A stretch of 64,000 bases of DNA, taken from the NCBI GenBank assembly GCA_027605045.1, contig JAQFWX010000033.1, positions 372,001-436,000 of the forward strand, given 5' to 3'. A program made the translations under genes and the position numbers. The DNA is from Phallus indusiatus. Its lineage: Eukaryota > Basidiomycota > Agaricomycetes > Phallales > Phallaceae. Within the stretch, counting starts at the first letter, position 1; each line of letters opens with the position of its first letter. The notes under the pieces were generated by a model, which was not told the DNA's origin, did not search any database, and worked only from the letters and a program-made list of their open reading frames with translations. This document shows positions 1 to 64,000 of this stretch, piece after piece.

Positions 1-1
1 A

Positions 2-580
2 TTATCTTGTTTCTCAAACCGGAGTTCCTTGTATATAGTCGTCGACTTTGAGAACGGTCTCTTCAAAATGTCCTCGACACCCAATTGCGTTTGGCAGTTT
101 GATTCCCCATTTCAAATAGAAGGCAACCTTCCAAGAGGGCAACCTGTATTAGATTATTTGACTCCGGTTCAGGACTTTTTACGCTCTATGCCCAGAGTCA
201 CACACCTAGAATTTAAATTAGGCTCTTACGCCTGGGATGTTCCTTGGATCATTGACATACCCAGATCATTTCCTTGCCTTGATATTTTAGCATTAAACTT
301 TCGGTTCGGTTGTCAGGGCGAAGCTAATGTCATTCAGGCTCTGAATTTGCTGCCAGCAGGTTTTGGACTTAAAAAATTGATACTAACAAATCTTGGTATA
401 TTCACAGACTCACTTGCTGACGCTGTTCTTTACGCGATCACAAGAATTCGAGCTAAGCTTTTGGAAACTCGCGGGATAAGCTTATTTATTGAGAGATGCA
501 AAGATATAGAAATCGTTTCGAGCGAAAAAGGGGTTGTGGTTGTTCGCCCCAAGGATAGAGGAGGTAATAGTGTAGCATGA
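2..580 (+). CDS. F-box-type protein, C-terminal part (cut by window edge)
   Basis: The reading frame is open from base 2 and ends at TGA 578-580. The first apparent start (29) is a TTG, so the true start is outside the window. The sequence closely matches the C-terminal third of the F-box gene at 18704-20376: both share the RSMPR.THLE, YAWDVPWIIDIPRSFPCL, LNLLPAG and FIERCK.IEIVS blocks. Similarity continues past the stop to about 790. Such proteins normally act as substrate adaptors of SCF ubiquitin ligases, but the F-box itself is not visible here. Whether this copy is a full gene or a fragment cannot be judged. Confidence 0.6.
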   Translation, partial: LSCFSNRSSLYIVVDFENGLFKMSSTPNCVWQFDSPFQIEGNLPRGQPVLDYLTPVQDFLRSMPRVTHLEFKLGSYAWDVPWIIDIPRSFPCLDILALNFRFGCQGEANVIQALNLLPAGFGLKKLILTNLGIFTDSLADAVLYAITRIRAKLLETRGISLFIERCKDIEIVSSEKGVVVVRPKDRGGNSVA

Positions 581-1931
581 TAGTTGTCCGTTGAATAGAC
601 TTGTCATAGAAGAAAAAACTCTTCGGTATACGTATTTCAACGATTCGTTCGGAGATAAATCCGAGATCACTGAATTTCAATGAATGATGCCAGTGAGAAT
701 CCAACAATACTTTCTTTTGCGCGAGAAGCAGTTACGAGAAGTATATACAGTTTCCCTTACAAAATTTGTTTCAGTAGTTCAGCAGAGGCCGCAGAGTTGC
801 ACGCGCGTGAAATTTCTCACCCGGGGAGGTGCACGAAGAGGATGACTTTCGGTGTTTAAGACCGACTCGTTTAACGAGATACTGTTAGCCTGGATCATCG
901 AACACCAAGTACCTTTCGAAAAATTAGTCTGAGAGAACCGAACAAGGATTAGTATAACCCACAAGTATTTCATACATTTAGCGAAGAAGAAACTTTCTTG
1001 ATCATCCACCACGAGTAGAGGCGGTAACCGCAGCATCTAATTATCAACGTCATCAAGACCACTAACACCACCTTCACCACCAGGAACTTCAAGGAACTGC
1101 AAATAACTTTCAGCGACGCTTTTTGCGTTGTTCAAGTATTTTGAATCTCCCGATACATGCTATGCTAAGCACTTGCGCTGTAGGGTTTGAATAAAGCATT
1201 AGATATGAATCAAAACGAAGACCGGGTCTTGAGGGAGTTGAAAATCAGATCGGATCCGGGATGTGTATTTTTTTTCTGGAATGAGCAGTTTGTGCTATTA
1301 TTATACTCTCGAGTTACTGACGATGGTATCTGCCTTCAAATACCAAGAACGCATAGATCTCCAGTTCGTCGTCAGCCAAAGCATGTCAGTCGTTTCATCC
1401 ACCTTTAGTAATTTTCCAATCTCGCATTTCAACTTAGGTGCTCTATTCTGTTTCCCTGGAAAAACTTCAGAGTCTCTCGGTTTTTATTTCATGCTGCTTC
1501 TTCATCAACTTGGATTGTATTATTCATGTATTTTAGATCATCGGGCTGCGTCTTCCAGAGAGAGATTTATTGCGGACAATAATTTATTTCGAAATAAAAA
1601 GGAAAATAGTTGGAAGACTCGTGTATGAGTGTAATCGAGAATGTTGTATGCGCTGTGGCCCAGTGGGTTGATTTACTTTTTTTTCCTTGTCGCGTTTTCC
1701 AACCAGAAGCGTTGTTGGCAAGATAATCCTATTGGCCCGTAATGATCACCGCTTAAATCACCTTTTCAAGTTTAGATATTGTATATTTAAAAACGTTGTT
1801 ATCTTACTGTGCTGTTGGGGTAAAACCCATTTTACTAAGCGGGACCGGGCTCGGATTAGCAGTCGACGGATCACTGGTTTGACGAGGTGTCTTCAACCAA
1901 ATGGACTCGAACGCCTTTTTCATCCAATTGC
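581..1931. other. Intergenic, duplicated 3' flank of the F-box copy
   Basis: Bases 581-790 resemble the reverse complement of about 18400-18700, the downstream flank of the second F-box gene, so the duplication covers the 3' region as well. The rest holds only short unsupported open frames (1187-1628, 1687-2010) without recognisable motifs. Confidence 0.5.
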
Positions 1932-4900
1932 CTATAAATTTAAACGTCCTACGCTATATAAGTGTTTCAGTAAGGGGACTCTCAGGGATGATGAACTTTG
2001 TAATAAATGAAGTACCTCATCTGGACCAGGCACCTGTGCACGTTCTTCATTATCGGGGTCATTGTTTGACGGCGCATTCTCAGGGGCAGATTGATCGGAA
2101 GTGGCCTCAGGTTGTATGTGGGACACACCTATGAGTTGTCCAAACTGATGCGCGGATGTCACTAATTCAAGACGAGCATCCCTGGACGTGTAACGCTGTT
2201 GTTGAAATGCAATAGGTAAATCTACGTCAAATTGGGCCAGTTCACTCATAGCGGCAAATAGTTCGTCCAATTTGTCCCTGGAAATCTTCGAATTCACAAG
2301 CAGAGAATATTCTTTTATATCGTGCTTGTAGTGCACGAGGAGTGCCCATAGTTGTAAAAGCACGGAGCGGTCGTAAAGAACGGCGAATAGCTTGTGGTTC
2401 TTCTTCGGGTCCACGGATTTGAGGAGGTCCATTAAGATTTGATATATAATTTCTTCCTCCATATACAAGGTATCACAATTTGCCAGGTTCTGAACACATT
2501 TTGAGAAATTCGAGACGGCATTCGTATCATTCAAGAGGATTGTGGATAGATGGTGTCGGTTCTGGGACACAAGCAGCATCACGAAAAGGGGAGGTGTGTA
2601 ATATAAGAGGTTCGAGTCGAGATCTCGCGAGTACCATTGATATATGAGAGAGGGGTCGTGATATTCTGTAAAAGATAAGTGGTTATCCAGCTGAGTGTCT
2701 GCATGTGACAGGGGCACAAGTATTGCACGCAAAGACCAAATTGCATTCCATCTGGCTTTATCTGTCATAGACTCGCTCCAGAACGAATCCACGCAGCAAA
2801 TGTCTGTGAAGAAGCGGAGGGCATACGCTAAACGGAGGCTATCCTCTAATCGGCGAAGGTGACGAAACGATTCAATACGTAACCCAAACCTACCAAGCAC
2901 CTCATCCAAGGACTCCTGCCTTTGTCCTTTGCCCGTGATGACCGGATGACCGGAGGTGAGGTTACGATAAATGGTGATAAGGAAGCGATAGCAAGTTTCA
3001 TAAGTTTTGGCTTCCGATGAATAGTCAGGTTTACCAAGTCCAAAGTAATGAAACAGGCATTCGAACTTCCACCATCCCAGTTCTTCACTGTCAAAGCGTA
3101 CCAACCTCGTTTCAGTAATAAGTTCACGGGTGGGATTGATTGCCCAACTGAATAGACCACCGGTTTCACGGGTCAGTATATGCACAACTAGGGTATCACG
3201 ACGTGACACTCGATAGAGATGACTCCACATGGCCAGTGGAAGACTGAAATTGCCGTTGATAGCATGATAGAGAATCTGCTCCGGTTCATCATTTAACACA
3301 TCTGCAATGCGATGATAGGTTTGATGCTCTTTTTTCTCCAGATGACTTCCTTCTGCATTGGGAATAGATTGTAGGAGACGCCAGTGACCGCGTTCATAAG
3401 CCAGGAGATCCAAGCATAGCCCATAACGCAAATCCACAACATTGCCTTCACTGATCTCCAAACTACGGCTGAGATTTCTAAGGATTAAAAGGTCAAATTG
3501 TCTGCCGATTGTTGGATTTACAGCTGCACAACGTGCGATCATTCGATGAACGCTTCTGTTCCAGGAAATCCCATGGAGCCAACTGAGTGCCTCAAAATCG
3601 AGGTACGTTGCGGTTTGGACTACATGTTTTATTTTATCTTCTCTCCACTTGATAAATCCAGTGAATTTGCCACGGAGTCTCCGAAATCCACGGTGCATGA
3701 CGCTAGCTAACCTCGAAATAAACATGAATCCCGGGTGTCCGGAAAAAGCGATGGCGTAGTCGGCGGAATTTCGAATAGTCCGGTAAATTTCAGGATTTAT
3801 ATTTCTCCAGACAACCTGAAGACCCCGATTTACAATCGCACCGATCCCGCGAAGAGCGCTTCGCAGGACAAGAAAGAGAACGCCGACATAAATCGTCATC
3901 GAGGTTGTATATGGACATTCTGGATACCGAATCGGCAATATCACAGAAATAAAATATAATGTATAGGTGATCCCCGTAATACCAACAATTATCCACGCAA
4001 TGGTAGCGTTCAACGGAAATATCATTATGATGATTCCGGTGAGGAACAGACCAACAGCAAGGTAGAGAAGGACGGGAAGGAGGTCAAGGATGGTGCCAAC
4101 CTTCCACACTTCAAAGCCTTTGAAGCGTAGTTGCCTGGCCCTCGCCCTTTCCTTGGCTGTTCCAGGGATTGAAGACAAGGAATAGCGTGGCCATTGTTTC
4201 GCGATGACAGCAAACAATGCTATAGACAACGTAATCGCCAAGCTAGTAAACCACAGTCCGTTTACTAACAATGCATTCGTCGATGGTGTGAACGGCGATG
4301 TAGTCGTCAATGGTGAATTTGGGATCATATTTAGTGGGGTGCCATTAGATTGGGCTCGTAGGATTCCGGCTATTTCGAATAATAGGGATGCAGAGACTTG
4401 GGTATTATCTTGTTGCAGGCTCTGCAAAGCCTGTACGATGAATGTCGTTATAACGCTGGAGAACAGACCCGCCTAGGAACAAAATAGTAAGCTTCGAGAT
4501 TGTAGGTAAAAAAACAAATGAATATGTCTAACAAAAACTAGGAGAACATCTGCCGCCCCTTTCCACTCTTCAATCCTCTCGCGATCAAATGGCTCGGCTT
4601 CGTCAAGGTAAGTCAACCAAATACGAGCATTCTCGGAAGTCTCTTCTCCAAATCGATCCCGAGTATATTTCTGCTCGTAGGCATCCCTATTATTCACTAA
4701 GATGTGTCATGTTAGATTGCATAGAGTAAGCGGGAGTTGTGATACTCACGACCAATTTCGTGTGTTAATCCGAAAACACTTCTATGTTTCTTCTTGCGTC
4801 GTTGCCTAACAGATTGGATAACTTCAGGAGCACCGCCTTTGAAAAAGTAAGTAAATGGGGAAACTTGAGTATACGTATACGATATCGTGGAACAGAAAAC

Positions 4901-5112
4901 TCACTAAGCAGATCGCGGGGTGGCGCAGATTGCTCGCTACCCTCGTCCGAAGAAGTCGCCCGAGAGTTTGTGGACGGAGAGCTTTCAGTATTCGGCGCAG
5001 CTTCTTCAGGGTGTTCGCTAGGTCTTCCCGAGGCCATTACAGGACTTCTTCCATTTTCGTTCTGAGTCTCGATGAGCGCTGTTGTTCCTCTCAAGCTAGA
5101 TGTTTCGGACAT
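1932..5112 (-). CDS. DUF6535 multi-pass membrane protein
   Basis: I rebuilt four exons with consistent phases: 5112-4905, 4836-4750, 4696-4533 and 4472-1932 (3000 nt, 999 residues plus stop). Exon 1 is a low-complexity Ser/Glu/Pro-rich N-terminus. Exons 3-4 carry the hallmarks of the basidiomycete DUF6535 family: IWLTYLDEAEPFDRERIEEW, then DVLLVF joined across an intron to AGLFSSVITTFIVQALQSLQ, then NALLVNGLWFTSLAITLSIA. Three or four transmembrane helices follow (KVGTILDLLPVLLYLAVGLF and the segment after it). The long C-terminal part, about 650 residues, is probably soluble and has no motif I recognise. The function of DUF6535 proteins is unknown; they form expanded families in mushrooms. 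The ATG at 5112 is the first in frame; a different 5' exon is possible. Confidence 0.85.
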
Positions 5113-8100
5113 GGTATGTAGCTGATGGTTGATTTGGATATATTGGTTATGTGAAGAGGGGTTGTTGAAAAAGGTTGTTCCAAAACTCGCCTTCAATTTG
5201 TTGCTCAATACGCTCGCTTCGTTTGCATCTCGTGGCAGTGAAGATCAATACTAATAGGATTGGATGCCAGAAAACATGCTCTATCTAATTGAGCTTTAAT
5301 AAAATAAACACCAATCAGTACTCGATTTTCTATATTTACTAACTTTTTCAGAAGTCAACACAAATTTCTGGTGCCCGGCAGAAGCCTGTTCTCGTCCTCT
5401 CGGATCTGTCATTTTTGTCAGAGAGCGCTGTTACCGCATTCGTGCGAAGTGAGCTGTTCCCTATTATCATCCTAGATACATGGTCAAAGCACTGCTTCGC
5501 CCGAGGTTTGGAGCCCGGTGCCATCTACAATTTCTAACGAGAACCATAATTTAGTTAGCAAGATAGTAATAGTCACTTAACGCGTTAGGACGGAAGGGTA
5601 ATTAATAAGTTGAATAATAACCCCACAGGTTAGTACAGCTCCTGTCGTATTCGCTCTTCACGTTGCTATTCAGTTTTGAAAGGGATCTGATATCGCACAG
5701 ACGAACATGACTCGAATCCAGTAATCCAGTGATATATTAATTGCTTTGCAGTACGGTTTATTCCGCTTCACTATTATGTTGTAATTAACAAAAAAAAAAT
5801 AACCACGCCACCTGAAATACTTTCACGAAGTCAGTCAATTTTTCATGACTAAAAAGACACGCTAATACATTGACATGCATGATAGCGACGCTCACCTCTT
5901 CCATCCTTGATGAATCTAGAAATAAATGTCCTCGAGTACACTTCCAGAGCTGCGTGTTTTAGTTTAGCGCTCAAACAACAATGATTGTCAATTGGAATTT
6001 GGGCACTGGCACAGCTTAAAGTTGATTGTCGTAAAAAAAATGATTGACCAAAAGCACTATAGCAAGGACATAGCGTTAAAATTGAGACGACACGAACTTT
6101 TAAGTCAGAAATCCGAATATGTACTCACTTTGTTGAACACCCTAGCGTGGGTCCGATAGTCTATCAATGTACTACATCAGCTTCTCACCATGCTTCCACA
6201 CTCGGTATCTCGCAAAGACACCCGGAGGATTGCCAACGGATGATTCGCGAATATGATTTGGGTCAGCCGTAAGTATCATCTAGCACACCTTTAAGTTGGC
6301 AGGAGCGCAAGGTTCTTGATTGAGTATGCTCAGTACTGTCGTTGGTGTATTACTGGATTTGATTATCCTCCGATCGACAAAAAGCATGTCTGTTAATAGT
6401 GTCATGCGTCATCGTTTTCAGACTTCAACTCCGCGGTGTCTGTCGTTCTGTAAATAGAATCCTAAGACAAACAAATAGGAAATGGGCCAGACGATATTTA
6501 CCTGTTTGAGATTGTACCTTAGTGTCCTCAATAAATACACAAGTTTTCTCTCTGTCGTTTTCATGTCGTAGTACATTAAGAAATGTTACACTTCACCGTT
6601 GACAAATCGCCTGCAGAAAAAAGTCTTTTCTTTTCGACACGATGTGAATTGTCAGCTCGAACAAGGATACATAAAAGACCTTTACCCGGTTCTTCGATGC
6701 ACATATAATCACAGTATAATTTTCATTATTTATGCTCGAGATATCAATAAGCAGGGAATGTTTCAAGGACGCGCTCACTGGGAGTTACTATGAGTTGGTT
6801 GTGCGACTGAACGAGCCGAGATAAGCGCCAAAGCACAAGCTTACCACATCCTCTACCATCAGCAAAACGGCCAAAAAATTTTTTTGCCTTGTAAGCGCCA
6901 GAGCCTTCCCCTCAGGCTTACGGGCCTTGTAACTCCCTTGTAACTCCCTTATGACGAGGGTTAGGCCATAACTTCGTTATGAGCCGATTATACACCCGTT
7001 TGGAGTCTGACATAGACTAAAAAGTCTTCCGACACATTATAACTGGCATATGTGAGCGAGACTCGGTTATTGCCAATTACAAGCTACAACTTGTTGTTGA
7101 ATCACAGCGTCCTCTGAGCAGCTAACTTCCTCAGTTTCTGCCTCTAAATCTTAAGTGTGTTGTCCTTTTCACTGCTGCCATTGATGTATGATAACAGGTG
7201 TGGTTTTAGCTGTTGTTCAACTTGAACGTCGTCTTGAATCCCGGTGCTGGTTCCACTTAGGGGGCAAGACTATGATTTAACACGGCCTATATTTTTAGAA
7301 ACCCTTACGGACTTCAAGTTAGTCCGAGCCCGAGCCCGAGCCTGAGCCCATGAACGTGTCTACATATAAAATGTTCGAAGTTTGAACCTATCACGTGGGG
7401 TTCAGGTCTGCAAAAGTATAAAATTCGCTACTTCTAACGCAAACCTACTCGTAGCTCTTGCCTCCTACTTCCTCATTGATTCCTTTGGTATGGTTTCCCT
7501 CCTTTCGCAGAGTCACATTGGCACAATTGTAACTCACCCCGTACAGTAACCGACAAAGATTCCAATGCTAAAATGATATTCAAAGGTATAAGTACCTTAT
7601 AGTTTTTCACTCACGCATCATCTTCTACCAAACTCCTTAGACCACCAACAGCACCGTATGCGTGTCCCATTGATATGCTCACCTTCTCAACGAGAAATTT
7701 CTTAGAATAGGTAATTATTTCACTTTCCTCTATGAAACAAGAATTTGAATGTAAATTCTAGTTTTGTTATTATGGAAGACACCCTTTGGGTAGTGGAAAA
7801 AGTAAGATTTTGCCGCGATTTTGAATGCTGTCAACAAATTAACATACACATCTAGGAGTGTTTTTCCTCAAGCCGGAATTTTCAAATTCATAACCACGTT
7901 CGAAATCGTTAGGCTAAGAGCGCAGGAGGCGGCGGTGAGAGTCAGCTTCGCAAACTTCATTCTGAACTAACTTACCTCGACAACGCATGGTTGCAACAGA
8001 TGATGTTATTGCTGCAGTCATTAGTTTTCTTTCCGGTGTAATTACATGGCAGAGTAGCTACAGAAATAAATATATTGCCTTGACTATAATTATAATTCTT

Positions 8101-8833
8101 GCGGTATAAGGCAATCAGAAGCTTTGAAAACCAGTATATTCTTAGACAACTCTTGTCAGAAAGGCAGGTCGATTATATAGCTATACAAGGTATGGCAGTT
8201 TTCACAGTCCATGCAAGCTCCACAAGAATTACTAAACCTGCCAGAATTATCACACTTAGCAGAAAGGGAGGTCGATTATTTAACATTATAACTGGCGGCC
8301 CGGTCTTACTGCGCTTCCGCGCTTCCGACGCTTGCAACGGGCTTATAATCCCGTTATAACCCCCTTCTAAGTTTTGCGCCGTTTTGCTGATGACAACTTC
8401 GCCAAATCGACACCAGTCATGCTACCAAATTACGTCCTCCAATCACATATTCCTTCTTTCACCATTCATCGGCATCACCTGCTTAAAAATAAAGCGGTCG
8501 AATAGAAGCCTTATTTCACTAGACGATTTGGTAACACGGTGAACCTCTCCAGTGACACCAATGTCGTCGTCGTCATCAGCTATTCTGAAACTAATTATGT
8601 TAATAACAATGGATTTTCTAACGATAAAGGCGATTACACCACCTATTACGGTTTCCAGTGTGGATAAAATTGACAAAAGCTCCTTGTGAGAGAAGTACCT
8701 TGCTTCTATCGGCGGATTGGTTACCTCAGTGAGTCAAGTCAAAAAACCCTGCCTTCACGTTGTTGAAGAACTGAAATTCATTCATTTACTAGCCAATTTT
8801 AACACCCTCTATTATCGTATTCTCTACTTTAAT
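5113..8833. other. Gene-poor stretch
   Basis: No supported gene. It is AT-rich with only short open frames (6599-6793, 8099-8359). A short direct repeat of GAGCCC units lies near 7325-7350. A 16-bp inverted match (ATCAGCAAAACGGC core) near 6854 and 8390 could mark an old transposon. A short conserved-looking stretch at 6193-6269 ends in a good splice donor but was not recognised. Confidence 0.4.
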
Positions 8834-8960
8834 ATCAGACATTCTTTCTGAAACCACTCAACTATGTCCCAATACCGAACAACCCGACACTTCATCAGAC
8901 ATTCTTTCTGAAACCACTCAACTATGTCCCAATACCGAACAACCCGACACTTCATCAGAC
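8834..8960. repeat. 60-bp tandem duplication
   Basis: Two exact 60-bp units, 8834-8893 and 8894-8953, are followed by the first 7 bases of a third. The unit includes the ATG that opens the pseudogene reading frame at 8924. It is 20 codons long, but the upstream unit carries an in-frame TGA. Confidence 0.95.
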
Positions 8961-9400
8961 TACCGTGGCCTTTCTTTACCATCCATAAAAGCCTTGTTCT
9001 AGTCATGGTCGGATCTACCATTCGCCTCATGTCAATCAAGTCATTGCGCCAATTCTTCACATTCCAACTTACAATCCGATCAAATCGTAAAATCATGGAC
9101 TCAGGTCCCTACTCGCTCATGCGGCACGGAAGCTATACAGCTACCATAACCATCATAATCGGGAACACGCTTCTGTTATTGAATGTTGGAAGCTCGACTA
9201 CGGTGTGCGGATGGCCATGGACGATGTCGCTGTAGTCTCTAAAAGTCGTCAAGGGGTTGTTTTATGTGGGCGTAGTTCATTTGGCTTTGGGTTTTGAAGC
9301 GCGTTGAACTGGAGGAAAAACCCTTCGTTCTCATTTCGGACAGGCATGAGACGACTTCACAAAACGCGCTCCATATCGATATATCCCCGGTGTTTACTAA
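8924..9400 (+). pseudogene. Isoprenylcysteine carboxyl methyltransferase (ICMT) remnant
   Basis: A single frame from 8924 to the TAA at 9398-9400 spells a decayed ICMT. It has LRQFFTFQLTIR, then the family signature GPYSLMRHGSYT (normally GPY..vRHPSYT), a membrane segment, then KTLRSHFGQA-stop-DDFTKRAPYRYIPGVY at the C-terminus. The frame is broken by TAG 9233-9235, TGA 9305-9307 and TGA 9347-9349; the last replaces the Trp expected in a QAW.DF motif. A short shifted stretch near 9300 (RVELEE in another frame) shows paired indels. Active ICMTs are ER membrane enzymes that methylate farnesylated C-terminal cysteines, including fungal pheromones. No upstream exons were identified, and the copy is not functional as read. 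Confidence 0.75.
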
Positions 9401-9571
9401 TCGCACTATACATTGTATCAATTTCTAGCAAGAAACAAGATGAGATTTCGAAACTGTAACCACTACTTTTATAATACATGAATGTTCACAAGAAACAGAT
9501 GTCAGTAACAGTTGAACTTTCCTTCTTTCATAATCGATTGGACAATGCATTGACAGATTGTTATGGTCCAT

Positions 9572-10900
9572 TTAAACCACAGTAGCGAAAGGGTGATTGA
9601 TTCTAAGAAAGGCGCCAGGGACGGAATACGTAGCATCAACCTGAACATTGGCAGCGCGACGGAAAACAAGCGCAGAAGATGAACCACCGAAGTGGAACAT
9701 TCCCAACTCATCACCCCGCAGCACGTGTTGTCCTACACGAACTGTAGCTTCGCAACTGGAGACTTCCGTCATTCCAATGGAGATGAAGCAAACGAGACCG
9801 AGAGCGGTGTTGTCCGCTTCAATGAAAATCAGTTGCCTGGTGGCGGTGTTTGCGAAGTACCTAAGAGACTTCAGGTAAGGAGGAAGTTCGTCAGACTCGG
9901 GTGGGGGAATCTTGGAGCCGAGAGTGCTTGGGGCCTGGGCGAAGTACGTTCCTGGTACATCGACGATTTTTTTAATAGTTCCGTTGACCGGAGCGTGCCA
10001 GCGGTGATATCCAGTGGTGTTAAGAAAACCTTGGATTACACTCCCGTCTACGAACTCACTCGCGTAGGGATCGTTGGCAAGCAAATGTATGAGAGAATAG
10101 CTTTCGTCTTTGATGAAAAGTTCATCGGAGAGATGAACATACTTCTGATAGGCATATATGGTGGATTCGGTGGGAGCACTGATAAGACTCAAGTCGTCGA
10201 TGGGTCCGGTGGGACGGTCGATTTCAGGCGCACGGTAACGGCGATTGAAGAAGTCTTCAAAGGATTTGAAACCGTAGTGAGGTTCATCGGGTTCACAAAT
10301 GAAGACCTGAGCAAACGTGCGACCGTCGTATTCCAACATCAGAGCTTCCAGCGCAGGAGCACTAAACCATCCACCTTCATTGTCATCCAGAACGCTACAG
10401 GAATCTTCAGAATTAAGGTAGGAAACCCAAGTGGTAAACATCTCTTTGAAATGCTGATTGAGGATCGCCTTGGTATAGGCTGAAAATCCACCCTGCGTGT
10501 TCATGTTTTGGGCCATGACCATATAGACCGGGGGTCCCAAAGAGCCAAAACTAGGCGCTTCACGAAAAATTTCGTTCAACATAGTAATAAGTTCGGAATA
10601 ATCAGTGGGCTTGAGAACAATATCACGGTCAATGGGTTTCAAACTCGTTGTTTGTAGGGACAGACGTACAGGATCAGTTGCTCCTTCAAACATCCTAATG
10701 AAACCGGTGAAGACAACGGCGTCGGTTTCAATGAAATCTTTGAATTCTTGAACCTTGGGAAGCAGAGTTTCTCCTCCATCACGACGTTTCCGAGCAAGCA
10801 AAATCAGTTTGAGGATGTAATCCCGCAAGACTTTCTCGCTGGCAGGGATCCACCCTCCTCGTCTAAACTCTGCAGCTGAGGGTCTCGCAATTGAGGACAT
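9572..10900 (-). CDS. PsiD-like decarboxylase (phosphatidylserine decarboxylase superfamily)
   Basis: This is an intronless 442-residue frame from ATG 10898-10900 to the stop at 9572. The N-terminal half is the PSDC-type domain that precedes the catalytic domain in this subfamily (IQEFKAFIE-like VQEFKDFIET, LGPPVYMVMA, FSAYTKAILN). The C-terminal half is a phosphatidylserine-decarboxylase fold with the segments DFFNRRYRAPEIDRP, GYHRWHAPVNGTI, VPGTYFAQAPST and MFHFGGSSSAL. The GGSS at about residue 405 is where these enzymes cleave themselves to form the pyruvoyl group. Layout and length agree closely with the fungal aromatic L-amino-acid decarboxylase PsiD, so tryptophan or another amino acid is a more likely substrate than the phospholipid. 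No mitochondrial or membrane targeting is evident. No kinase, methyltransferase or P450 lies beside it, so a psilocybin-type cluster is not supported. Confidence 0.85.
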   Translation of the reverse strand: MSSIARPSAAEFRRGGWIPASEKVLRDYILKLILLARKRRDGGETLLPKVQEFKDFIETDAVVFTGFIRMFEGATDPVRLSLQTTSLKPIDRDIVLKPTDYSELITMLNEIFREAPSFGSLGPPVYMVMAQNMNTQGGFSAYTKAILNQHFKEMFTTWVSYLNSEDSCSVLDDNEGGWFSAPALEALMLEYDGRTFAQVFICEPDEPHYGFKSFEDFFNRRYRAPEIDRPTGPIDDLSLISAPTESTIYAYQKYVHLSDELFIKDESYSLIHLLANDPYASEFVDGSVIQGFLNTTGYHRWHAPVNGTIKKIVDVPGTYFAQAPSTLGSKIPPPESDELPPYLKSLRYFANTATRQLIFIEADNTALGLVCFISIGMTEVSSCEATVRVGQHVLRGDELGMFHFGGSSSALVFRRAANVQVDATYSVPGAFLRINHPFATVV

Positions 10901-12600
10901 CTAGAGAGGATAAAAACGTTTTACAGTCTCCAAGGAGTATAATACATCGATAACATACTTTTTTGTGTTATGTAGGTGACCGCAGTTTAGTGTGAAGGTT
11001 GGAAGACGACGAGTCCAAGCTGGCCGAGCGAAGACTTGATATACGGTCATCCATCCTTCAAAGCACGGGTCATAGTGTCATCGAGAAATTAAGTGCTGGA
11101 AGAATATAGATAATATCGATAATACATGGTCTGTTTTCGCTATTATCACGGTTGTCAGCGGTTGTCGTGGTCGTCGCTTGCAAGTGCATTTCGGAGTTTC
11201 AACCCGAAATATAGCGAGTTACCTGACCTGACTTGTTCGCTCCTGTCACCTTCAATTGGAATTCGCGAATTTTTTTTCCGTTGGCATTTCATCATGACTG
11301 AAACTTTCGCTGTCATATTCTCTCAAACAGAAGCTATGACTATCAATATAGCTTTCTCTGAGTAGTTTCAAGTTGGTTTCATGATTCATCCTTCAAATTG
11401 CTTACACTTGTGTACTCAAAGACCTTTTCCAACATATCAGGACCAATTTTGTCTGCGTTGCGCGTAGAAATATGAAGGCATCTTTCCTTTTTATAAGATG
11501 TGGTTACCTGTAAGAGCAGTACATGACAGTCTATTGATGAAACCCTTCGAAGACCTTGCAAATTGGATGCATTCATCAATCTGTCAATGTCAAGAGATTG
11601 CAGGAGAGTGGTATTATCGATTATGGTAGGGACTGATGTATGTCTTCCTGTCACAAAGACCTCGAACTCCGAAACGAAAAAGCAATCCTGACGTCTTTTC
11701 AGAACACATTTTCTATCGGTAAACTTCTCGAAAGAGATATACTCGTACAAAACAATTATACGACTCTCGGAACTTGCTACAGCGTATTACGCATCTAAAA
11801 ACATATCGATAAACATGGCAACACGGACCCTGTGGAACATCATAGAACTCGTTACATATTATAAACCCCAAAAGCAAATCTATGAAACCCCTCAAAGCTT
11901 AATTTGTTTTGGCTTATTGGTCTCCGGATACATTGAGGTCCATGATGTACATTGCGCGAATTGAGCTGTCCACCAGAAATTCGACGTCGTTAAACCCTCT
12001 GACCAAATGAAGGTGAATTGATCGCCACCAGTATATTCCTTCAAATGGCTCGATAGTACTGTCACTACTATCGTGCTCAGTGCTCACAGAGCGCGCGCCA
12101 GGACAAAAAACGCAAATTTTACGCCTCTGTTCCACAGGGCTTTGACAACGTGAGGTGACCGGGTTTATACGCGATATTTTTCCTTTTAGATCAAAGATTA
12201 GGGAATTGTAATGAGCAAGGTGCCGGCCAGCACCAGCGTTCAGCTGAGCAGGTGAGCGCTTGAGCACCCGTTCGTGAGCACGATGTCACACTGCGTCGCT
12301 GTCTCCTTCTGACGACCACAGTAGGGCACCGTACGTCACCTCCTGCATGCCGTTCAATACTGCTACTGTTTCCTTTACCATCCTCCCACCCTAGTTCTCC
12401 GTTTTCCCAATTTATTCAGCACCCCTTTGTAGATACAATAATGTACAATTGAAGTAGAGGTTCCTTTCCACGAGTTCGCAAAGCAGACCACAGGGAAATC
12501 TTCCGTGCCCAGTTCATTTACCCCACTTGAGCTCACAGCCCCCCCACACACATTCATTCTCACCAACTCGAGCCAAAGTACTTCCTACAAGCGCGCCGTT
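10901..12600. other. Intergenic stretch
   Basis: The first 100 bases would hold the promoter of the decarboxylase (AT-rich, no clear TATA box). The minus-strand frames at 11379-11750 and 11914-12267 have no recognisable domain or splice pattern, and I do not call them genes. Confidence 0.35.
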
Positions 12601-12606
12601 ACAAAC

Positions 12607-13550
12607 TCCAAGGATTCACAAATTGAATCACTTCCGTCATAGATTTAACGAAGAGATTTACCAGCGGTATTAGATTCCATTCATTATGCGCCTGATTGAT
12701 GAATCAGAAAAGAAAAACATGCAAGAAAACTTTAACTCAGACAACGATAGCAGCATTGACATACTCCAATCGATTTTCAGCTTGTACGACGACAAATGGC
12801 AATCCCGCAATGGTCGGATGCTAAAATACGAGCCATCCATTTTCGCCCTTCTTAGTCATTAAGAGGAGTATTAATAAATCAGCATAATGACGCACCTTGA
12901 ACGGACGAATACGCATCAAGATTGTATGAGTCCATGCAGCCTTTACAAATGGCGACTCATCTGATGTCAGACACCTCTGTTTATAAACAATGTCAGAGGG
13001 CGACCAGTTGAATGAGTCTTCCGGAGATGCTTGCCTTAAACAATAATAAAAATTCTGTGTGGCATTTTTTGACATTTTGGAGACTGAAGTCGCATGTCTT
13101 TGATTCGGGGATTCGTGCCTAAATGATCCTAATATACGGGTAAGAGACTTATTGCTATCCTGATAGATATAAAAGTAGTCGACTTGTTTAGAAAGTCAAG
13201 GACGGTTTTGATCGGCTTCATCATACCAAATATTCAGGTAAACTGTTATGCTCCAGGGTTTTCACAAATAAATTGGCGTATCCACTAACACGACCATACC
13301 CTATCGATCACATAATTTGTATGATTAATAGTTAGTCGAACGAAAAATGATTAAATGAACCCACTGCAGGCTAATTGGGCAATTGACGCTAGATTTTTTG
13401 CTTTGTATTATTATTCACTCGGATGCGGAGATAAATAATCCGCATCTCAGGTGTTTAGTGATATTTTCTTTCCCAAGGCCGATATTTTCACCATCAAGGT
13501 TCTCCGCTAAATCGCCGAATAATTCTTTGGTATGACGATTTCGAGACCTT
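12607..13550 (-). pseudogene. Fic/DOC-domain-like gene copy A, broken
   Basis: Reading leftwards, 13075-12895 encodes ESPFVKAAWTHTILMRIRPF, followed by a GTGCGT donor. The next piece has ENGxxMARILAS and TIAGLPFVVVQAENRLEYVNAA. This resembles the Fic core (AAW.H..f..IhPF.DGNGR..RiLas.pl..AGLPP). The DGNGR part is damaged by a small deletion, and the frame shifts again before TIAGLP. A conserved exon-like piece (KELFGDLAENLDGENIGL) lies at 13530-13440. Copy B at 21075-21690 has the same pieces in the same order, so these are paralogues. Fic proteins transfer AMP or related groups to target proteins; the damage suggests this copy is inactive. Confidence 0.5.
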
Positions 13551-14562
13551 GTATATTGGATAGAAACCACACGATCGTTCTGCACATTCCTGAACGTGGA
13601 TCATATTTTCCTTCCCCCGATTTCAGCACGCTCTAACATATTCTTGATGTTATTACGGTGTTATCGAGGCCTAGCGTTGATAAACAGTATTTACATGTAT
13701 GTTCTATGCGATAAATCAATTTGTGAGATGTGATTACAATCTACACATAGCATATATATAACTAGAACGCACCAAAACACCCCTTTCGGTCCATATTTTC
13801 TCGATGCCAGTGCAAGAACTTTTTCGTAGTGAACCTAACAATGGAGGTTGAGGTTTTCCTAAAGTTCAGTTGGATTACATACTCAAGTGGTTCAGGATCG
13901 GGGGGTTATATATCGACACAGAATCATTGTGATACATGACTAGCAGTGACAGTAGTAACTCATCAGGGTACCTCTGATACTGACACGAGATATTGGGTAA
14001 GGAGGAGTCCGTCAGAGAGTCATCCGTTCACGACAACACGCTGCCGCTCGTGTTAAAAACCTGCATGTATCTTTTGAAGTTTCAATAGTCCTTGTAGTTG
14101 CGTCACTCATGAGCAATTCGTTGGCTACTTCAGTTCAATGAAGCCTGTTGATGAGCTATGATTGTCAAGACTGTACATTTTCCTTTTAGCTCTTAAAGAA
14201 GAAAGGTCATTTTAGTTTGAAATGTCTGAGAATCGTTGTATCTACTCGCACGTACCAGCTAAAACGCAGCGCAAAGAAGACAACTTGGATCAGTAAAACA
14301 TTAATTCATTGGGCCTGAGAACAATTATCGCGTCGCCGCCAGTCTGAGCCAGTACCGTGGATGTTGGAATGAAGTCTCAGAACGCCCGAATCTCACCAAG
14401 AAATGCATCTTAGTATCAGAAAATCAATGAAGTTTTCGCTCATTGTCTCACATAAATATAATTTTCAGAACTCCAGTCGTCACCATCATCTATTCATCAG
14501 GAATTCCGTGATGAAACCACAATAACTCAAACACAATTTTTCCATATCTAAAAGGTGGTATT
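13551..14562. other. Intergenic stretch
   Basis: No coding signal. Bases about 13690-13770 resemble 22500-22600, so the duplicated block around the Fic-like copies extends upstream of them. Confidence 0.35.
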
Positions 14563-17374
14563 TCAATTTAGAGCTGTTACATTGGCAATCGCTAAGAAAG
14601 TAAAGCTCCACTAACATTCAGAGGAATAAGATACGAATACAGCAATTAAGACCGCGAGGAAAACTCACCAGTTGTATAGCATCCGATTCTGTTCCTTGCG
14701 GGCTCAAGACAGCTAGATCAGCTACGTCGAACTGATTAGTGACATTGTCAAAGCTATAAGACCACACTTCAGTGAAGATCTCTACAACATTTTTCTATCA
14801 AATTAATTCCTTCGACTGTACCAACGATACTACGCACGATTTTTACCGCCGTTAATGGAATCCCATAATCTGAGCTGGGCAGTTTTGAGGGAAGACACGA
14901 GATTTTCGTCTGAACACCATATTGGACGAGGTGCTTGAGGTTCAATGTCAATGCTGACTGTTGCATTGTCGCATAACTTCAAAAAACAAAGTATATAATA
15001 ATCCTCAAAACGATAAATGCCAAACGAACCTTTAGTTGACGAGTGATGCCGGCCGTCATTAGAGCTTGTTGAAAGGACCATACAACTGTGCCGTGGCTTT
15101 TTCGGAAATTAGCGGGTATTGATACTTGGATGATTTGACACGACTTACTATGATTCACGATTCAGCACGCTAATCTGTGTGCGGTTACTTGACAATGCCG
15201 GATTGGCAACAAACATGCCGATGTTCGTTAAAAGACCTGGCAGAAATTTGCATCAACTGCAAGCAAAGTGAAAGAAATGGTTTTCCCGTACCTTTAGGAT
15301 ATGGCTGGAGCAATTCCACAACGCGCTGTAGAAGAGAGGCCGGTACGTTGGAAGCGAAAAGTAAACTGAAACCCAAGTCGCTATGCATGACCTAGATATA
15401 CATATAATGAAATCTCATCGTCGACGGAAGCTTGCAAGAAAAAGAAATGCTTACATCAACTTTTGATCCATCATCATGTAGTGATAAAGCGTAGAATGTC
15501 ACATCTTCGGGATTCGATGTGTCTTTCAGGTTAAGCAACGCATCATCCAAACCAGAGCGAACAATATAATCTTTCCAGCGAGCTTGAACAACATCTCCTT
15601 TGACTTCAACACTGAAAAATTCAGCGGCGCGTTGTTCCCAGATTTCTGCGTATTGTTCTGCTTTTGATGCTGCATCTGGTATTCCATCTAGAACTAGCAC
15701 GCCGGCATTGACTAACCGAGCAAGAGCTCGCAGGGAAGAAGACACCAGTGCTACGTTGACATCAAACGGAATTGTCCCGTATCCCAAACCTTCGTTAGAG
15801 TCGCGCCAATTTCCGACTGGTTGGCCGGGACGAAGGTGAAGCAGGTTCTGAACACTTGGATCAAAAGCAAAGGGTTCCGCTCTGTTAAGGTTGTATATTG
15901 CGTTTCTGGCCAGTAGATCGTGATATGAGACACCGGTATTTGAGTTGTTTAGGGCCGCCACAGTTGACAAAAAAGGTTGCGCTCGTCCTGTACCTTGAGG
16001 AATATCAAGAAGATAGTGGGCAACAACTGGAAGGACATATAGGTCTGTATCTATCATTCTGGAGAGCAAAATTGAGTTGGAATGAGCAGTTTTGAGTGTA
16101 CGTAGAGTAAGCGCATACTTGTAATCATAAAATGGAGTATCTCCCAATTGTGGCATCCCATTTTCAATGTTGATGAACGACGCATAATCTCCGATAGTCT
16201 CTTCATGACATGCTGCGCCCGTCGAATTCAGTCTCTCAAAGACAGCACCAAGAATAGATTCTGAAGCTTCAGACGTTATAATTGGCATCAATAATCGAAG
16301 CGCAATCATAGTGTCCTAATAAGATGTCTCTCTCGTAGTGAAAATTAAGCTATTCAGGATACACTTACTCGGCCAAAGTAGGTAAGGAAACGCCATCCTC
16401 CGGCAAGACTTTTAGTTTGATATGTTAAGAAACTAATCTGCATGCACTTTAGCTTGACCCAAAAGTATTACAAGTATATTTCACTAGCCTGTTGTCCGTC
16501 GACGTTGACGCCATCTGCTAAGCCCTGTAGCGCTTTAGCTCCCGCGGCGTTGTCCGCTTGAGAGTCCTGCAAGAAGAACCCGGACGGACCCAATCCCACA
16601 AACGATGTTTCATTACAAACTACGGACCATCTCAGCGTGCCCATTTTGGTTGAATCAGGTAGCTGGAAAAGGACTGTCGGTGCCGCGATTTCATCTACTG
16701 GAGGGGTAATATTGAAAACCATGTTATCTTCGGCTGACATAATGAAGTCCATTCCAAGTGATGAGTTGATCCATTTTCTGTGTAAGTGTAGGAAGCTGCT
16801 GTTTGAGGACGAGATCGTGTAGTTGAATATCTAGAAAAATCTGGTCAACAATCTGCCGAATATGGAAAGATATAATCAATACCTCGTGCATGGTCCCATC
16901 TCCTTCAACGCTGTATGGCTGGTTAAGTACGACATAAATATACGATACAAGACAACATTACTAGTCACGCATAGCCCTTACGGCCCCAATAATCGTCACC
17001 CCAAGGCTCGCATCAGCATTGAAAGACAGTTGGCCTTGTACGCCGACGTTATTGAAGTTACCGTTAACGTCTTGAAGTGCGCCGTCGACGAGCTGGACAG
17101 AAAGATTTTGAACAGGATCCGAGGGAAGGAAGTACGCCAACGTTCCGCTATTCCCAGCCGGCATGGCCACCACAAAACGCTGCAAGCTATCGGAAGCATT
17201 CGGACTGGTCAACAAAACTTGGACCGCGGTGGTGTTGGACCGCCAGAAATAGTTATCGAACCCTCCGGTGGAAATGTGAAGATTCAGGTCTGAATTCGAG
17301 CTGGCAGGACTTTGAGATAAAACGGAGAGAAAGAGGGACGATGTAGTCAGGCATGGATAAAGCCAGTGGGGCAT
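14563..17374 (-). CDS. Secreted six-hairpin-glycosidase-like protein
   Basis: Twelve exons join in frame: 17374-16982, 16918-16883, 16830-16489, 16437-16369, 16315-16119, 16058-15455, 15391-15292, 15236-15149, 15096-15030, 14976-14847, 14781-14669 and 14610-14563 (2187 nt, 728 residues). The N-terminus (MPHWLYPCLTTSSLFLSVLS) looks like a signal peptide, and several N-x-S/T sites suit a secreted protein. Recognisable stretches are GGWRFLTYFGRDTMIALRLL, CHEETIGDYASF, YDYKMIDTDLYVLPVVAHYL, VGNWRDSNEGLGYGTIPFDVN, YHGTVVWSFQQALM and QLRLWDSI. These fit the (alpha/alpha)6-barrel proteins of mushrooms usually annotated six-hairpin glycosidase; acidic residues in NWRDSNEG and CHEE could be catalytic. 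The substrate is unknown. Intron 3 needs a GC-AG donor (CAACAG/GCTAGT); the others are GT-AG. No frameshift was found. Confidence 0.75.
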
Positions 17375-17454
17375 AGTCGTAATGTAACTGTAAGATTGAC
17401 CCGGACCAAATTGGCTTAGCTATATACCGCGAACGGCCAGAGTTTATAGTATCG

Positions 17455-17994
17455 GAAGACATTTGGAATAAGCTGCACTAAAGACAGGATCAGAAGGAAT
17501 CTAACGGAGTCATTATTAGAAAATTCCATGCCTATGGAGAATCCGATCATGGGATACTATGCCGTCATTGTCGCCATCGTTCTTTGAATTCATCAAGCAA
17601 ACTTGCAACACACCTGGGACTCTTCTCCACAAACTAACGATAGTCATATGGCAAACATATGACCCAAGTATCCGAGAACTTGACTTGGATTCGAAACTTT
17701 GTTCAATTTAGCCATGTGGTGGAGCGAACTAAACCGATCGACAATCTCAAAAAACGCACGTCAATCAATGACAGCATACTCACATGATTGAATAAACATC
17801 ATCCTAATGTCCGCTAATCAATGTTATTTAATGAAATATAGTTGCTACTTGAGGTTCAAGAAGGAGATAGAAAACTTTAGTGAGCATGTTGCGATGGAAG
17901 TAAAGTAATCACGTGGGTTACGTAAATACACATTAGTCATCATCAACCCTTCTCCTGAACTAGACACGACATCGGATGCAGCAAAGTGACTTCG
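17455..17994. repeat. Diverged copy of the TBC-gene upstream region
   Basis: Blocks here (ACATTTGGAATAAGCTGCA at 17459, CATCAACCCTTCTCCTGAAC at 17941, and stretches between) match 23446-23774, the region upstream of the intact TBC gene, in the same orientation with substitutions and small indels. It also lies just upstream of the glycosidase-like gene. Confidence 0.8.
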
Positions 17995-18160
17995 ATGACA
18001 TTCAAGTCATCACATTTCCGAACGTCAACCGTCTCAACCGATTCTGGAATACCGTCTAGAGAGCTCCAAGTGAGAGATGTAGTCCTGAATTGCGACATCA
18101 TCCGTCTACAAGAGCTGTGTTTGCTACCTGCGGATTTGGAAATGGACGTAAATATGCTTG
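17995..18160 (+). pseudogene. Truncated first exon of the TBC-domain gene
   Basis: This matches exon 1 of the TBC gene (23775-23941), including the shared DIIRLQELxLLP stretch and the splice donor GCTTG/GTAAGTTTTCC. One base is missing at about 18130 (CCTGCGG instead of CCTGGCGG), which shifts the frame, and no later exon is present. After the donor the sequence passes at about 18178 into a piece resembling the F-box gene. It is a dead fragment from a segmental duplication. Confidence 0.8.
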
Positions 18161-18177
18161 GTAAGTTTTCCATATTT

Positions 18178-18236
18178 CATGGGCGGAAGATCGAACAATG
18201 GCGCTGGTAAATTTTTTGTTTGAAGGAGAATCAAAT
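18178..18236. repeat. F-box-gene fragment joined to the TBC fragment
   Basis: GGCGGAAGATCGAACAATGG and the bases up to 18236 match the internal F-box gene segment at about 19692-19738 (GGGGGAAGATCTAGCAATGG on the plus strand). From about 18400 to 18703 the sequence matches the F-box 3' flank also found at 581-790. Confidence 0.65.
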
Positions 18237-18703
18237 TCCAAAAACGCCGAAATGGCAACTTCGCGCATTCTACAAAGTCAAGGACTTGTTCAACACGGCT
18301 GACACCTCCCGGGAATTACATACGAGTGATATGGAGACACTATGATCGGGATGTTGAGAGTTGCTCTCGAATTATCCAGTGCCGATTTTAAACTTTTTGG
18401 GAACGCACCTGGTTGGAGTTGCAATGTGGAGGGACCTGTACATGTGTAGGAGAGGGTGTGGGCTCAAGTTGTGTTTGTCGAACTATTGAAACAAATTTTG
18501 CGTATACTTCTCGCAACTTGATTTCTTCAAAAAGAAAGCATTGTTGGATCCTCATTCATCGAAATTCCGTACTGCACGGTGAGAACTCGACACTGGTCAG
18601 TGATCTCGGATTTATCTCCCAATGATTGGTTGGAATACGTATACCGAAGGGGTTTTTTTATTCCAGATATTTTCAGCGGACAACCATCATGCTACATTAT
18701 TAC

Positions 18704-20376
18704 TCATCTATCCCTGGGGCGAACAACCACAACCCCTTTTTTGTTCGAAACGATTTCTATATTCTTGCATCTTTCAATAAATAAGTTTATCCCGCGAGTT
18801 TCCAAAATCTTAGCTCGAGTCCTCGTAGCCGCGCGAAGAACAGCATCAGCAAGTGAGTCTGTGAATATACCAGGATTTGTTAGTATCAGCTTTTTGAGTT
18901 CCAAACCTGCTGGCAGCAAATTCAGAACCTGAATGACATTAACTTTGCTCGACCGAGTACGTGAAAGAAAGTCTAATCCAAATGTATGGAGGCAAGGAAA
19001 CGATCTGGGTATGTCAATAATCCAAGGAACATCCCAGGCATAAGGGCCTAACTCTAGGTGTGTGATTCTGGGCATAGAGCGTACAAAATCCAGAATCGGG
19101 GTTAGATAATTGAATATAGGCGGCCCCCTAGGAAGGATGCTTTCTATCTCAAGTGGAGGATCAGAGTGCGGAATACAATTAGGTGCTGAGGAGATTTTGA
19201 AGAGCCCTCCCTCAAAATCAACGGCTATATATAAAGAACTGTGGTTTGAAAAACAAGACAATACCCCAGATGGGACTGGCTCGAAAATGTTGAAAGATAT
19301 GGGTACGGTTGTAGTTGCAACCGATGGGGACTGGTGAGATCTTTGTAAAGGTGGGCTGAAACTATGGCGCAAACGGAGCTCGGACAGCAACGGCGTCGAA
19401 ATTTGGATGTGAGACGAGAGTTCCCGAATATATTGATAGCCTGATTCTGCGTATGACGTCATTGCGAGTCGTCTGAGGAAAGGAAAGTCCAATCTTGAGA
19501 TTGATTTTGCTACTCCTCTAGTGATATCTCCCTTGACACCATCAAAATCTATGGAACGACACTCTATATCACATTGAAAAGTACGGCAATCTAGATCGCA
19601 TAGAAGAGGGCAGCAGCGAAGGAAGCTCAGGAGCTTGGAAAGAGCAGGCAAATTCGGTGGAAATGCAAGTTTGAAATGCGTCAGATTAGTGGGGGGAAGA
19701 TCTAGCAATGGCGCTGGTAAATTTATTGCTTGAAGCCGGAGCACTTGGAGACAGGGAATGTTCAACCAAAAGACTTTTTCCAATGGTGGCAAGGCAATTG
19801 GAGGAGCAAGTGGGATATGATTATGCATGTGAATATCCAGGTGCCTTATTTGAAGCGAAAGCTCGTTTAATTCTCGAAATGCATGTTGAATTCTAACGAG
19901 CTCGCGGTCCGAAAGATGTAAAGTTAGGGAACATAGGCGGGGTACAATGATGTTTGCTTTAGATTCGAGATAATCAATGAAAAAGCATTCTCGTGGATTA
20001 TTCCGAATCAAAGTGAGAGGAGCATTCCCGGACCGACTCATAAACAAATCGAGAATTGGGTTTGGGCTGCTGAGATCTACAAAAGCCCATAAAGCCGGCC
20101 ATGCTAGCATAGAGTTCCTCCAATGATGACAAGTATGTGAGAGCGCAAGTATAGTGTTTACAGGAGAAGTTGAGTCGCGGACGACTAACACGAAGATACT
20201 GTAGAGTATATCTGTGATCACTCTATTCACCGCAAGCTTGGAGTTTTGTTCTTGGGCGCTCCTAGTCAAGACAAGGTGAGGAGGCTTTATAAGCTATGTG
20301 CATTAATATTAGACTATATAACTCACGCAATTTTTTTTTCACTTTGATACTCAGGAGTGTGGTCTATACGGTTCAT
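18704..20376 (-). CDS. F-box protein with leucine-rich C-terminal part
   Basis: Two exons: 20376-20327 (ATG at 20374-20376, MNRIDHTPEYQSE) and 20261-18704. They join in phase across a GTGAGT...TAG intron to give 535 residues. The longest single open frame starts at a TTG, so the upstream exon is preferred. The N-terminus has an F-box-like stretch (VITDILYSIFVLVVRD...ALSHTCHHWRNSMLAWPALWAFVDL), followed by repeated leucine-rich strands (PLEKVFWLNIPCLQVLRLQA, LTHFKLAFPPNLPALSKLLSF). This is the common architecture of basidiomycete F-box proteins, adaptors that bring substrates to SCF ubiquitin ligases. A close relative of its C-terminal third lies at 2-580, and a fragment at 18178-18236. Confidence 0.8.
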
Positions 20377-21070
20377 GGCAGTGTTTAAAAGCGCAGTGAA
20401 AGGACAGTCAGGTTGCAGTCAAGGCCTCTGAGTAGTGCGAGGTCATGGAATATGACTTCATCCGCCGTGTCATTCACACAGCGGCCCGTTACGACATCAG
20501 TTACAACACCTTATGACCTTATGAACGCTAACGCATGCCATAATAGTGTCCCACGACTGTGCGTTAACAGCAACATTACATATTACATTGCCATCTTTCT
20601 AGCAAAATTTCGATTCAACCACATTTTACAACATTCCCACACAAGCCACAATTCTTCACCGGCCTTTTCTACCGCAGAAAATTCTATAGTGTAGATACTG
20701 AGTCGCCGCTACACGGTGCGCAGACTCAATACGCGAAATAAAACTGAAGTGTGATAAGATGATTTGATTCGAACTAAAGTGAGGATTAAATACAAAATCT
20801 CTGGGGACCGTAATGTAATTAGAAACTAATAAAATGAGGACGGAAATATGAGGACAGAAATATGAGAACAAGAAAACGAGGACAGAGAGAAATGGGGACA
20901 AGACGTTGAGGACGATAGGACTCTAACAGGCGCTAAACGACTCCGTGTAGGGAGCTACCTCCCTTACAAATTACAATAGTGTTTTTACATATTCAACCCA
21001 GTTACGGATTGGGCGAAGTCAAGCATCGCTTTAATAAACACGTTTACCAAAAGCGTTAATTTTTTTTGTC
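20377..21070. other. Intergenic stretch
   Basis: No gene. Short purine-rich repeats (variants of GAGGACAGAAATATGAG) lie at about 20825-20900. AT-rich otherwise. Confidence 0.35.
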
Positions 21071-21074
21071 TGTG

Positions 21075-21690
21075 CGCCTGATGATGAGTCAGAAAAGAAC
21101 AACATGCAATAAATTATTAACTCAGACCATGAAGGCCGCGTTTATATATTCTGGTCTGTGTTCGTGCTTGACGATAATGAAGGGACAACCTGCTGTGAAA
21201 AGAGGAACCGATGCTAAAATTCGCGCCATCAATCCGTTCTTGTGCTTCGTAGTTATCAGCAAGGAGTTTAATTAACCAACATCACAATTCACGTACCTCG
21301 AATGGGCGGATGGCCATAAATGCCGTGTGAATCCACGCAGCCTTCAAAAGTGGATCTTGTGTAGAATCGTAGATCGCAAATTATTTCAGGGATTTCGATC
21401 TCTGATGCATGTCGTATGTCCTTTAAAGGGTCTGTACCCTATCGGTCACATAATTTATAAGATTATGTAGACAGTCGAACGAAAAATGATTGAATGAACC
21501 CACCGCAGGCTAATCGGCCAAAGTCCTTCGACGCCGTTGATATTGACTTTTCGATTTGTATTATCCACTCAGACGCGGAGATATACAAATCGGGGCCATC
21601 GAGTGTTTAGTGATCCCAACTTGAAGACCGATATTTTCACCATCAAGGTTCTCCGTCAAATCGCCGAATAATTCTTTCGAGTACGATGTA
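21075..21690 (-). pseudogene. Fic/DOC-domain-like gene copy B, partial
   Basis: Leftward reading gives KELFGDLTENLDGENIGLQ (about 21680-21610), DPLLKAAWIHTAFMAIRPFE (about 21355-21295, then a GTACGT donor), and GLMARILASVPLFTAGCPF followed by RPEYINAA (about 21205-21090), ending at a stop. This is the Fic core order; the usual DGNGR reads as NGLM here, so the Arg of the motif is lost. Non-coding bases between the exons also match copy A at 12607-13550, showing a segmental duplication. An intact gene could have been missed if the missing exon is unusual, but no complete model could be built. Confidence 0.5.
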
Positions 21691-22640
21691 TAACTTCATC
21701 AAAGCCTTGTACATCAAACTTTGATGAGATTGCTCCACGCTTGTAACAATAATTTCATTTTTTTCTAAGACTGATTCAGCAGTCCATTAGGATGAACTTC
21801 AATAAAGAGGTCGAGGGGATACATACATTGCATGACAATCCGGTGTCATTCACAGATTCCAATTTCCTTCCATGACGAACCTCTTTTTTTTTAAAGTCAA
21901 GGAGTCATTACAAAAAGCAAACATTATGGGAGATGAAAGTGTTGGAAATATGGGGAGATGTACTAGTAGAGACATGAGATGGACATAAGATGGGGCACAT
22001 GATGGTGGAGACAAACAGCCTACAGGGAGTAATACTTGGGGAGCGTCACATTTTATAGAGTAATCCTCCCGTGACCAGTCTGGTGGGGAGTAGGGACCAA
22101 GAGGACCGGGGATAAATGATACGTAGTGTACTGTTAATATATGGAATCTGACGCTACAAACTCCAACATTGGAAAGTGAAGTAGTAATCACAATTTCAAT
22201 ATCACGAGAGTTAATCAGCATAAGTACAATCAATGAGCATAAAACAAATTCCTTCAACGTTCCAATCAGTTTATTAAATACGGGACCATTGCATCCGATT
22301 CTTCTAGCATTCTTTCAGCATCATAGTAGAGTTTACGAGCTTGTCGCTCATAATCTTCAAGAATATGCTGTTCTCAAACATGATGCTATGTAAGGTACTG
22401 AAAGGTGCTTTTTATAAAAATTCTCAGTGATCTCTAGATGTTCGAATGCACTCTCGAACTCTCTCAGTGCCTCTTTTCTTTGTCATTCAAGTTGAGGTTA
22501 AAGGTTGTTATCTTTATCTATCCTACTTATGTGATAAGTCAATTTCTGCGAAGTGTGATTACAATCCCCACATAAATCAGCCTATAAATACATGGACCAG
22601 TTTTCCCCAAGTTCTGTCCATCGGAATTGACCAATGGTCA
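21691..22640. other. Intergenic stretch
   Basis: Nothing coding. Purine-rich stretch at 21900-22060. Bases 22490-22620 resemble 13690-13770. Confidence 0.35.
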
Positions 22641-22689
22641 ATCCGAGTGGATGGAAACTGGAGGAAATTTTTGTTCGAACAAAGTATCA

Positions 22690-23452
22690 ATTATATTACG
22701 AATATTTAATGAGAACGAGAGTCTCTCACACAAGTCCAGAATCTTATTCTTCAGCGAATAAAGAACTCGTTTTAAGCCTATGATACTCCCTTCACTTGGT
22801 TTTCGCTTCGCACTGGTAGGCATACTAAAGCTTGATCCTCTTGACGAAGACATGACTCACTAGCAGCGCGCGAACACGGCAGATAAATGGGTACGACTAC
22901 TCCGGTTGACATCAAAAATGAAAGCGTCGGAGACGTGGATCTTGCAGGAGTAGTCGAAGACGACATGGTAGCGGTTGGAGGTGATAAAGACGATGACGGT
23001 AAAATACCGGAAGTCTTTTGAGAGTGTGAATGAGGTGGTGGCAATGGTGGCAGTTGTGATGATGACGATGATATCGTAGCTGGGATGATTTTGTATGAGA
23101 TTATCATACATAGCTCGAGCCAAAACTGGGCGCGGACGAGGACTTTGACCGTTGACGTGATAGGTGTGGCAAAACTAATACCCCAATCACAGCTGTTTTC
23201 CTTCTAACGACGTCTCCGGGAGTGGAGGTAATGGTTGGTACAAGTGAAGGTGGAGGAACGGGAGAATGTCTTATGCCCGGTACAGGCAGTCCCGTCGATA
23301 ACGGATGAACTAAAGAAATGGGAGGGATATTTATTGAATTCGGAAATATCGGTCCCTTCGTCCCAACAAGCTAATCTTAGCCTCTGTCGGATCGCAACCA
23401 CGGCAGGTACTGTTCCAAACATAGGTGGCGCGGAGCCAGGAGAGATAGACAT
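22690..23452 (-). CDS. Ser/Pro-rich hypothetical protein, uncertain
   Basis: An ATG at 23450-23452 opens a frame (MSISPGSAPPMFGTVPAV) divergently from the TBC gene. Further left, other frames contain Ser/Thr/Pro-rich stretches (SSSSSQLPPLPPPHSHSQKT, TTPARSTSPTLSF) and a basic stretch (TSAKRKPSEGS). These may be exons of one intron-rich regulator-like gene or a decayed one. I could not join them convincingly. The same ATG context also occurs in the duplicated region at 17458-17462, but the sequence downstream of it differs. Confidence 0.25.
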
Positions 23453-23774
23453 TTGGAATAAGCTGCACGAAAAACGAGATCAGAAGGAATTTAACGGAGT
23501 TATTAAAATTTCATGCCTATGAAGAATCCGACCATGGGATACTATGCCGTCGCCATCGTTCTTTGAACTCATCTGGAACTCTTCTCCACAAACTGACAAT
23601 AGTGATATGGTAAACATATGAGTATCCGAGAACTTGACCTGTTCAATTTAGCCATGTTGTCGCGTAACTAGGTGAAGCAAAGTAGTCACGTGGATTACGT
23701 AAATCTACATTAGTCATCGTCATCAACCCTTCTCCTGAACTCGACACGACATCGGATGCAGCAAAGTGACTTCA

Positions 23775-25997
23775 ATGACATTGGAGTTATCACATTCCCG
23801 AACGTCAACCAGTTCAACAGATTCTGAAGTACAGTCTAGGGAGTTCCAAGTGAGAGATGCGGTCCTGAATCGCGACATTATCCGTCTACAAGAGCTGAGT
23901 TTGCTACCTGGCGGATTTGGAAATGGACGTAAATATGCTTGGTAAGTTTTCCATCTTTTATGGTGATCATCATTCATAATTTTTGCTTGTCTTGGTGCAA
24001 GGCCATACCTTTTGGGATGTTCGCCATCGGACTTCACGGAATTACCGTCCTTAGCGTCAAGCCTAGAAAGTCTAACTAGACCAGATATCCGAGTCATTCC
24101 ACCGTGGCGCCTCGAAACGTCATCGCTCAATTTGAAACACGAAGACTCCACCGAACAACCTGGAAATGTTGAATCTCATCTAAACCCGATAGAAGCTAAT
24201 TCACCTTCTTTGAATTCCTCTGCGGACTTACCTCCCCATCCGGACGAACACCAAGTAGAGCTAGACACCAACCGCAGTTTCGTTTTATACCCCGTCGGTA
24301 ATTCGTGTCTCCTATACTTGCCGAATAATATCTCTTATGAAATTTCTTTTTCTTCTCTTTAGTTAGCTCTTCGCTAAAACATCGCAAGTTATTACAACTT
24401 GATCTCCATGACATCATCCTCGGTGTACTCCGGAAGCGACCGAAACTGCGCTATTTTCAGGTATATCTCGTTCACCGAATTACACACATTTACAATCTCA
24501 ATCGTTTACATTTGTAGGGATACCATGATATCATAACAGTTTTGTTTCTCACTCTCCCGCCTGAATATGTTTTGCCCTGTGCCGAGAAGATGAGTTTACA
24601 TAGATTGAGAGATGCCATGGGCAATGGACTGGAGCCATTAGTAGGACAACTCAGGTAAATCTATATTATAATGAGATGTGCTTTCATCCCCGCTTATTTC
24701 ATTTTATTTTAATACAAGAGTTTTAAAACGTCTCATAAGAATAGTTGATCCGACTTATAGCGCCGTGCTCACAAAGTGTGTTGAGTTTTCCCGAATCGCG
24801 CAATTTTTACTGAAGACTTGTTCACAGGATCGGACACCTGCCTTATTATGCTCTTTCTAACCTCTTAACTCTCTTCTCACATGATATGCCGACATTGCCT
24901 TTGATTCAGCACGTCTTTGACTGGTTACTTTGCCGCGACCCCGCTGCATCGATCTGGCTAGAGACAGTAGTAAGTCCCAAAATAATTCTTCATCTCACTT
25001 CATTTACCCTCAACTCACCCTTTCAATTTCAAAGATAATTCTCACCAAAAAGAACGAGATTCTCAAGTTGGCGCAAGAGGAAGATGACGCTATGGGCTTA
25101 ATACATGCTTCTCTTACAGCACTTCCTCCTTTAACGGATGAAGTTCTAAATACTGAGTTGGTGGTAACTTAACTCCTTAGGCTGGTCATATCATTCTTAC
25201 GATATATCTTTAGACCGTCTGCGGCTGATTTTAACCCTCTTTCTGAAGTGGGCGACAAGATATTATTGTCCGGATCTGCCGACCTCAAAGGTGTCCAAGA
25301 AAGCAAAGAGGACGTGAAACCCGATCAAAGTTCATTGAAGGAAGAGCGTTCGGAAGACGAAATGAAAGAAACATCATCCCTATCCGAGTCAATACCGCCT
25401 ATCTTTCCTGGAGCGTACACAGACAACCTGGATAAAACCAACTCAACCCCACTCTCAGATTTGCTTCGTCGGGCGGCAGATCTTTTCGTCGAATATCCTC
25501 CTTCATTACCTGACCTTCAAATATCTCAAACGTTTGGTTCAGCCAGTATTTTACACACGAGCACTAACACTTCAGTGGATTTTGATCCAGCATCATCAAT
25601 ACTTCCCACATTGGACGATGATCAGGCTGAAGCATATGTAGGCAGTGAAGAGGTTATGCTACCGCTCAGTCAAGAAGAACAGGACGAAGAATTAGGCGTA
25701 ACTCAAGAAAAGGAGAAAATGAGGGAGGAGAGGAAAGAAAAACTAGCGAAAGAAAAAGAACGAAAGAAACTCCCGGTTCGGCGACGACCCCTATCACGCA
25801 AACAGATGGTCGTAGCTGGGACCGTACTTCTCATAAGCGTTGCCGTAGCAATGTATGGACTACAACATCCCAATGCTCGCAAATTTGGATTCGGACGTAG
25901 TAGCAATGGAAAGTTCATGACAGAGAATTTCCGATGGCTAAGCACGTCTATAGCAAATTTATTCGGAACGGCCGCGAAGTTTGGGATTCTTATCTAG
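23775..25997 (+). CDS. TBC-domain Rab GTPase-activating protein, membrane-anchored (Gyp8/TBC1D20-like)
   Basis: Exons with matching phases are 23775-23941, 24002-24297, 24363-24460, 24518-24654, 24719-24775, 24828-24969 and 25035 to about 25163. A last exon runs from about 25212 to the stop at 25997; its junction does not fit in phase with any clear GT donor. The protein carries LQELSLLPGGFGNGRKYAWP and then both catalytic fingers of TBC Rab-GAPs: the arginine finger in VELDTNRSF and the glutamine finger in LRYFQGYHDI. GHLPYYALSNLLTLFSHDMP follows. A Lys/Glu-rich coil precedes a single membrane segment near the C-terminus (MVVAGTVLLISVAVAMYGL). TBC domain plus C-terminal anchor matches the Gyp8/TBC1D20 group, which acts on Rab1/Ypt1-type GTPases at the ER and Golgi. 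Exon 1 and the upstream region are duplicated at 17455-18160. Confidence 0.85.
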
Positions 25998-26094
25998 CAG
26001 TGGTCTCAGGGCGCTATTATACATATATTATTATTCAAGCTTTGGTGTTCTCTGTAACATTATAAGACTAGTTCGTCATCGAGTCTAATTTCTC

Positions 26095-27420
26095 TTAAAG
26101 ATTCTGTGGCCAGTCGTCGAAACCCAAAGGAATAGGCTACGAAATGAGAGCACATTGTCATTTTTTTCGGGCGTGTTGCAAGTAGTACTCACCCATGGCG
26201 GCATTATGAACCGTTTCTGCTTGCCATTGATAGCAACTTTGTCCAGTATTTCGAAATCCTCTTGTGAAACGCGTCTAGCGAAGTCCTGTGGGGCGGTGAA
26301 ATTCTCTTGAATTCTGTGCGGCGTGGTAGACTTAGGAAGGATCACAATGTCTCTCTTGACTATCTTCGCTTTAATGAGACCTGAAGCTTATAAATTTGAG
26401 TATTACGCACTAAGGTAACCCAATAATACAGCGGTCACGGTGACATTGTACTTTTTTGCTATTTGGTTAGCAGTCTCGTCTTGCAAAAGAGGAGCTCCTG
26501 TTGATCTATTTGAAAATAAATCAGCACAAACGCATTATTAACTCATTCAATCACACAGACCCCAACGGCGAATATGCTTGGGGAACAATATCCAGACTCT
26601 TCAAATACTCGAGCAACTTATGCTGGGGGTTATACAAATGAAGCTCAAGTTGGTCCACAACAGGCTTGATCTCGGCAGTAGGCAAAATTTCCTCGAGCTT
26701 CATTCGTGAAAAGTTTGAAACACCGATTGCTTTCACTTTTCCCTTTTTGTACATTTCTTCCATTTGTTTCCAAGTTTGGGTGATGGGCCATTCATCGTCG
26801 ACGTCTCGCATCCCGTTCGGACGGAGGGGCATTTTCTTGGGTGTTCCATTCGGATTCATCTGAAGAATGCGATTAGAAGAACGAGTTAAATAAAATATCG
26901 CACGTACAGGGCACGGCCAATGCATAAGGTATACTAAAGTATTCAGTGTTTGTCAGATGTAATCTCATGGACCCCAACAGAAACGCACATACAGTCCAGA
27001 TAATCGGTCCCTAATCTCTTAAGAGATTCGTCCAAGTTTTCCTCTACTTTACGATGATACGTGGACCAAAGTTTGCTAAGGAAAAAGCATTAGTGGGACG
27101 CACAGACGGGTAATGAATACCCGACAAAGGTATTCAGAAGCAAACCTGATGATACAGATTTCTTCTCTGGGAACCCCTGATGCTTTGATACCTTGACCAA
27201 CTCCTTCTTCATTATCGTATCCCCTACCGCATATTTTCAGCGAATATCATCTAAAGAAAAAGAAAAGGCCGGGTTACCATGCGCAATCGATGACTCTATA
27301 ACCAGCCTTCAGAGCACATTCAACGGCTTTGGCCGCCTCTTCATTGGAAGATTTCCAAGTTCCGAACCCGACTACCTCAATTTCTGATCCGTTGTTAAGC
27401 TTGAGCGTGGGGGTCGACAT
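26095..27420 (-). CDS. Aldo-keto reductase
   Basis: Start ATG 27418-27420 (MSTPTLKLNNGSEIEVVGFG); stop at 26095-26097. Eight exons can be joined. They read through VIDCAW/GYDNEEGVGQGIKASG, EICIISKLWSTYH, LDESLKRLGTDYLDLYLMHW, KQMEEMYKKGKVKAIGVSNF, PQAYSPLGS, TGAPLLQDETANQIAKKYNV, DIVILPKSTTPHRIQENF and PIPLGFDDWPQNL. The family's catalytic set is present: Asp in VIDCA, Tyr in WGYDNE, Lys in SKLW, His in LMHWP. The IPKS-type NADPH-binding stretch appears as ILPKSTTPHR. It should be a soluble NAD(P)H-dependent carbonyl reductase; the substrate cannot be told. Some intron borders (around 26500 and 26380) are approximate. Its upstream region is duplicated at 58971-59090. Confidence 0.85.
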
Positions 27421-27431
27421 GGTGTTGAACG

Positions 27432-28280
27432 TGAAGAACGTCACTGGAAAATTCTGAGACTGGTCCACTGGCAATTTATGTCTTATCGGATCGGCTGACG
27501 AAAATTGACTCGCGGGCCGGTTACCCGCCAAGCCCGATCAAATCAGCAGTAAACTTCCCTATCTCATCATATCAGCGGAGATCAATTCAGTAGAGTTGAA
27601 TTGATTGTGAACATGTGCACATGTCTTTACGTTCATTCAAAAATTGAAATTCTTTACCTTGGTTCAGCGTTTAGAGAGTAAATGCTTGTTTTCTGACCCG
27701 AGATCAGATTCACGACTTACATCACAAATCTATATTTACACAAAATACTAGAAGCGCAATGATGGTGATACAAGGAACATACATAAGTTTGAGGAAACAA
27801 AAACAAAAACATCCCATAGAAGCGGGAATGAAGAACCCCGCCAGTTACAAGCATTGCACCTAGCGTCAGATACAAATGGACCCTCGTATATTCACACTTT
27901 ACCAGACTTGTGGGCCATTTCTTCCGCGATTTTATACAGAATATCTCTATCGCCACTTTTGTCGACCAACGACTTGAAGTAACCATCCGGCTTCTCCAAA
28001 AGATTGGCAGGGGAATCGAATTTTACCATATTTCCAGCGTCAAGACAAGAAGTATAATCTTGTCTGCATCCATGATCTGGGGAATGTGTACTAAATATAT
28101 CTGAACGTAAGAGACGAGTATAATTATACACGTACTGTGTTAAGTCCGTGGGCTACAATGAGCAAGGTGGAGTCTCGCAAGGCTTCACGCAAGGAGTTTT
28201 GAAATTTGAATAATGGCGTCCGTAGCGTAATCAATGGCGCTTGTTGCTAATAAAGGCTGTGAGAAAACTTCCAAAACAAG
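27432..28280 (-). pseudogene. Duplicated 3' end of the ABC transporter gene with flank
   Basis: This segment matches 58971-59770 at roughly 90% by eye, in the same orientation. It holds the last exons of the ABC transporter ([26 protein letters not shown]), its terminator region and the intergenic DNA up to the aldo-keto reductase promoter. A 5-bp insertion near 28045 breaks the frame, and no upstream exons of the ATPase domain follow. It ends about 28255-28280. Confidence 0.85.
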
Positions 28281-28703
28281 AAATCCAATATCCGGTGTTA
28301 AACAACAGGAGATCATGACGCCAGCCATGGGTTACGCACCAAGCATTCTGCCCACCTGCTCCCTGCCATACCCTGCCCTTCCTCCGAGTCATCCAACCCC
28401 TCATCCAATTTTCCAACCTTCTCAGGCTCATATCTGGCATGCACATATGCCTATTTCACATTCTCAGAGACGACCTCAGTCGCTATTATATCCATCGCAT
28501 TCGCAGACTCTGTATCCAGTAATTCAACAACTTCCTTCCTAGGGTTGCTGCTGAGCCATGAGCAACACTATGTAACAGTAAATTGAGCGGCAGCCACAGC
28601 GGAGTTTGAAATGCGTTTGGATGATACGTCAACACTGTCATCTTATTGACAGTCATTCCTGCGGTATGTATCACCCAAAGAAAGTATAGTTCCACCTGCT
28701 TAT
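28281..28703. other. Intergenic stretch
   Basis: C-rich on the plus strand around 28330-28470, without convincing coding potential. It lies between the ABC fragment and the 197-residue gene. Confidence 0.35.
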
Positions 28704-29297
28704 ATGTACAGAGCACTACAATTTAACATGCCTTGGCCAAAATGGGTTTTGAAACAGTTCGCCACCATTCCTTCCGGCGTGAACAACGTTACCCAAGAAT
28801 CCTTGCTCTATGGTCCTTATAACACAATACTGCACTATCTTTTTCCACCCAACGAGGATTTCATGGTCGTGCCACAGTATCAACGACCAACAGTTGGTCA
28901 ATCAATTGACTTTACCACAATTTTCATTGTCGAATCGACCAACACCCAAACCCCCATATTCTATGTCGAGATCAAACCGCCGGGTCATCTCAACGAGCTG
29001 AGCAAACGTGAGCAAGCGGACACTCAGATGCGGGATCGCGTTCGAGAACTCATAACTGAACTACGGATCCCTAAGCTACACGGCGTCAGCGCAATGGGGG
29101 CGCGGCTTGCGTTTTACCATTACGATGCTGCGACGCAAATTCTCGAACCTCCAGCCATCCCTCGTGACCCCATTCGCGTAAATGATACTGCGCCAACAGC
29201 GCGTTGGAGTGTAGATTTGTTGTCGGAGGAAGGGTACAAACAACTGGTCCAGCTGACCACGGAAGTGAAAGACATGGCACGAGCACTTGAAGCTTAG
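28704..29297 (+). CDS. Hypothetical protein with PD-(D/E)XK-like motif
   Basis: Intronless 197-residue frame with a proper ATG. The arrangement SIDFTTIFIVE...PIFYVEIKPP (D69, then E89-I-K91 on a hydrophobic strand) resembles the PD-(D/E)XK nuclease core. A helical part (REQADTQMRDRVRELITELR) and a C-terminal WSVDLLSEEGYKQLVQLTTE follow. I recall similar short proteins in other mushroom genomes but cannot name the family with certainty. It sits just inside the left edge of the mobile-element island, next to a CACTA-like element (29419), so it may belong to a mobile element. The nuclease idea is inference. Confidence 0.6.
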   Translation: MYRALQFNMPWPKWVLKQFATIPSGVNNVTQESLLYGPYNTILHYLFPPNEDFMVVPQYQRPTVGQSIDFTTIFIVESTNTQTPIFYVEIKPPGHLNELSKREQADTQMRDRVRELITELRIPKLHGVSAMGARLAFYHYDAATQILEPPAIPRDPIRVNDTAPTARWSVDLLSEEGYKQLVQLTTEVKDMARALEA

Positions 29298-29418
29298 TGC
29301 AATGGTTCAAAATATATTGTACTTTGTTTTTGATATTTTCTGATTTGTTGTCACTTTTCTGCGCTATGGGATTATTGTCGGTTATCGAGTGTATAATATC
29401 ATACAGTGTTTAGGAAGT

Positions 29419-30604
29419 CACTGGAAAATATCACCACTGAACACCACTGATACCCAGTGGTGACCCAGTGGATACACCCGCTGAATGCCAGTGGTTTGTC
29501 AGTGGTCTGACCACTGAAAATCAGCGGAACTTCCGCCGTTTCCGTGGTAAAAACCACCGAATTTCAGTGGCGCTCAGTGGTATTTTCTCCCACTGACAGT
29601 TAAGTGATAAGTCTAGTATTTCTCAGCCTTTACACTTATTTTTCGTTCATTTTCTCCGGCTCTGTTATTATTATGTAATTTATTGTTTATTTGTAATTAG
29701 GTCCATACTTACATATATACAAGAGAAAATCTAGGCTAACGATAGTAATAAGACTAACTAAAACATACAGCTAACAACTGGCTTCCCAACCGCACCCAGG
29801 TCCCGGTCTCCCATGCTCTCACTGCAGCCTCATACCCTGTCCCGTGAAGCGCGTGGCGTGAGTAGCAAGGTCTTCTGTACGTTAGACATTATCCATAAGC
29901 GCATATCCATTGAAAAGTCAGCTTACTCACCAGCGCGATAACCCTGCAATCGCGTGGCAGGCGGCATGACGCGTCACTAGTCACTACTAGTCATTGGTTG
30001 CAGATGAGGCGAAATGGGCGGATGATGAGGTGTGGATGACGGTGCGTTGGGATGGTGGTGTAGACGGCGGTGTAGACGGCGGTGGGGTGGTGGTGTGGAC
30101 GGTGGTGTGGATGGTGGTGGGATGAGAGAGCGAGATGGGGGGAGAAAAAAGTCAAGGGCTTTAAAAACCATGACACGCGCATACAATCATTTTCAACTCC
30201 GATTCAAACACAGCGAGTTACGCGCCACGCGTCACGTCACGTGCTAATCACGTGTAAGAATGCTTATATCGAAAAAATATTTTCACCAAGAAATAAATAA
30301 TTATTTACAAGCTGTATGCCAGTGTCCATTAACATGAATTGAGTGGTATAGAGCCACTGAATATTGTCACCCACTGACTCATCACTGACCCACCACTGGA
30401 TATCAGTGGTATCATTACCACTAAATTACCACTGGACCTTGAAGTCAGTGGTAATGAACCACTGACTTTCCACTGACCACTGACTGCCACTGATATCCCA
30501 CTGACTATCAGTGGGTACAACCACTAACTGACCACTGAATAATGTTACTCAGTGGTCATACCCACTAAATACCACTTACTTCAGTGGCGGTTTTTTCCAC
30601 AGTG
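29419..30604. mobile_element. Non-autonomous CACTA-like DNA transposon (1186 bp)
   Basis: It begins CACTGGAAAATATCACCACT and ends with the inverse of CACTGTGGAAAAAACCGCCA. It is flanked by the direct repeat AGT (29416-29418 and 30605-30607). Both ends carry dense arrays of the motif CCACTGA/TCAGTGG in both orientations (29430-29605 and 30335-30600). CACTG ends, subterminal repeats and a 3-bp target duplication are the CACTA (EnSpm) hallmarks. No transposase frame is inside, so it depends on a helper. Confidence 0.85.
30015..30130. repeat. Minisatellite of GGTGTAGACGGC-like units
   Basis: Imperfect 9-12 bp units (GGTGTAGACGGC, GGTGTGGACGGT, GGTGTGGATGGT) inside the CACTA-like element. Confidence 0.7.
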
Positions 30605-30607
30605 AGT

Positions 30608-31235
30608 CGAGACAATCAGGAAGGTTTCAAGTTCTCCCTGATACTGTTCAATATAGGAAAGAATGGAAAGATGACACAATGAGCGTTGCGGTTCAAAAAG
30701 TGAGATACGAACTGAGAACCGTTCAATCTATACTACCTAGACAAAAGCTCAAGCGGGAGAAGGGGATTACATTTCTCACGGTCACATTCATTTTTCAACG
30801 CATCCCTCTGTTTCATATTCCCATGAATACAAGTTTTGCTTCAGACTATTCTCGGGATTCTCTTAGATAGTGTCTCATTTTTCTATCCTTTCTCACTTGC
30901 TTCGTACCGCATTTATTTAGATGCAAAGTCGTATGATTTCTGTGCAATGGAATTTTTTTTTGGACCGCTACTATTTTATGTCGATTTTTGGGTACATATA
31001 CGACCACTGTGAAGACCCTTCAATGCAATTAAGTAGAAAGCTGTACTATGGAATTTTTTATGCGTCAGTTGTGTTTGAACGGAGCTGAGTTGAAATGGAA
31101 TATATGCAAAGGACAGATGTTGGTTAGAAAGATTTGGTGTGTGGAGTGCGGTGAACAGTGAACCAGTCCGACTCGGCACTCCGGCACGGTTTCAATCGAA
31201 AAATAGCCCTGATTGGAGCTGGAGACCCCTGTGAC
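30608..31235. other. Sequence between mobile elements
   Basis: No gene or repeat recognised. The bases next to 31235 are the target site of the Ty3-type element. Confidence 0.3.
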
Positions 31236-31632
31236 TGTTAGGGCTACTCAGCTCAGACTAGAGGGAGGGGATCCTAAGTAATATATTGGAAGGTAACTAT
31301 ACTACTCACCTAGAGGGAGGGGATCCTAAGAGAACAAGCTTAGGGACCCTCACTCTAGGTACAGCTACTATATACATAAAACGACGACGCGGCGTGCGGC
31401 CCTGGCACAGCTAAGTGCCAGGCGCCCAAGCCGAGCCTAAGCGACGTGATGTCACGGGCATCACGCCGGGTACGAGCGCGCAATGCGCGCGAGTAGAGAA
31501 GGTGAAATATGGACGGAGAGAGTGAACAGATGGTAGAGGTAATGCACGGGAAATATAAATAGGATAGAAATAGATATATACCGATGATAATAAATAAGGA
31601 AAAATGAGGGGACGCGGTAGCGTACCCTGACA
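31236..31632 (-). repeat. 3' LTR of the Ty3-type element (family A)
   Basis: In the sense direction (leftwards) it starts TGTCAGGGTACG and ends CCCTAACA. It has a TATATAGTAGC box followed by a conserved hairpin (31314-31364) and a GGTGAGTAG possible splice donor. Confidence 0.9.
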
Positions 31633-31643
31633 CCACCCCCCCT

Positions 31644-34600
31644 TCAACGAGGCGGCGTCCCGACGCCTGTAGCTTCGACTAATGATGCTTGCAACTTGGA
31701 GAAATCGAACCGAGGGCGACGATGGAAAAGGAGACCATTTATCGAGCGCGGCGCACTCGGGTGTTCACGGTGGAACTGCCTAATGAGATCTGGGGCTGCA
31801 ATATTCGACTCGGGTTCCCATTGATCATGCTCGGGACCATAGCCTTCCCAACGCACCTTATATTCGAGTCGTCTCCGGAATACACGACTGTCCAAAATCC
31901 GTTCCACGACGTAGTGCTCACCGTCATCTCTGATCTCTGGAGGTGGGGGAGCCTTGACGCGACGACCCGGGATTGTATCTTCAACCTTTGGACGCAACTT
32001 CCCGACGTGGAACACTGGGTGAAGCCTTGACATCGACAGTGGTAAACGCAGCTTATATGCGTGTGATCCGACCTTGCTGACTATCGGAAAAGGCCCCAGG
32101 TACCGATGCGATAACTTGGCGGAGGGCCTGGTGGTACGAATGTCGCTCGAATCGAGGTATACCTTGTCGCCAACCTTGTATTCAGGTGCCGGGATGTGTT
32201 TCCAATCGTAGTACTTGGCCATCTCGTCCTTCGACTTGGCTATGGCGGCCTTGGCTTCCTCTATCGTCGACTCCATACGCGTCTTGAACTCGTTGACAGA
32301 TTCGATCTTGGAGTCGGCAACCAGCGGTTCAAATCCCATGCGAGGATGTTGTCCAGTGTCGAGCTCGAACGGTGTCGCGCGCGTTGCTGAGTGTACGTGG
32401 TTGTTATATGCGAACTCAGCCAAGGGCAGTATCTGGTCCCAGTCGTCCTGCCGCTCAGAGGTGAAAAGTCGAAGGTATTGTTCGACTTCTGCGTTGACAC
32501 GCTCCGTCTGACCATCGGTTTGAGGATGATATGCCGTAGAGGGTGCAAGCCGTATGCCAAGGAGCCTAGAAAGCTCCTGCGTGAAGCGGGACGCGAACTG
32601 GGGGCCCCTGTCAGAGATCACCTTCATGGGGAGACCATGAAGCTTCCAGACGTGTTGAAGGTACAGACGGGCTAGACCTGTCGCGTCAAGTGTTGTAAAT
32701 GTCGGCACGAAATGAACCCGTTTGGTGAGAGAGTCGACGACAGAGAGGATCGCGTCGAAACCGTTGGATTCTGGTAGCTCCACGATGAAGTCGACTGAGA
32801 TGTGTTCCCAAGGTCGACTTGGCACTTCTGTGGGTCGGAGAAGGCCATAGGGAGCATGGCGAGACGGTTTCGTACGTAGACACATGTCGCAGGCCTCGAC
32901 ATAGCGTTGGACGTACCTAGAGACACCTGGCCACCAGAAGGTGCGCGAAACGAGCTCGAGAGTCTTGAAACGACCCGGGTGACCACCGAGTTTGGTGTCG
33001 TGGTGCCTGGAAAGGATTTTCCGACGCAGCTCGTCGACGTTTGGCACGTAAACCTTGCCGCGATAATAGAGGAGGTCCTGGTCTTCAAACCATTCCGATG
33101 AGTGAGCTGAACGACCACCCAGTGCACGAAGTGTTGCAACGGCTTTGGAAACGCTATCTTCGGCCTTGCCTTCCCGATTGGCCTTGCGAATCTGGCGTAG
33201 CAAGTCCTCCTCCTCCCCTTTAAGGCAGAATGTTTGCAGAGCATTGATTGCAAACATTTCGGGTCGGATTAGGGTGACGCCACGATTGTCGTCCTTTCCC
33301 GAGCCATGATCTGGGCGGCGGGATAGGCCATCAGGTTTCCCCATCGACTTACCCGGTATATGCTGTAGGGTGAAGTCGAATCGCGAGAGATATACTGACC
33401 ATCTAGCTTGACGACGATTGAGGTTACGCGCGGACATGAAATACTCGAGATTCTTGTGATCAGTCCGTATGTCGATAGGGTGAGATGCGCCTTCGAGAAA
33501 GTGTCGCCATTCCTCTAAAGATCGTATGATAGCGAGCATCTCCTTGTCGTGAATCTCATAGTTGCGTTCGACAGGGCTGAGGGCCTTCGAGAAGAACGCA
33601 ACTGGGTGCCATTTACCGTCCTCGTTCGACAACTGTGAGAGAACCGCGCCTGTTGCAAAGTCGGAGCTGTCTGCTTCAACCCGGTAAGGATTAGCGGGGT
33701 TGGGAATGAGAAGAATGGGGGCAGAGGTGATCGACGACTTCAGAGTATCGAAAGCATGCTGACAAGTGTCGGACCAGACGAAGGGCGTATCTTTCTTGGT
33801 TAACCCGAACATGGGATTGGCAATACGCGCGAAATCCTTGATAAACCGACGGTAGAAGTTGGCGAAGCCCAAGAAGGACTGAACCTCAGTGACGTTCTTT
33901 GGGATGGGCCAGTCTCTGACACCCGAGACTTTCGCGGGATCCATCTCGACCGTGTTCTCGGAAATGACAACACCCAAGTACTCGATCTTAGTCCGGCAGA
34001 ACTCGCACTTCTCTGCCTTGAGATACAGCTTGTGCTCGCGGAGACGTTCGAGAACGCGTCGTGTTACCTGGTCATGTTGTTCCCGATCCCGAGTATAGAT
34101 GAGAATGTCGTCGATGTAGACGGCAACGACACCTTCCGAGATCATGTCCTCGAAGATCTCGTTCATCATTGTTTGGAAGGTCGCAGGGCTATTTGTGAGA
34201 CCAAAGAACATTACCAGAGGTTCGAAAAGGCCGCGGTTGGTGCGGAAAGCAGCCTTCCACTCGTCTCCTTCCTTTATCCGCACATTGTTGTAACCCCAGC
34301 GCACGTCCAGCTTGGTAAAGTACCGGGCACCTTGCAATTTGTTGATGAGTTCTGAGATCAGGGGCAGCGGGTAACGGTTCTTAATCGTCATAGCATTCAA
34401 TGCCCGATAGTCCTGGATGAGACGAAGAGAGCCATCTTTCTTCTTAATGAAGAATACCGGGGACGCCATGGGCGACTTGGAGGGTCGGATTCGTCCAGAC
34501 GCAAGGTTTTCTTCTAGAAACGCGTCTAACTCGGCCTGCTCGTTGGGTGACAACGGGTAGATCTTGCACGACTTGGGCTCAGAACCTGGCACAAGCTCTA

Positions 34601-35588
34601 TCGGGTGATCCCACTTCTTCGATCGCGGCAGCGAGTCAAATGACTCCTTCGAGAAAATGTCGGCAAAGTCGTGGAACCTCTCTGGCACGATATCCCAAAA
34701 ACCCTTGAGAGCTGGCGCGTCTGCGTTGTTGGCGTGGGCCTGAGCCAGTCGCTGGGAGATGGTCTCGGTGGCATATATGCGGTGAGTGTCGGGCTCGTCG
34801 GGTAGCATTGATATCGCAAACAGTCGATCACCCTCTTCAATCTCAGACTCGACGTCGACCAGGTCTGGTATGTCAGGATCATCGGCCTCAGTGTCGTCGA
34901 GCTCTGGCAGAGGTGCGCGTCGGATCTGTTGGAACGCGCGCTTAGAGAGCTTACCCGCTGGCCAGCGTGGGGCACAAGACCGACAGCTGGGGCTGCAGCG
35001 CATGAACTCTACTTGACCAGTTGTGTAGTCTATGACGGGATTGTGAGCCTTGAACCACGGCAGTCCAAACAGGACGGGATACTTGAGTGAGGTAACGGCG
35101 AACAAGGTGCGTTCAGAGTGATCCCGAAAGCGAACAACGAGGTCGACAACGTGGGTGATAGAGCCAGCGTGGTTGGGCGTACCGTCGACGTTAAACACGG
35201 GAATGGGTTTAGCAAGGCGTACGGAGGGAAGCCGATGTTTCTCGACAAAGTCGCGATCGAGGAACATACCGCTAGCCCCGGTGTCCAGCATGGCCTTGCT
35301 GTGCAGCAGGGCTCCGGTGTCAACACTCTGTAGCTCTACTGGAATCTCTAGCTTCTGCGTGCCTGCGGTAGCTGCGAGTCGGTATTCCTTTGGCAATGCA
35401 CGACGTTGAGAAGGCGACAGCATACATGGGGTAGAAACAGAACGTGTGGCAGGTGGAGGCGATTCTTTGGGTTTGTCAGGGGATGCAGCAGGGGTAGTTA
35501 GATTCGAATCAGAAGTGTCATTTTGTTCGCGATCTATGTACAAAACGTCGAATCTATTAGATGTCGGCAACGAGGGTGCATCTATCAC
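31644..35588 (-). CDS. pol: Ty3-type Pol polyprotein with chromodomain
   Basis: About 1314 residues. Domains in order: aspartic protease (LDTGASGMFLDRDFVEKH), reverse transcriptase (FFIKKKDGSLRLIQDYRALN, then AVYIDDILIYT with the YIDD catalytic box), RNase H (NYEIHDKEMLAI, IRTDHKNLEYFM), and an integrase zinc finger and core (HHDTKLGGHPGRFKTL, CDMCLRTKPS, STAYHPQTDGQTERVN). A C-terminal chromodomain (VERILDSRVFRRRLEYKVRW, EGYGPEHDQWEPESNI) may direct integration to chromatin. The open frame starts at a GTG overlapping the gag stop (GAGTGATAG), in another frame. Pol is therefore probably made by frameshift or reinitiation from gag. No internal stop is present. Confidence 0.92.
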   Translation of the reverse strand: MIDAPSLPTSNRFDVLYIDREQNDTSDSNLTTPAASPDKPKESPPPATRSVSTPCMLSPSQRRALPKEYRLAATAGTQKLEIPVELQSVDTGALLHSKAMLDTGASGMFLDRDFVEKHRLPSVRLAKPIPVFNVDGTPNHAGSITHVVDLVVRFRDHSERTLFAVTSLKYPVLFGLPWFKAHNPVIDYTTGQVEFMRCSPSCRSCAPRWPAGKLSKRAFQQIRRAPLPELDDTEADDPDIPDLVDVESEIEEGDRLFAISMLPDEPDTHRIYATETISQRLAQAHANNADAPALKGFWDIVPERFHDFADIFSKESFDSLPRSKKWDHPIELVPGSEPKSCKIYPLSPNEQAELDAFLEENLASGRIRPSKSPMASPVFFIKKKDGSLRLIQDYRALNAMTIKNRYPLPLISELINKLQGARYFTKLDVRWGYNNVRIKEGDEWKAAFRTNRGLFEPLVMFFGLTNSPATFQTMMNEIFEDMISEGVVAVYIDDILIYTRDREQHDQVTRRVLERLREHKLYLKAEKCEFCRTKIEYLGVVISENTVEMDPAKVSGVRDWPIPKNVTEVQSFLGFANFYRRFIKDFARIANPMFGLTKKDTPFVWSDTCQHAFDTLKSSITSAPILLIPNPANPYRVEADSSDFATGAVLSQLSNEDGKWHPVAFFSKALSPVERNYEIHDKEMLAIIRSLEEWRHFLEGASHPIDIRTDHKNLEYFMSARNLNRRQARWSVYLSRFDFTLQHIPGKSMGKPDGLSRRPDHGSGKDDNRGVTLIRPEMFAINALQTFCLKGEEEDLLRQIRKANREGKAEDSVSKAVATLRALGGRSAHSSEWFEDQDLLYYRGKVYVPNVDELRRKILSRHHDTKLGGHPGRFKTLELVSRTFWWPGVSRYVQRYVEACDMCLRTKPSRHAPYGLLRPTEVPSRPWEHISVDFIVELPESNGFDAILSVVDSLTKRVHFVPTFTTLDATGLARLYLQHVWKLHGLPMKVISDRGPQFASRFTQELSRLLGIRLAPSTAYHPQTDGQTERVNAEVEQYLRLFTSERQDDWDQILPLAEFAYNNHVHSATRATPFELDTGQHPRMGFEPLVADSKIESVNEFKTRMESTIEEAKAAIAKSKDEMAKYYDWKHIPAPEYKVGDKVYLDSSDIRTTRPSAKLSHRYLGPFPIVSKVGSHAYKLRLPLSMSRLHPVFHVGKLRPKVEDTIPGRRVKAPPPPEIRDDGEHYVVERILDSRVFRRRLEYKVRWEGYGPEHDQWEPESNIAAPDLIRQFHREHPSAPRSINGLLFHRRPRFDFSKLQASLVEATGVGTPPR

Positions 35589-36894
35589 TCGTCGCCGTTT
35601 TGAAAATCCTCTACCTCTGTTGCAGCCACAGTCTCGCCTTGGGTCAGAGCAGAGTCACCACGCGCCTGGGCTTCCAACGCGTCTTTCTGGGCCAACAAAT
35701 GTGCGATATTGTCGTCCAATTCGTCGGGCTGGAGATACCGAATGTCGTACGCGCGAGGGCATTCACGAGCCCAATGGCCTGTTGCTCCACAACGATGACA
35801 TCTGGTCGATTCTGGGCCTAAGCGTCGACGAGCAGCGTCAACGTCCATCGGGTCATGTCTAACCTGGGATGTAGGAGCAGAAGCCGCAGGTCTAGGAGGC
35901 AACGCGGGCGCGAGTTGAGGTGCTGGCCTGGGAGGTGGGTAAGAAGGAGCTTGATAGGAAGGGGCAGGGGCCTCCTCTGGATCTGGAGGGTCTGATACGA
36001 CGGAAAAGGGTTGGGACGGGGTCGATTAGTGGGGACGATCGCGGGATTCGTCTGAACCGTTCCAGAGCCTACGAGTCGGCGACGAGCAGCAGTGAAAGCC
36101 TCGTTGGCACGCCTGTCCATGTCAAACATGCGTGCTTGCCTGATCCAGCCCTCGTAGTCGTGAAGTGCGGGTCGGTCCTTCATCGTCGCTACCAGAGATG
36201 CAATTGTCGGGTCCAAACCGTTACGAAAGTACGTGTTAATGGCGAGTCCTTCCGTAAAGCCAGCATGCTCAATGAGCACGCGGAAGGCATCCACATACTC
36301 TTCTACAGTCCTGTTGCCTTGGACATAGCGGTTGGAATAGAGGGTGTTGATGGCATCCTCTTGCTCGGATTGTGGAAAGAAATCAGCCTTGAATCGTTCC
36401 CGAAAGGCATTCCAGTCTGCGAAGGGCTTCTCTCCTCTTTGATACTTTTTCAGCATAGATTCGCTGAAGGTAAGGGCACGGCCTTCATTCATGTACGACA
36501 TTGCCCAGCCGATTTTGAGTTCATCAGTCTCGAAATCGCGACTGCATATACTCATGTAAAACTCGACGGTGTTCCAGAAGGCACGACCCTTGGAGCGATC
36601 TCCGTCGAACGAAGGAGGTACAGCAGGTCGGGTATTTCGGGAAGAGCGTGAACTGGCTTGATGTTCAGGAGCCGGTGGTTGTCCAGGTGAGGACGCGTCG
36701 TCAACAGGGGTGTTTTGGGTAGGAGCAGCTCTAGCCGCGTCTCGGATGCTCCGTAGGACCTCAATCATCTGTGAGGCCTGGGATTCCTGTCTTGCCATGC
36801 GGGCATCCATTTCCGCAAATTGCCGCATGATAATAGTCGCCACATCTTCGAGGGTGATGATTTGGGGTGCAGAGGGTGGGGGTGAGGAATCCAT
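35585..36894 (-). CDS. gag: Ty3-type Gag, split by a frameshift
   Basis: The ATG frame (MDSSPPPSAPQIITLEDVA) covers the capsid part (FDGDRSKGRAFWNTVEFYM, NRYVQGNRTVEEYVDAFRVL) but runs out of frame near 36010. From there the coding sense continues in a second frame with a Pro-rich linker and one zinc knuckle (CHRCGATGHWAREC), ending at TGA 35585-35587. The switch lies around AACCCTTTTCCG. It is either a one-base indel inactivating this copy or a recoding site; other copies are needed to tell. Confidence 0.85.
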
Positions 36895-37059
36895 GAGAGA
36901 GAGAGAAAGGAAAAAGGGGTTTTAGGACGGAGCAGAGGGGTCGATTATAGACGGGACTCGAGGGGAAAATACGACGCTGCGATAGTCGGTGTCGGGCGCG
37001 ATTTTCCAATAGTGAGTGTCGATAGAAACGACCAGTCTGCGAGTAGAAGCTTGTTCTAC

Positions 37060-37456
37060 TGTTAGGGCTACTCAGCTCAGACTAGAGGGAGGGGATCCTA
37101 AGTAATATATTGGAAGGTAACTATACTACTCACCTAGAGGGAGGGGATCCTAAGAGAACAAGCTTAGGGACCCTCACTCTAGGTACAGCTACTATATACA
37201 TAAAACGACGACGCGGCGTGTGGCCCTGGCACAGCTAAGTGCCAGGCGCCCAAGCCGAGCCTAAGCGACGTGATGTCACGGGCATCACGCCGGGTACGAG
37301 CGCGCAACGCGCGCGAGTAGAGAAGGTGAAATATGGACGGAGAGAGTGAACGGATGGTAGAGGTAATGCACGGGAAATATAAATAGGATAGAAATAGATA
37401 TATACCGATGATAATAAATAAGGAAAAATGAGGGGACGCGGTAGCGTACCCTGACA
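37060..37456 (-). repeat. 5' LTR of the Ty3-type element (family A)
   Basis: Partner of 31236-31632, with three visible differences. No match to a standard initiator tRNA primer site was recognised next to it. Confidence 0.9.
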
Positions 37457-37607
37457 GTGACCACCGGAGTTCCCCGAACAATGTAAATACAAAATAAATA
37501 AAAATAGATTTGATCAACTAAGCCGGCGTTTCCTGGGAAAGGCAGTATGTGCGCATCTACCGGCACTGCCACCGGTCTTCCCTGACCGTCATCGTATTCC
37601 AGCAGAT

Positions 37608-37963
37608 TAAGGATGCACACGATTCCGGATCCAGGTCGAGCAACCTTCCAGACCCTTGACCTGGATCCTTACAGGTCGGATCTCTGCGGATCCATAGTCT
37701 TCCGGATCCGGATCTTTGGTGGATCTTGACCTGCTGACCTGTCAGATAAAGTTGCTTTCTGAGGTGTTTTAAGTACATTTTACTAGTGACCTCCGAGTCC
37801 GAGTCTGGATCAACAGGTTTTACACTACCAAAAACCTTGACCTGGATCCTTACAGGTCATTGACCCGCGGATCCGGTTCCTTATGGATCCGGATCTTTGC
37901 AGGTAATTTGGCGGATTGATTCGCGGTGACCTGTGCAGGGATCTGGAATCGTGTGCGTCCTTA
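37608..37963. mobile_element. hAT-like MITE, 356 bp
   Basis: Terminal inverted repeats TAAGGATGCACACGATTCC / GGAATCGTGTGCGTCCTTA are flanked by the perfect 8-bp direct repeat CAGCAGAT (37600-37607, 37964-37971). Inside are repeated GGATCC and CAGGTC motifs on both halves, such as TGACCTGGATCCTTACAGGT twice. An 8-bp target duplication is typical of hAT elements. No coding capacity. Confidence 0.85.
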
Positions 37964-38183
37964 CAGCAGATTGGCCAGTGGAAAACACCGTCATCCAATG
38001 AGACAGCCATGGTCATATTTGACTGCAGAATTTATTTTTGAAGTTCGTAGTTTAGTAGTGTATATCGTTGCTCCTCGGTAATGTCCGTAGTAGTATACAT
38101 CGAACATACCCGCAATTAACAATGACAACGTCAATGAAAGCCAATGAACTGTATTGTTGCCAAAACCAAATGTTTCAATAGTC

Positions 38184-38580
38184 TGTTAGGGCTACTCAGC
38201 TCACACTAGAGGGAGGGGATCCTAAGTAAAATATATTGAGAGAACTATACTACTCACCTAGAGGGAGGGGATCCTAAGAGAACAAGCTTAGGGACCCTCA
38301 CTCTAGGGACAGCGACTATATACATGAAAAACGATAACGCGGCGTGCGGCCCTGACACAGCTAAGTGCTAGGCGCCCGAACCGAGCCTAAGCGAAGTGAT
38401 GTCACGGGCATCACGCCGGGTACGAGCGCGCGACGCGCGCGAGTAGAGAATGCGAAATAGAGCCTGAACAAGGGAACGGAAGATAAAAGTAAAATACGGA
38501 AATAGTAAATGGAATGGAAATGAAGTGATGCCGATGATAATAAATAGAAAAATGAGAGACGGTGGTAGCGTACCCTGACA
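38184..38580 (-). repeat. Solo LTR, family A
   Basis: 397 bp with TSD TAGTC on both sides (38179-38183, 38581-38585). No internal element sequence adjoins, so it is a recombination remnant. Confidence 0.9.
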
Positions 38581-38642
38581 TAGTCCACACCAAACCCATC
38601 AGAGTACACCGTTATTACTCAGCGAAACCCATTATCACCCCA

Positions 38643-39273
38643 TGTCACGCTCCGCGTAACCCGGAATCCAAACCCGGGGTTCCGATACAGTTCCGAATTC
38701 GGGACAATCATTTTAACAAGTCCGATTTCCGTACTCAGCGCCGTACTCCATCTCGTAGAAGGAAACCCTTTTAGTAATGTACCACAAGGGACGAGAAGTC
38801 CCATCTGTTTGATTCACATCCCCGCTCGCTTCTTTCATGTTAATTTCCCATTGTTCCGTATTGGGCACTATTCCTATTTAGTCCGTACTATCTTGTATTT
38901 AAATCCTAGCTTTTCAGCTAGGAGAGTCAGTCTGAATATTAGTTACTTTCCGTCTCTAGTTCCGCCTCAGTTCTTACCTCGTACTCGCGAGCTCCAGTGC
39001 GTACTCGTTGCGTACTATCTCGTACTCAGAGTTCTAGCCGTCGTCTGACGGTGTAGACTCAAAGTTCGACGTTACGTTCTTGACGTCGTACTCATACGTA
39101 CTGGCTACGTACTTCCTCGTTCTCTGAAATTGAGGGATATCGTAAGCTGGGCGAGTGGGCGCAGCACATAAGCTGAAGCCAAGTCCCTCTCTCCGTACTC
39201 CTCCGTATTCTAGTTACGTGTTTCGTAGTAGTCCGGAAATATCCGGGATTTGTCCGGAACACCGATCTTGACA
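38643..39273. repeat. Solo LTR, family D
   Basis: 631 bp from TGTCACGC to GATCTTGACA with TSD CCCCA (38638-38642, 39274-39278). It is the reverse orientation of the copy at 47369-48007. Bases 39274-39523 to its right hold nothing recognised. Confidence 0.88.
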
Positions 39274-39653
39274 CCCCATGAGAGAAATGATAATGTACTC
39301 AATGTAGAACACGCTCATTCATCACCTCGTTCATCAATATGTGTTGATATTGTCAGAGGTCCTCATTAGTGTTTATAATTCTACATGGCAAACATCAAAG
39401 GTTCCCAACGGGAAACTACCACACAATGAGAAACATAATTGTTCATCAGTCTGCACGCCTATATGCACTGTAAACATCATCGGCTCGTTCATTGGTTGAC
39501 GCTGAACATCAAAAATTTCTAGTTGTCAATTGCCGTGTTCCGAGCCTATCCTGGCAAAGTCCGGTCTAGTACGAAACACATGCGTGCGGATAAGGATAGA
39601 GTAAAGGAAGTACGGGGAGTACGGGTGTGAGGGACTTGGCTTCAGCTTATATG

Positions 39654-40182
39654 TAAGGCTGTCCACGGGTAATTACCCGCGGGTACGGGTACCTACCCGC
39701 GGGTAATGACCTGCTCTCAAAGTGGAACCCGGATCCGCGGGTAATTACCCGACGGGTACGGGTAACCTGTGGCAGGTACCCGGGTCATAGAGAGTACCTC
39801 AAAATTCACTAGTTTAGACGATTTGAGACCATTTTTTTGCTTATGTAACATGGGCGCCTATTTAAGCGCCCGACTTATCTTGTAGATATTCGAAAAATAT
39901 TTATTACATATTTTTTTATTTTCATTTTAAGTAAGAATTGAGCTCTCTAGAGCCAAAATAAAAAAAAAATCACGACAAAATTCACTCAAAAATTGTACTT
40001 ATATGACATGAACCGAGGTTATTGCATACCCGCGGGTACCTGCTTGTTGTCTAAAGTGAAACCCGGACCCGCGGGTAAAATTGACCCGGGTAATTACGTA
40101 AGCAGGTACCCGTGACCCGCGGGTAAAAACCTGTTGACCCGTTCGGGTAACCCGGGTAATCCAATACCCGTGGACAGCCTTA
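39654..40182. mobile_element. hAT-like MITE, 529 bp, copy 1
   Basis: Ends TAAGGCTGTCCACGGGTA / TACCCGTGGACAGCCTTA, with perfect 8-bp TSD CTTATATG (39646-39653, 40183-40190). Subterminal ACCCGCGGGTA motifs repeat at both ends; the core is AT-rich. Same length as, and apparently identical to, the copies at 46139 and 56570. Confidence 0.93.
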
Positions 40183-40547
40183 CTTATATGCTGCGCCCAC
40201 TCGCCCAACTTCAGATATCCCTCGATTTCAGAGAACGAGAGAAGTACGTATCAAGTACGCACAAGTCCGACGTCTAACGACGACTTAGACTTTAAACTAC
40301 GCACGAGCCCACAACTAAGTACGAGACGGAGTACGCAGAGTACGGATAAGAACAGAGGCGGAACAGATAGAAGAGAAGAACGGAAGACTATTACTATATT
40401 CTGACTGAGGACTCCCAGCTATAAAGCTGGGGTTTAAATACACGGGTACGGAAATACTATTCAAAAAAGGGGAAAGGAATAAAAAGGAATGGTTGTATCC
40501 AGGACGGATATTTAGGCAGAGTCTGGGGCAGATGAGTCCTGGTGTAA

Positions 40548-40830
40548 CAGTTTTTATCAGACCACAGGGGGGTCTGATAAAGGGTTTTTCTTATTTTCCC
40601 ACAAGTGCACAGAATTCCTGTCTATTGCTCAGTTAGGCTAATAGGGAATTACATGCAGTAGTAGTGGAAAAGATTAAGATTGACTAATGTAACTACTAGT
40701 CACACCGCTGTAAGGGTGTGACGGGCGCTTAAGCGTCACGCTGTGACGCGCAACTACTGCAGCTGCAGTGCCAAAGGCACTGCATGGGCACTAGGCCATT
40801 AATGGGCCCCCCTGGGGCCCATTCCTATAT
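40548..40830. other. Chain of short palindromes/hairpins
   Basis: Successive inverted repeats: TATCAGACC...GGTCTGATA, GTCACACC...GGTGTGAC, GCGTCACGCTGTGACGCG, GCAGCTGC, CAGTGCCAAAGGCACTG and GGGCCCCCCTGGGGCCC. They lie inside the long family-D LTR relative. Confidence 0.75.
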
Positions 40831-40963
40831 CCCAAATCCGTTACACCTGGTAAATTGAAATGTCGGATGGGCATGCTCTTATTTGAAAATGATCGGATCG
40901 GAGGGCTGTGCATAGAGTACGGGAGGACCCCGGAATGGGTTTCGGGGCACGCCGGGCGTGACA

Positions 40964-41280
40964 CTAGTGAAGATGAAGCTACGCCACAATGACACACAAG
41001 GTTTTGCCATGTTGTCCTCAACAACGCATGCTAAACAAATCAATATAACCTAGTATTACTCCTTGAGGGGCACGTGGAAACCTGCTAAGTTGTTCAAACA
41101 AAAACACCGGAACACGCTCACTCAGAGTAACACAATGAATAAACCAATATAACCTTGTAAATAAATCGATGTAAACTAATGAAGAAGTCAACGCAAAACA
41201 ATGAAAAAAACAGTGCACACTGATAGTACTCGGTGTGCGACACTGAAAAAAAAAACACCATCAACAAGAATCAAACCCAG
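40964..41280. other. Sequence between LTRs
   Basis: AT-rich with repeated AATATAACC motifs; no gene recognised. Confidence 0.3.
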
Positions 41281-41285
41281 AACAC

Positions 41286-41539
41286 TGTTAGGGCGACTCA
41301 GGGCACACACCTAGAGGAGGGAAAACCTAAGATCTATTGGGGGGCAGCGACTAACTACTCACCTAGAGGAGGGAAAACCTAAGAGAACAAGCTTAGGTAT
41401 CCCCCTCTAGGGAAAACGCATATAAGTACAGGATATGAGGCGCCCGACTGATCCCCATGGGATCCGAGGAGATACAAACAGAAATCGAGAGAAATCGAAG
41501 AGATCGGGAAATCGAGAAAACGGCGAAAATAGTGGAAAC
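41286..41539 (-). repeat. LTR family B, head part (split by inversion)
   Basis: Starts TGTTAGGGCGACTCAGGGC after AACAC (41281-41285) and stops at GAAAC, where a family-A LTR begins. The missing tail is the reverse complement of 57384-57486. Restored length is about 352 bp. Confidence 0.85.
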
Positions 41540-41939
41540 TGTTAGGGCTACTCAGCTCAGACTAGAGGGAGGGGATCCTAAGGTAAATATATTGAGGGAG
41601 AACTAACTACTCACCTAGAGGGAGGGGATCCTAAGAGAACAAGCTTAGGGACCCTCACTCTAGGGACAGCGACTATATACATGAAAAACGATAGCGCGGC
41701 GTGCGGCCCTGACACAGCTAAGTGCCAGACGCCCAAACCGAACATAAGCGATGTGACGCCTACGGCATCACGCCGGGTATGAGCGCGCGACGCGCGCAAG
41801 TAGAGAAAGTGGAATAGAGACAGAGGGAGCAAACGGAGGGTGGAGATAATATATGGGAAATATAAATAAAATAGAGGGAAATATATACCGATGATAATAA
41901 ATGAGGAAAAATGAGGGGACGCGGTAGCGTACCCTGACA
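41540..41939 (-). repeat. LTR family A, left inversion breakpoint
   Basis: 400 bp. Flanks do not match each other (GAAAC left, GTTAT right) but match crosswise with those of the LTR at 57487-57886. The two LTRs differ at only a few positions. Confidence 0.9.
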
Positions 41940-41994
41940 GTTATAGTAGCAGTCTGATCCTTAAGTCTAATCGCTGAACGATCGTGCCCTAACA
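41940..41994 (+). repeat. LTR family C, head part (split by inversion)
   Basis: Reverse complement of the first 55 bp of family C (TGTTAGGGCACGATCG...). It continues at 57887-58230. Restored length 394 bp, against 395 bp for the intact copies. Confidence 0.85.
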
Positions 41995-42302
41995 ACTTTC
42001 ACTTTCCGCTTCCTTGTTCTGTCTCTATTTCACCTTCTCTACTCGCGCGCATCACGCGCTCGTACCCGGCGTGATGCCTGTGACATCACATCGCTTAGGT
42101 TCGGCTTGGGTGCCTGGCACTTAGCTGTGTCAGGGCCGCACGCCGCGCTATCGTTTTTCATGTATATAGTTGTTGTCCCTAGAGTGAGGGTCCCTAAGCT
42201 TGTTCTCTTAGGATCCCCTCCCTCTAGGTGAGTAGTTAGTTTCCCTTCCAATATATTGTCTTAGGATCCCCTCCCTCTAGCCTGAGCTGAGTAGCCCTAA
42301 CA
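41995..42302 (+). repeat. LTR family A, head part (split by inversion)
   Basis: 308 bp of family A, followed by GTTCC. The other 95 bp are at 58231-58325, followed by GGAAC. Together 398 bp. Confidence 0.85.
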
Positions 42303-42942
42303 GTTCCGGTTATGAGATCATAGATGACGAACGTAGGTCCATGTATGCACAGCTCTCATCCCTGCACACCTCATGTTCATCACATGAGACATCATACCCT
42401 GCATATATTGATGTTACTTACGAATCTCACGACTTGTTTGTATTTCTCTAGTTCGGAATCTATTTCGAACTGAGTTAGAATTATTTATCTGACGTGTATA
42501 TAAACCCTAGCATACACGTAGATAGTTCTTTAGACTTAATATCGAACTACGTTCGATATCTCTATAAACTCTCCTTCTCTTATTCTATTCATCATTGAAC
42601 GTCGAGATCTTTCCTCGAGACTTGCAGCGACAGAAGCCATCTGTCATTGCCAAGAGCTACATATTGAAGCTTTCTTCATCATCGTTGAGCTTGATATCAT
42701 TCAATACGAGATACAGCTCGCGGCTCTCGAAGCTCGGAACGCACATATTAGAAACGTCCTTGACGAACTCGACGCTTGTGACGAACGTCAGGACAAATCC
42801 TGAAGAAGACTGTCGTGGCACAACCTCTTATAGGTTGAGGCCAAGTCCTGACTATCGTCAACCAACGGTGATGGTTAATAGTGTTATATTCAGCGACTAA
42901 AGTATATTATAGTATCTATAGCCATTCCCGGATATCGGTACT
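42303..42942. other. Unclassified, LTR-leader-like sequence
   Basis: Contains short palindromes (ATCGAACTACGTTCGAT, TTCGGAATCTATTTCGAA) and a TATA-like GTATATAAACCC near 42497. It may be part of another retroelement; no protein motif recognised. Confidence 0.3.
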
Positions 42943-43167
42943 TGACAGACGGACAGAACGGGCAGAGTCCGGATTAACCGAACCCCTGGTTAGTCAGAGA
43001 GTCGGATGGATGGGCTCCATTTAGAAATGGATGGATTGGAGGGCTGTGCATCAAGTACGGGGAGTACGAGGTAAGTACGTACTGCGTACTTAGTAGAGAA
43101 CCTTGGGTCCCAGCATGTGGCTTACGTAATAGCTCAGGAATTGTCACGGGGCACGCCGGGTGTGACA
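42943..43167. repeat. Partial family-D-like LTR
   Basis: Shares the GGAGGGCTGTGCAT and GGGGCACGCCGGG.GTGACA blocks with the end of the LTR at 39524-40963. The left part is missing. Confidence 0.6.
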
Positions 43168-43178
43168 ATGATGCCTGT

Positions 43179-43577
43179 TGTCAGGGTATGCTACTGCCGT
43201 CTCTCATTGTTCCTTATTTATTATTGTCGGCATTCCTTCTTTCCTATTTCATTTATCATTTCCGTATCTCATATTCATCTTCCGTTCATTGGTTCTGTCT
43301 ATATTTCACTTTCTCTACTCGCGCGCGTTGTGCGCTCATACCCTGCGTGATGCCCATGACATCACGTCGCTTAGGTTCAGTTCGGGCGCCTAGCACTTAG
43401 CTGTGTCAGGGCCGTACGCCGCGCTACCGTTTTTCATGTATATAGTTGTCATCCCTAGAGTGAGGGTCCCTAAGCTTGTTCTCTTAGGATCCCCTCCCTC
43501 TAGGTGAGTAGTTAGTATCTTTCCAATATATTAACTTAGGATCCCCTCCCTCTAGTCTGAGCTGAGTAGCCCTAACA
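43179..43577 (+). repeat. LTR family A with unmatched flanks
   Basis: 399 bp. Left flank CCTGT and right flank CCATG differ, so it is a recombined copy. It borders the truncated pol remnant. Confidence 0.85.
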
Positions 43578-44332
43578 CCATGCTGGCCAGTGGGTAAGCT
43601 CTCTAGACATGCGTTCCAACAGATCCGACGAGCACCTCTGCCTGAGCTCGACGACACTGAGGCCAACAATCCTGAAATGCCAGATCTCGTTGACGTCGAG
43701 TCAGAGATTGAAGAAGGTGATTGACTATTCGCGATATCGATGCTACCTGACAGTCCCAATGCTCACCGCATATATGCCACCGAGACCATCTCCCAACGGT
43801 TGGCCCAGGCCCACGCCAATAATGCGAACACACCAGCACCCAAGGGTTTTTGGGACATAGTGCCAGAGATGTTCCATGACTTTGCCGACATCTTTTCAAA
43901 AGAGTCATTTGACTCGTTGCTGCAGCCAAAGAAGTGGGATCACCCGATAGAGCTTGTACCGGGCTCAGAGCCCAAGTCCTGCAAGATCTACCCGTTGTCG
44001 TCCAACGAACAGGCCGAGTTAGATGTGTTTCTAGAGGAAAACCTTGCGTCTGGACGAATCCAGCCCTCCAAGTCTCCGATGGCATCCCCGGTCTTCTTCA
44101 TCAAGAAGAAAGATGGCTCCCTTCGTCTCATCCAGGATTACCGTGCGTTGAATGCTATGACGATCAAGAACTGCTATCCGCTGCCTCTGATCTCAGAGCT
44201 CATCAATAAGCTGCAAGGTGCCCAGTACTTTACCAAGCTGGACGTATGTTGGGGCTACAACAATGTGTGGATAAAGGAAGGAGACGAGTGGAAGGCTGCT
44301 TTCCGCACCAACCACGGCCTCTTCGAGCCCTT

Positions 44333-44899
44333 TGTTAGGGCTACTCAGCTCACACTAGAGGGAGGGGATCCTAAGTACTATATTGGGCAATAACTATACT
44401 ACTCACCTAGAGGGAGGGGATCCTAAGAGAACAAGCTTAGGGACCCTCACTCTAGGTACAGCTACTATATACGTAAAACGACGACGCGGCGTGCGGCCCT
44501 GACTGTTAGGGCTACTCAGCTCAGGCTAGAGGGAGGGGATCCTAAGACAATATATTGGAAGGGAAACTAACTACTCACCTAGAGGGAGGGGATCCTAAGA
44601 GAACAAGCTTAGGGACCCTCACTCTAGGTACAGCTACTATATACATAAAACGACGACACGGCGTGCGGCCCTGACACAGCTAAGTGCCAGGCGCCCAGGC
44701 CGAACCTAAGCGACGTGATGTCACGGGCATCACGCCGGGTACGAGCGTGCGACGCGCGCGAGTAGAGAAAGTGAAATAGAGACAGAACAAGGAAACGGAA
44801 AGTGAAAGTAAAATACGGAAATGATAAATAAAATAGAAAGGAAATAATACCGATGATGATAAATAGAAAAACGAGAGACGGCGGTAGCGTACCCTGACA
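44333..44899 (-). repeat. Composite of two family-A LTRs
   Basis: The first 171 bp of one LTR (44333-44503) run into a whole second LTR (44504-44899). The composite is bounded by CCCTT on both sides (44328-44332, 44900-44904). Confidence 0.85.
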
Positions 44900-44933
44900 C
44901 CCTTGGTGATGTTTTTTGGTCTCACTAACAGCC

Positions 44934-45329
44934 TGTCAGGGTACGCTACCGCCGTCTCTCATTTTCTTATTTATTATCATTGGCATCATTTCGTTTCTAT
45001 CTTATTTATCATTTCCATATTTTACTTCCACTCTCCGTTTCCTTGTTCTGTCTCTATTTCACTTTCTCTGCTCGCGCGCGTTGCGCGCTCGTACCCAGCG
45101 TGATGCCCGTGACATCACGTCGCTTAGGTTCGGTTTGGGCGCCTGGCACTTAGCTGTGTCAGGGCCGCACGCCGCGTCGTCGTTTTATGTATATAGTAGC
45201 TGTACCTAGAGTGAGGGTCCCTAAGCTTGTTCTCTTAGGATCCCCTCCCTCTAGGTGAGTAGTTAGTTTCCCTTCCAATATATTGTCTTAGGATCCCTTC
45301 CCTATAGCCTGAGCTGAGTAGCCCTAACA
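44934..45329 (+). repeat. Solo LTR, family A
   Basis: 396 bp with TSD CAGCC (44929-44933, 45330-45334), inserted into the pol remnant. Confidence 0.9.
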
Positions 45330-46011
45330 CAGCCCTGCCACCTTCCAGACAATGATGAACGAGATCTTCGAGGATATGATCTCCGAAGGTGTCATTGCCG
45401 TCTACATTGACGACATTCTCATCTATACTTGGGATTGGGAACAGCACAACCAAGTCACTTGATGTGTTCTCGAACGTCTACGCGAGCACAAGCTGTACCT
45501 CAAGGCAGAGAAGTGCAAGTTTTGCCGGACTAAGACACTGGAGAAATTGTAGGGTTTAGCCAAAAAAAGGATCCTAAGAAAATCATGGTTCGAGGCATAG
45601 GCTATTGACAATTTACCAAATTGCAAAATCATATTATAAATAATACTCAGGTTAAGGGATTCTGGCTTGGAAAATTGTCAGTATACTGCTATAATTATCT
45701 TGGCCAAATTATGTAATAATTCTTCATCATATAAGCCTATGATTGATGTTATCTATTCAGTAAAATAATGAATAGAATGAAACTTACATTATCATCATCC
45801 ATATTGAAGAATGTTCTAAAAATATTTATTGTGAAAATATATTTCTATTATAATTTAGATGCATGGAAAAACCTTGATTTTAAGCATGAGATTACACTGT
45901 GTAATATCAGAGTTTTCCTGGGAAAACCTTAATAATACATGGATTCCTGGAAAATTTTGAGAAAACTCTAATGTCACATATTGTGACCTCAAGTTTTAAT
46001 TACACAAAAAC

Positions 46012-46943
46012 TGTTAGGGCACGATCGTTCAGTGATTAGACTTAAGGATCAGACTGCTACTATAACCCAGTAACCCAGTCTATAATAGCGCAAGGAACTA
46101 CACATGCGCGCACAGTTGTATATATACATGATTACGCTTAAGGCTGTCCACGGGTAATTACCCGCGGGTACGGGTACCTACCCGCGGGTAATGACCTGCT
46201 CTCAAAGTGGAACCCGGATCCGCGGGTAATTACCCGACGGGTACGGGTAACCTGTGGCAGGTACCCGGGTCATAGAGAGTACCTCAAAATTCACTAGTTT
46301 AGACGATTTGAGACCATTTTTTTGCTTATGTAACATGGGCGCCTATTTAAGCGCCCGACTTATCTTGTAGATATTCGAAAAATATTTATTACATATTTTT
46401 TTATTTTCATTTTAAGTAAGAATTGAGCTCTCTAGAGCCAAAATAAAAAAAAAATCACGACAAAATTCACTCAAAAATTGTACTTATATGACATGAACCG
46501 AGGTTATTGCATACCCGCGGGTACCTGCTTGTTGTCTAAAGTGAAACCCGGACCCGCGGGTAAAATTGACCCGGGTAATTACGTAAGCAGGTACCCGTGA
46601 CCCGCGGGTAAAAACCTGTTGACCCGTTCGGGTAACCCGGGTAATCCAATACCCGTGGACAGCCTTAATTACGCTATCTCTAACCAATAGCTATCAGGTG
46701 CATTATCTACCAATAGGAAGAGCGGTAGTCAAGGACATACGGATGACATAGAGAAAGAGGGAGATGTGACAGAATGGAGCGAACGGAGAAACGGGGAGAG
46801 TTCGGGAGAATATGCGAGGGATAAGTACGGACCGGTATACCGGGTACCGTATGACCGACGTAGAGCACGTAGGCATCTAAGTAGGTTATACTATACTACG
46901 CTAATATACTAGAGTGACCGTTAACCTAGGACGTACCCTGACA
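46012..46943 (-). repeat. Solo LTR, family C, carrying a MITE
   Basis: TSD AAAAC (46007-46011, 46944-46948). 395 bp after removal of the MITE and its duplication, equal to the copy at 50171. Confidence 0.9.
46139..46667. mobile_element. hAT-like MITE, 529 bp, copy 2
   Basis: Perfect 8-bp TSD ATTACGCT (46131-46138, 46668-46675). Same orientation as copy 1 and apparently identical. Confidence 0.93.
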
Positions 46944-47368
46944 AAAACTCACTATTTCTCACTCTCTCAAAATTATGATAAAAAATTATATTGATAAGTA
47001 TTTATATTAACTTCATTATATAATTTTCTGCTATGGTTAATAATAATATATGTTTTAGTTTGTATACTGTTTGATTGAATAGAAAAAGTTATTGATAATG
47101 TTATATAAGTAAAAATTCTTACATAATTTAACTAAGATAAAAATAGCAACATACTGACAATTTCTCAAGTCAAAATCCCTTAATCTGAGTAATAGTTATA
47201 ATATCATATTACAATCTAGTGAATTGTCATATGCCTATACCTCGAACTATAATTTTGTTAGGATCCTTTTTTTGACCAAACCCTACAATGTCTCCAGTGA
47301 GATTGAGTACCTGGGTGTTGTCATTTCCGAGAATACCGTCGAGATGGATCCCGTGAAAGTCTCAGGTG

Positions 47369-48007
47369 TGTCAAGATCGGTGTTTCGGACAAATCCCGGA
47401 TATTTCCGGACTACTACGAAACACGTAACTAGAATACGGAGGAGTATGGAGAGAGGGACTTGGCTTCAGCTTATATGCTGCGCCCACTCGCCCAGCTTAC
47501 GATATCCCTCAATTTCAGAGAACAAGGAAGTACGTAGCTAGTACGTATCAGTACGACATCAAGAACGTAACATCAAACTATAAGTCTAAACAGTCAAACG
47601 ACGTCTAGGACTTAAGTACAAGATAGTACGCAACGAGTACGCACTAGAGCTCGCGATTACGGAGTAAGAACGGAGGTGGAACTAGAGACGAAAAGTAACT
47701 AATATTCAGACTACTGTCCCTAGCTGAAAAGCTACGATTTAAATACAAAATGGTGCGGACCAAAATGGGAATAATGTCGAATACGGAACAAAGGAGTTTA
47801 GCATGAAAGAAGCGAGCGGAGATGTGAATCAGACAGTTGGGACTTCTCGTTCCTTGTGGTGATGTGATAACAAGGAAGTAGTGTCTACTAAGTACGCACT
47901 AGAGTACGGGGAAACATACGGACATCGGATGAACTAAATCCGCAGTGATGAAATCGGAATTACCCCGGAATTCCGGGTTTGAGTCCCGGGTCACGCGGGG
48001 CGTGACA
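47369..48007. repeat. LTR family D with unmatched flanks
   Basis: 639 bp, TGTCAAGATCGG to GGGCGTGACA. Left flank AGGTG belongs to the pol remnant; right flank TCTAG belongs to an LTR of family B. Probably a recombinant between two insertions. Confidence 0.82.
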
Positions 48008-48238
48008 TCTAGGGAAAATGCATATAAGTACAGGATATGAGGCGCCCGACTGATCCCCATGGGATCCGAGGAGATACAACAGAAATCGGAGTAAATCGAA
48101 GAGATCGAGAAATCGAGAAACCGACGAAAATAATGGAAACGGTGAAATACGGAAAATGAGGGAAATCGAAGTGCAAAATGAAATCAAAAGAAATCGAAAA
48201 GATCGAATAATCCGGCAAGGCGCTAGCGTACCATAACA
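48008..48238 (-). repeat. LTR family B, tail part
   Basis: Matches family B from TCTAGGGAAAA through GCGCCCGACTGATCCCCATG to CCATAACA. The head is missing, replaced by the family-D LTR. Confidence 0.75.
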
Positions 48239-48269
48239 GCCAGCATGCTTTGGGTTTTGAATTTAATAT

Positions 48270-49376
48270 GGTGAGTAACCATACATATTATTGCTGCAAT
48301 GCTAATGCATCATTTTTACAGGTTAATACTCAGAATGTTGCTGCGCTGAGTGTGCAAACGGAAAATGGTCCACAGCTCATGGTACGCATGGCTGTCATGG
48401 ATGGAAAGGCCCTATCCCACAAGGCGAGTTGTTTATATATTTGCAGTTATCTTGTTGACATTTTTTTAGATATGTGGTATTGCGCGATGTCGTAATCCGC
48501 TGGAAGACTATCAGAAAGGTTGCTTCTGTTCAACCCACAGTGAATACATCGAGCGTTGTGCCATCAATGAGTGCAATGCTCCTGTTGGAGAGGAAAATAA
48601 GTTTACCTGTGATTTACTGGAGCATGCGTGTATTTACCATCAATATTTGAACAGGTTAGAATCTATTTTTTTGAGGGAATATCTCCAAATTGATGATCAT
48701 ATGGTTACTTAGGTTTGGCTCCTCTTCGTTCCTCAATGTTCGCCGGAATGTCTCGAAGAATGAAACACCAAGATTCATAAATTCTGAAAGCGCTGATGGT
48801 GAAAATAATACCAGTAATAACCATAGATTCAGAGCAAGGCGCATATATTGTATCAAAACAATTCAGTGGGCTTGTGGATTCCCCATTGCATGGGGGAAAT
48901 GCTATGATGGCGAGGGAGAGTCTCAAGTTTTGCAATTCTGTAATACTTGGTTCCCTTCTGGCTCACCCCGTCCTCAGTTTCTAGTATACGACAAGGCTTG
49001 CAAATTATTATCCCATTTAGTGACTCAAAATCCAAACAGCGATTGGTTTCAAACGACGCGATTTATTGTTGACGGGTTCCACTACAGAAGTCATAGCTCA
49101 ACCGACCGTCTTTGCCGCGAACATTGTAATCCCCAACCTCTCGATGGTTCCCAACCAGATTTAATGATTCTTCAACGGGATGAAAGAGGTAGAATAGTCT
49201 CTAAAAGTGCATTTAATACGGAAACAGCTGAACAGTTCAACTCATGGATGGATGGTTTTGAATCTCAGCTTTGTGCAATGTCAAATTTTAATTTTGACTT
49301 TTTTATTCATTCAGCTATGCTTTTATACAAAGAAGAAAAGGAGTCAAAGAATGCTCCTTTAGATACTGATAGTTAA
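48270..49376 (+). CDS. KDZ-transposon-associated cysteine-cluster (CxC6-type) protein, partial
   Basis: At least three exons: about 48320-48423 (MAVMDGKALSHK), 48470-48654 (ICGIARCRNPLEDY through ACIYHQYLN) and 48712-49376. The sequence has a Cys/His-rich part (CGIARC...CFCSTH...C...C...CDLLEHACIYH), then FLVYDKACKLL, TRFIVDGFHYRSHSSTDRLC, FNTETAEQFNSWMDGFESQL and FDFFIHSAMLLYKEE. This matches the CxC-type cysteine-cluster proteins carried by KDZ (Kyakuja-Dileera-Zisupton) elements of mushrooms. The N-terminal half is missing, cut by an LTR at 48238, so it is probably inactive. Intron 1 uses a GC donor (CACAAG/GCGAGT). Confidence 0.7.
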
Positions 49377-49789
49377 ATGTTGTATTTACGCCATCATTTT
49401 AAGTATACGCGGCATGTTTGGCTTCATCTGAAATTGACGCGGTGCAACAACGTGTTGCGTCATCGCATCGTTCCTTTCTCTCAAACCATCACCACTCTCA
49501 CCACAGTATTTTTACCAACGAGAAAATTATTGATGGTACATGGTTTTTTTATTCTACTCATCAATAACTAATGATAAATTTATAAGATATGCTAATTATT
49601 GAGATGAAAGGGCCTGCATTACCCCACCGTCTTCTGCTTGAGAGGATATACCAAGTGTCTCCCCTTTTCTCGCCAATCCTGATGATTTCAAGGTGTTTAG
49701 CCTGTTCTTTTATGTTTTCCTGATGTTACTCACACTCCTGCGTATCGCTCCGCGCAATATTCAACCCATTATTCGCGATTACACTCACC
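49377..49789. other. 3' flank of the KDZ-associated gene
   Basis: No further gene recognised; possibly the end of the KDZ element. Confidence 0.3.
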
Positions 49790-51110
49790 CTGCTCTCAGT
49801 GCATGTCTCTGGCCTGTGTAGTGCATTTTCCAGCCAGCACACCAATTTTCAGGCAATTTCTTTGTGTATTTATATTCATAAACATTTCATAAACAATTTA
49901 CAGCCCTTTTTATATCTCTCCGCGCGCGAATTTTGGAACGTCGTGTGCGATTACCACCTAAGTGTCCTCCCGCTTTTGTCAGTATGTCCCCATTGCGTGT
50001 AGCGCGTTTTCCGGCCAGCACATTGCTATACTGGTGGGTTTTTTGTGTATTTTTGCTCATTAACATCTCACAAACAATTTCCAACCTTCGTTATATTGCT
50101 CCGCGGGCGATTTACAAGACGTCGTGCGCGATTACAATCTGAGTACCCTCTCACTGTCACTCTCAGTATGTGTAAGGATACGATCGTTCAGCGGGTGAGA
50201 CTTAAGGATAAGACACTATAACCCAGTAGTCCAATCTATAATAACGCAAGGAGCTACTCTTGCGCGCACAGTTGTATATATATACATGAGTGGGCTATCT
50301 CTACCAATAGCGCTCAGGTGCTATATCTACCAATAGGAAGGAAGGCAGTCGATGACATAAGAGAAACATGAGTAGAAAGGAAGATGGTGACAGTATGGAG
50401 CATACGAAGAAACGGGGAAAGTATGGGAGAATACGGGAGGATAACACGGACCGGCATACCGGGTACCGTACGATGGATATGATAACGCGTAGGTCAGCAT
50501 ATACGTCTATACTATATGCACAGTATACTAGATTAGTCCTTATGGTCCTAGCACGTACCCTGACAGTATGTATCTATCGCGTGTCGCACATTCGCCAGCC
50601 AGCACAACGCTATTCAGGTAGTTTTTTTGCATATTCCTATTCCTTAACATCTCATAAACAATGCTCAAGTATAGTCATAAGGCTCCACACACAAATTTCC
50701 AAACGTCGCGTGTGATTGCACTCCCCCTACCCCAGGACATGTCCCCATCGTGTGCAGCGCATTTGGCAGCCAGCGCAACGCTATTCAGGTAGTTTCTTCG
50801 CGTATTCCTATTCTTGAGCATCTTATAAACAATGCTCAAGTATAATCATAAGGCTCCGCACGCGATTTTCCAAACATCACATGCGATTGTACTCCCCCTA
50901 CCCCAAGACATATCCCCGGTGCGTGTAGCACGTTTGCCGGCCAGCACAACGCTATTCAGGTGAGGTTTTTGTGTATTTCCGTTCATTTCCATCTCATAAA
51001 CAATACCCAAGTATCGACATAACGCTCCGCGCACGATTTTCGAGTCATCATACACAATTACAATGCCTAGTCAACAGTCTACATGCTGCCCCACTTTGTT
51101 GCACTTTTTG
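49790..51110. repeat. Satellite-like array of ~170-bp imperfect repeats
   Basis: Blocks recur in the same order: CCAGC(C)AGCACA..GCTATTCAGGT, then TTTGTGTATTT..ATTCAT.AACAT.TCATAAACAAT, then CTCCGCGC.CGAT.TTC..A.CGTC, then GCGATTACA. They start near 49829, 50013, 50591, 50768 and 50936. A family-C LTR (50171-50565) interrupts the array. Confidence 0.75.
50171..50565 (-). repeat. Solo LTR, family C
   Basis: 395 bp with TSD GTATG (50166-50170, 50566-50570), diverged from the copy at 46012. Starts TGTAAGGATACGATCG. Confidence 0.88.
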
Positions 51111-51950
51111 GCATACCGTTGATTCAAGAGGTACGCTGTCATGTATCAAGGTCATTTTGACCTAAATACCCCCTTCCTGAAGACAGGCTCAAGGCCTAGA
51201 GCATTCAAAGTCAAAAACAATTTAAAACTCTATAAAACCCAAGTCATTCCAAGGGATTTGGTAAATAACTCATGGAGTTATGGTCAAAACACTCTCAGAA
51301 GTCAAGTATTTTCTGAGTTCATTGCTTGGTCATCAAGAATGGACTCTGGACTCTTGTTTTGCCATGTTTCCCTTGTTTATTAATATCTCCTTCATTTCTC
51401 CATGGTTTCTCCTTATATGCTATTCTTTTATCCTTTATTTCCCATAACTCCTGGATCTTGGATCTAATCTCCATGGATTTAGATCTAATCTCCCTGGATC
51501 TTGGATTTTATTCTCACCAGATGACACATGTGCACCTTTGACCCTGTGCTTTGTTATCTTCTATCTTTCTAATCTTTAATCTGTTCCTATCTTCCCCCTT
51601 TTCTTTCTATCTCTCAATATCCTCTTATCTTTCTCTTACTATAAGACTTGTTTACAAGTCTTCAGCTATCTCTATCACTTGCAGAACACACTATCAGTTG
51701 TGTCTACTGCATTTAAAACAGCATATAACAAGAGTAGACCCCTTGGATCTCATTCTTCAGCAACAGGCTTTTGTTGTGAAGCCAGTGCCTAAGCAAACTC
51801 TCAGCAAGTAATTGTAACTATTCTTATTCTGGTAGCACCCCAGTAGGCAAACTATAAGGATACATTACATACGCTCATTATATTCTCATTATTTTATGTA
51901 GTAGAGTGCAATTAACTTCTAATTATCATCAAGATATTTCGCCATGCCAC
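51111..51950. other. AT/pyrimidine-rich stretch
   Basis: No supported gene. The short plus-strand frames (51326-51811) are low-complexity Leu/Ser/Phe-rich from pyrimidine runs. Repeats of GGATTTAGATCTAATCTCC occur near 51455-51510. Confidence 0.35.
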
Positions 51951-52346
51951 TGTCAGGGTACGCTACCGCCGTCTCTCATTTTCTTATTTATTATCATCGG
52001 CATCATTTCGTTTCTATTTTATTTATCATTTCCATGTTTTACTTTCACTCTCCGTTTCCTCGTTCTGTCTCTATTCCACTTTCTCTACTCGCGCGCGTCG
52101 CGCGCTCGTACCCGGCGTGATGCCCGTGACATCACGTCGCTTAGGTTCGGCTTGGGCGCCTGGCACTTAGCTGTGTCAGGGCCGCACGCCGCGTCGTCGT
52201 TTTATGTATATAGTAGCTGTACCTAGAGTGAGGGTCCCTAAGCTTGTTCTCTTAGGATCCCCTCCCTCTAGGTAAGTAGTTAGTATTTTCCGCAATATAT
52301 TCTCTTAGGATCCCCTCCCTCTAGTGTGAGCTGAGTAGCCCTAACA
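51951..52346 (+). repeat. Solo LTR, family A
   Basis: 396 bp with TSD GCCAC (51946-51950, 52347-52351). Confidence 0.9.
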
Positions 52347-52532
52347 GCCACCATCATCTAGTTCCCATCCCCCCTCCCTATCCCAATACCCTTTTACCTT
52401 CCCTTCCTGTTCTTTCTGTTCTATTCTTCCAAAGTCCCCCCACTGTTGAAATAGCGTGTCTCAGTGGGATTCTCTAGTGTGATTTAACGGAGGCAGCTCC
52501 TACTATGCTACCTTTTTTTGGCAGTTTGGTTT

Positions 52533-53166
52533 TGTCATGTATCTAGGGCACTTTTACCCAGCTCAGCAAAAACAAGTCAAAAGGCACAGCCACTAAATCC
52601 AAAAACAGCACATAAACAACAAAAGCCCACATTATGTCAGTTTTTTTTTTACTATTCTTTTTTGAGCTCTTGCTTGTATTTGTGTATCTCTATTTGTTTA
52701 TTTTCTAGGAACAGTCATATGACTCAGTTCCAGGTACTTTTTATTTTTCTGTCTCACTATAATGTTTCACTATAATTTTTACTACTCCACCTTTACTAAT
52801 TAATTTCCTTTCTAAGTAATTTCTTATCTTTTAATTACTAATATTTTGCTTTATTTGTAGCAGCCCCAAAGTGTATAAATAGGGGCTGATTTCTCTTGTA
52901 AATAGCAATCTGCCTTATCATCTATACTAGTGCACCATAGTGCTTACCAATTAAATTGGTCTTTCTCTTTTCTATTTCTTTCTCTTTTCTATCTCTACCT
53001 CAAGACTATCAGTAGCAGCCAGCTCAAGTCTTACAACAGCAGCAGCAAGCTCTGTCTCACCCTCAATAACAAGACCTTTGTTGCTAGACTAGGTTCCCCC
53101 TAAACAGCTCTCTTATTTGCAACAGTACAAGGTGCCTATACCTTGAACCAGAGCAAATACATTACA
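52533..53166 (+). repeat. 5' LTR of the gag-only element
   Basis: 634 bp, TGTCATGTATCTAGGG to GCAAATACATTACA. A TATA-like GTGTATAAATAGGGG lies at about 52870-52884. The sequence just after it (AATTGGTGGACGTTCTGGG) is where the primer site should be; I could not assign a tRNA. Confidence 0.92.
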
Positions 53167-53317
53167 AATTGGTGGACGTTCTGGGAACCTCAGAATCTTC
53201 TTGGGGAGCATCTCTAAGGATTTATTGAGGGGGCTATCTTGCCAGGAGACCTTTCAGCTTGCTAGAGCTGTTTGACCCCCACCTTGTTTCACCCAATTTT
53301 TCCTGTGACATCACTTG

Positions 53318-53680
53318 TCTTGCAGTGCTGCTGCTCTGACATCATTTGTCTCAGACACTCCTCTCACCTGACTGCTCCTGTCTTACAGTGCCACTGTCTT
53401 GACATCAGTTGTCTCACTCACCCCACTCACCTGACTACTCTTGTCTTGCAGTGCAACTGCTTTGACATCAGTTTGTCTCACTCACTCCACTCACTCCACT
53501 CACTGGAACTACTTCTGTCTTGCAGTGCCACTGCCTTGGCATTAGTTTGTTTCACTCATCTCACACACCTGACTACTTCTGTCTTGCAGTGCCACTGCCT
53601 TGGCATTAGTTTGTCTCACTTGCTCCACCCACCTGTCATTGCAGTGCCACTGTTCTGACTACCCTTGTCTCACTTACTCC
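53318..53680. repeat. Minisatellite in the gag-only element leader
   Basis: About five imperfect units of roughly 65-75 bp built from CTGTCTTGCAGTGCCACTG and TTTGTCTCACTCACTCCACTC motifs. Confidence 0.8.
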
Positions 53681-53990
53681 ACTCCCCTGATAACTCTTGA
53701 TTCACTCCCTTCCAACCTTCCACCCTCTTGTCTCACCCTTGTTTCTCTCACTCACTCCCTTGTCTCATTCACTCCACCCCTTGTCTCACCTGCATATACT
53801 CTTGCCACACCTTTCTAGAGCAGATTGCTGATCTGTTTCACCTTGCCACCCAGTGTGCCACTCACTCAGTCTACTCTAAGCTATAGAGTTAATTGATTCT
53901 CCTTCACTGCTTTTGAAGGGAAGAGCTACTGGTCCTCACCACACTCATTTATCTTCCCAACCTCCTACTACCCTTCAATCCTCTTCCTCA

Positions 53991-55895
53991 ATGTCTGAGA
54001 CTCCTCAAAGACATAGAGTGAACCTCACCATTCCATTCTCCCCCACTGCTTCTATGATTTTCAGTGGACAACCACTTCTCACTATCAATCCTACTCAAGC
54101 TTTCATTTCCTTGGACAAGACTCCTCTTGCCCCTAGTACTAGTCACCTCAGGAGAATTTATGACAACAACAAAACTCTTGGAGCAAGAAGGGATGCTATT
54201 CTGAAAATTGCTCAAGAAGACATCATGCAAAATCCTGACAGACTGGCTTCAGTTCCTCTTCCCAAAGAAGCTGAAGACTTGGCAGGAGATCTCTTATCAA
54301 AATTAGATGATCTCCTCATTGGAATACCTTTTGTGGATGAAGATATGGATCAAATTGGCTATCACCTTGATCCAATCAAATTTGACTCCTTCTTTTTCCT
54401 TCTGAACAAATTTGCAAGAAGGGCTATGGAGAAACTAGATGGACAATTACCCTTGCCAACCTGGGGAAAGGGAAACCATCCTCTAGATGTCTGGACAGCT
54501 GATGATTTTGAACTTCTCTCTGTTGCTTTCAGAGATGATGTTGAAACATTTCTGGCCTATCTCTTTCACAATGAAGTCCTTTTTCCTTCTGAAAGGAAAC
54601 CAGCCACCTCTGAATCAATCTCTGAAGGGATTGTTCCAAAAATTGTTCAATTCAGGCCAGAAAATCTTGCAGAAGATATCTCTCAAGCCTCAACACACAA
54701 ACCAATAAGACAGATCTTCAGCCAGCCTCTCACTCTGCAATTAAATGCTGCAGAAGACCTTCCTTCTATGCATACATCCTCAATGCATACATCATCAATG
54801 CCTATCCCTTCTAATCCTCCTACCAATTTCTTGGGACAACCTTCTCAAGGAGGAAATGTAGGCAGAGGGGATGATGGAGGAGATGATGATGGAAGTGGAG
54901 ACTCAGATGGTCCTTCAGACAGGAAGCTTCCTAGAGGATTAAGAAGACCTTTTAGACCTTGGAGAGGCAGAAGAACTTCTCATTATCCCTCTTTACCTTC
55001 CTTCAACCACTCTTCTTCAAAGGACAAGGACAAGGAACCTTACTTTGACACCAAAATCAAACATGACTCTATTCCTACCTGGGATGGAGATCCAAATACT
55101 TTGGCCAGATGGATTCTTCAAGTAAACAGCTGGTCAGAAAGAAGTCCACTAGCATATAAGCAGCTAGGAACTGTTGTTCCAACAAGATTCAAGAAGGATG
55201 CAGAAGCCTGGTTCTGGTCACACTCCTTGGAATACAGGAGAGAAATCACTCAAGACTGGGGAACACTCAGAACAGCAATTGCCTCCTATTATATGAACAG
55301 GACTTGGTTGGACAAACAGAAGAGAAGAGCCAACAAAGCACACTACAGGGAATCAGAATATTCTCAAGAATCTCCCAGCAGTTACTTCATCAGAAAATCA
55401 GAGCTACTCAATCTGGTCTACAGTTACTCTGATTCAGAAATTATGATGGAAGTAATGGAAGGAGCTCCTAGCTTCTGGTCTACTATCCTGGATCCACATA
55501 GATGCAAAGATCTCATTGAATTCTCTGCAGCTATTAGGTATCATGAAGATGCCTTGCAAAGAGGAGGACTCCCTGATGATGTCTTGGAAAAAAGAATCAA
55601 ATTATTGGAAGAACAACTCTCAGAGTCTTCTGATGATCTCTCCCTGTCCAATGAATACTCAGCTACTTCTCTGGAAAATTTCCCCTTTCCAAAGGATGAT
55701 TTCAATGTCTCTAGAAAAACCTCTCCAGAACAAAAGGGAGCAAGACCTTGCAGACATTGTGGAAGTGGAAAGCACTGGGACAATGAATGCAAATACTCCA
55801 AGAAAGAATTCAAATATGCTCAAGAAAATAATTCCAACACATCCCCCCTTGATGAGGATAGTCAGCAAGAAGACACTCATGAAGAGTCTACCTAA
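53991..55895 (+). CDS. gag: Gag protein of the gag-only retrotransposon
   Basis: The frame is open from before 53913, but the first ATG is 53991 (MSETPQRHRVNLTIPFSPTA), giving 634 residues. The middle is disordered and acidic, then basic (RGDDGGDDDGSGDSDG, RGLRRPFRPWRGRR). The capsid-like part (TWDGDPNTLARWILQVNSW, KKDAEAWFWS, YRREITQDWGTLRTAIASYY) matches the retrotransposon-gag fold. One zinc knuckle of CX2CX4HX4C form (CRHCGSGKHWDNEC) lies near the C-terminus. The intact frame in a pol-less element suggests the Gag is selected or the copy is very young. Confidence 0.88.
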   Translation: MSETPQRHRVNLTIPFSPTASMIFSGQPLLTINPTQAFISLDKTPLAPSTSHLRRIYDNNKTLGARRDAILKIAQEDIMQNPDRLASVPLPKEAEDLAGDLLSKLDDLLIGIPFVDEDMDQIGYHLDPIKFDSFFFLLNKFARRAMEKLDGQLPLPTWGKGNHPLDVWTADDFELLSVAFRDDVETFLAYLFHNEVLFPSERKPATSESISEGIVPKIVQFRPENLAEDISQASTHKPIRQIFSQPLTLQLNAAEDLPSMHTSSMHTSSMPIPSNPPTNFLGQPSQGGNVGRGDDGGDDDGSGDSDGPSDRKLPRGLRRPFRPWRGRRTSHYPSLPSFNHSSSKDKDKEPYFDTKIKHDSIPTWDGDPNTLARWILQVNSWSERSPLAYKQLGTVVPTRFKKDAEAWFWSHSLEYRREITQDWGTLRTAIASYYMNRTWLDKQKRRANKAHYRESEYSQESPSSYFIRKSELLNLVYSYSDSEIMMEVMEGAPSFWSTILDPHRCKDLIEFSAAIRYHEDALQRGGLPDDVLEKRIKLLEEQLSESSDDLSLSNEYSATSLENFPFPKDDFNVSRKTSPEQKGARPCRHCGSGKHWDNECKYSKKEFKYAQENNSNTSPLDEDSQQEDTHEEST

Positions 55896-56107
55896 AGTCT
55901 AGACAGGAAGATGAAATCTTCTCTGAGGGGATTATCTCAAAAGGGCAGCATATATGCTGGAAACAACTAAAACAAGTCAACAAGATTTCAGAAGAACAAA
56001 ACACCTATGGAAATCCATTGGAACCTTCTAGGAATCCCTATTTCTCTTCAACCTCTTTTTCTTCCTTCTTCAAGAAAAGCAATTCACTCAAAAAAGAGAG
56101 GGGATTT

Positions 56108-57277
56108 TGTCATGTATCTAGGGCACTTTTACCCAGCTCAGCAAAAACAAGTCAAAAGGCACAGCCACTAAATCCAAAAACAGCACATAAACAACAAAAG
56201 CCCACATTATGTCAGTTTTTTTTTACTATTCTTTTTTGAGCTCTTGCTTGTATTTGTGTATCTCTATTTGTTTATTTTCTAGGAACAGTCATATGACTCA
56301 GTTCCAGGTACTTTTTATTTTTCTGTCTCACTATAATGTTTCACTATAATTTTTACTACTCCACCTTTACTAATTAATTTCCTTTCTAAGTAATTTCTTA
56401 TCTTTTAATTACTAATATTTTGCTTTATTTGTAGCAGCCCCAAAGTGTATAAATAGGGGCTGATTTCTCTTGTAAATAGCAATCTGCCTTATCATCTATA
56501 CTAGTGCACCATAGTGCTTACCAATTAAATTGGTCTTTCTCTTTTCTATTTCTTTCTCTTTTCTATCTCTAAGGCTGTCCACGGGTATTGGATTACCCGG
56601 GTTACCCGAACGGGTCAACAGGTTTTTACCCGCGGGTCACGGGTACCTGCTTACGTAATTACCCGGGTCAATTTTACCCGCGGGTCCGGGTTTCACTTTA
56701 GACAACAAGCAGGTACCCGCGGGTATGCAATAACCTCGGTTCATGTCATATAAGTACAATTTTTGAGTGAATTTTGTCGTGATTTTTTTTTTATTTTGGC
56801 TCTAGAGAGCTCAATTCTTACTTAAAATGAAAATAAAAAAATATGTAATAAATATTTTTCGAATATCTACAAGATAAGTCGGGCGCTTAAATAGGCGCCC
56901 ATGTTACATAAGCAAAAAAATGGTCTCAAATCGTCTAAACTAGTGAATTTTGAGGTACTCTCTATGACCCGGGTACCTGCCACAGGTTACCCGTACCCGT
57001 CGGGTAATTACCCGCGGATCCGGGTTCCACTTTGAGAGCAGGTCATTACCCGCGGGTAGGTACCCGTACCCGCGGGTAATTACCCGTGGACAGCCTTATC
57101 TATCTCTACCTCAAGACTATCAGTAGCAGCCAGCTCAAGTCTTACAACAGCAGCAGCAAGCTCTGTCTCACCCTCAATAACAAGACCTTTGTTGCTAGAC
57201 TAGGTTCCCCCTAAACAGCTCTCTTATTTGCAACAGTACAAGGTGCCTATACCTTGAACCAGAGCAAATACATTACA
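56108..57277 (+). repeat. 3' LTR of the gag-only element, with MITE inside
   Basis: 633 bp of LTR plus the 529-bp MITE and 8-bp duplication, which sums exactly to the observed 1170 bp. Confidence 0.92.
56570..57098. mobile_element. hAT-like MITE, 529 bp, copy 3 (inverted)
   Basis: Perfect 8-bp TSD TCTATCTC (56562-56569, 57099-57106). Reverse orientation relative to copies 1 and 2. It sits in an already very young LTR, so it moved very recently. Confidence 0.93.
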
Positions 57278-57383
57278 GGTTTGGGAGTTCACGTTGATAA
57301 TACCAAAATAGAGCATTGTGAGTGTATTCGTTGTGGATCAGTGGTTTATTTCTCAGTGACGTTGCTCATACATGTCTTGTGTT

Positions 57384-57486
57384 TGTTACAGTACGCTAGC
57401 GCCTCGCCCTATTATTCGATTTCTTCGATTTCTTTCGATTTCATCTCGCACTTCGATTTCCTTCATTTCCCATATTTTGTCGTTTC
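57384..57486 (+). repeat. LTR family B, tail part (split by inversion)
   Basis: Starts TGTTACAGTACGCTAGCG after GTGTT (inverse of AACAC) and ends GTTTC (inverse of GAAAC). It completes the head at 41286-41539. Confidence 0.85.
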
Positions 57487-57886
57487 TGTCAGGGTACGCT
57501 ACCGCGTCCCCTCATTTTTCCTCATTTATTATCATCGGTATATATTTCCCTCTATTTTATTTATATTTCCCATATATTATCTCCACCCTCCGTTTGCTCC
57601 CTCTGTCTCTATTCCACTTTCTCTACTTGCGCGCGTCGCACGCTCATACCCGGCGTGACGCCGTAGGCGTCACGTCGCTTATGTTCGGTTTGGGCGTCTG
57701 GCACTTAGCTGTGTCAGGGCCGCACGCCGCGCTATCGTTTTTCATGTATATAGTCGCTGTCCCTAGAGTGAGGGTCCCTAAGCTTGTTCTCTTAGGATCC
57801 CCTCCCTCTAGGTGAGTAGTTAGTTCTCCCTCAATATATTTACCTTAGGATCCCCTCCCTCTAGTCTGAGCTGAGTAGCCCTAACA
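57487..57886 (+). repeat. LTR family A, right inversion breakpoint
   Basis: 400 bp, inverse orientation to 41540-41939 and almost identical to it. Flanks GTTTC and ATAAC match crosswise. Confidence 0.9.
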
Positions 57887-58230
57887 ATAACCCAGTAACC
57901 CAGTCTATAATAGCGCAAGGAACTACACATGCGCGCACAGTTGTATATATACATGATTACGCTATCTCTAACCAATAGCTATCAGGTGCATTATCTACCA
58001 ATAGGAAGAATGGTAGCCGAGGACATATGGATGACATAGAGAAAGAGGGAGATATGACAGAATGGAGCAAACGGAGAAACGGGGAGAGTTCGGGAGAATA
58101 CGCGAGGACAAGTACGGACCGGTATACCGGGTACCGTATGACCGACGTAGAGCGCGTAGGCATCTAAGTAGGTTATACTATACTACGCTAATATACTAGA
58201 ATGACCGTGAGCCTGGGACGTACCCTGACA
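57887..58230 (-). repeat. LTR family C, tail part (split by inversion)
   Basis: Continues the head at 41940-41994. Ends ACGTACCCTGACA and is followed by AAAGT. Confidence 0.85.
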
Positions 58231-58325
58231 AAAGTAAAATACGGAAATGATAAATAAAATAGAAACGAAATGATGCCGATGATAATAAATAGGAAAATGA
58301 GAGACGGCAGTAGCGTACCCTGACA
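58231..58325 (-). repeat. LTR family A, tail part (split by inversion)
   Basis: Last 95 bp of a family-A LTR, followed by GGAAC. Its head is at 41995-42302. Confidence 0.82.
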
Positions 58326-58389
58326 GGAACGTGCGTGGAATATTCTAGAAAGGCCTTTCCGCGGATGTTCCAGGAGTTAAGAGAGACGG

Positions 58390-58692
58390 TGTCACGGTAC
58401 GCTAGCACCTCTTCCGCCTCTTCCGATTATTCGATTTCTTCGATTTCTTTCGGTTTCATTTCGTATTACGATTTCCTTCATTTCCCGTACTTTGCCGTTT
58501 CCATTAGTTCCCTCGTTTTCTCGATTTCTCGATCTCTTCGATTTCTTTCGATTTCTGTTTGTATCTCCTCGGATCCCATGGAGATCAGTCGGGCGCCTCA
58601 TATTCGGTACTTATATGCGTTTTCCCTAGAGGGGGATACCTAAGCTTGTTCTCTTAGGTTTTCCCTCCTCTAGGTGAGTAGTTAGTCGCTGT
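58390..58692 (+). repeat. Partial LTR, family B
   Basis: Starts TGTCACGGTACGCTAGC and reads through to GGTGAGTAGTTAGTCGCTG; the last part of the family-B sequence is missing. Confidence 0.75.
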
Positions 58693-58970
58693 ATTACAGC
58701 CAGTTACAGCACCGATCCATGTACACAGAATTTCGATTTTTTTTGGTTCCAAAAATGATATATTAGCTAAATTTGATTTAATTACAAATATGAAACCATT
58801 TATTTATAATTATTATGCTATTTAATGAAATTATGTAAAAAATGTAACCCTATAGCTAACAGTTAGACCGTGGTTCACCGAGAAATCAAACCCAAGAAAA
58901 CTAGCCCTCTGTATATGCCTAAGTGGCATATACTCGATCCACCGCTATGTGGTGAATCCGTTACAACATG
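58693..58970. other. AT-rich stretch at the right edge of the island
   Basis: Nothing recognised. It ends where similarity to the aldo-keto reductase upstream region begins. Confidence 0.3.
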
Positions 58971-59397
58971 AAGAACGTCACTGGAAAATTCTGAGATTGG
59001 TCCACTGGCAATTTATGTCTTATCGGATCGGCTGACGAAAATTGACTCGCGGTTACCCGCCAAGCCCCGATCAAATCAGCAGTAAACTTCCCTATCTCAT
59101 CATATCAGCGGAGATCAAATCAGTAGAGTTGAATTGACTGACATGTGCACATGTCTCTACACTTCCATATATTCATTCAAAAATTCTTTACCTCGGTTCA
59201 ATGTTATGTAAGAGACTTGGTTTCTGACCTGAAGTCAGATTCACGACTTACATCACAAATCTATATTTACACAAATACTAGAAGCGCAATGATGGTGATA
59301 CAAGGAACATACATAAGTTTGAGAAAACAGAAACATCCCATAAAGCGAATCCTCGAGCATTGCATCTAATGCTAGGTACAAAGGGACCCTCGTATAT
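58971..59397. repeat. Second copy of the AKR-promoter / ABC-3' flank segment
   Basis: Matches 27432-27895 in the same orientation. It contains the region that lies upstream of the aldo-keto reductase at 27420, but no reductase coding sequence follows here. Confidence 0.85.
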
Positions 59398-62300
59398 TCA
59401 CACTTTGCCGGACTTATGGGCCTTTTCTTCTGCGATTTTATACAGAATATCTCTATCGCCACTTTCGTCGACCAACGACTTGAAGTAGCCATCTGGCTTC
59501 TTCAAAAGATTGGCAGGAGAATCGAATTCTACCATATTTCCAGCGTCAAGAAGTATAATCTTGTCTGCATCCATGATCTGGTATTGTGTGCTAAATATAT
59601 CTGGACGTAAGAGACGAATATAATTATACACGTACTGTGTTAAGTCGGTGGGCTACAATGAGCAAGGTGGAGTCTCGCGAGGCTTCACGCAACGAGTTTT
59701 GAATAATGGCGTCCGTAGCGTAATCAATGGCGCTCGTTGCTAATAAAGTAATAAAGACCGTGAGACACCTTCAAAAGAGTAATACAAGCATTATCAATAC
59801 CTTCGTCCAAAATCAAAAGTTTGCTCCCTCTCAAGATAGCTCGAGCCAACGCCAAAATCTGACGTTGCCCAACGGAAAGGTTTGATCCTCCGCTAGAAAT
59901 TGTACTATCCAACGATAATTTTGCCACTTGATCATTCTGTTCTTGTAGTGCAAATAAACCAGACAATCTTAGCGCATCATTCAAAGTCGCATCGGAGTGC
60001 TCCGAAAACGGGTCCAGATTGTCTCGAAGTGTACCAGTCAGAAGTTCCGGCCGTTGCGGAATAATGGTTATGTTTCTTCTTAAATTCTCAAGATTGATCT
60101 TTCCTGTGTCCAGACCATCATATAAAACCTTCCCTTCGGTCGGAATACAGCGTAAGAGCGATAGTGTGAGCGTCGACTTTCCACTGCCTGTCCTTCCTAC
60201 TACGCCAATTTTTTCACCGGACTTTATGGTAAAGTTAAGTTTGTGTAAGACCTGGATTTGTATTGAATGACGAAAACATTTAATATTACAGTTAGTTTGA
60301 CTCACCTCTGGAGAATCTGCTGAGTAACGTGCACAGAGATTTTCCACAACAACACTTCCGGACGCAGGCCAATAAGCAGGCGGTGCGCCGGATGCAGAAG
60401 GTTTCGGTTCCTGGACGATGTTAACGTACGACTCGATTCGTTCAATACTATTGAAAACACATAGCGTAAGCATAAGTATCAAGCTTAAACCTAAATGCTG
60501 ACCTATTCCCTTGCACTTCAAGATCATTTGTAATCCGGACTAAATATCCGAATGATCAGAAAACAGATGCCTTACTATTCAAACAAATCATCCCGTCAAC
60601 TTACCCCAATCAAGAATACACGATGAAAAGGTCACCGCCATGCCTAGAGCAAGTCCACCACTACTAGCACTTTGCGAACGATCGTTCAAAATATAAAATG
60701 CAAGAGCTGCTGCCAATGTCGCTCCTAAAGCTTCAGTCCTTACAGCTACCCATCTATAGAACCAGATCTAAGTTATACACAACCAAAAATTATTCCAAGA
60801 ATATACCTGTTGCAATCGTAATATGCGCGTGCGGGGCGGATATATCCCTCAATATGTCTGAGATTGTCCTTGCGGAAGGGCGTCTCAGCCCCATACGCTC
60901 GGATAGAAACTGGAAAACAAGACGTACATCAGAGCGGACATATATGTGTTCAGATAGGATATCTTCTCACCTATTCCAGTTATCATAGCATTCATTTGCG
61001 CTATAATAGGCGACCGGTGATTAGACATCTGCCTCTTAATGGGAAGTTGAGCTTTCATATATAGTTGACCGCAAAGGAAACCTAAGACGGCGATGAAAAA
61101 ACCTGGAATGACGAATCTAGGTACTGTAATCATGATGGTCCCAAAACTCGTGATTAAAACGCTGGTCGTAAGGATCTGAAGATAATTATCTAGTAGACGA
61201 AAAACGCGGTGGCATAGAGCATACCCAGCCTTGTGTATAATTGGCTATAGGTCCATCTACGGCAGCAATGTCCTGTGTGCATCTCGCAATCACACGTGCA
61301 GTTGGTACCGTGTCAAGCCATCTATGAATGATTCAATGTGTCCAAGGCGGTTTAGATGAGCAGTACCCACCTAAGCGTCGTTCTAAGCACACTGGTAGAA
61401 AGCATTCTATGAAGTGCTCTCGAAGCCTAAATAATCATGAATGTGAATACACCAAAATCAACTTTTGGAACTTACCCTGATCGAACCAAAGATTGCTACG
61501 GACATACCAACGGCGTAAAGCACACCCTCGAATATCATTATAACACCATACACTGACAAATAAAAAAATGGCGAAACGCTTTCAGGCGGATGATTCTCAT
61601 AATCGGCAGCCCATCTTCCTAAAAGCCACGACCCAACGCAAGTCAAAGCTTTTGAAAAGAGAATGGTCGAAACAACGGTGAACCAATATAGAAAACCGCC
61701 CGCATTGGAGTAATAAAGTTTCATCGCATCCCATGATACATGCCCAATGGCAACTTCTTCCGCAAGAACGAGTTTACCGCCCTTCTTCTCTGCCACGTCT
61801 GTTTTAGCGTCAGGGGTATCAACCGCTTTTTCTTCGTTCTCAAAAGTTTCTTGTTCTTGCATGACTTCTTCCAGTAGTCTTTCATTCTTGGACAAAGCAT
61901 CATTCAGGCTTCCTTGACTGGCAATCTGGCCGCTCATGTCCAACGACACGACAAAGTCCGCCACGGGTGCCACCAAAGAAACGTTATGAGTCTGAGAACA
62001 TTAAAGTTAAAGAAAAGAGTCGATTCAGAATAACACCAATGATGAATACTTACAACCAGAATAACCGTCCGACCTTTCAACAAATCTCCGTTGAAACAAT
62101 TGTCGACGATGAATTTCCCGGTATGAACGTCCAGACAAGCCAGGATATCGTCAATTAAGACAATCTCCGCCTTAGAATATATAGCTCTCGCCAACGTCAC
62201 GCGTGCATTTTGACCACCACTGCCAGCATGTAGCATTAGTACATCTCCACTTGTTCGCACGAAATCCCAATGACTTTTAAGGATATATGCGTACCTTAGA

Positions 62301-64000
62301 GTGAAGCCTCTCTCTCCAATTTCCGTTTCGTCTCCGGCCTCAAAAAGTGCTAAATCTTGCTCAAGTCCGCTTTGAAATATGACTGTGGAAAGCCAGTCTT
62401 GGTTCAATTCTTTATAAAATACTAGTAATTGAGAATGCTTGCCCTTTTTGTAGCGTTCTTCGTCTAACTCTGACCCAAACAAAATATTATCCTTTAAAAA
62501 TACAGAATTAATAAAGTCAACGGATAGATAACACTCGTTTACCTTAATCGTACCACTTTGTACCCAGCCTTCTTGAGCCACAAAGGCGACTCCTCCATCA
62601 CGAGGAAGCCGGTAACCAGAGTCATCCGCGATAGGAGAGTAGTGCATTTCGCCTAAATCAACTACTGAGCACATGTACTCCCCTAAAATCATATAACCAC
62701 ACACCCAATAAAGCCATAAGCAAGCTGGTCTTGCCGCTACCGGTAGGACCAATAATGAGATTGAGTTGACCGCGGCGGAACATTACGTCATTTTCGATAG
62801 TCAGCTGAAACTTGCGTTCTTCTCCAGAATTTTGATTGTCGAGATCGTCTTTACTCCACGTGAACTTGGCATTTCGGAAACCGATAGTATCCTGGGGTAG
62901 TGCAGCCTCAGGGTTAAGTGTCTTGTCTTCTGATAAACGGTCCAAGAGTTCCGTCTGAGCAGAAACATCTCAGTGTGTGTAGAATGTAGCTAATACAGAG
63001 AATCTCACATTTTTTACGAAATTGTTGATGCGGGATAATGAGACATGACCTATAAGGTGGCAGTTTGAATCCATTATAACAATCATTCGAACACAAGACG
63101 AACCGTTTAGAATTTCAGGAAGGAAATAAAACGTCATCCATAACACCTCTCTAAAAGATGAGAAAACGGCAATACTGCTGAATACAGTCGCAGCCGTTAA
63201 AGTCTGTTTTTGAATAATTGTCTGTTTGCGGAACGGAATCATTATGCTAACAAGCTGAATGACAATCATATCGCGTACATAGCAGCCAAATGTTCCGATC
63301 ATAGTAATCAGAGGAAGAAAATAGCTATAACACGGATTATTGGAAGTGGTGATAAAGTATTGAGGAGAACCTACTTCAAGTTTGAATTCACAACGCTCAA
63401 TAATTGCCGTTTTTTCAAAATTGACAACTCGGCTTCTCTTTTTTCTTCGATCTGCTTGCTGACTCTATCCTCCCATCCAAAAAGCTTAATCATTCTAGCA
63501 ACAGACAATACTTGAATAGGAAAGGACGTTATCATCGTATTCATAACCGAAAATTCTTATACGGCTTACCATCTGTAATTGTCTGTACCCTTGCATCCGT
63601 CTGGAGCGAAATTTAAGACACAGGTTGAGAAGACAAGGAACAAATGTGACATACTTTCTCTAGTCTTCGTTTTTGGAAAATGAGAAGATATTTTGAAAAG
63701 TATGCTGGCAAGGGCATGGTAATCACTGTGAAACTCATTCCGACCAGCGCACTGAAACAGTGTCAATCAAGGACTTTCATAGATAAACGACAAGTCACCT
63801 CCAGCCTATAAGCTTGTATAAGAACCAAAGACTATAAAGGAGGTGAAGCGGGACGGTGATGACTTTCAAATAAATGAAATGAGTACAGGTCAGTGAACAT
63901 GTCTCATATAACGTACAGACGTAGATAAAATGACGACCAGACGTGATGTTCAGCAAATCGGTAGTAATTAAATTGTTGATTTTTCCGACCAGATTGCTTC
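59398..64000 (-). CDS. ABC transporter, ABCC (MRP-like) family, 5' end outside window
   Basis: An intron-rich gene reading leftwards; the stop is at 59398-59400. Visible order: part of the first membrane domain (63.9-63.0 kb; [32 protein letters not shown]); NBD1 with Walker [14 protein letters not shown] (about 62.75 kb), signature [14 protein letters not shown] and Walker [17 protein letters not shown]; an acidic linker; the second membrane domain (61.9-60.6 kb; [38 protein letters not shown]); and NBD2 with [46 protein letters not shown] and VAHRLNT. The Asp replacing the catalytic Glu in NBD1 is normal for ABCC proteins. It should export organic anions, glutathione conjugates or metabolites across the vacuolar or plasma membrane. 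One intron near 62.4 kb has a GC donor (AAGG/GCAAGC). No frame break was seen. Confidence 0.9.

Follow-up and report, generated by a model that had tools for sequence, protein, structure and literature searches.

The window, the 64,000-nucleotide stretch of Phallus indusiatus DNA analysed here, lies on contig C133 and contains two solo LTRs of one retrotransposon family, LTR1 and LTR2, which are on opposite strands and, over their 400 bp each, differ at three positions (99.25% identity). The family has TG...CA ends and generates 5-bp target duplications. Both are solo LTRs without genes, and the Ty3/gypsy gene order is found in a related full-length element at 31236-37456, which is about 6.2 kb long and has an LTR that shares about 88% identity with LTR1. 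Pfam searches of its pieces, run separately, gave protease, reverse transcriptase, RNase H and integrase in that order, with the protease matches below the Pfam cut-offs and the other three above. An integrase in last place marks the Ty3 type. Around LTR1 and LTR2 lie parts of three further solo LTRs, B, C and A, and of a repeat, D, that had received A (Table 1).

Table 1. Features at the two ends of the segment between LTR1 and LTR2, and within it (window coordinates).
Feature	Position	Strand	Remarks
AACAC, outer target duplication of LTR B	41281..41285	+	partner GTGTT at 57379-57383
Solo LTR B, first 254 bp	41286..41539	+	split by LTR1; ends with GAAAC
LTR1, left recombining LTR	41540..41939	+	400 bp; flanks GAAAC/GTTAT
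Inverted segment	41940..57486	none	15,547 bp of transposon remains
Solo LTR C, first 55 bp	41940..41994	-	separated from remainder at 57887-58230
Solo LTR A, 308-bp part	41995..42302	-	starts with ACTTT; GTTCC follows
Repeat D, inner part	42308..42948	-	element that had received A; other part from 58331
KDZ-type transposon remains	48300..49502	+	CxC6 domain at 48470-48709, Pfam E 1.2e-11
Inner-right sequence	57301..57383	-	joins 41285 directly on C151
Solo LTR B, last 103 bp	57384..57486	-	ends with GTTTC
LTR2, right recombining LTR	57487..57886	-	400 bp; flanks GTTTC/ATAAC
Solo LTR C, 344-bp part	57887..58230	+	starts with ATAAC
Solo LTR A, 95-bp part	58231..58325	+	starts with AAAGT
GGAAC, outer target duplication of A	58326..58330	+	partner GTTCC at 42303-42307
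Repeat D, outer part	58331..58394	+	right of inversion

The content recognised between LTR1 and LTR2 consists of transposon remains only, among them those of a KDZ-type element. A pair of 529-bp repeats, at 39654 and 56570, was considered as the two LTRs of one element lying across the breakpoint. This was rejected, since their inverted ends and their own 8-bp duplications identify them as short DNA transposons, which the inversion left unaffected.

A first-pass annotation of this DNA had described LTR1 and LTR2 as carrying the same two target sites in exchanged form, and its coordinates, the exchanged sites and the five flanking 5-mers on which it relied were all recovered. When the segment is flipped in silico, each of the five LTRs regains a matching 5-bp target duplication (GAAAC, ATAAC, AACAC, AAAGT and GGAAC) and the three split LTRs B, C and A are reunited, exactly as that annotation had claimed. 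Two random 5-mers from the window match with a probability of 0.001, so that five independent matches would be expected by chance at about 1e-15, a figure in which the fit of the split LTRs is not yet counted. Among 55 rows of full-length LTRs, 36 show the same 5 bp on both sides, 11 represent one side of a full-length element and eight have unmatched flanks; within these eight the sole pair with exchanged flanks is LTR1 and LTR2.

The rebuilt lengths, which had also been put forward earlier and were reproduced on recalculation, agree with those of copies elsewhere. Thus, rebuilt B is 352 bp (five complete copies, 351-352), rebuilt C is 394 bp as against 395 in the complete copy at C151:1640625-1641019, and rebuilt A is 398 bp (complete copies 389-413, mostly 395-397). 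The halves were also compared piecewise with other copies, without being joined beforehand, counting only matches that come to 8 bases or less from the inner ends, in pairs no more than 15 bp apart. Adjacent halves elsewhere overlap by exactly 5 bp, the length of the target duplication, in 13 of 13 pairs for B, 2 of 2 for C and 21 of 21 for A, counts in which a copy may recur where loci overlap; the two C pairs are incomplete copies. The C halves were assigned through their repeat family, not through unique DNA, as was the inner part of D.

The order predicted before an inversion can be found elsewhere in the genome. On the right, in all 36 loci outside the window that contain the start of the outer part of D, exactly 5 bp connect it with the inner-left sequence (three further loci in the set are the window itself), and the connecting bases, read in 35 of these loci, are GTTCC. 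On the left, contig C151 passes from the outer-left sequence directly into the inner-right sequence, read as its reverse complement, via a single GTGTT at C151:1657258-1657262, an empty site for B that is both uninverted and uninserted. The ancestral junctions, each with one copy of the target, are directly observed, the right one in paralogues and the left one on C151, as are the exchanged duplications and the split LTRs in the window. In a related element on contig C173, the left-flank pieces (37541-41115) are oriented oppositely to the interior pieces (49502-49329 and 48839-48300); by this sequence comparison the KDZ-type remains in the window are reversed relative to the left flank, and the arrangement on C173 is that predicted by the uninverted order.

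C151 carries a second copy of the region, probably that of the other haplotype. It is collinear with C133 and antiparallel to it, matching window 9000-11500 at 97%, pieces of 37457-41285 mostly at 97-99% (two short pieces at 93-94%), 58670-60069 at 99.3% and 60000-60539 at 98%. A comparison with the probable other haplotype, of the kind proposed in the first-pass annotation, finds the region uninverted at the left junction, and C151 is informative there only; the predicted right junction, present in the paralogous D copies, is absent from it. The interval C151:1638582 to 1657180 is occupied by other transposons. Stretches of the segment's interior that are single-copy in the examined sequence have no match within it, two interior probes and a third from 53640-56100 found no match on C151, and C151, where the interior DNA differs, holds no full-length uninverted version of the segment. 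Three apparent counterparts were rejected. A B-type LTR at C151:1655420-1655775, which sits 1.4 kb from the B empty site, has its own duplication, GATTT, and is a separate insertion; the complete C copy on C151 has other flanking sequence and is a paralogue. An LTR pair on contig C138 (39071, minus strand; 55137, plus strand; about 16 kb apart) was ruled out as the other haplotype because its order of orientations is opposite to that of the window pair and because one member has matching duplications and the other unmatched, unexchanged flanks.

The best explanation, to which a probability of about 0.9 is given, is an inversion by ectopic homologous recombination between the two opposed LTRs. 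Two solo LTRs of one family would have inserted about 15.5 kb apart in opposite orientations, LTR1 into the older solo LTR B and LTR2 into the older solo LTR C, itself nested in A, which in turn was nested in D. Recombination between LTR1 and LTR2 would then have inverted the intervening DNA, so that each LTR ended up with a half of both target duplications and B, C and A were pulled apart. The inversion put forward in the first-pass annotation is supported, as this one event accounts for every observation. Independent support comes from empty sites at other loci of the genome and, where the left junction is concerned, from C151. The exchange itself presumably took place by homologous recombination inside the LTRs, and the inversion would have arisen on the C133 lineage, later than the insertion of B. 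The three sites at which LTR1 and LTR2 differ, with no known parental copy to compare, are too few to date or locate the crossover, and likewise too few to reveal chimerism of the two copies, commonly a third criterion for such inversions.

A variant of this explanation, in which a real inversion arose through repair or template switching, or was followed by gene conversion, is unlikely, and its estimate overlaps that of the main reading. At four 0-based positions, LTR1 and LTR2 agree in a variant that few or none of 26 other copies carry (position 20, 6/26; 55, 0/26; 240, 2/26; 331, 1/26), and LTR2 is the closest compared copy to LTR1 despite their different insertion sites. Sibling insertions from one source copy, however, would fit the shared variants equally well, and no feature of the junctions demands a second process.

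The first-pass annotation had left a choice between recombination and an assembly inversion, in which the segment was joined backwards through the two inverted LTRs while the chromosome is uninverted. The breakpoints do fall exactly in a 99.25% identical inverted repeat, where such an error would be expected, and the ancestral junctions exist elsewhere, one of them on the probable other haplotype. However, neither the window nor the 96 loci fetched (260,519 bases with overlaps) contain an N, contigs reach 3.4 Mb in a genome with 1356 first-look candidates for this LTR, the element of about 6.2 kb with its own 99.25% identical LTRs is assembled continuously in the window, and a 2.46-kb stretch that has copies of 98% identity on two other contigs has been assembled in each place. 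That such long near-identical repeats were assembled points to reads much longer than 400 bp, and confusion of haplotypes is unlikely because the interior DNA of C151 differs. An assembly error is accordingly unlikely and real recombination much the likelier, given a shared repeat of no more than 400 bp, the lack of any N in the sequence examined and the resolution of longer near-identical repeats.

A reading without any inversion, in which LTR1 and LTR2 inserted as they now stand, between unlike flanks, and the half-LTRs match by coincidence or through separate truncations, has a negligible probability. Unmatched flanks do exist (the eight rows given above, LTR1 and LTR2 included), but this reading would require five independent coincidences of 5 bp, together with three truncations that complement one another, and one flip reverses them all. 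It is contradicted by the empty sites and leaves the ancestral junctions seen in copies of D and on C151 unaccounted for.

The mechanism of ectopic recombination with exchanged duplications is already known, and the present locus is a very clean new example. In Drosophila buzzatii inversion 2z3, made by the transposon Galileo (PMC2775673), two opposite copies of one transposon likewise lie at the breakpoints with exchanged target duplications and nested other elements, and non-inverted chromosomes have single target copies. Galileo, unlike the elements here, is a DNA transposon with 7-bp duplications, and 2z3 is a chromosomal inversion that occurs naturally and was studied by comparing chromosomes, its two transposon copies both being reported as chimeric; the Phallus case involves solo LTRs with 5-bp duplications, a segment of 15.5 kb and five nested duplications. 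In Marasmius oreades, like Phallus a mushroom-forming basidiomycete, the passages available ascribe deletions to nonallelic homologous recombination involving copies of an element, and describe one inversion at the element MarorhAT-10 (PMC9674265); these changes differ in being between protoclones, and neither an LTR pair nor exchanged duplications appear in those passages. No literature title found concerned a solo-LTR inversion with exchanged duplications, which is no proof of absence, and the part of PMC10085805 that was available describes none.

As far as seen here, no intact host gene was moved. The event did move everything between the LTRs, as had been stated earlier, and its biological effect is probably small, since the recognised content is transposon material alone. 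As LTR1 and LTR2 remain a 99.25% identical inverted pair, it is conceivable, if quite unlikely, that the segment flips repeatedly and acts as a reversible switch, with its two orientations found side by side in different nuclei or strains. Nested target duplications in a single assembled contig allow a past rearrangement to be read and ordered, and exchanged 5-bp flanks provide a ready marker for counting LTR-mediated inversions in transposon-rich fungal genomes.

LTR1 and LTR2, opposed solo LTRs of one retrotransposon family that differ at 3 positions over 400 bp, bound a segment that we consider, at a probability of about 0.9, to have been genuinely inverted rather than misassembled. The first-pass annotation had proposed that flipping 41940-57486 would match five target duplications and rebuild three split LTRs, and both claims were borne out. 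The flip generates GAAAC-LTR1-GAAAC and ATAAC-LTR2-ATAAC, and it also rejoins B (AACAC), C (AAAGT) and A (GGAAC), each with its own duplication matched; two 5-mers drawn at random from the window agree with a chance of 0.001, and five independent matches therefore have one of about 1e-15. The halves of B, C and A were each aligned separately to other copies, taking matches that extend to within 8 bases of the inner end and pairs no more than 15 bp apart, and adjoining halves overlap by exactly 5 bp in 13/13, 2/2 and 21/21 pairs, respectively, copies in overlapping loci being counted more than once. Such an overlap is expected, since the duplication made by the nested insertion left one copy with each half. 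C is found complete, at 395 bp, on another contig of the same genome (C151:1640625-1641019).

Coordinates of the bounding LTRs and of features within the proposed inverted segment
Feature	Position	Strand	Detail
LTR1	41540-41939	+	400 bp; flanks GAAAC / GTTAT
LTR2	57487-57886	-	400 bp; flanks GTTTC / ATAAC
LTRs	within 41940-57486		
Reverse transcriptase fragment	43725-44390		
KDZ-type transposon remains	in inverted segment		
Short DNA transposons	in inverted segment		
Open frame, 671 aa	53880-55895		weak zinc-knuckle matches only, E 0.23 and 0.31

How unusual are such flanks? Among 55 full-length LTR rows, a sample of the best-scoring copies and what lay nearby rather than of the whole genome, the 5-bp flanks are identical in 36, another 11 form the sides of full-length elements and the remaining 8 are unmatched, LTR1 and LTR2 forming the only pair with exchanged flanks among these 8. 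One unmatched row, in locus L043, corresponds by its coordinates to an LTR that has matching flanks in L020 and that the locus end truncates in L043, and another (43179-43577) borders internal retrotransposon sequence. The LTR at 44504-44899 (flanks CTGAC/CCCTT) stands directly behind a partial LTR (44333-44503) whose other half is missing from the adjoining sequence, perhaps through another rearrangement.

The left junction can be compared with C151, which bears the region antiparallel, most probably as the other haplotype, as indicated by flank matches mostly at 97-99.3%: window 9000-11500 to 1679619-1682097 (minus strand, 97%), 60000-60539 to 1636230-1636769 (minus strand, 98%), 58670-60069 to 1636700-1638095 (99.3%), and pieces of 37457-41285, separated by other LTRs, in order at 1661508-1657258 (mostly 97-99%, two short pieces 93-94%). 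Similar paired matches link C67 with C178 and C100 with C190. At C151:1657180-1657419, 41124-41285 joins reversed 57383-57301 directly via one GTGTT, a site without B, LTR1 or inversion and the junction predicted by the flip. A B-type LTR 1.4 kb from this empty site, considered as allelic B, carries GATTT as a duplication of its own and so inserted independently. The proposed comparison with the probable other haplotype thus succeeds for the left junction and fails for the full segment, since C151:1638582-1657180 contains other transposons and, although it matches repeats of the window, has no match to any part of the interior that occurs once in the examined sequence. Its common sequence with window 41285-58584 is repeats plus 83 bp (57301-57383), so that 17-19 kb of transposons have turned over between flanks mostly 97-99% identical.

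Support for the right junction comes solely from paralogues of D, the repeat into which A is inserted, here divided into 58331-58394, right of the inversion, and 42308-42508, inner-left. A match to 58331-58394 starting within its first three bases, later starts being skipped, was found in 39 examined loci; exactly 5 bp separate it from adjoining inner-left sequence in 36, the other 3 being the window's own place. The link was read out in 35 of these 36 and is GTTCC each time. Most loci came from one probe search (40 of 160 candidates scored, 30 cut out), and because its probe contained the five bases but nothing of the inner-left part, the search did not favour loci with this adjacency; as L020 overlaps L043 and L027 overlaps L060, the 36 represent at least 34 places. 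Interior orientation is recorded in a related element on C173, where pieces of window 37541-41115 ascend at 1228514-1229293 (85-97% identical), followed by 49502-49329 (90%) and 48839-48300 (92%), both reversed. Both run forward in the window, and the C173 element therefore has the uninverted relative orientation.

A single homologous exchange between the opposed LTRs would very probably explain all of these observations. The order of events can be read off: on the left, B entered its site and LTR1 then B; on the right, A entered D, C then A and LTR2 then C, with the inversion last, after both nested series. The event most likely occurred on the lineage of the window's contig, because B is absent from the corresponding C151 site. 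LTR2 is the closest copy to LTR1 among those compared, and they have in common uncommon variants at 0-based positions 20, 55, 240 and 331, found in 6, 0, 2 and 1 of 26 other copies; sibling insertion and conversion between the two both fit this sharing. Assembly inversion at the same repeats, the other option originally offered, is improbable given a breakpoint repeat of only 400 bp, the absence of N from the window and from partly overlapping loci totalling 260,519 bases, contigs of up to 3.4 Mb in an assembly apparently built from long reads, and a ~6.2-kb full-length element with 99.25% identical LTRs continuous in the window. That retrotransposon (31236-37456) has a GTGAC duplication each side, and its gag and pol domains are encoded on the minus strand.

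The window, positions 372001-436000 of contig C133, belongs to a genome of 67.2 Mb (206 contigs), and the region is a pile of nested transposons. Window domains include DUF6535 and CxC6, the latter associated with KDZ transposases; both are typical of mushroom-type basidiomycetes and point to such a fungus. No intact host gene was recognised among open frames tested in the inverted segment. The stretch around the 671-aa frame (53640-56100) has 98% copies on C168 and C149 and a partial one on C121, and the frame probably belongs to an element (52530-57277) whose ends are long direct repeats, at 52530-53166 and at 56105-57277, where a short DNA transposon interrupts the repeat. A 529-bp element is present three times (39654-40182, 46139-46667 and 56570-57098; 99.8-100% identical), with inverted ends TAAGGCT...AGCCTTA and, at the first and third copies, 8-bp duplications, CTTATATG and GAGATAGA; these copies resemble short DNA transposons with recent activity, which we take to be of hAT type.

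The logic of exchanged duplications has been applied (PMC2775673) to inversion 2z3 of Drosophila buzzatii, produced by the transposon Galileo, where duplications are exchanged as here, and the present inversion would therefore be another case of a known kind.
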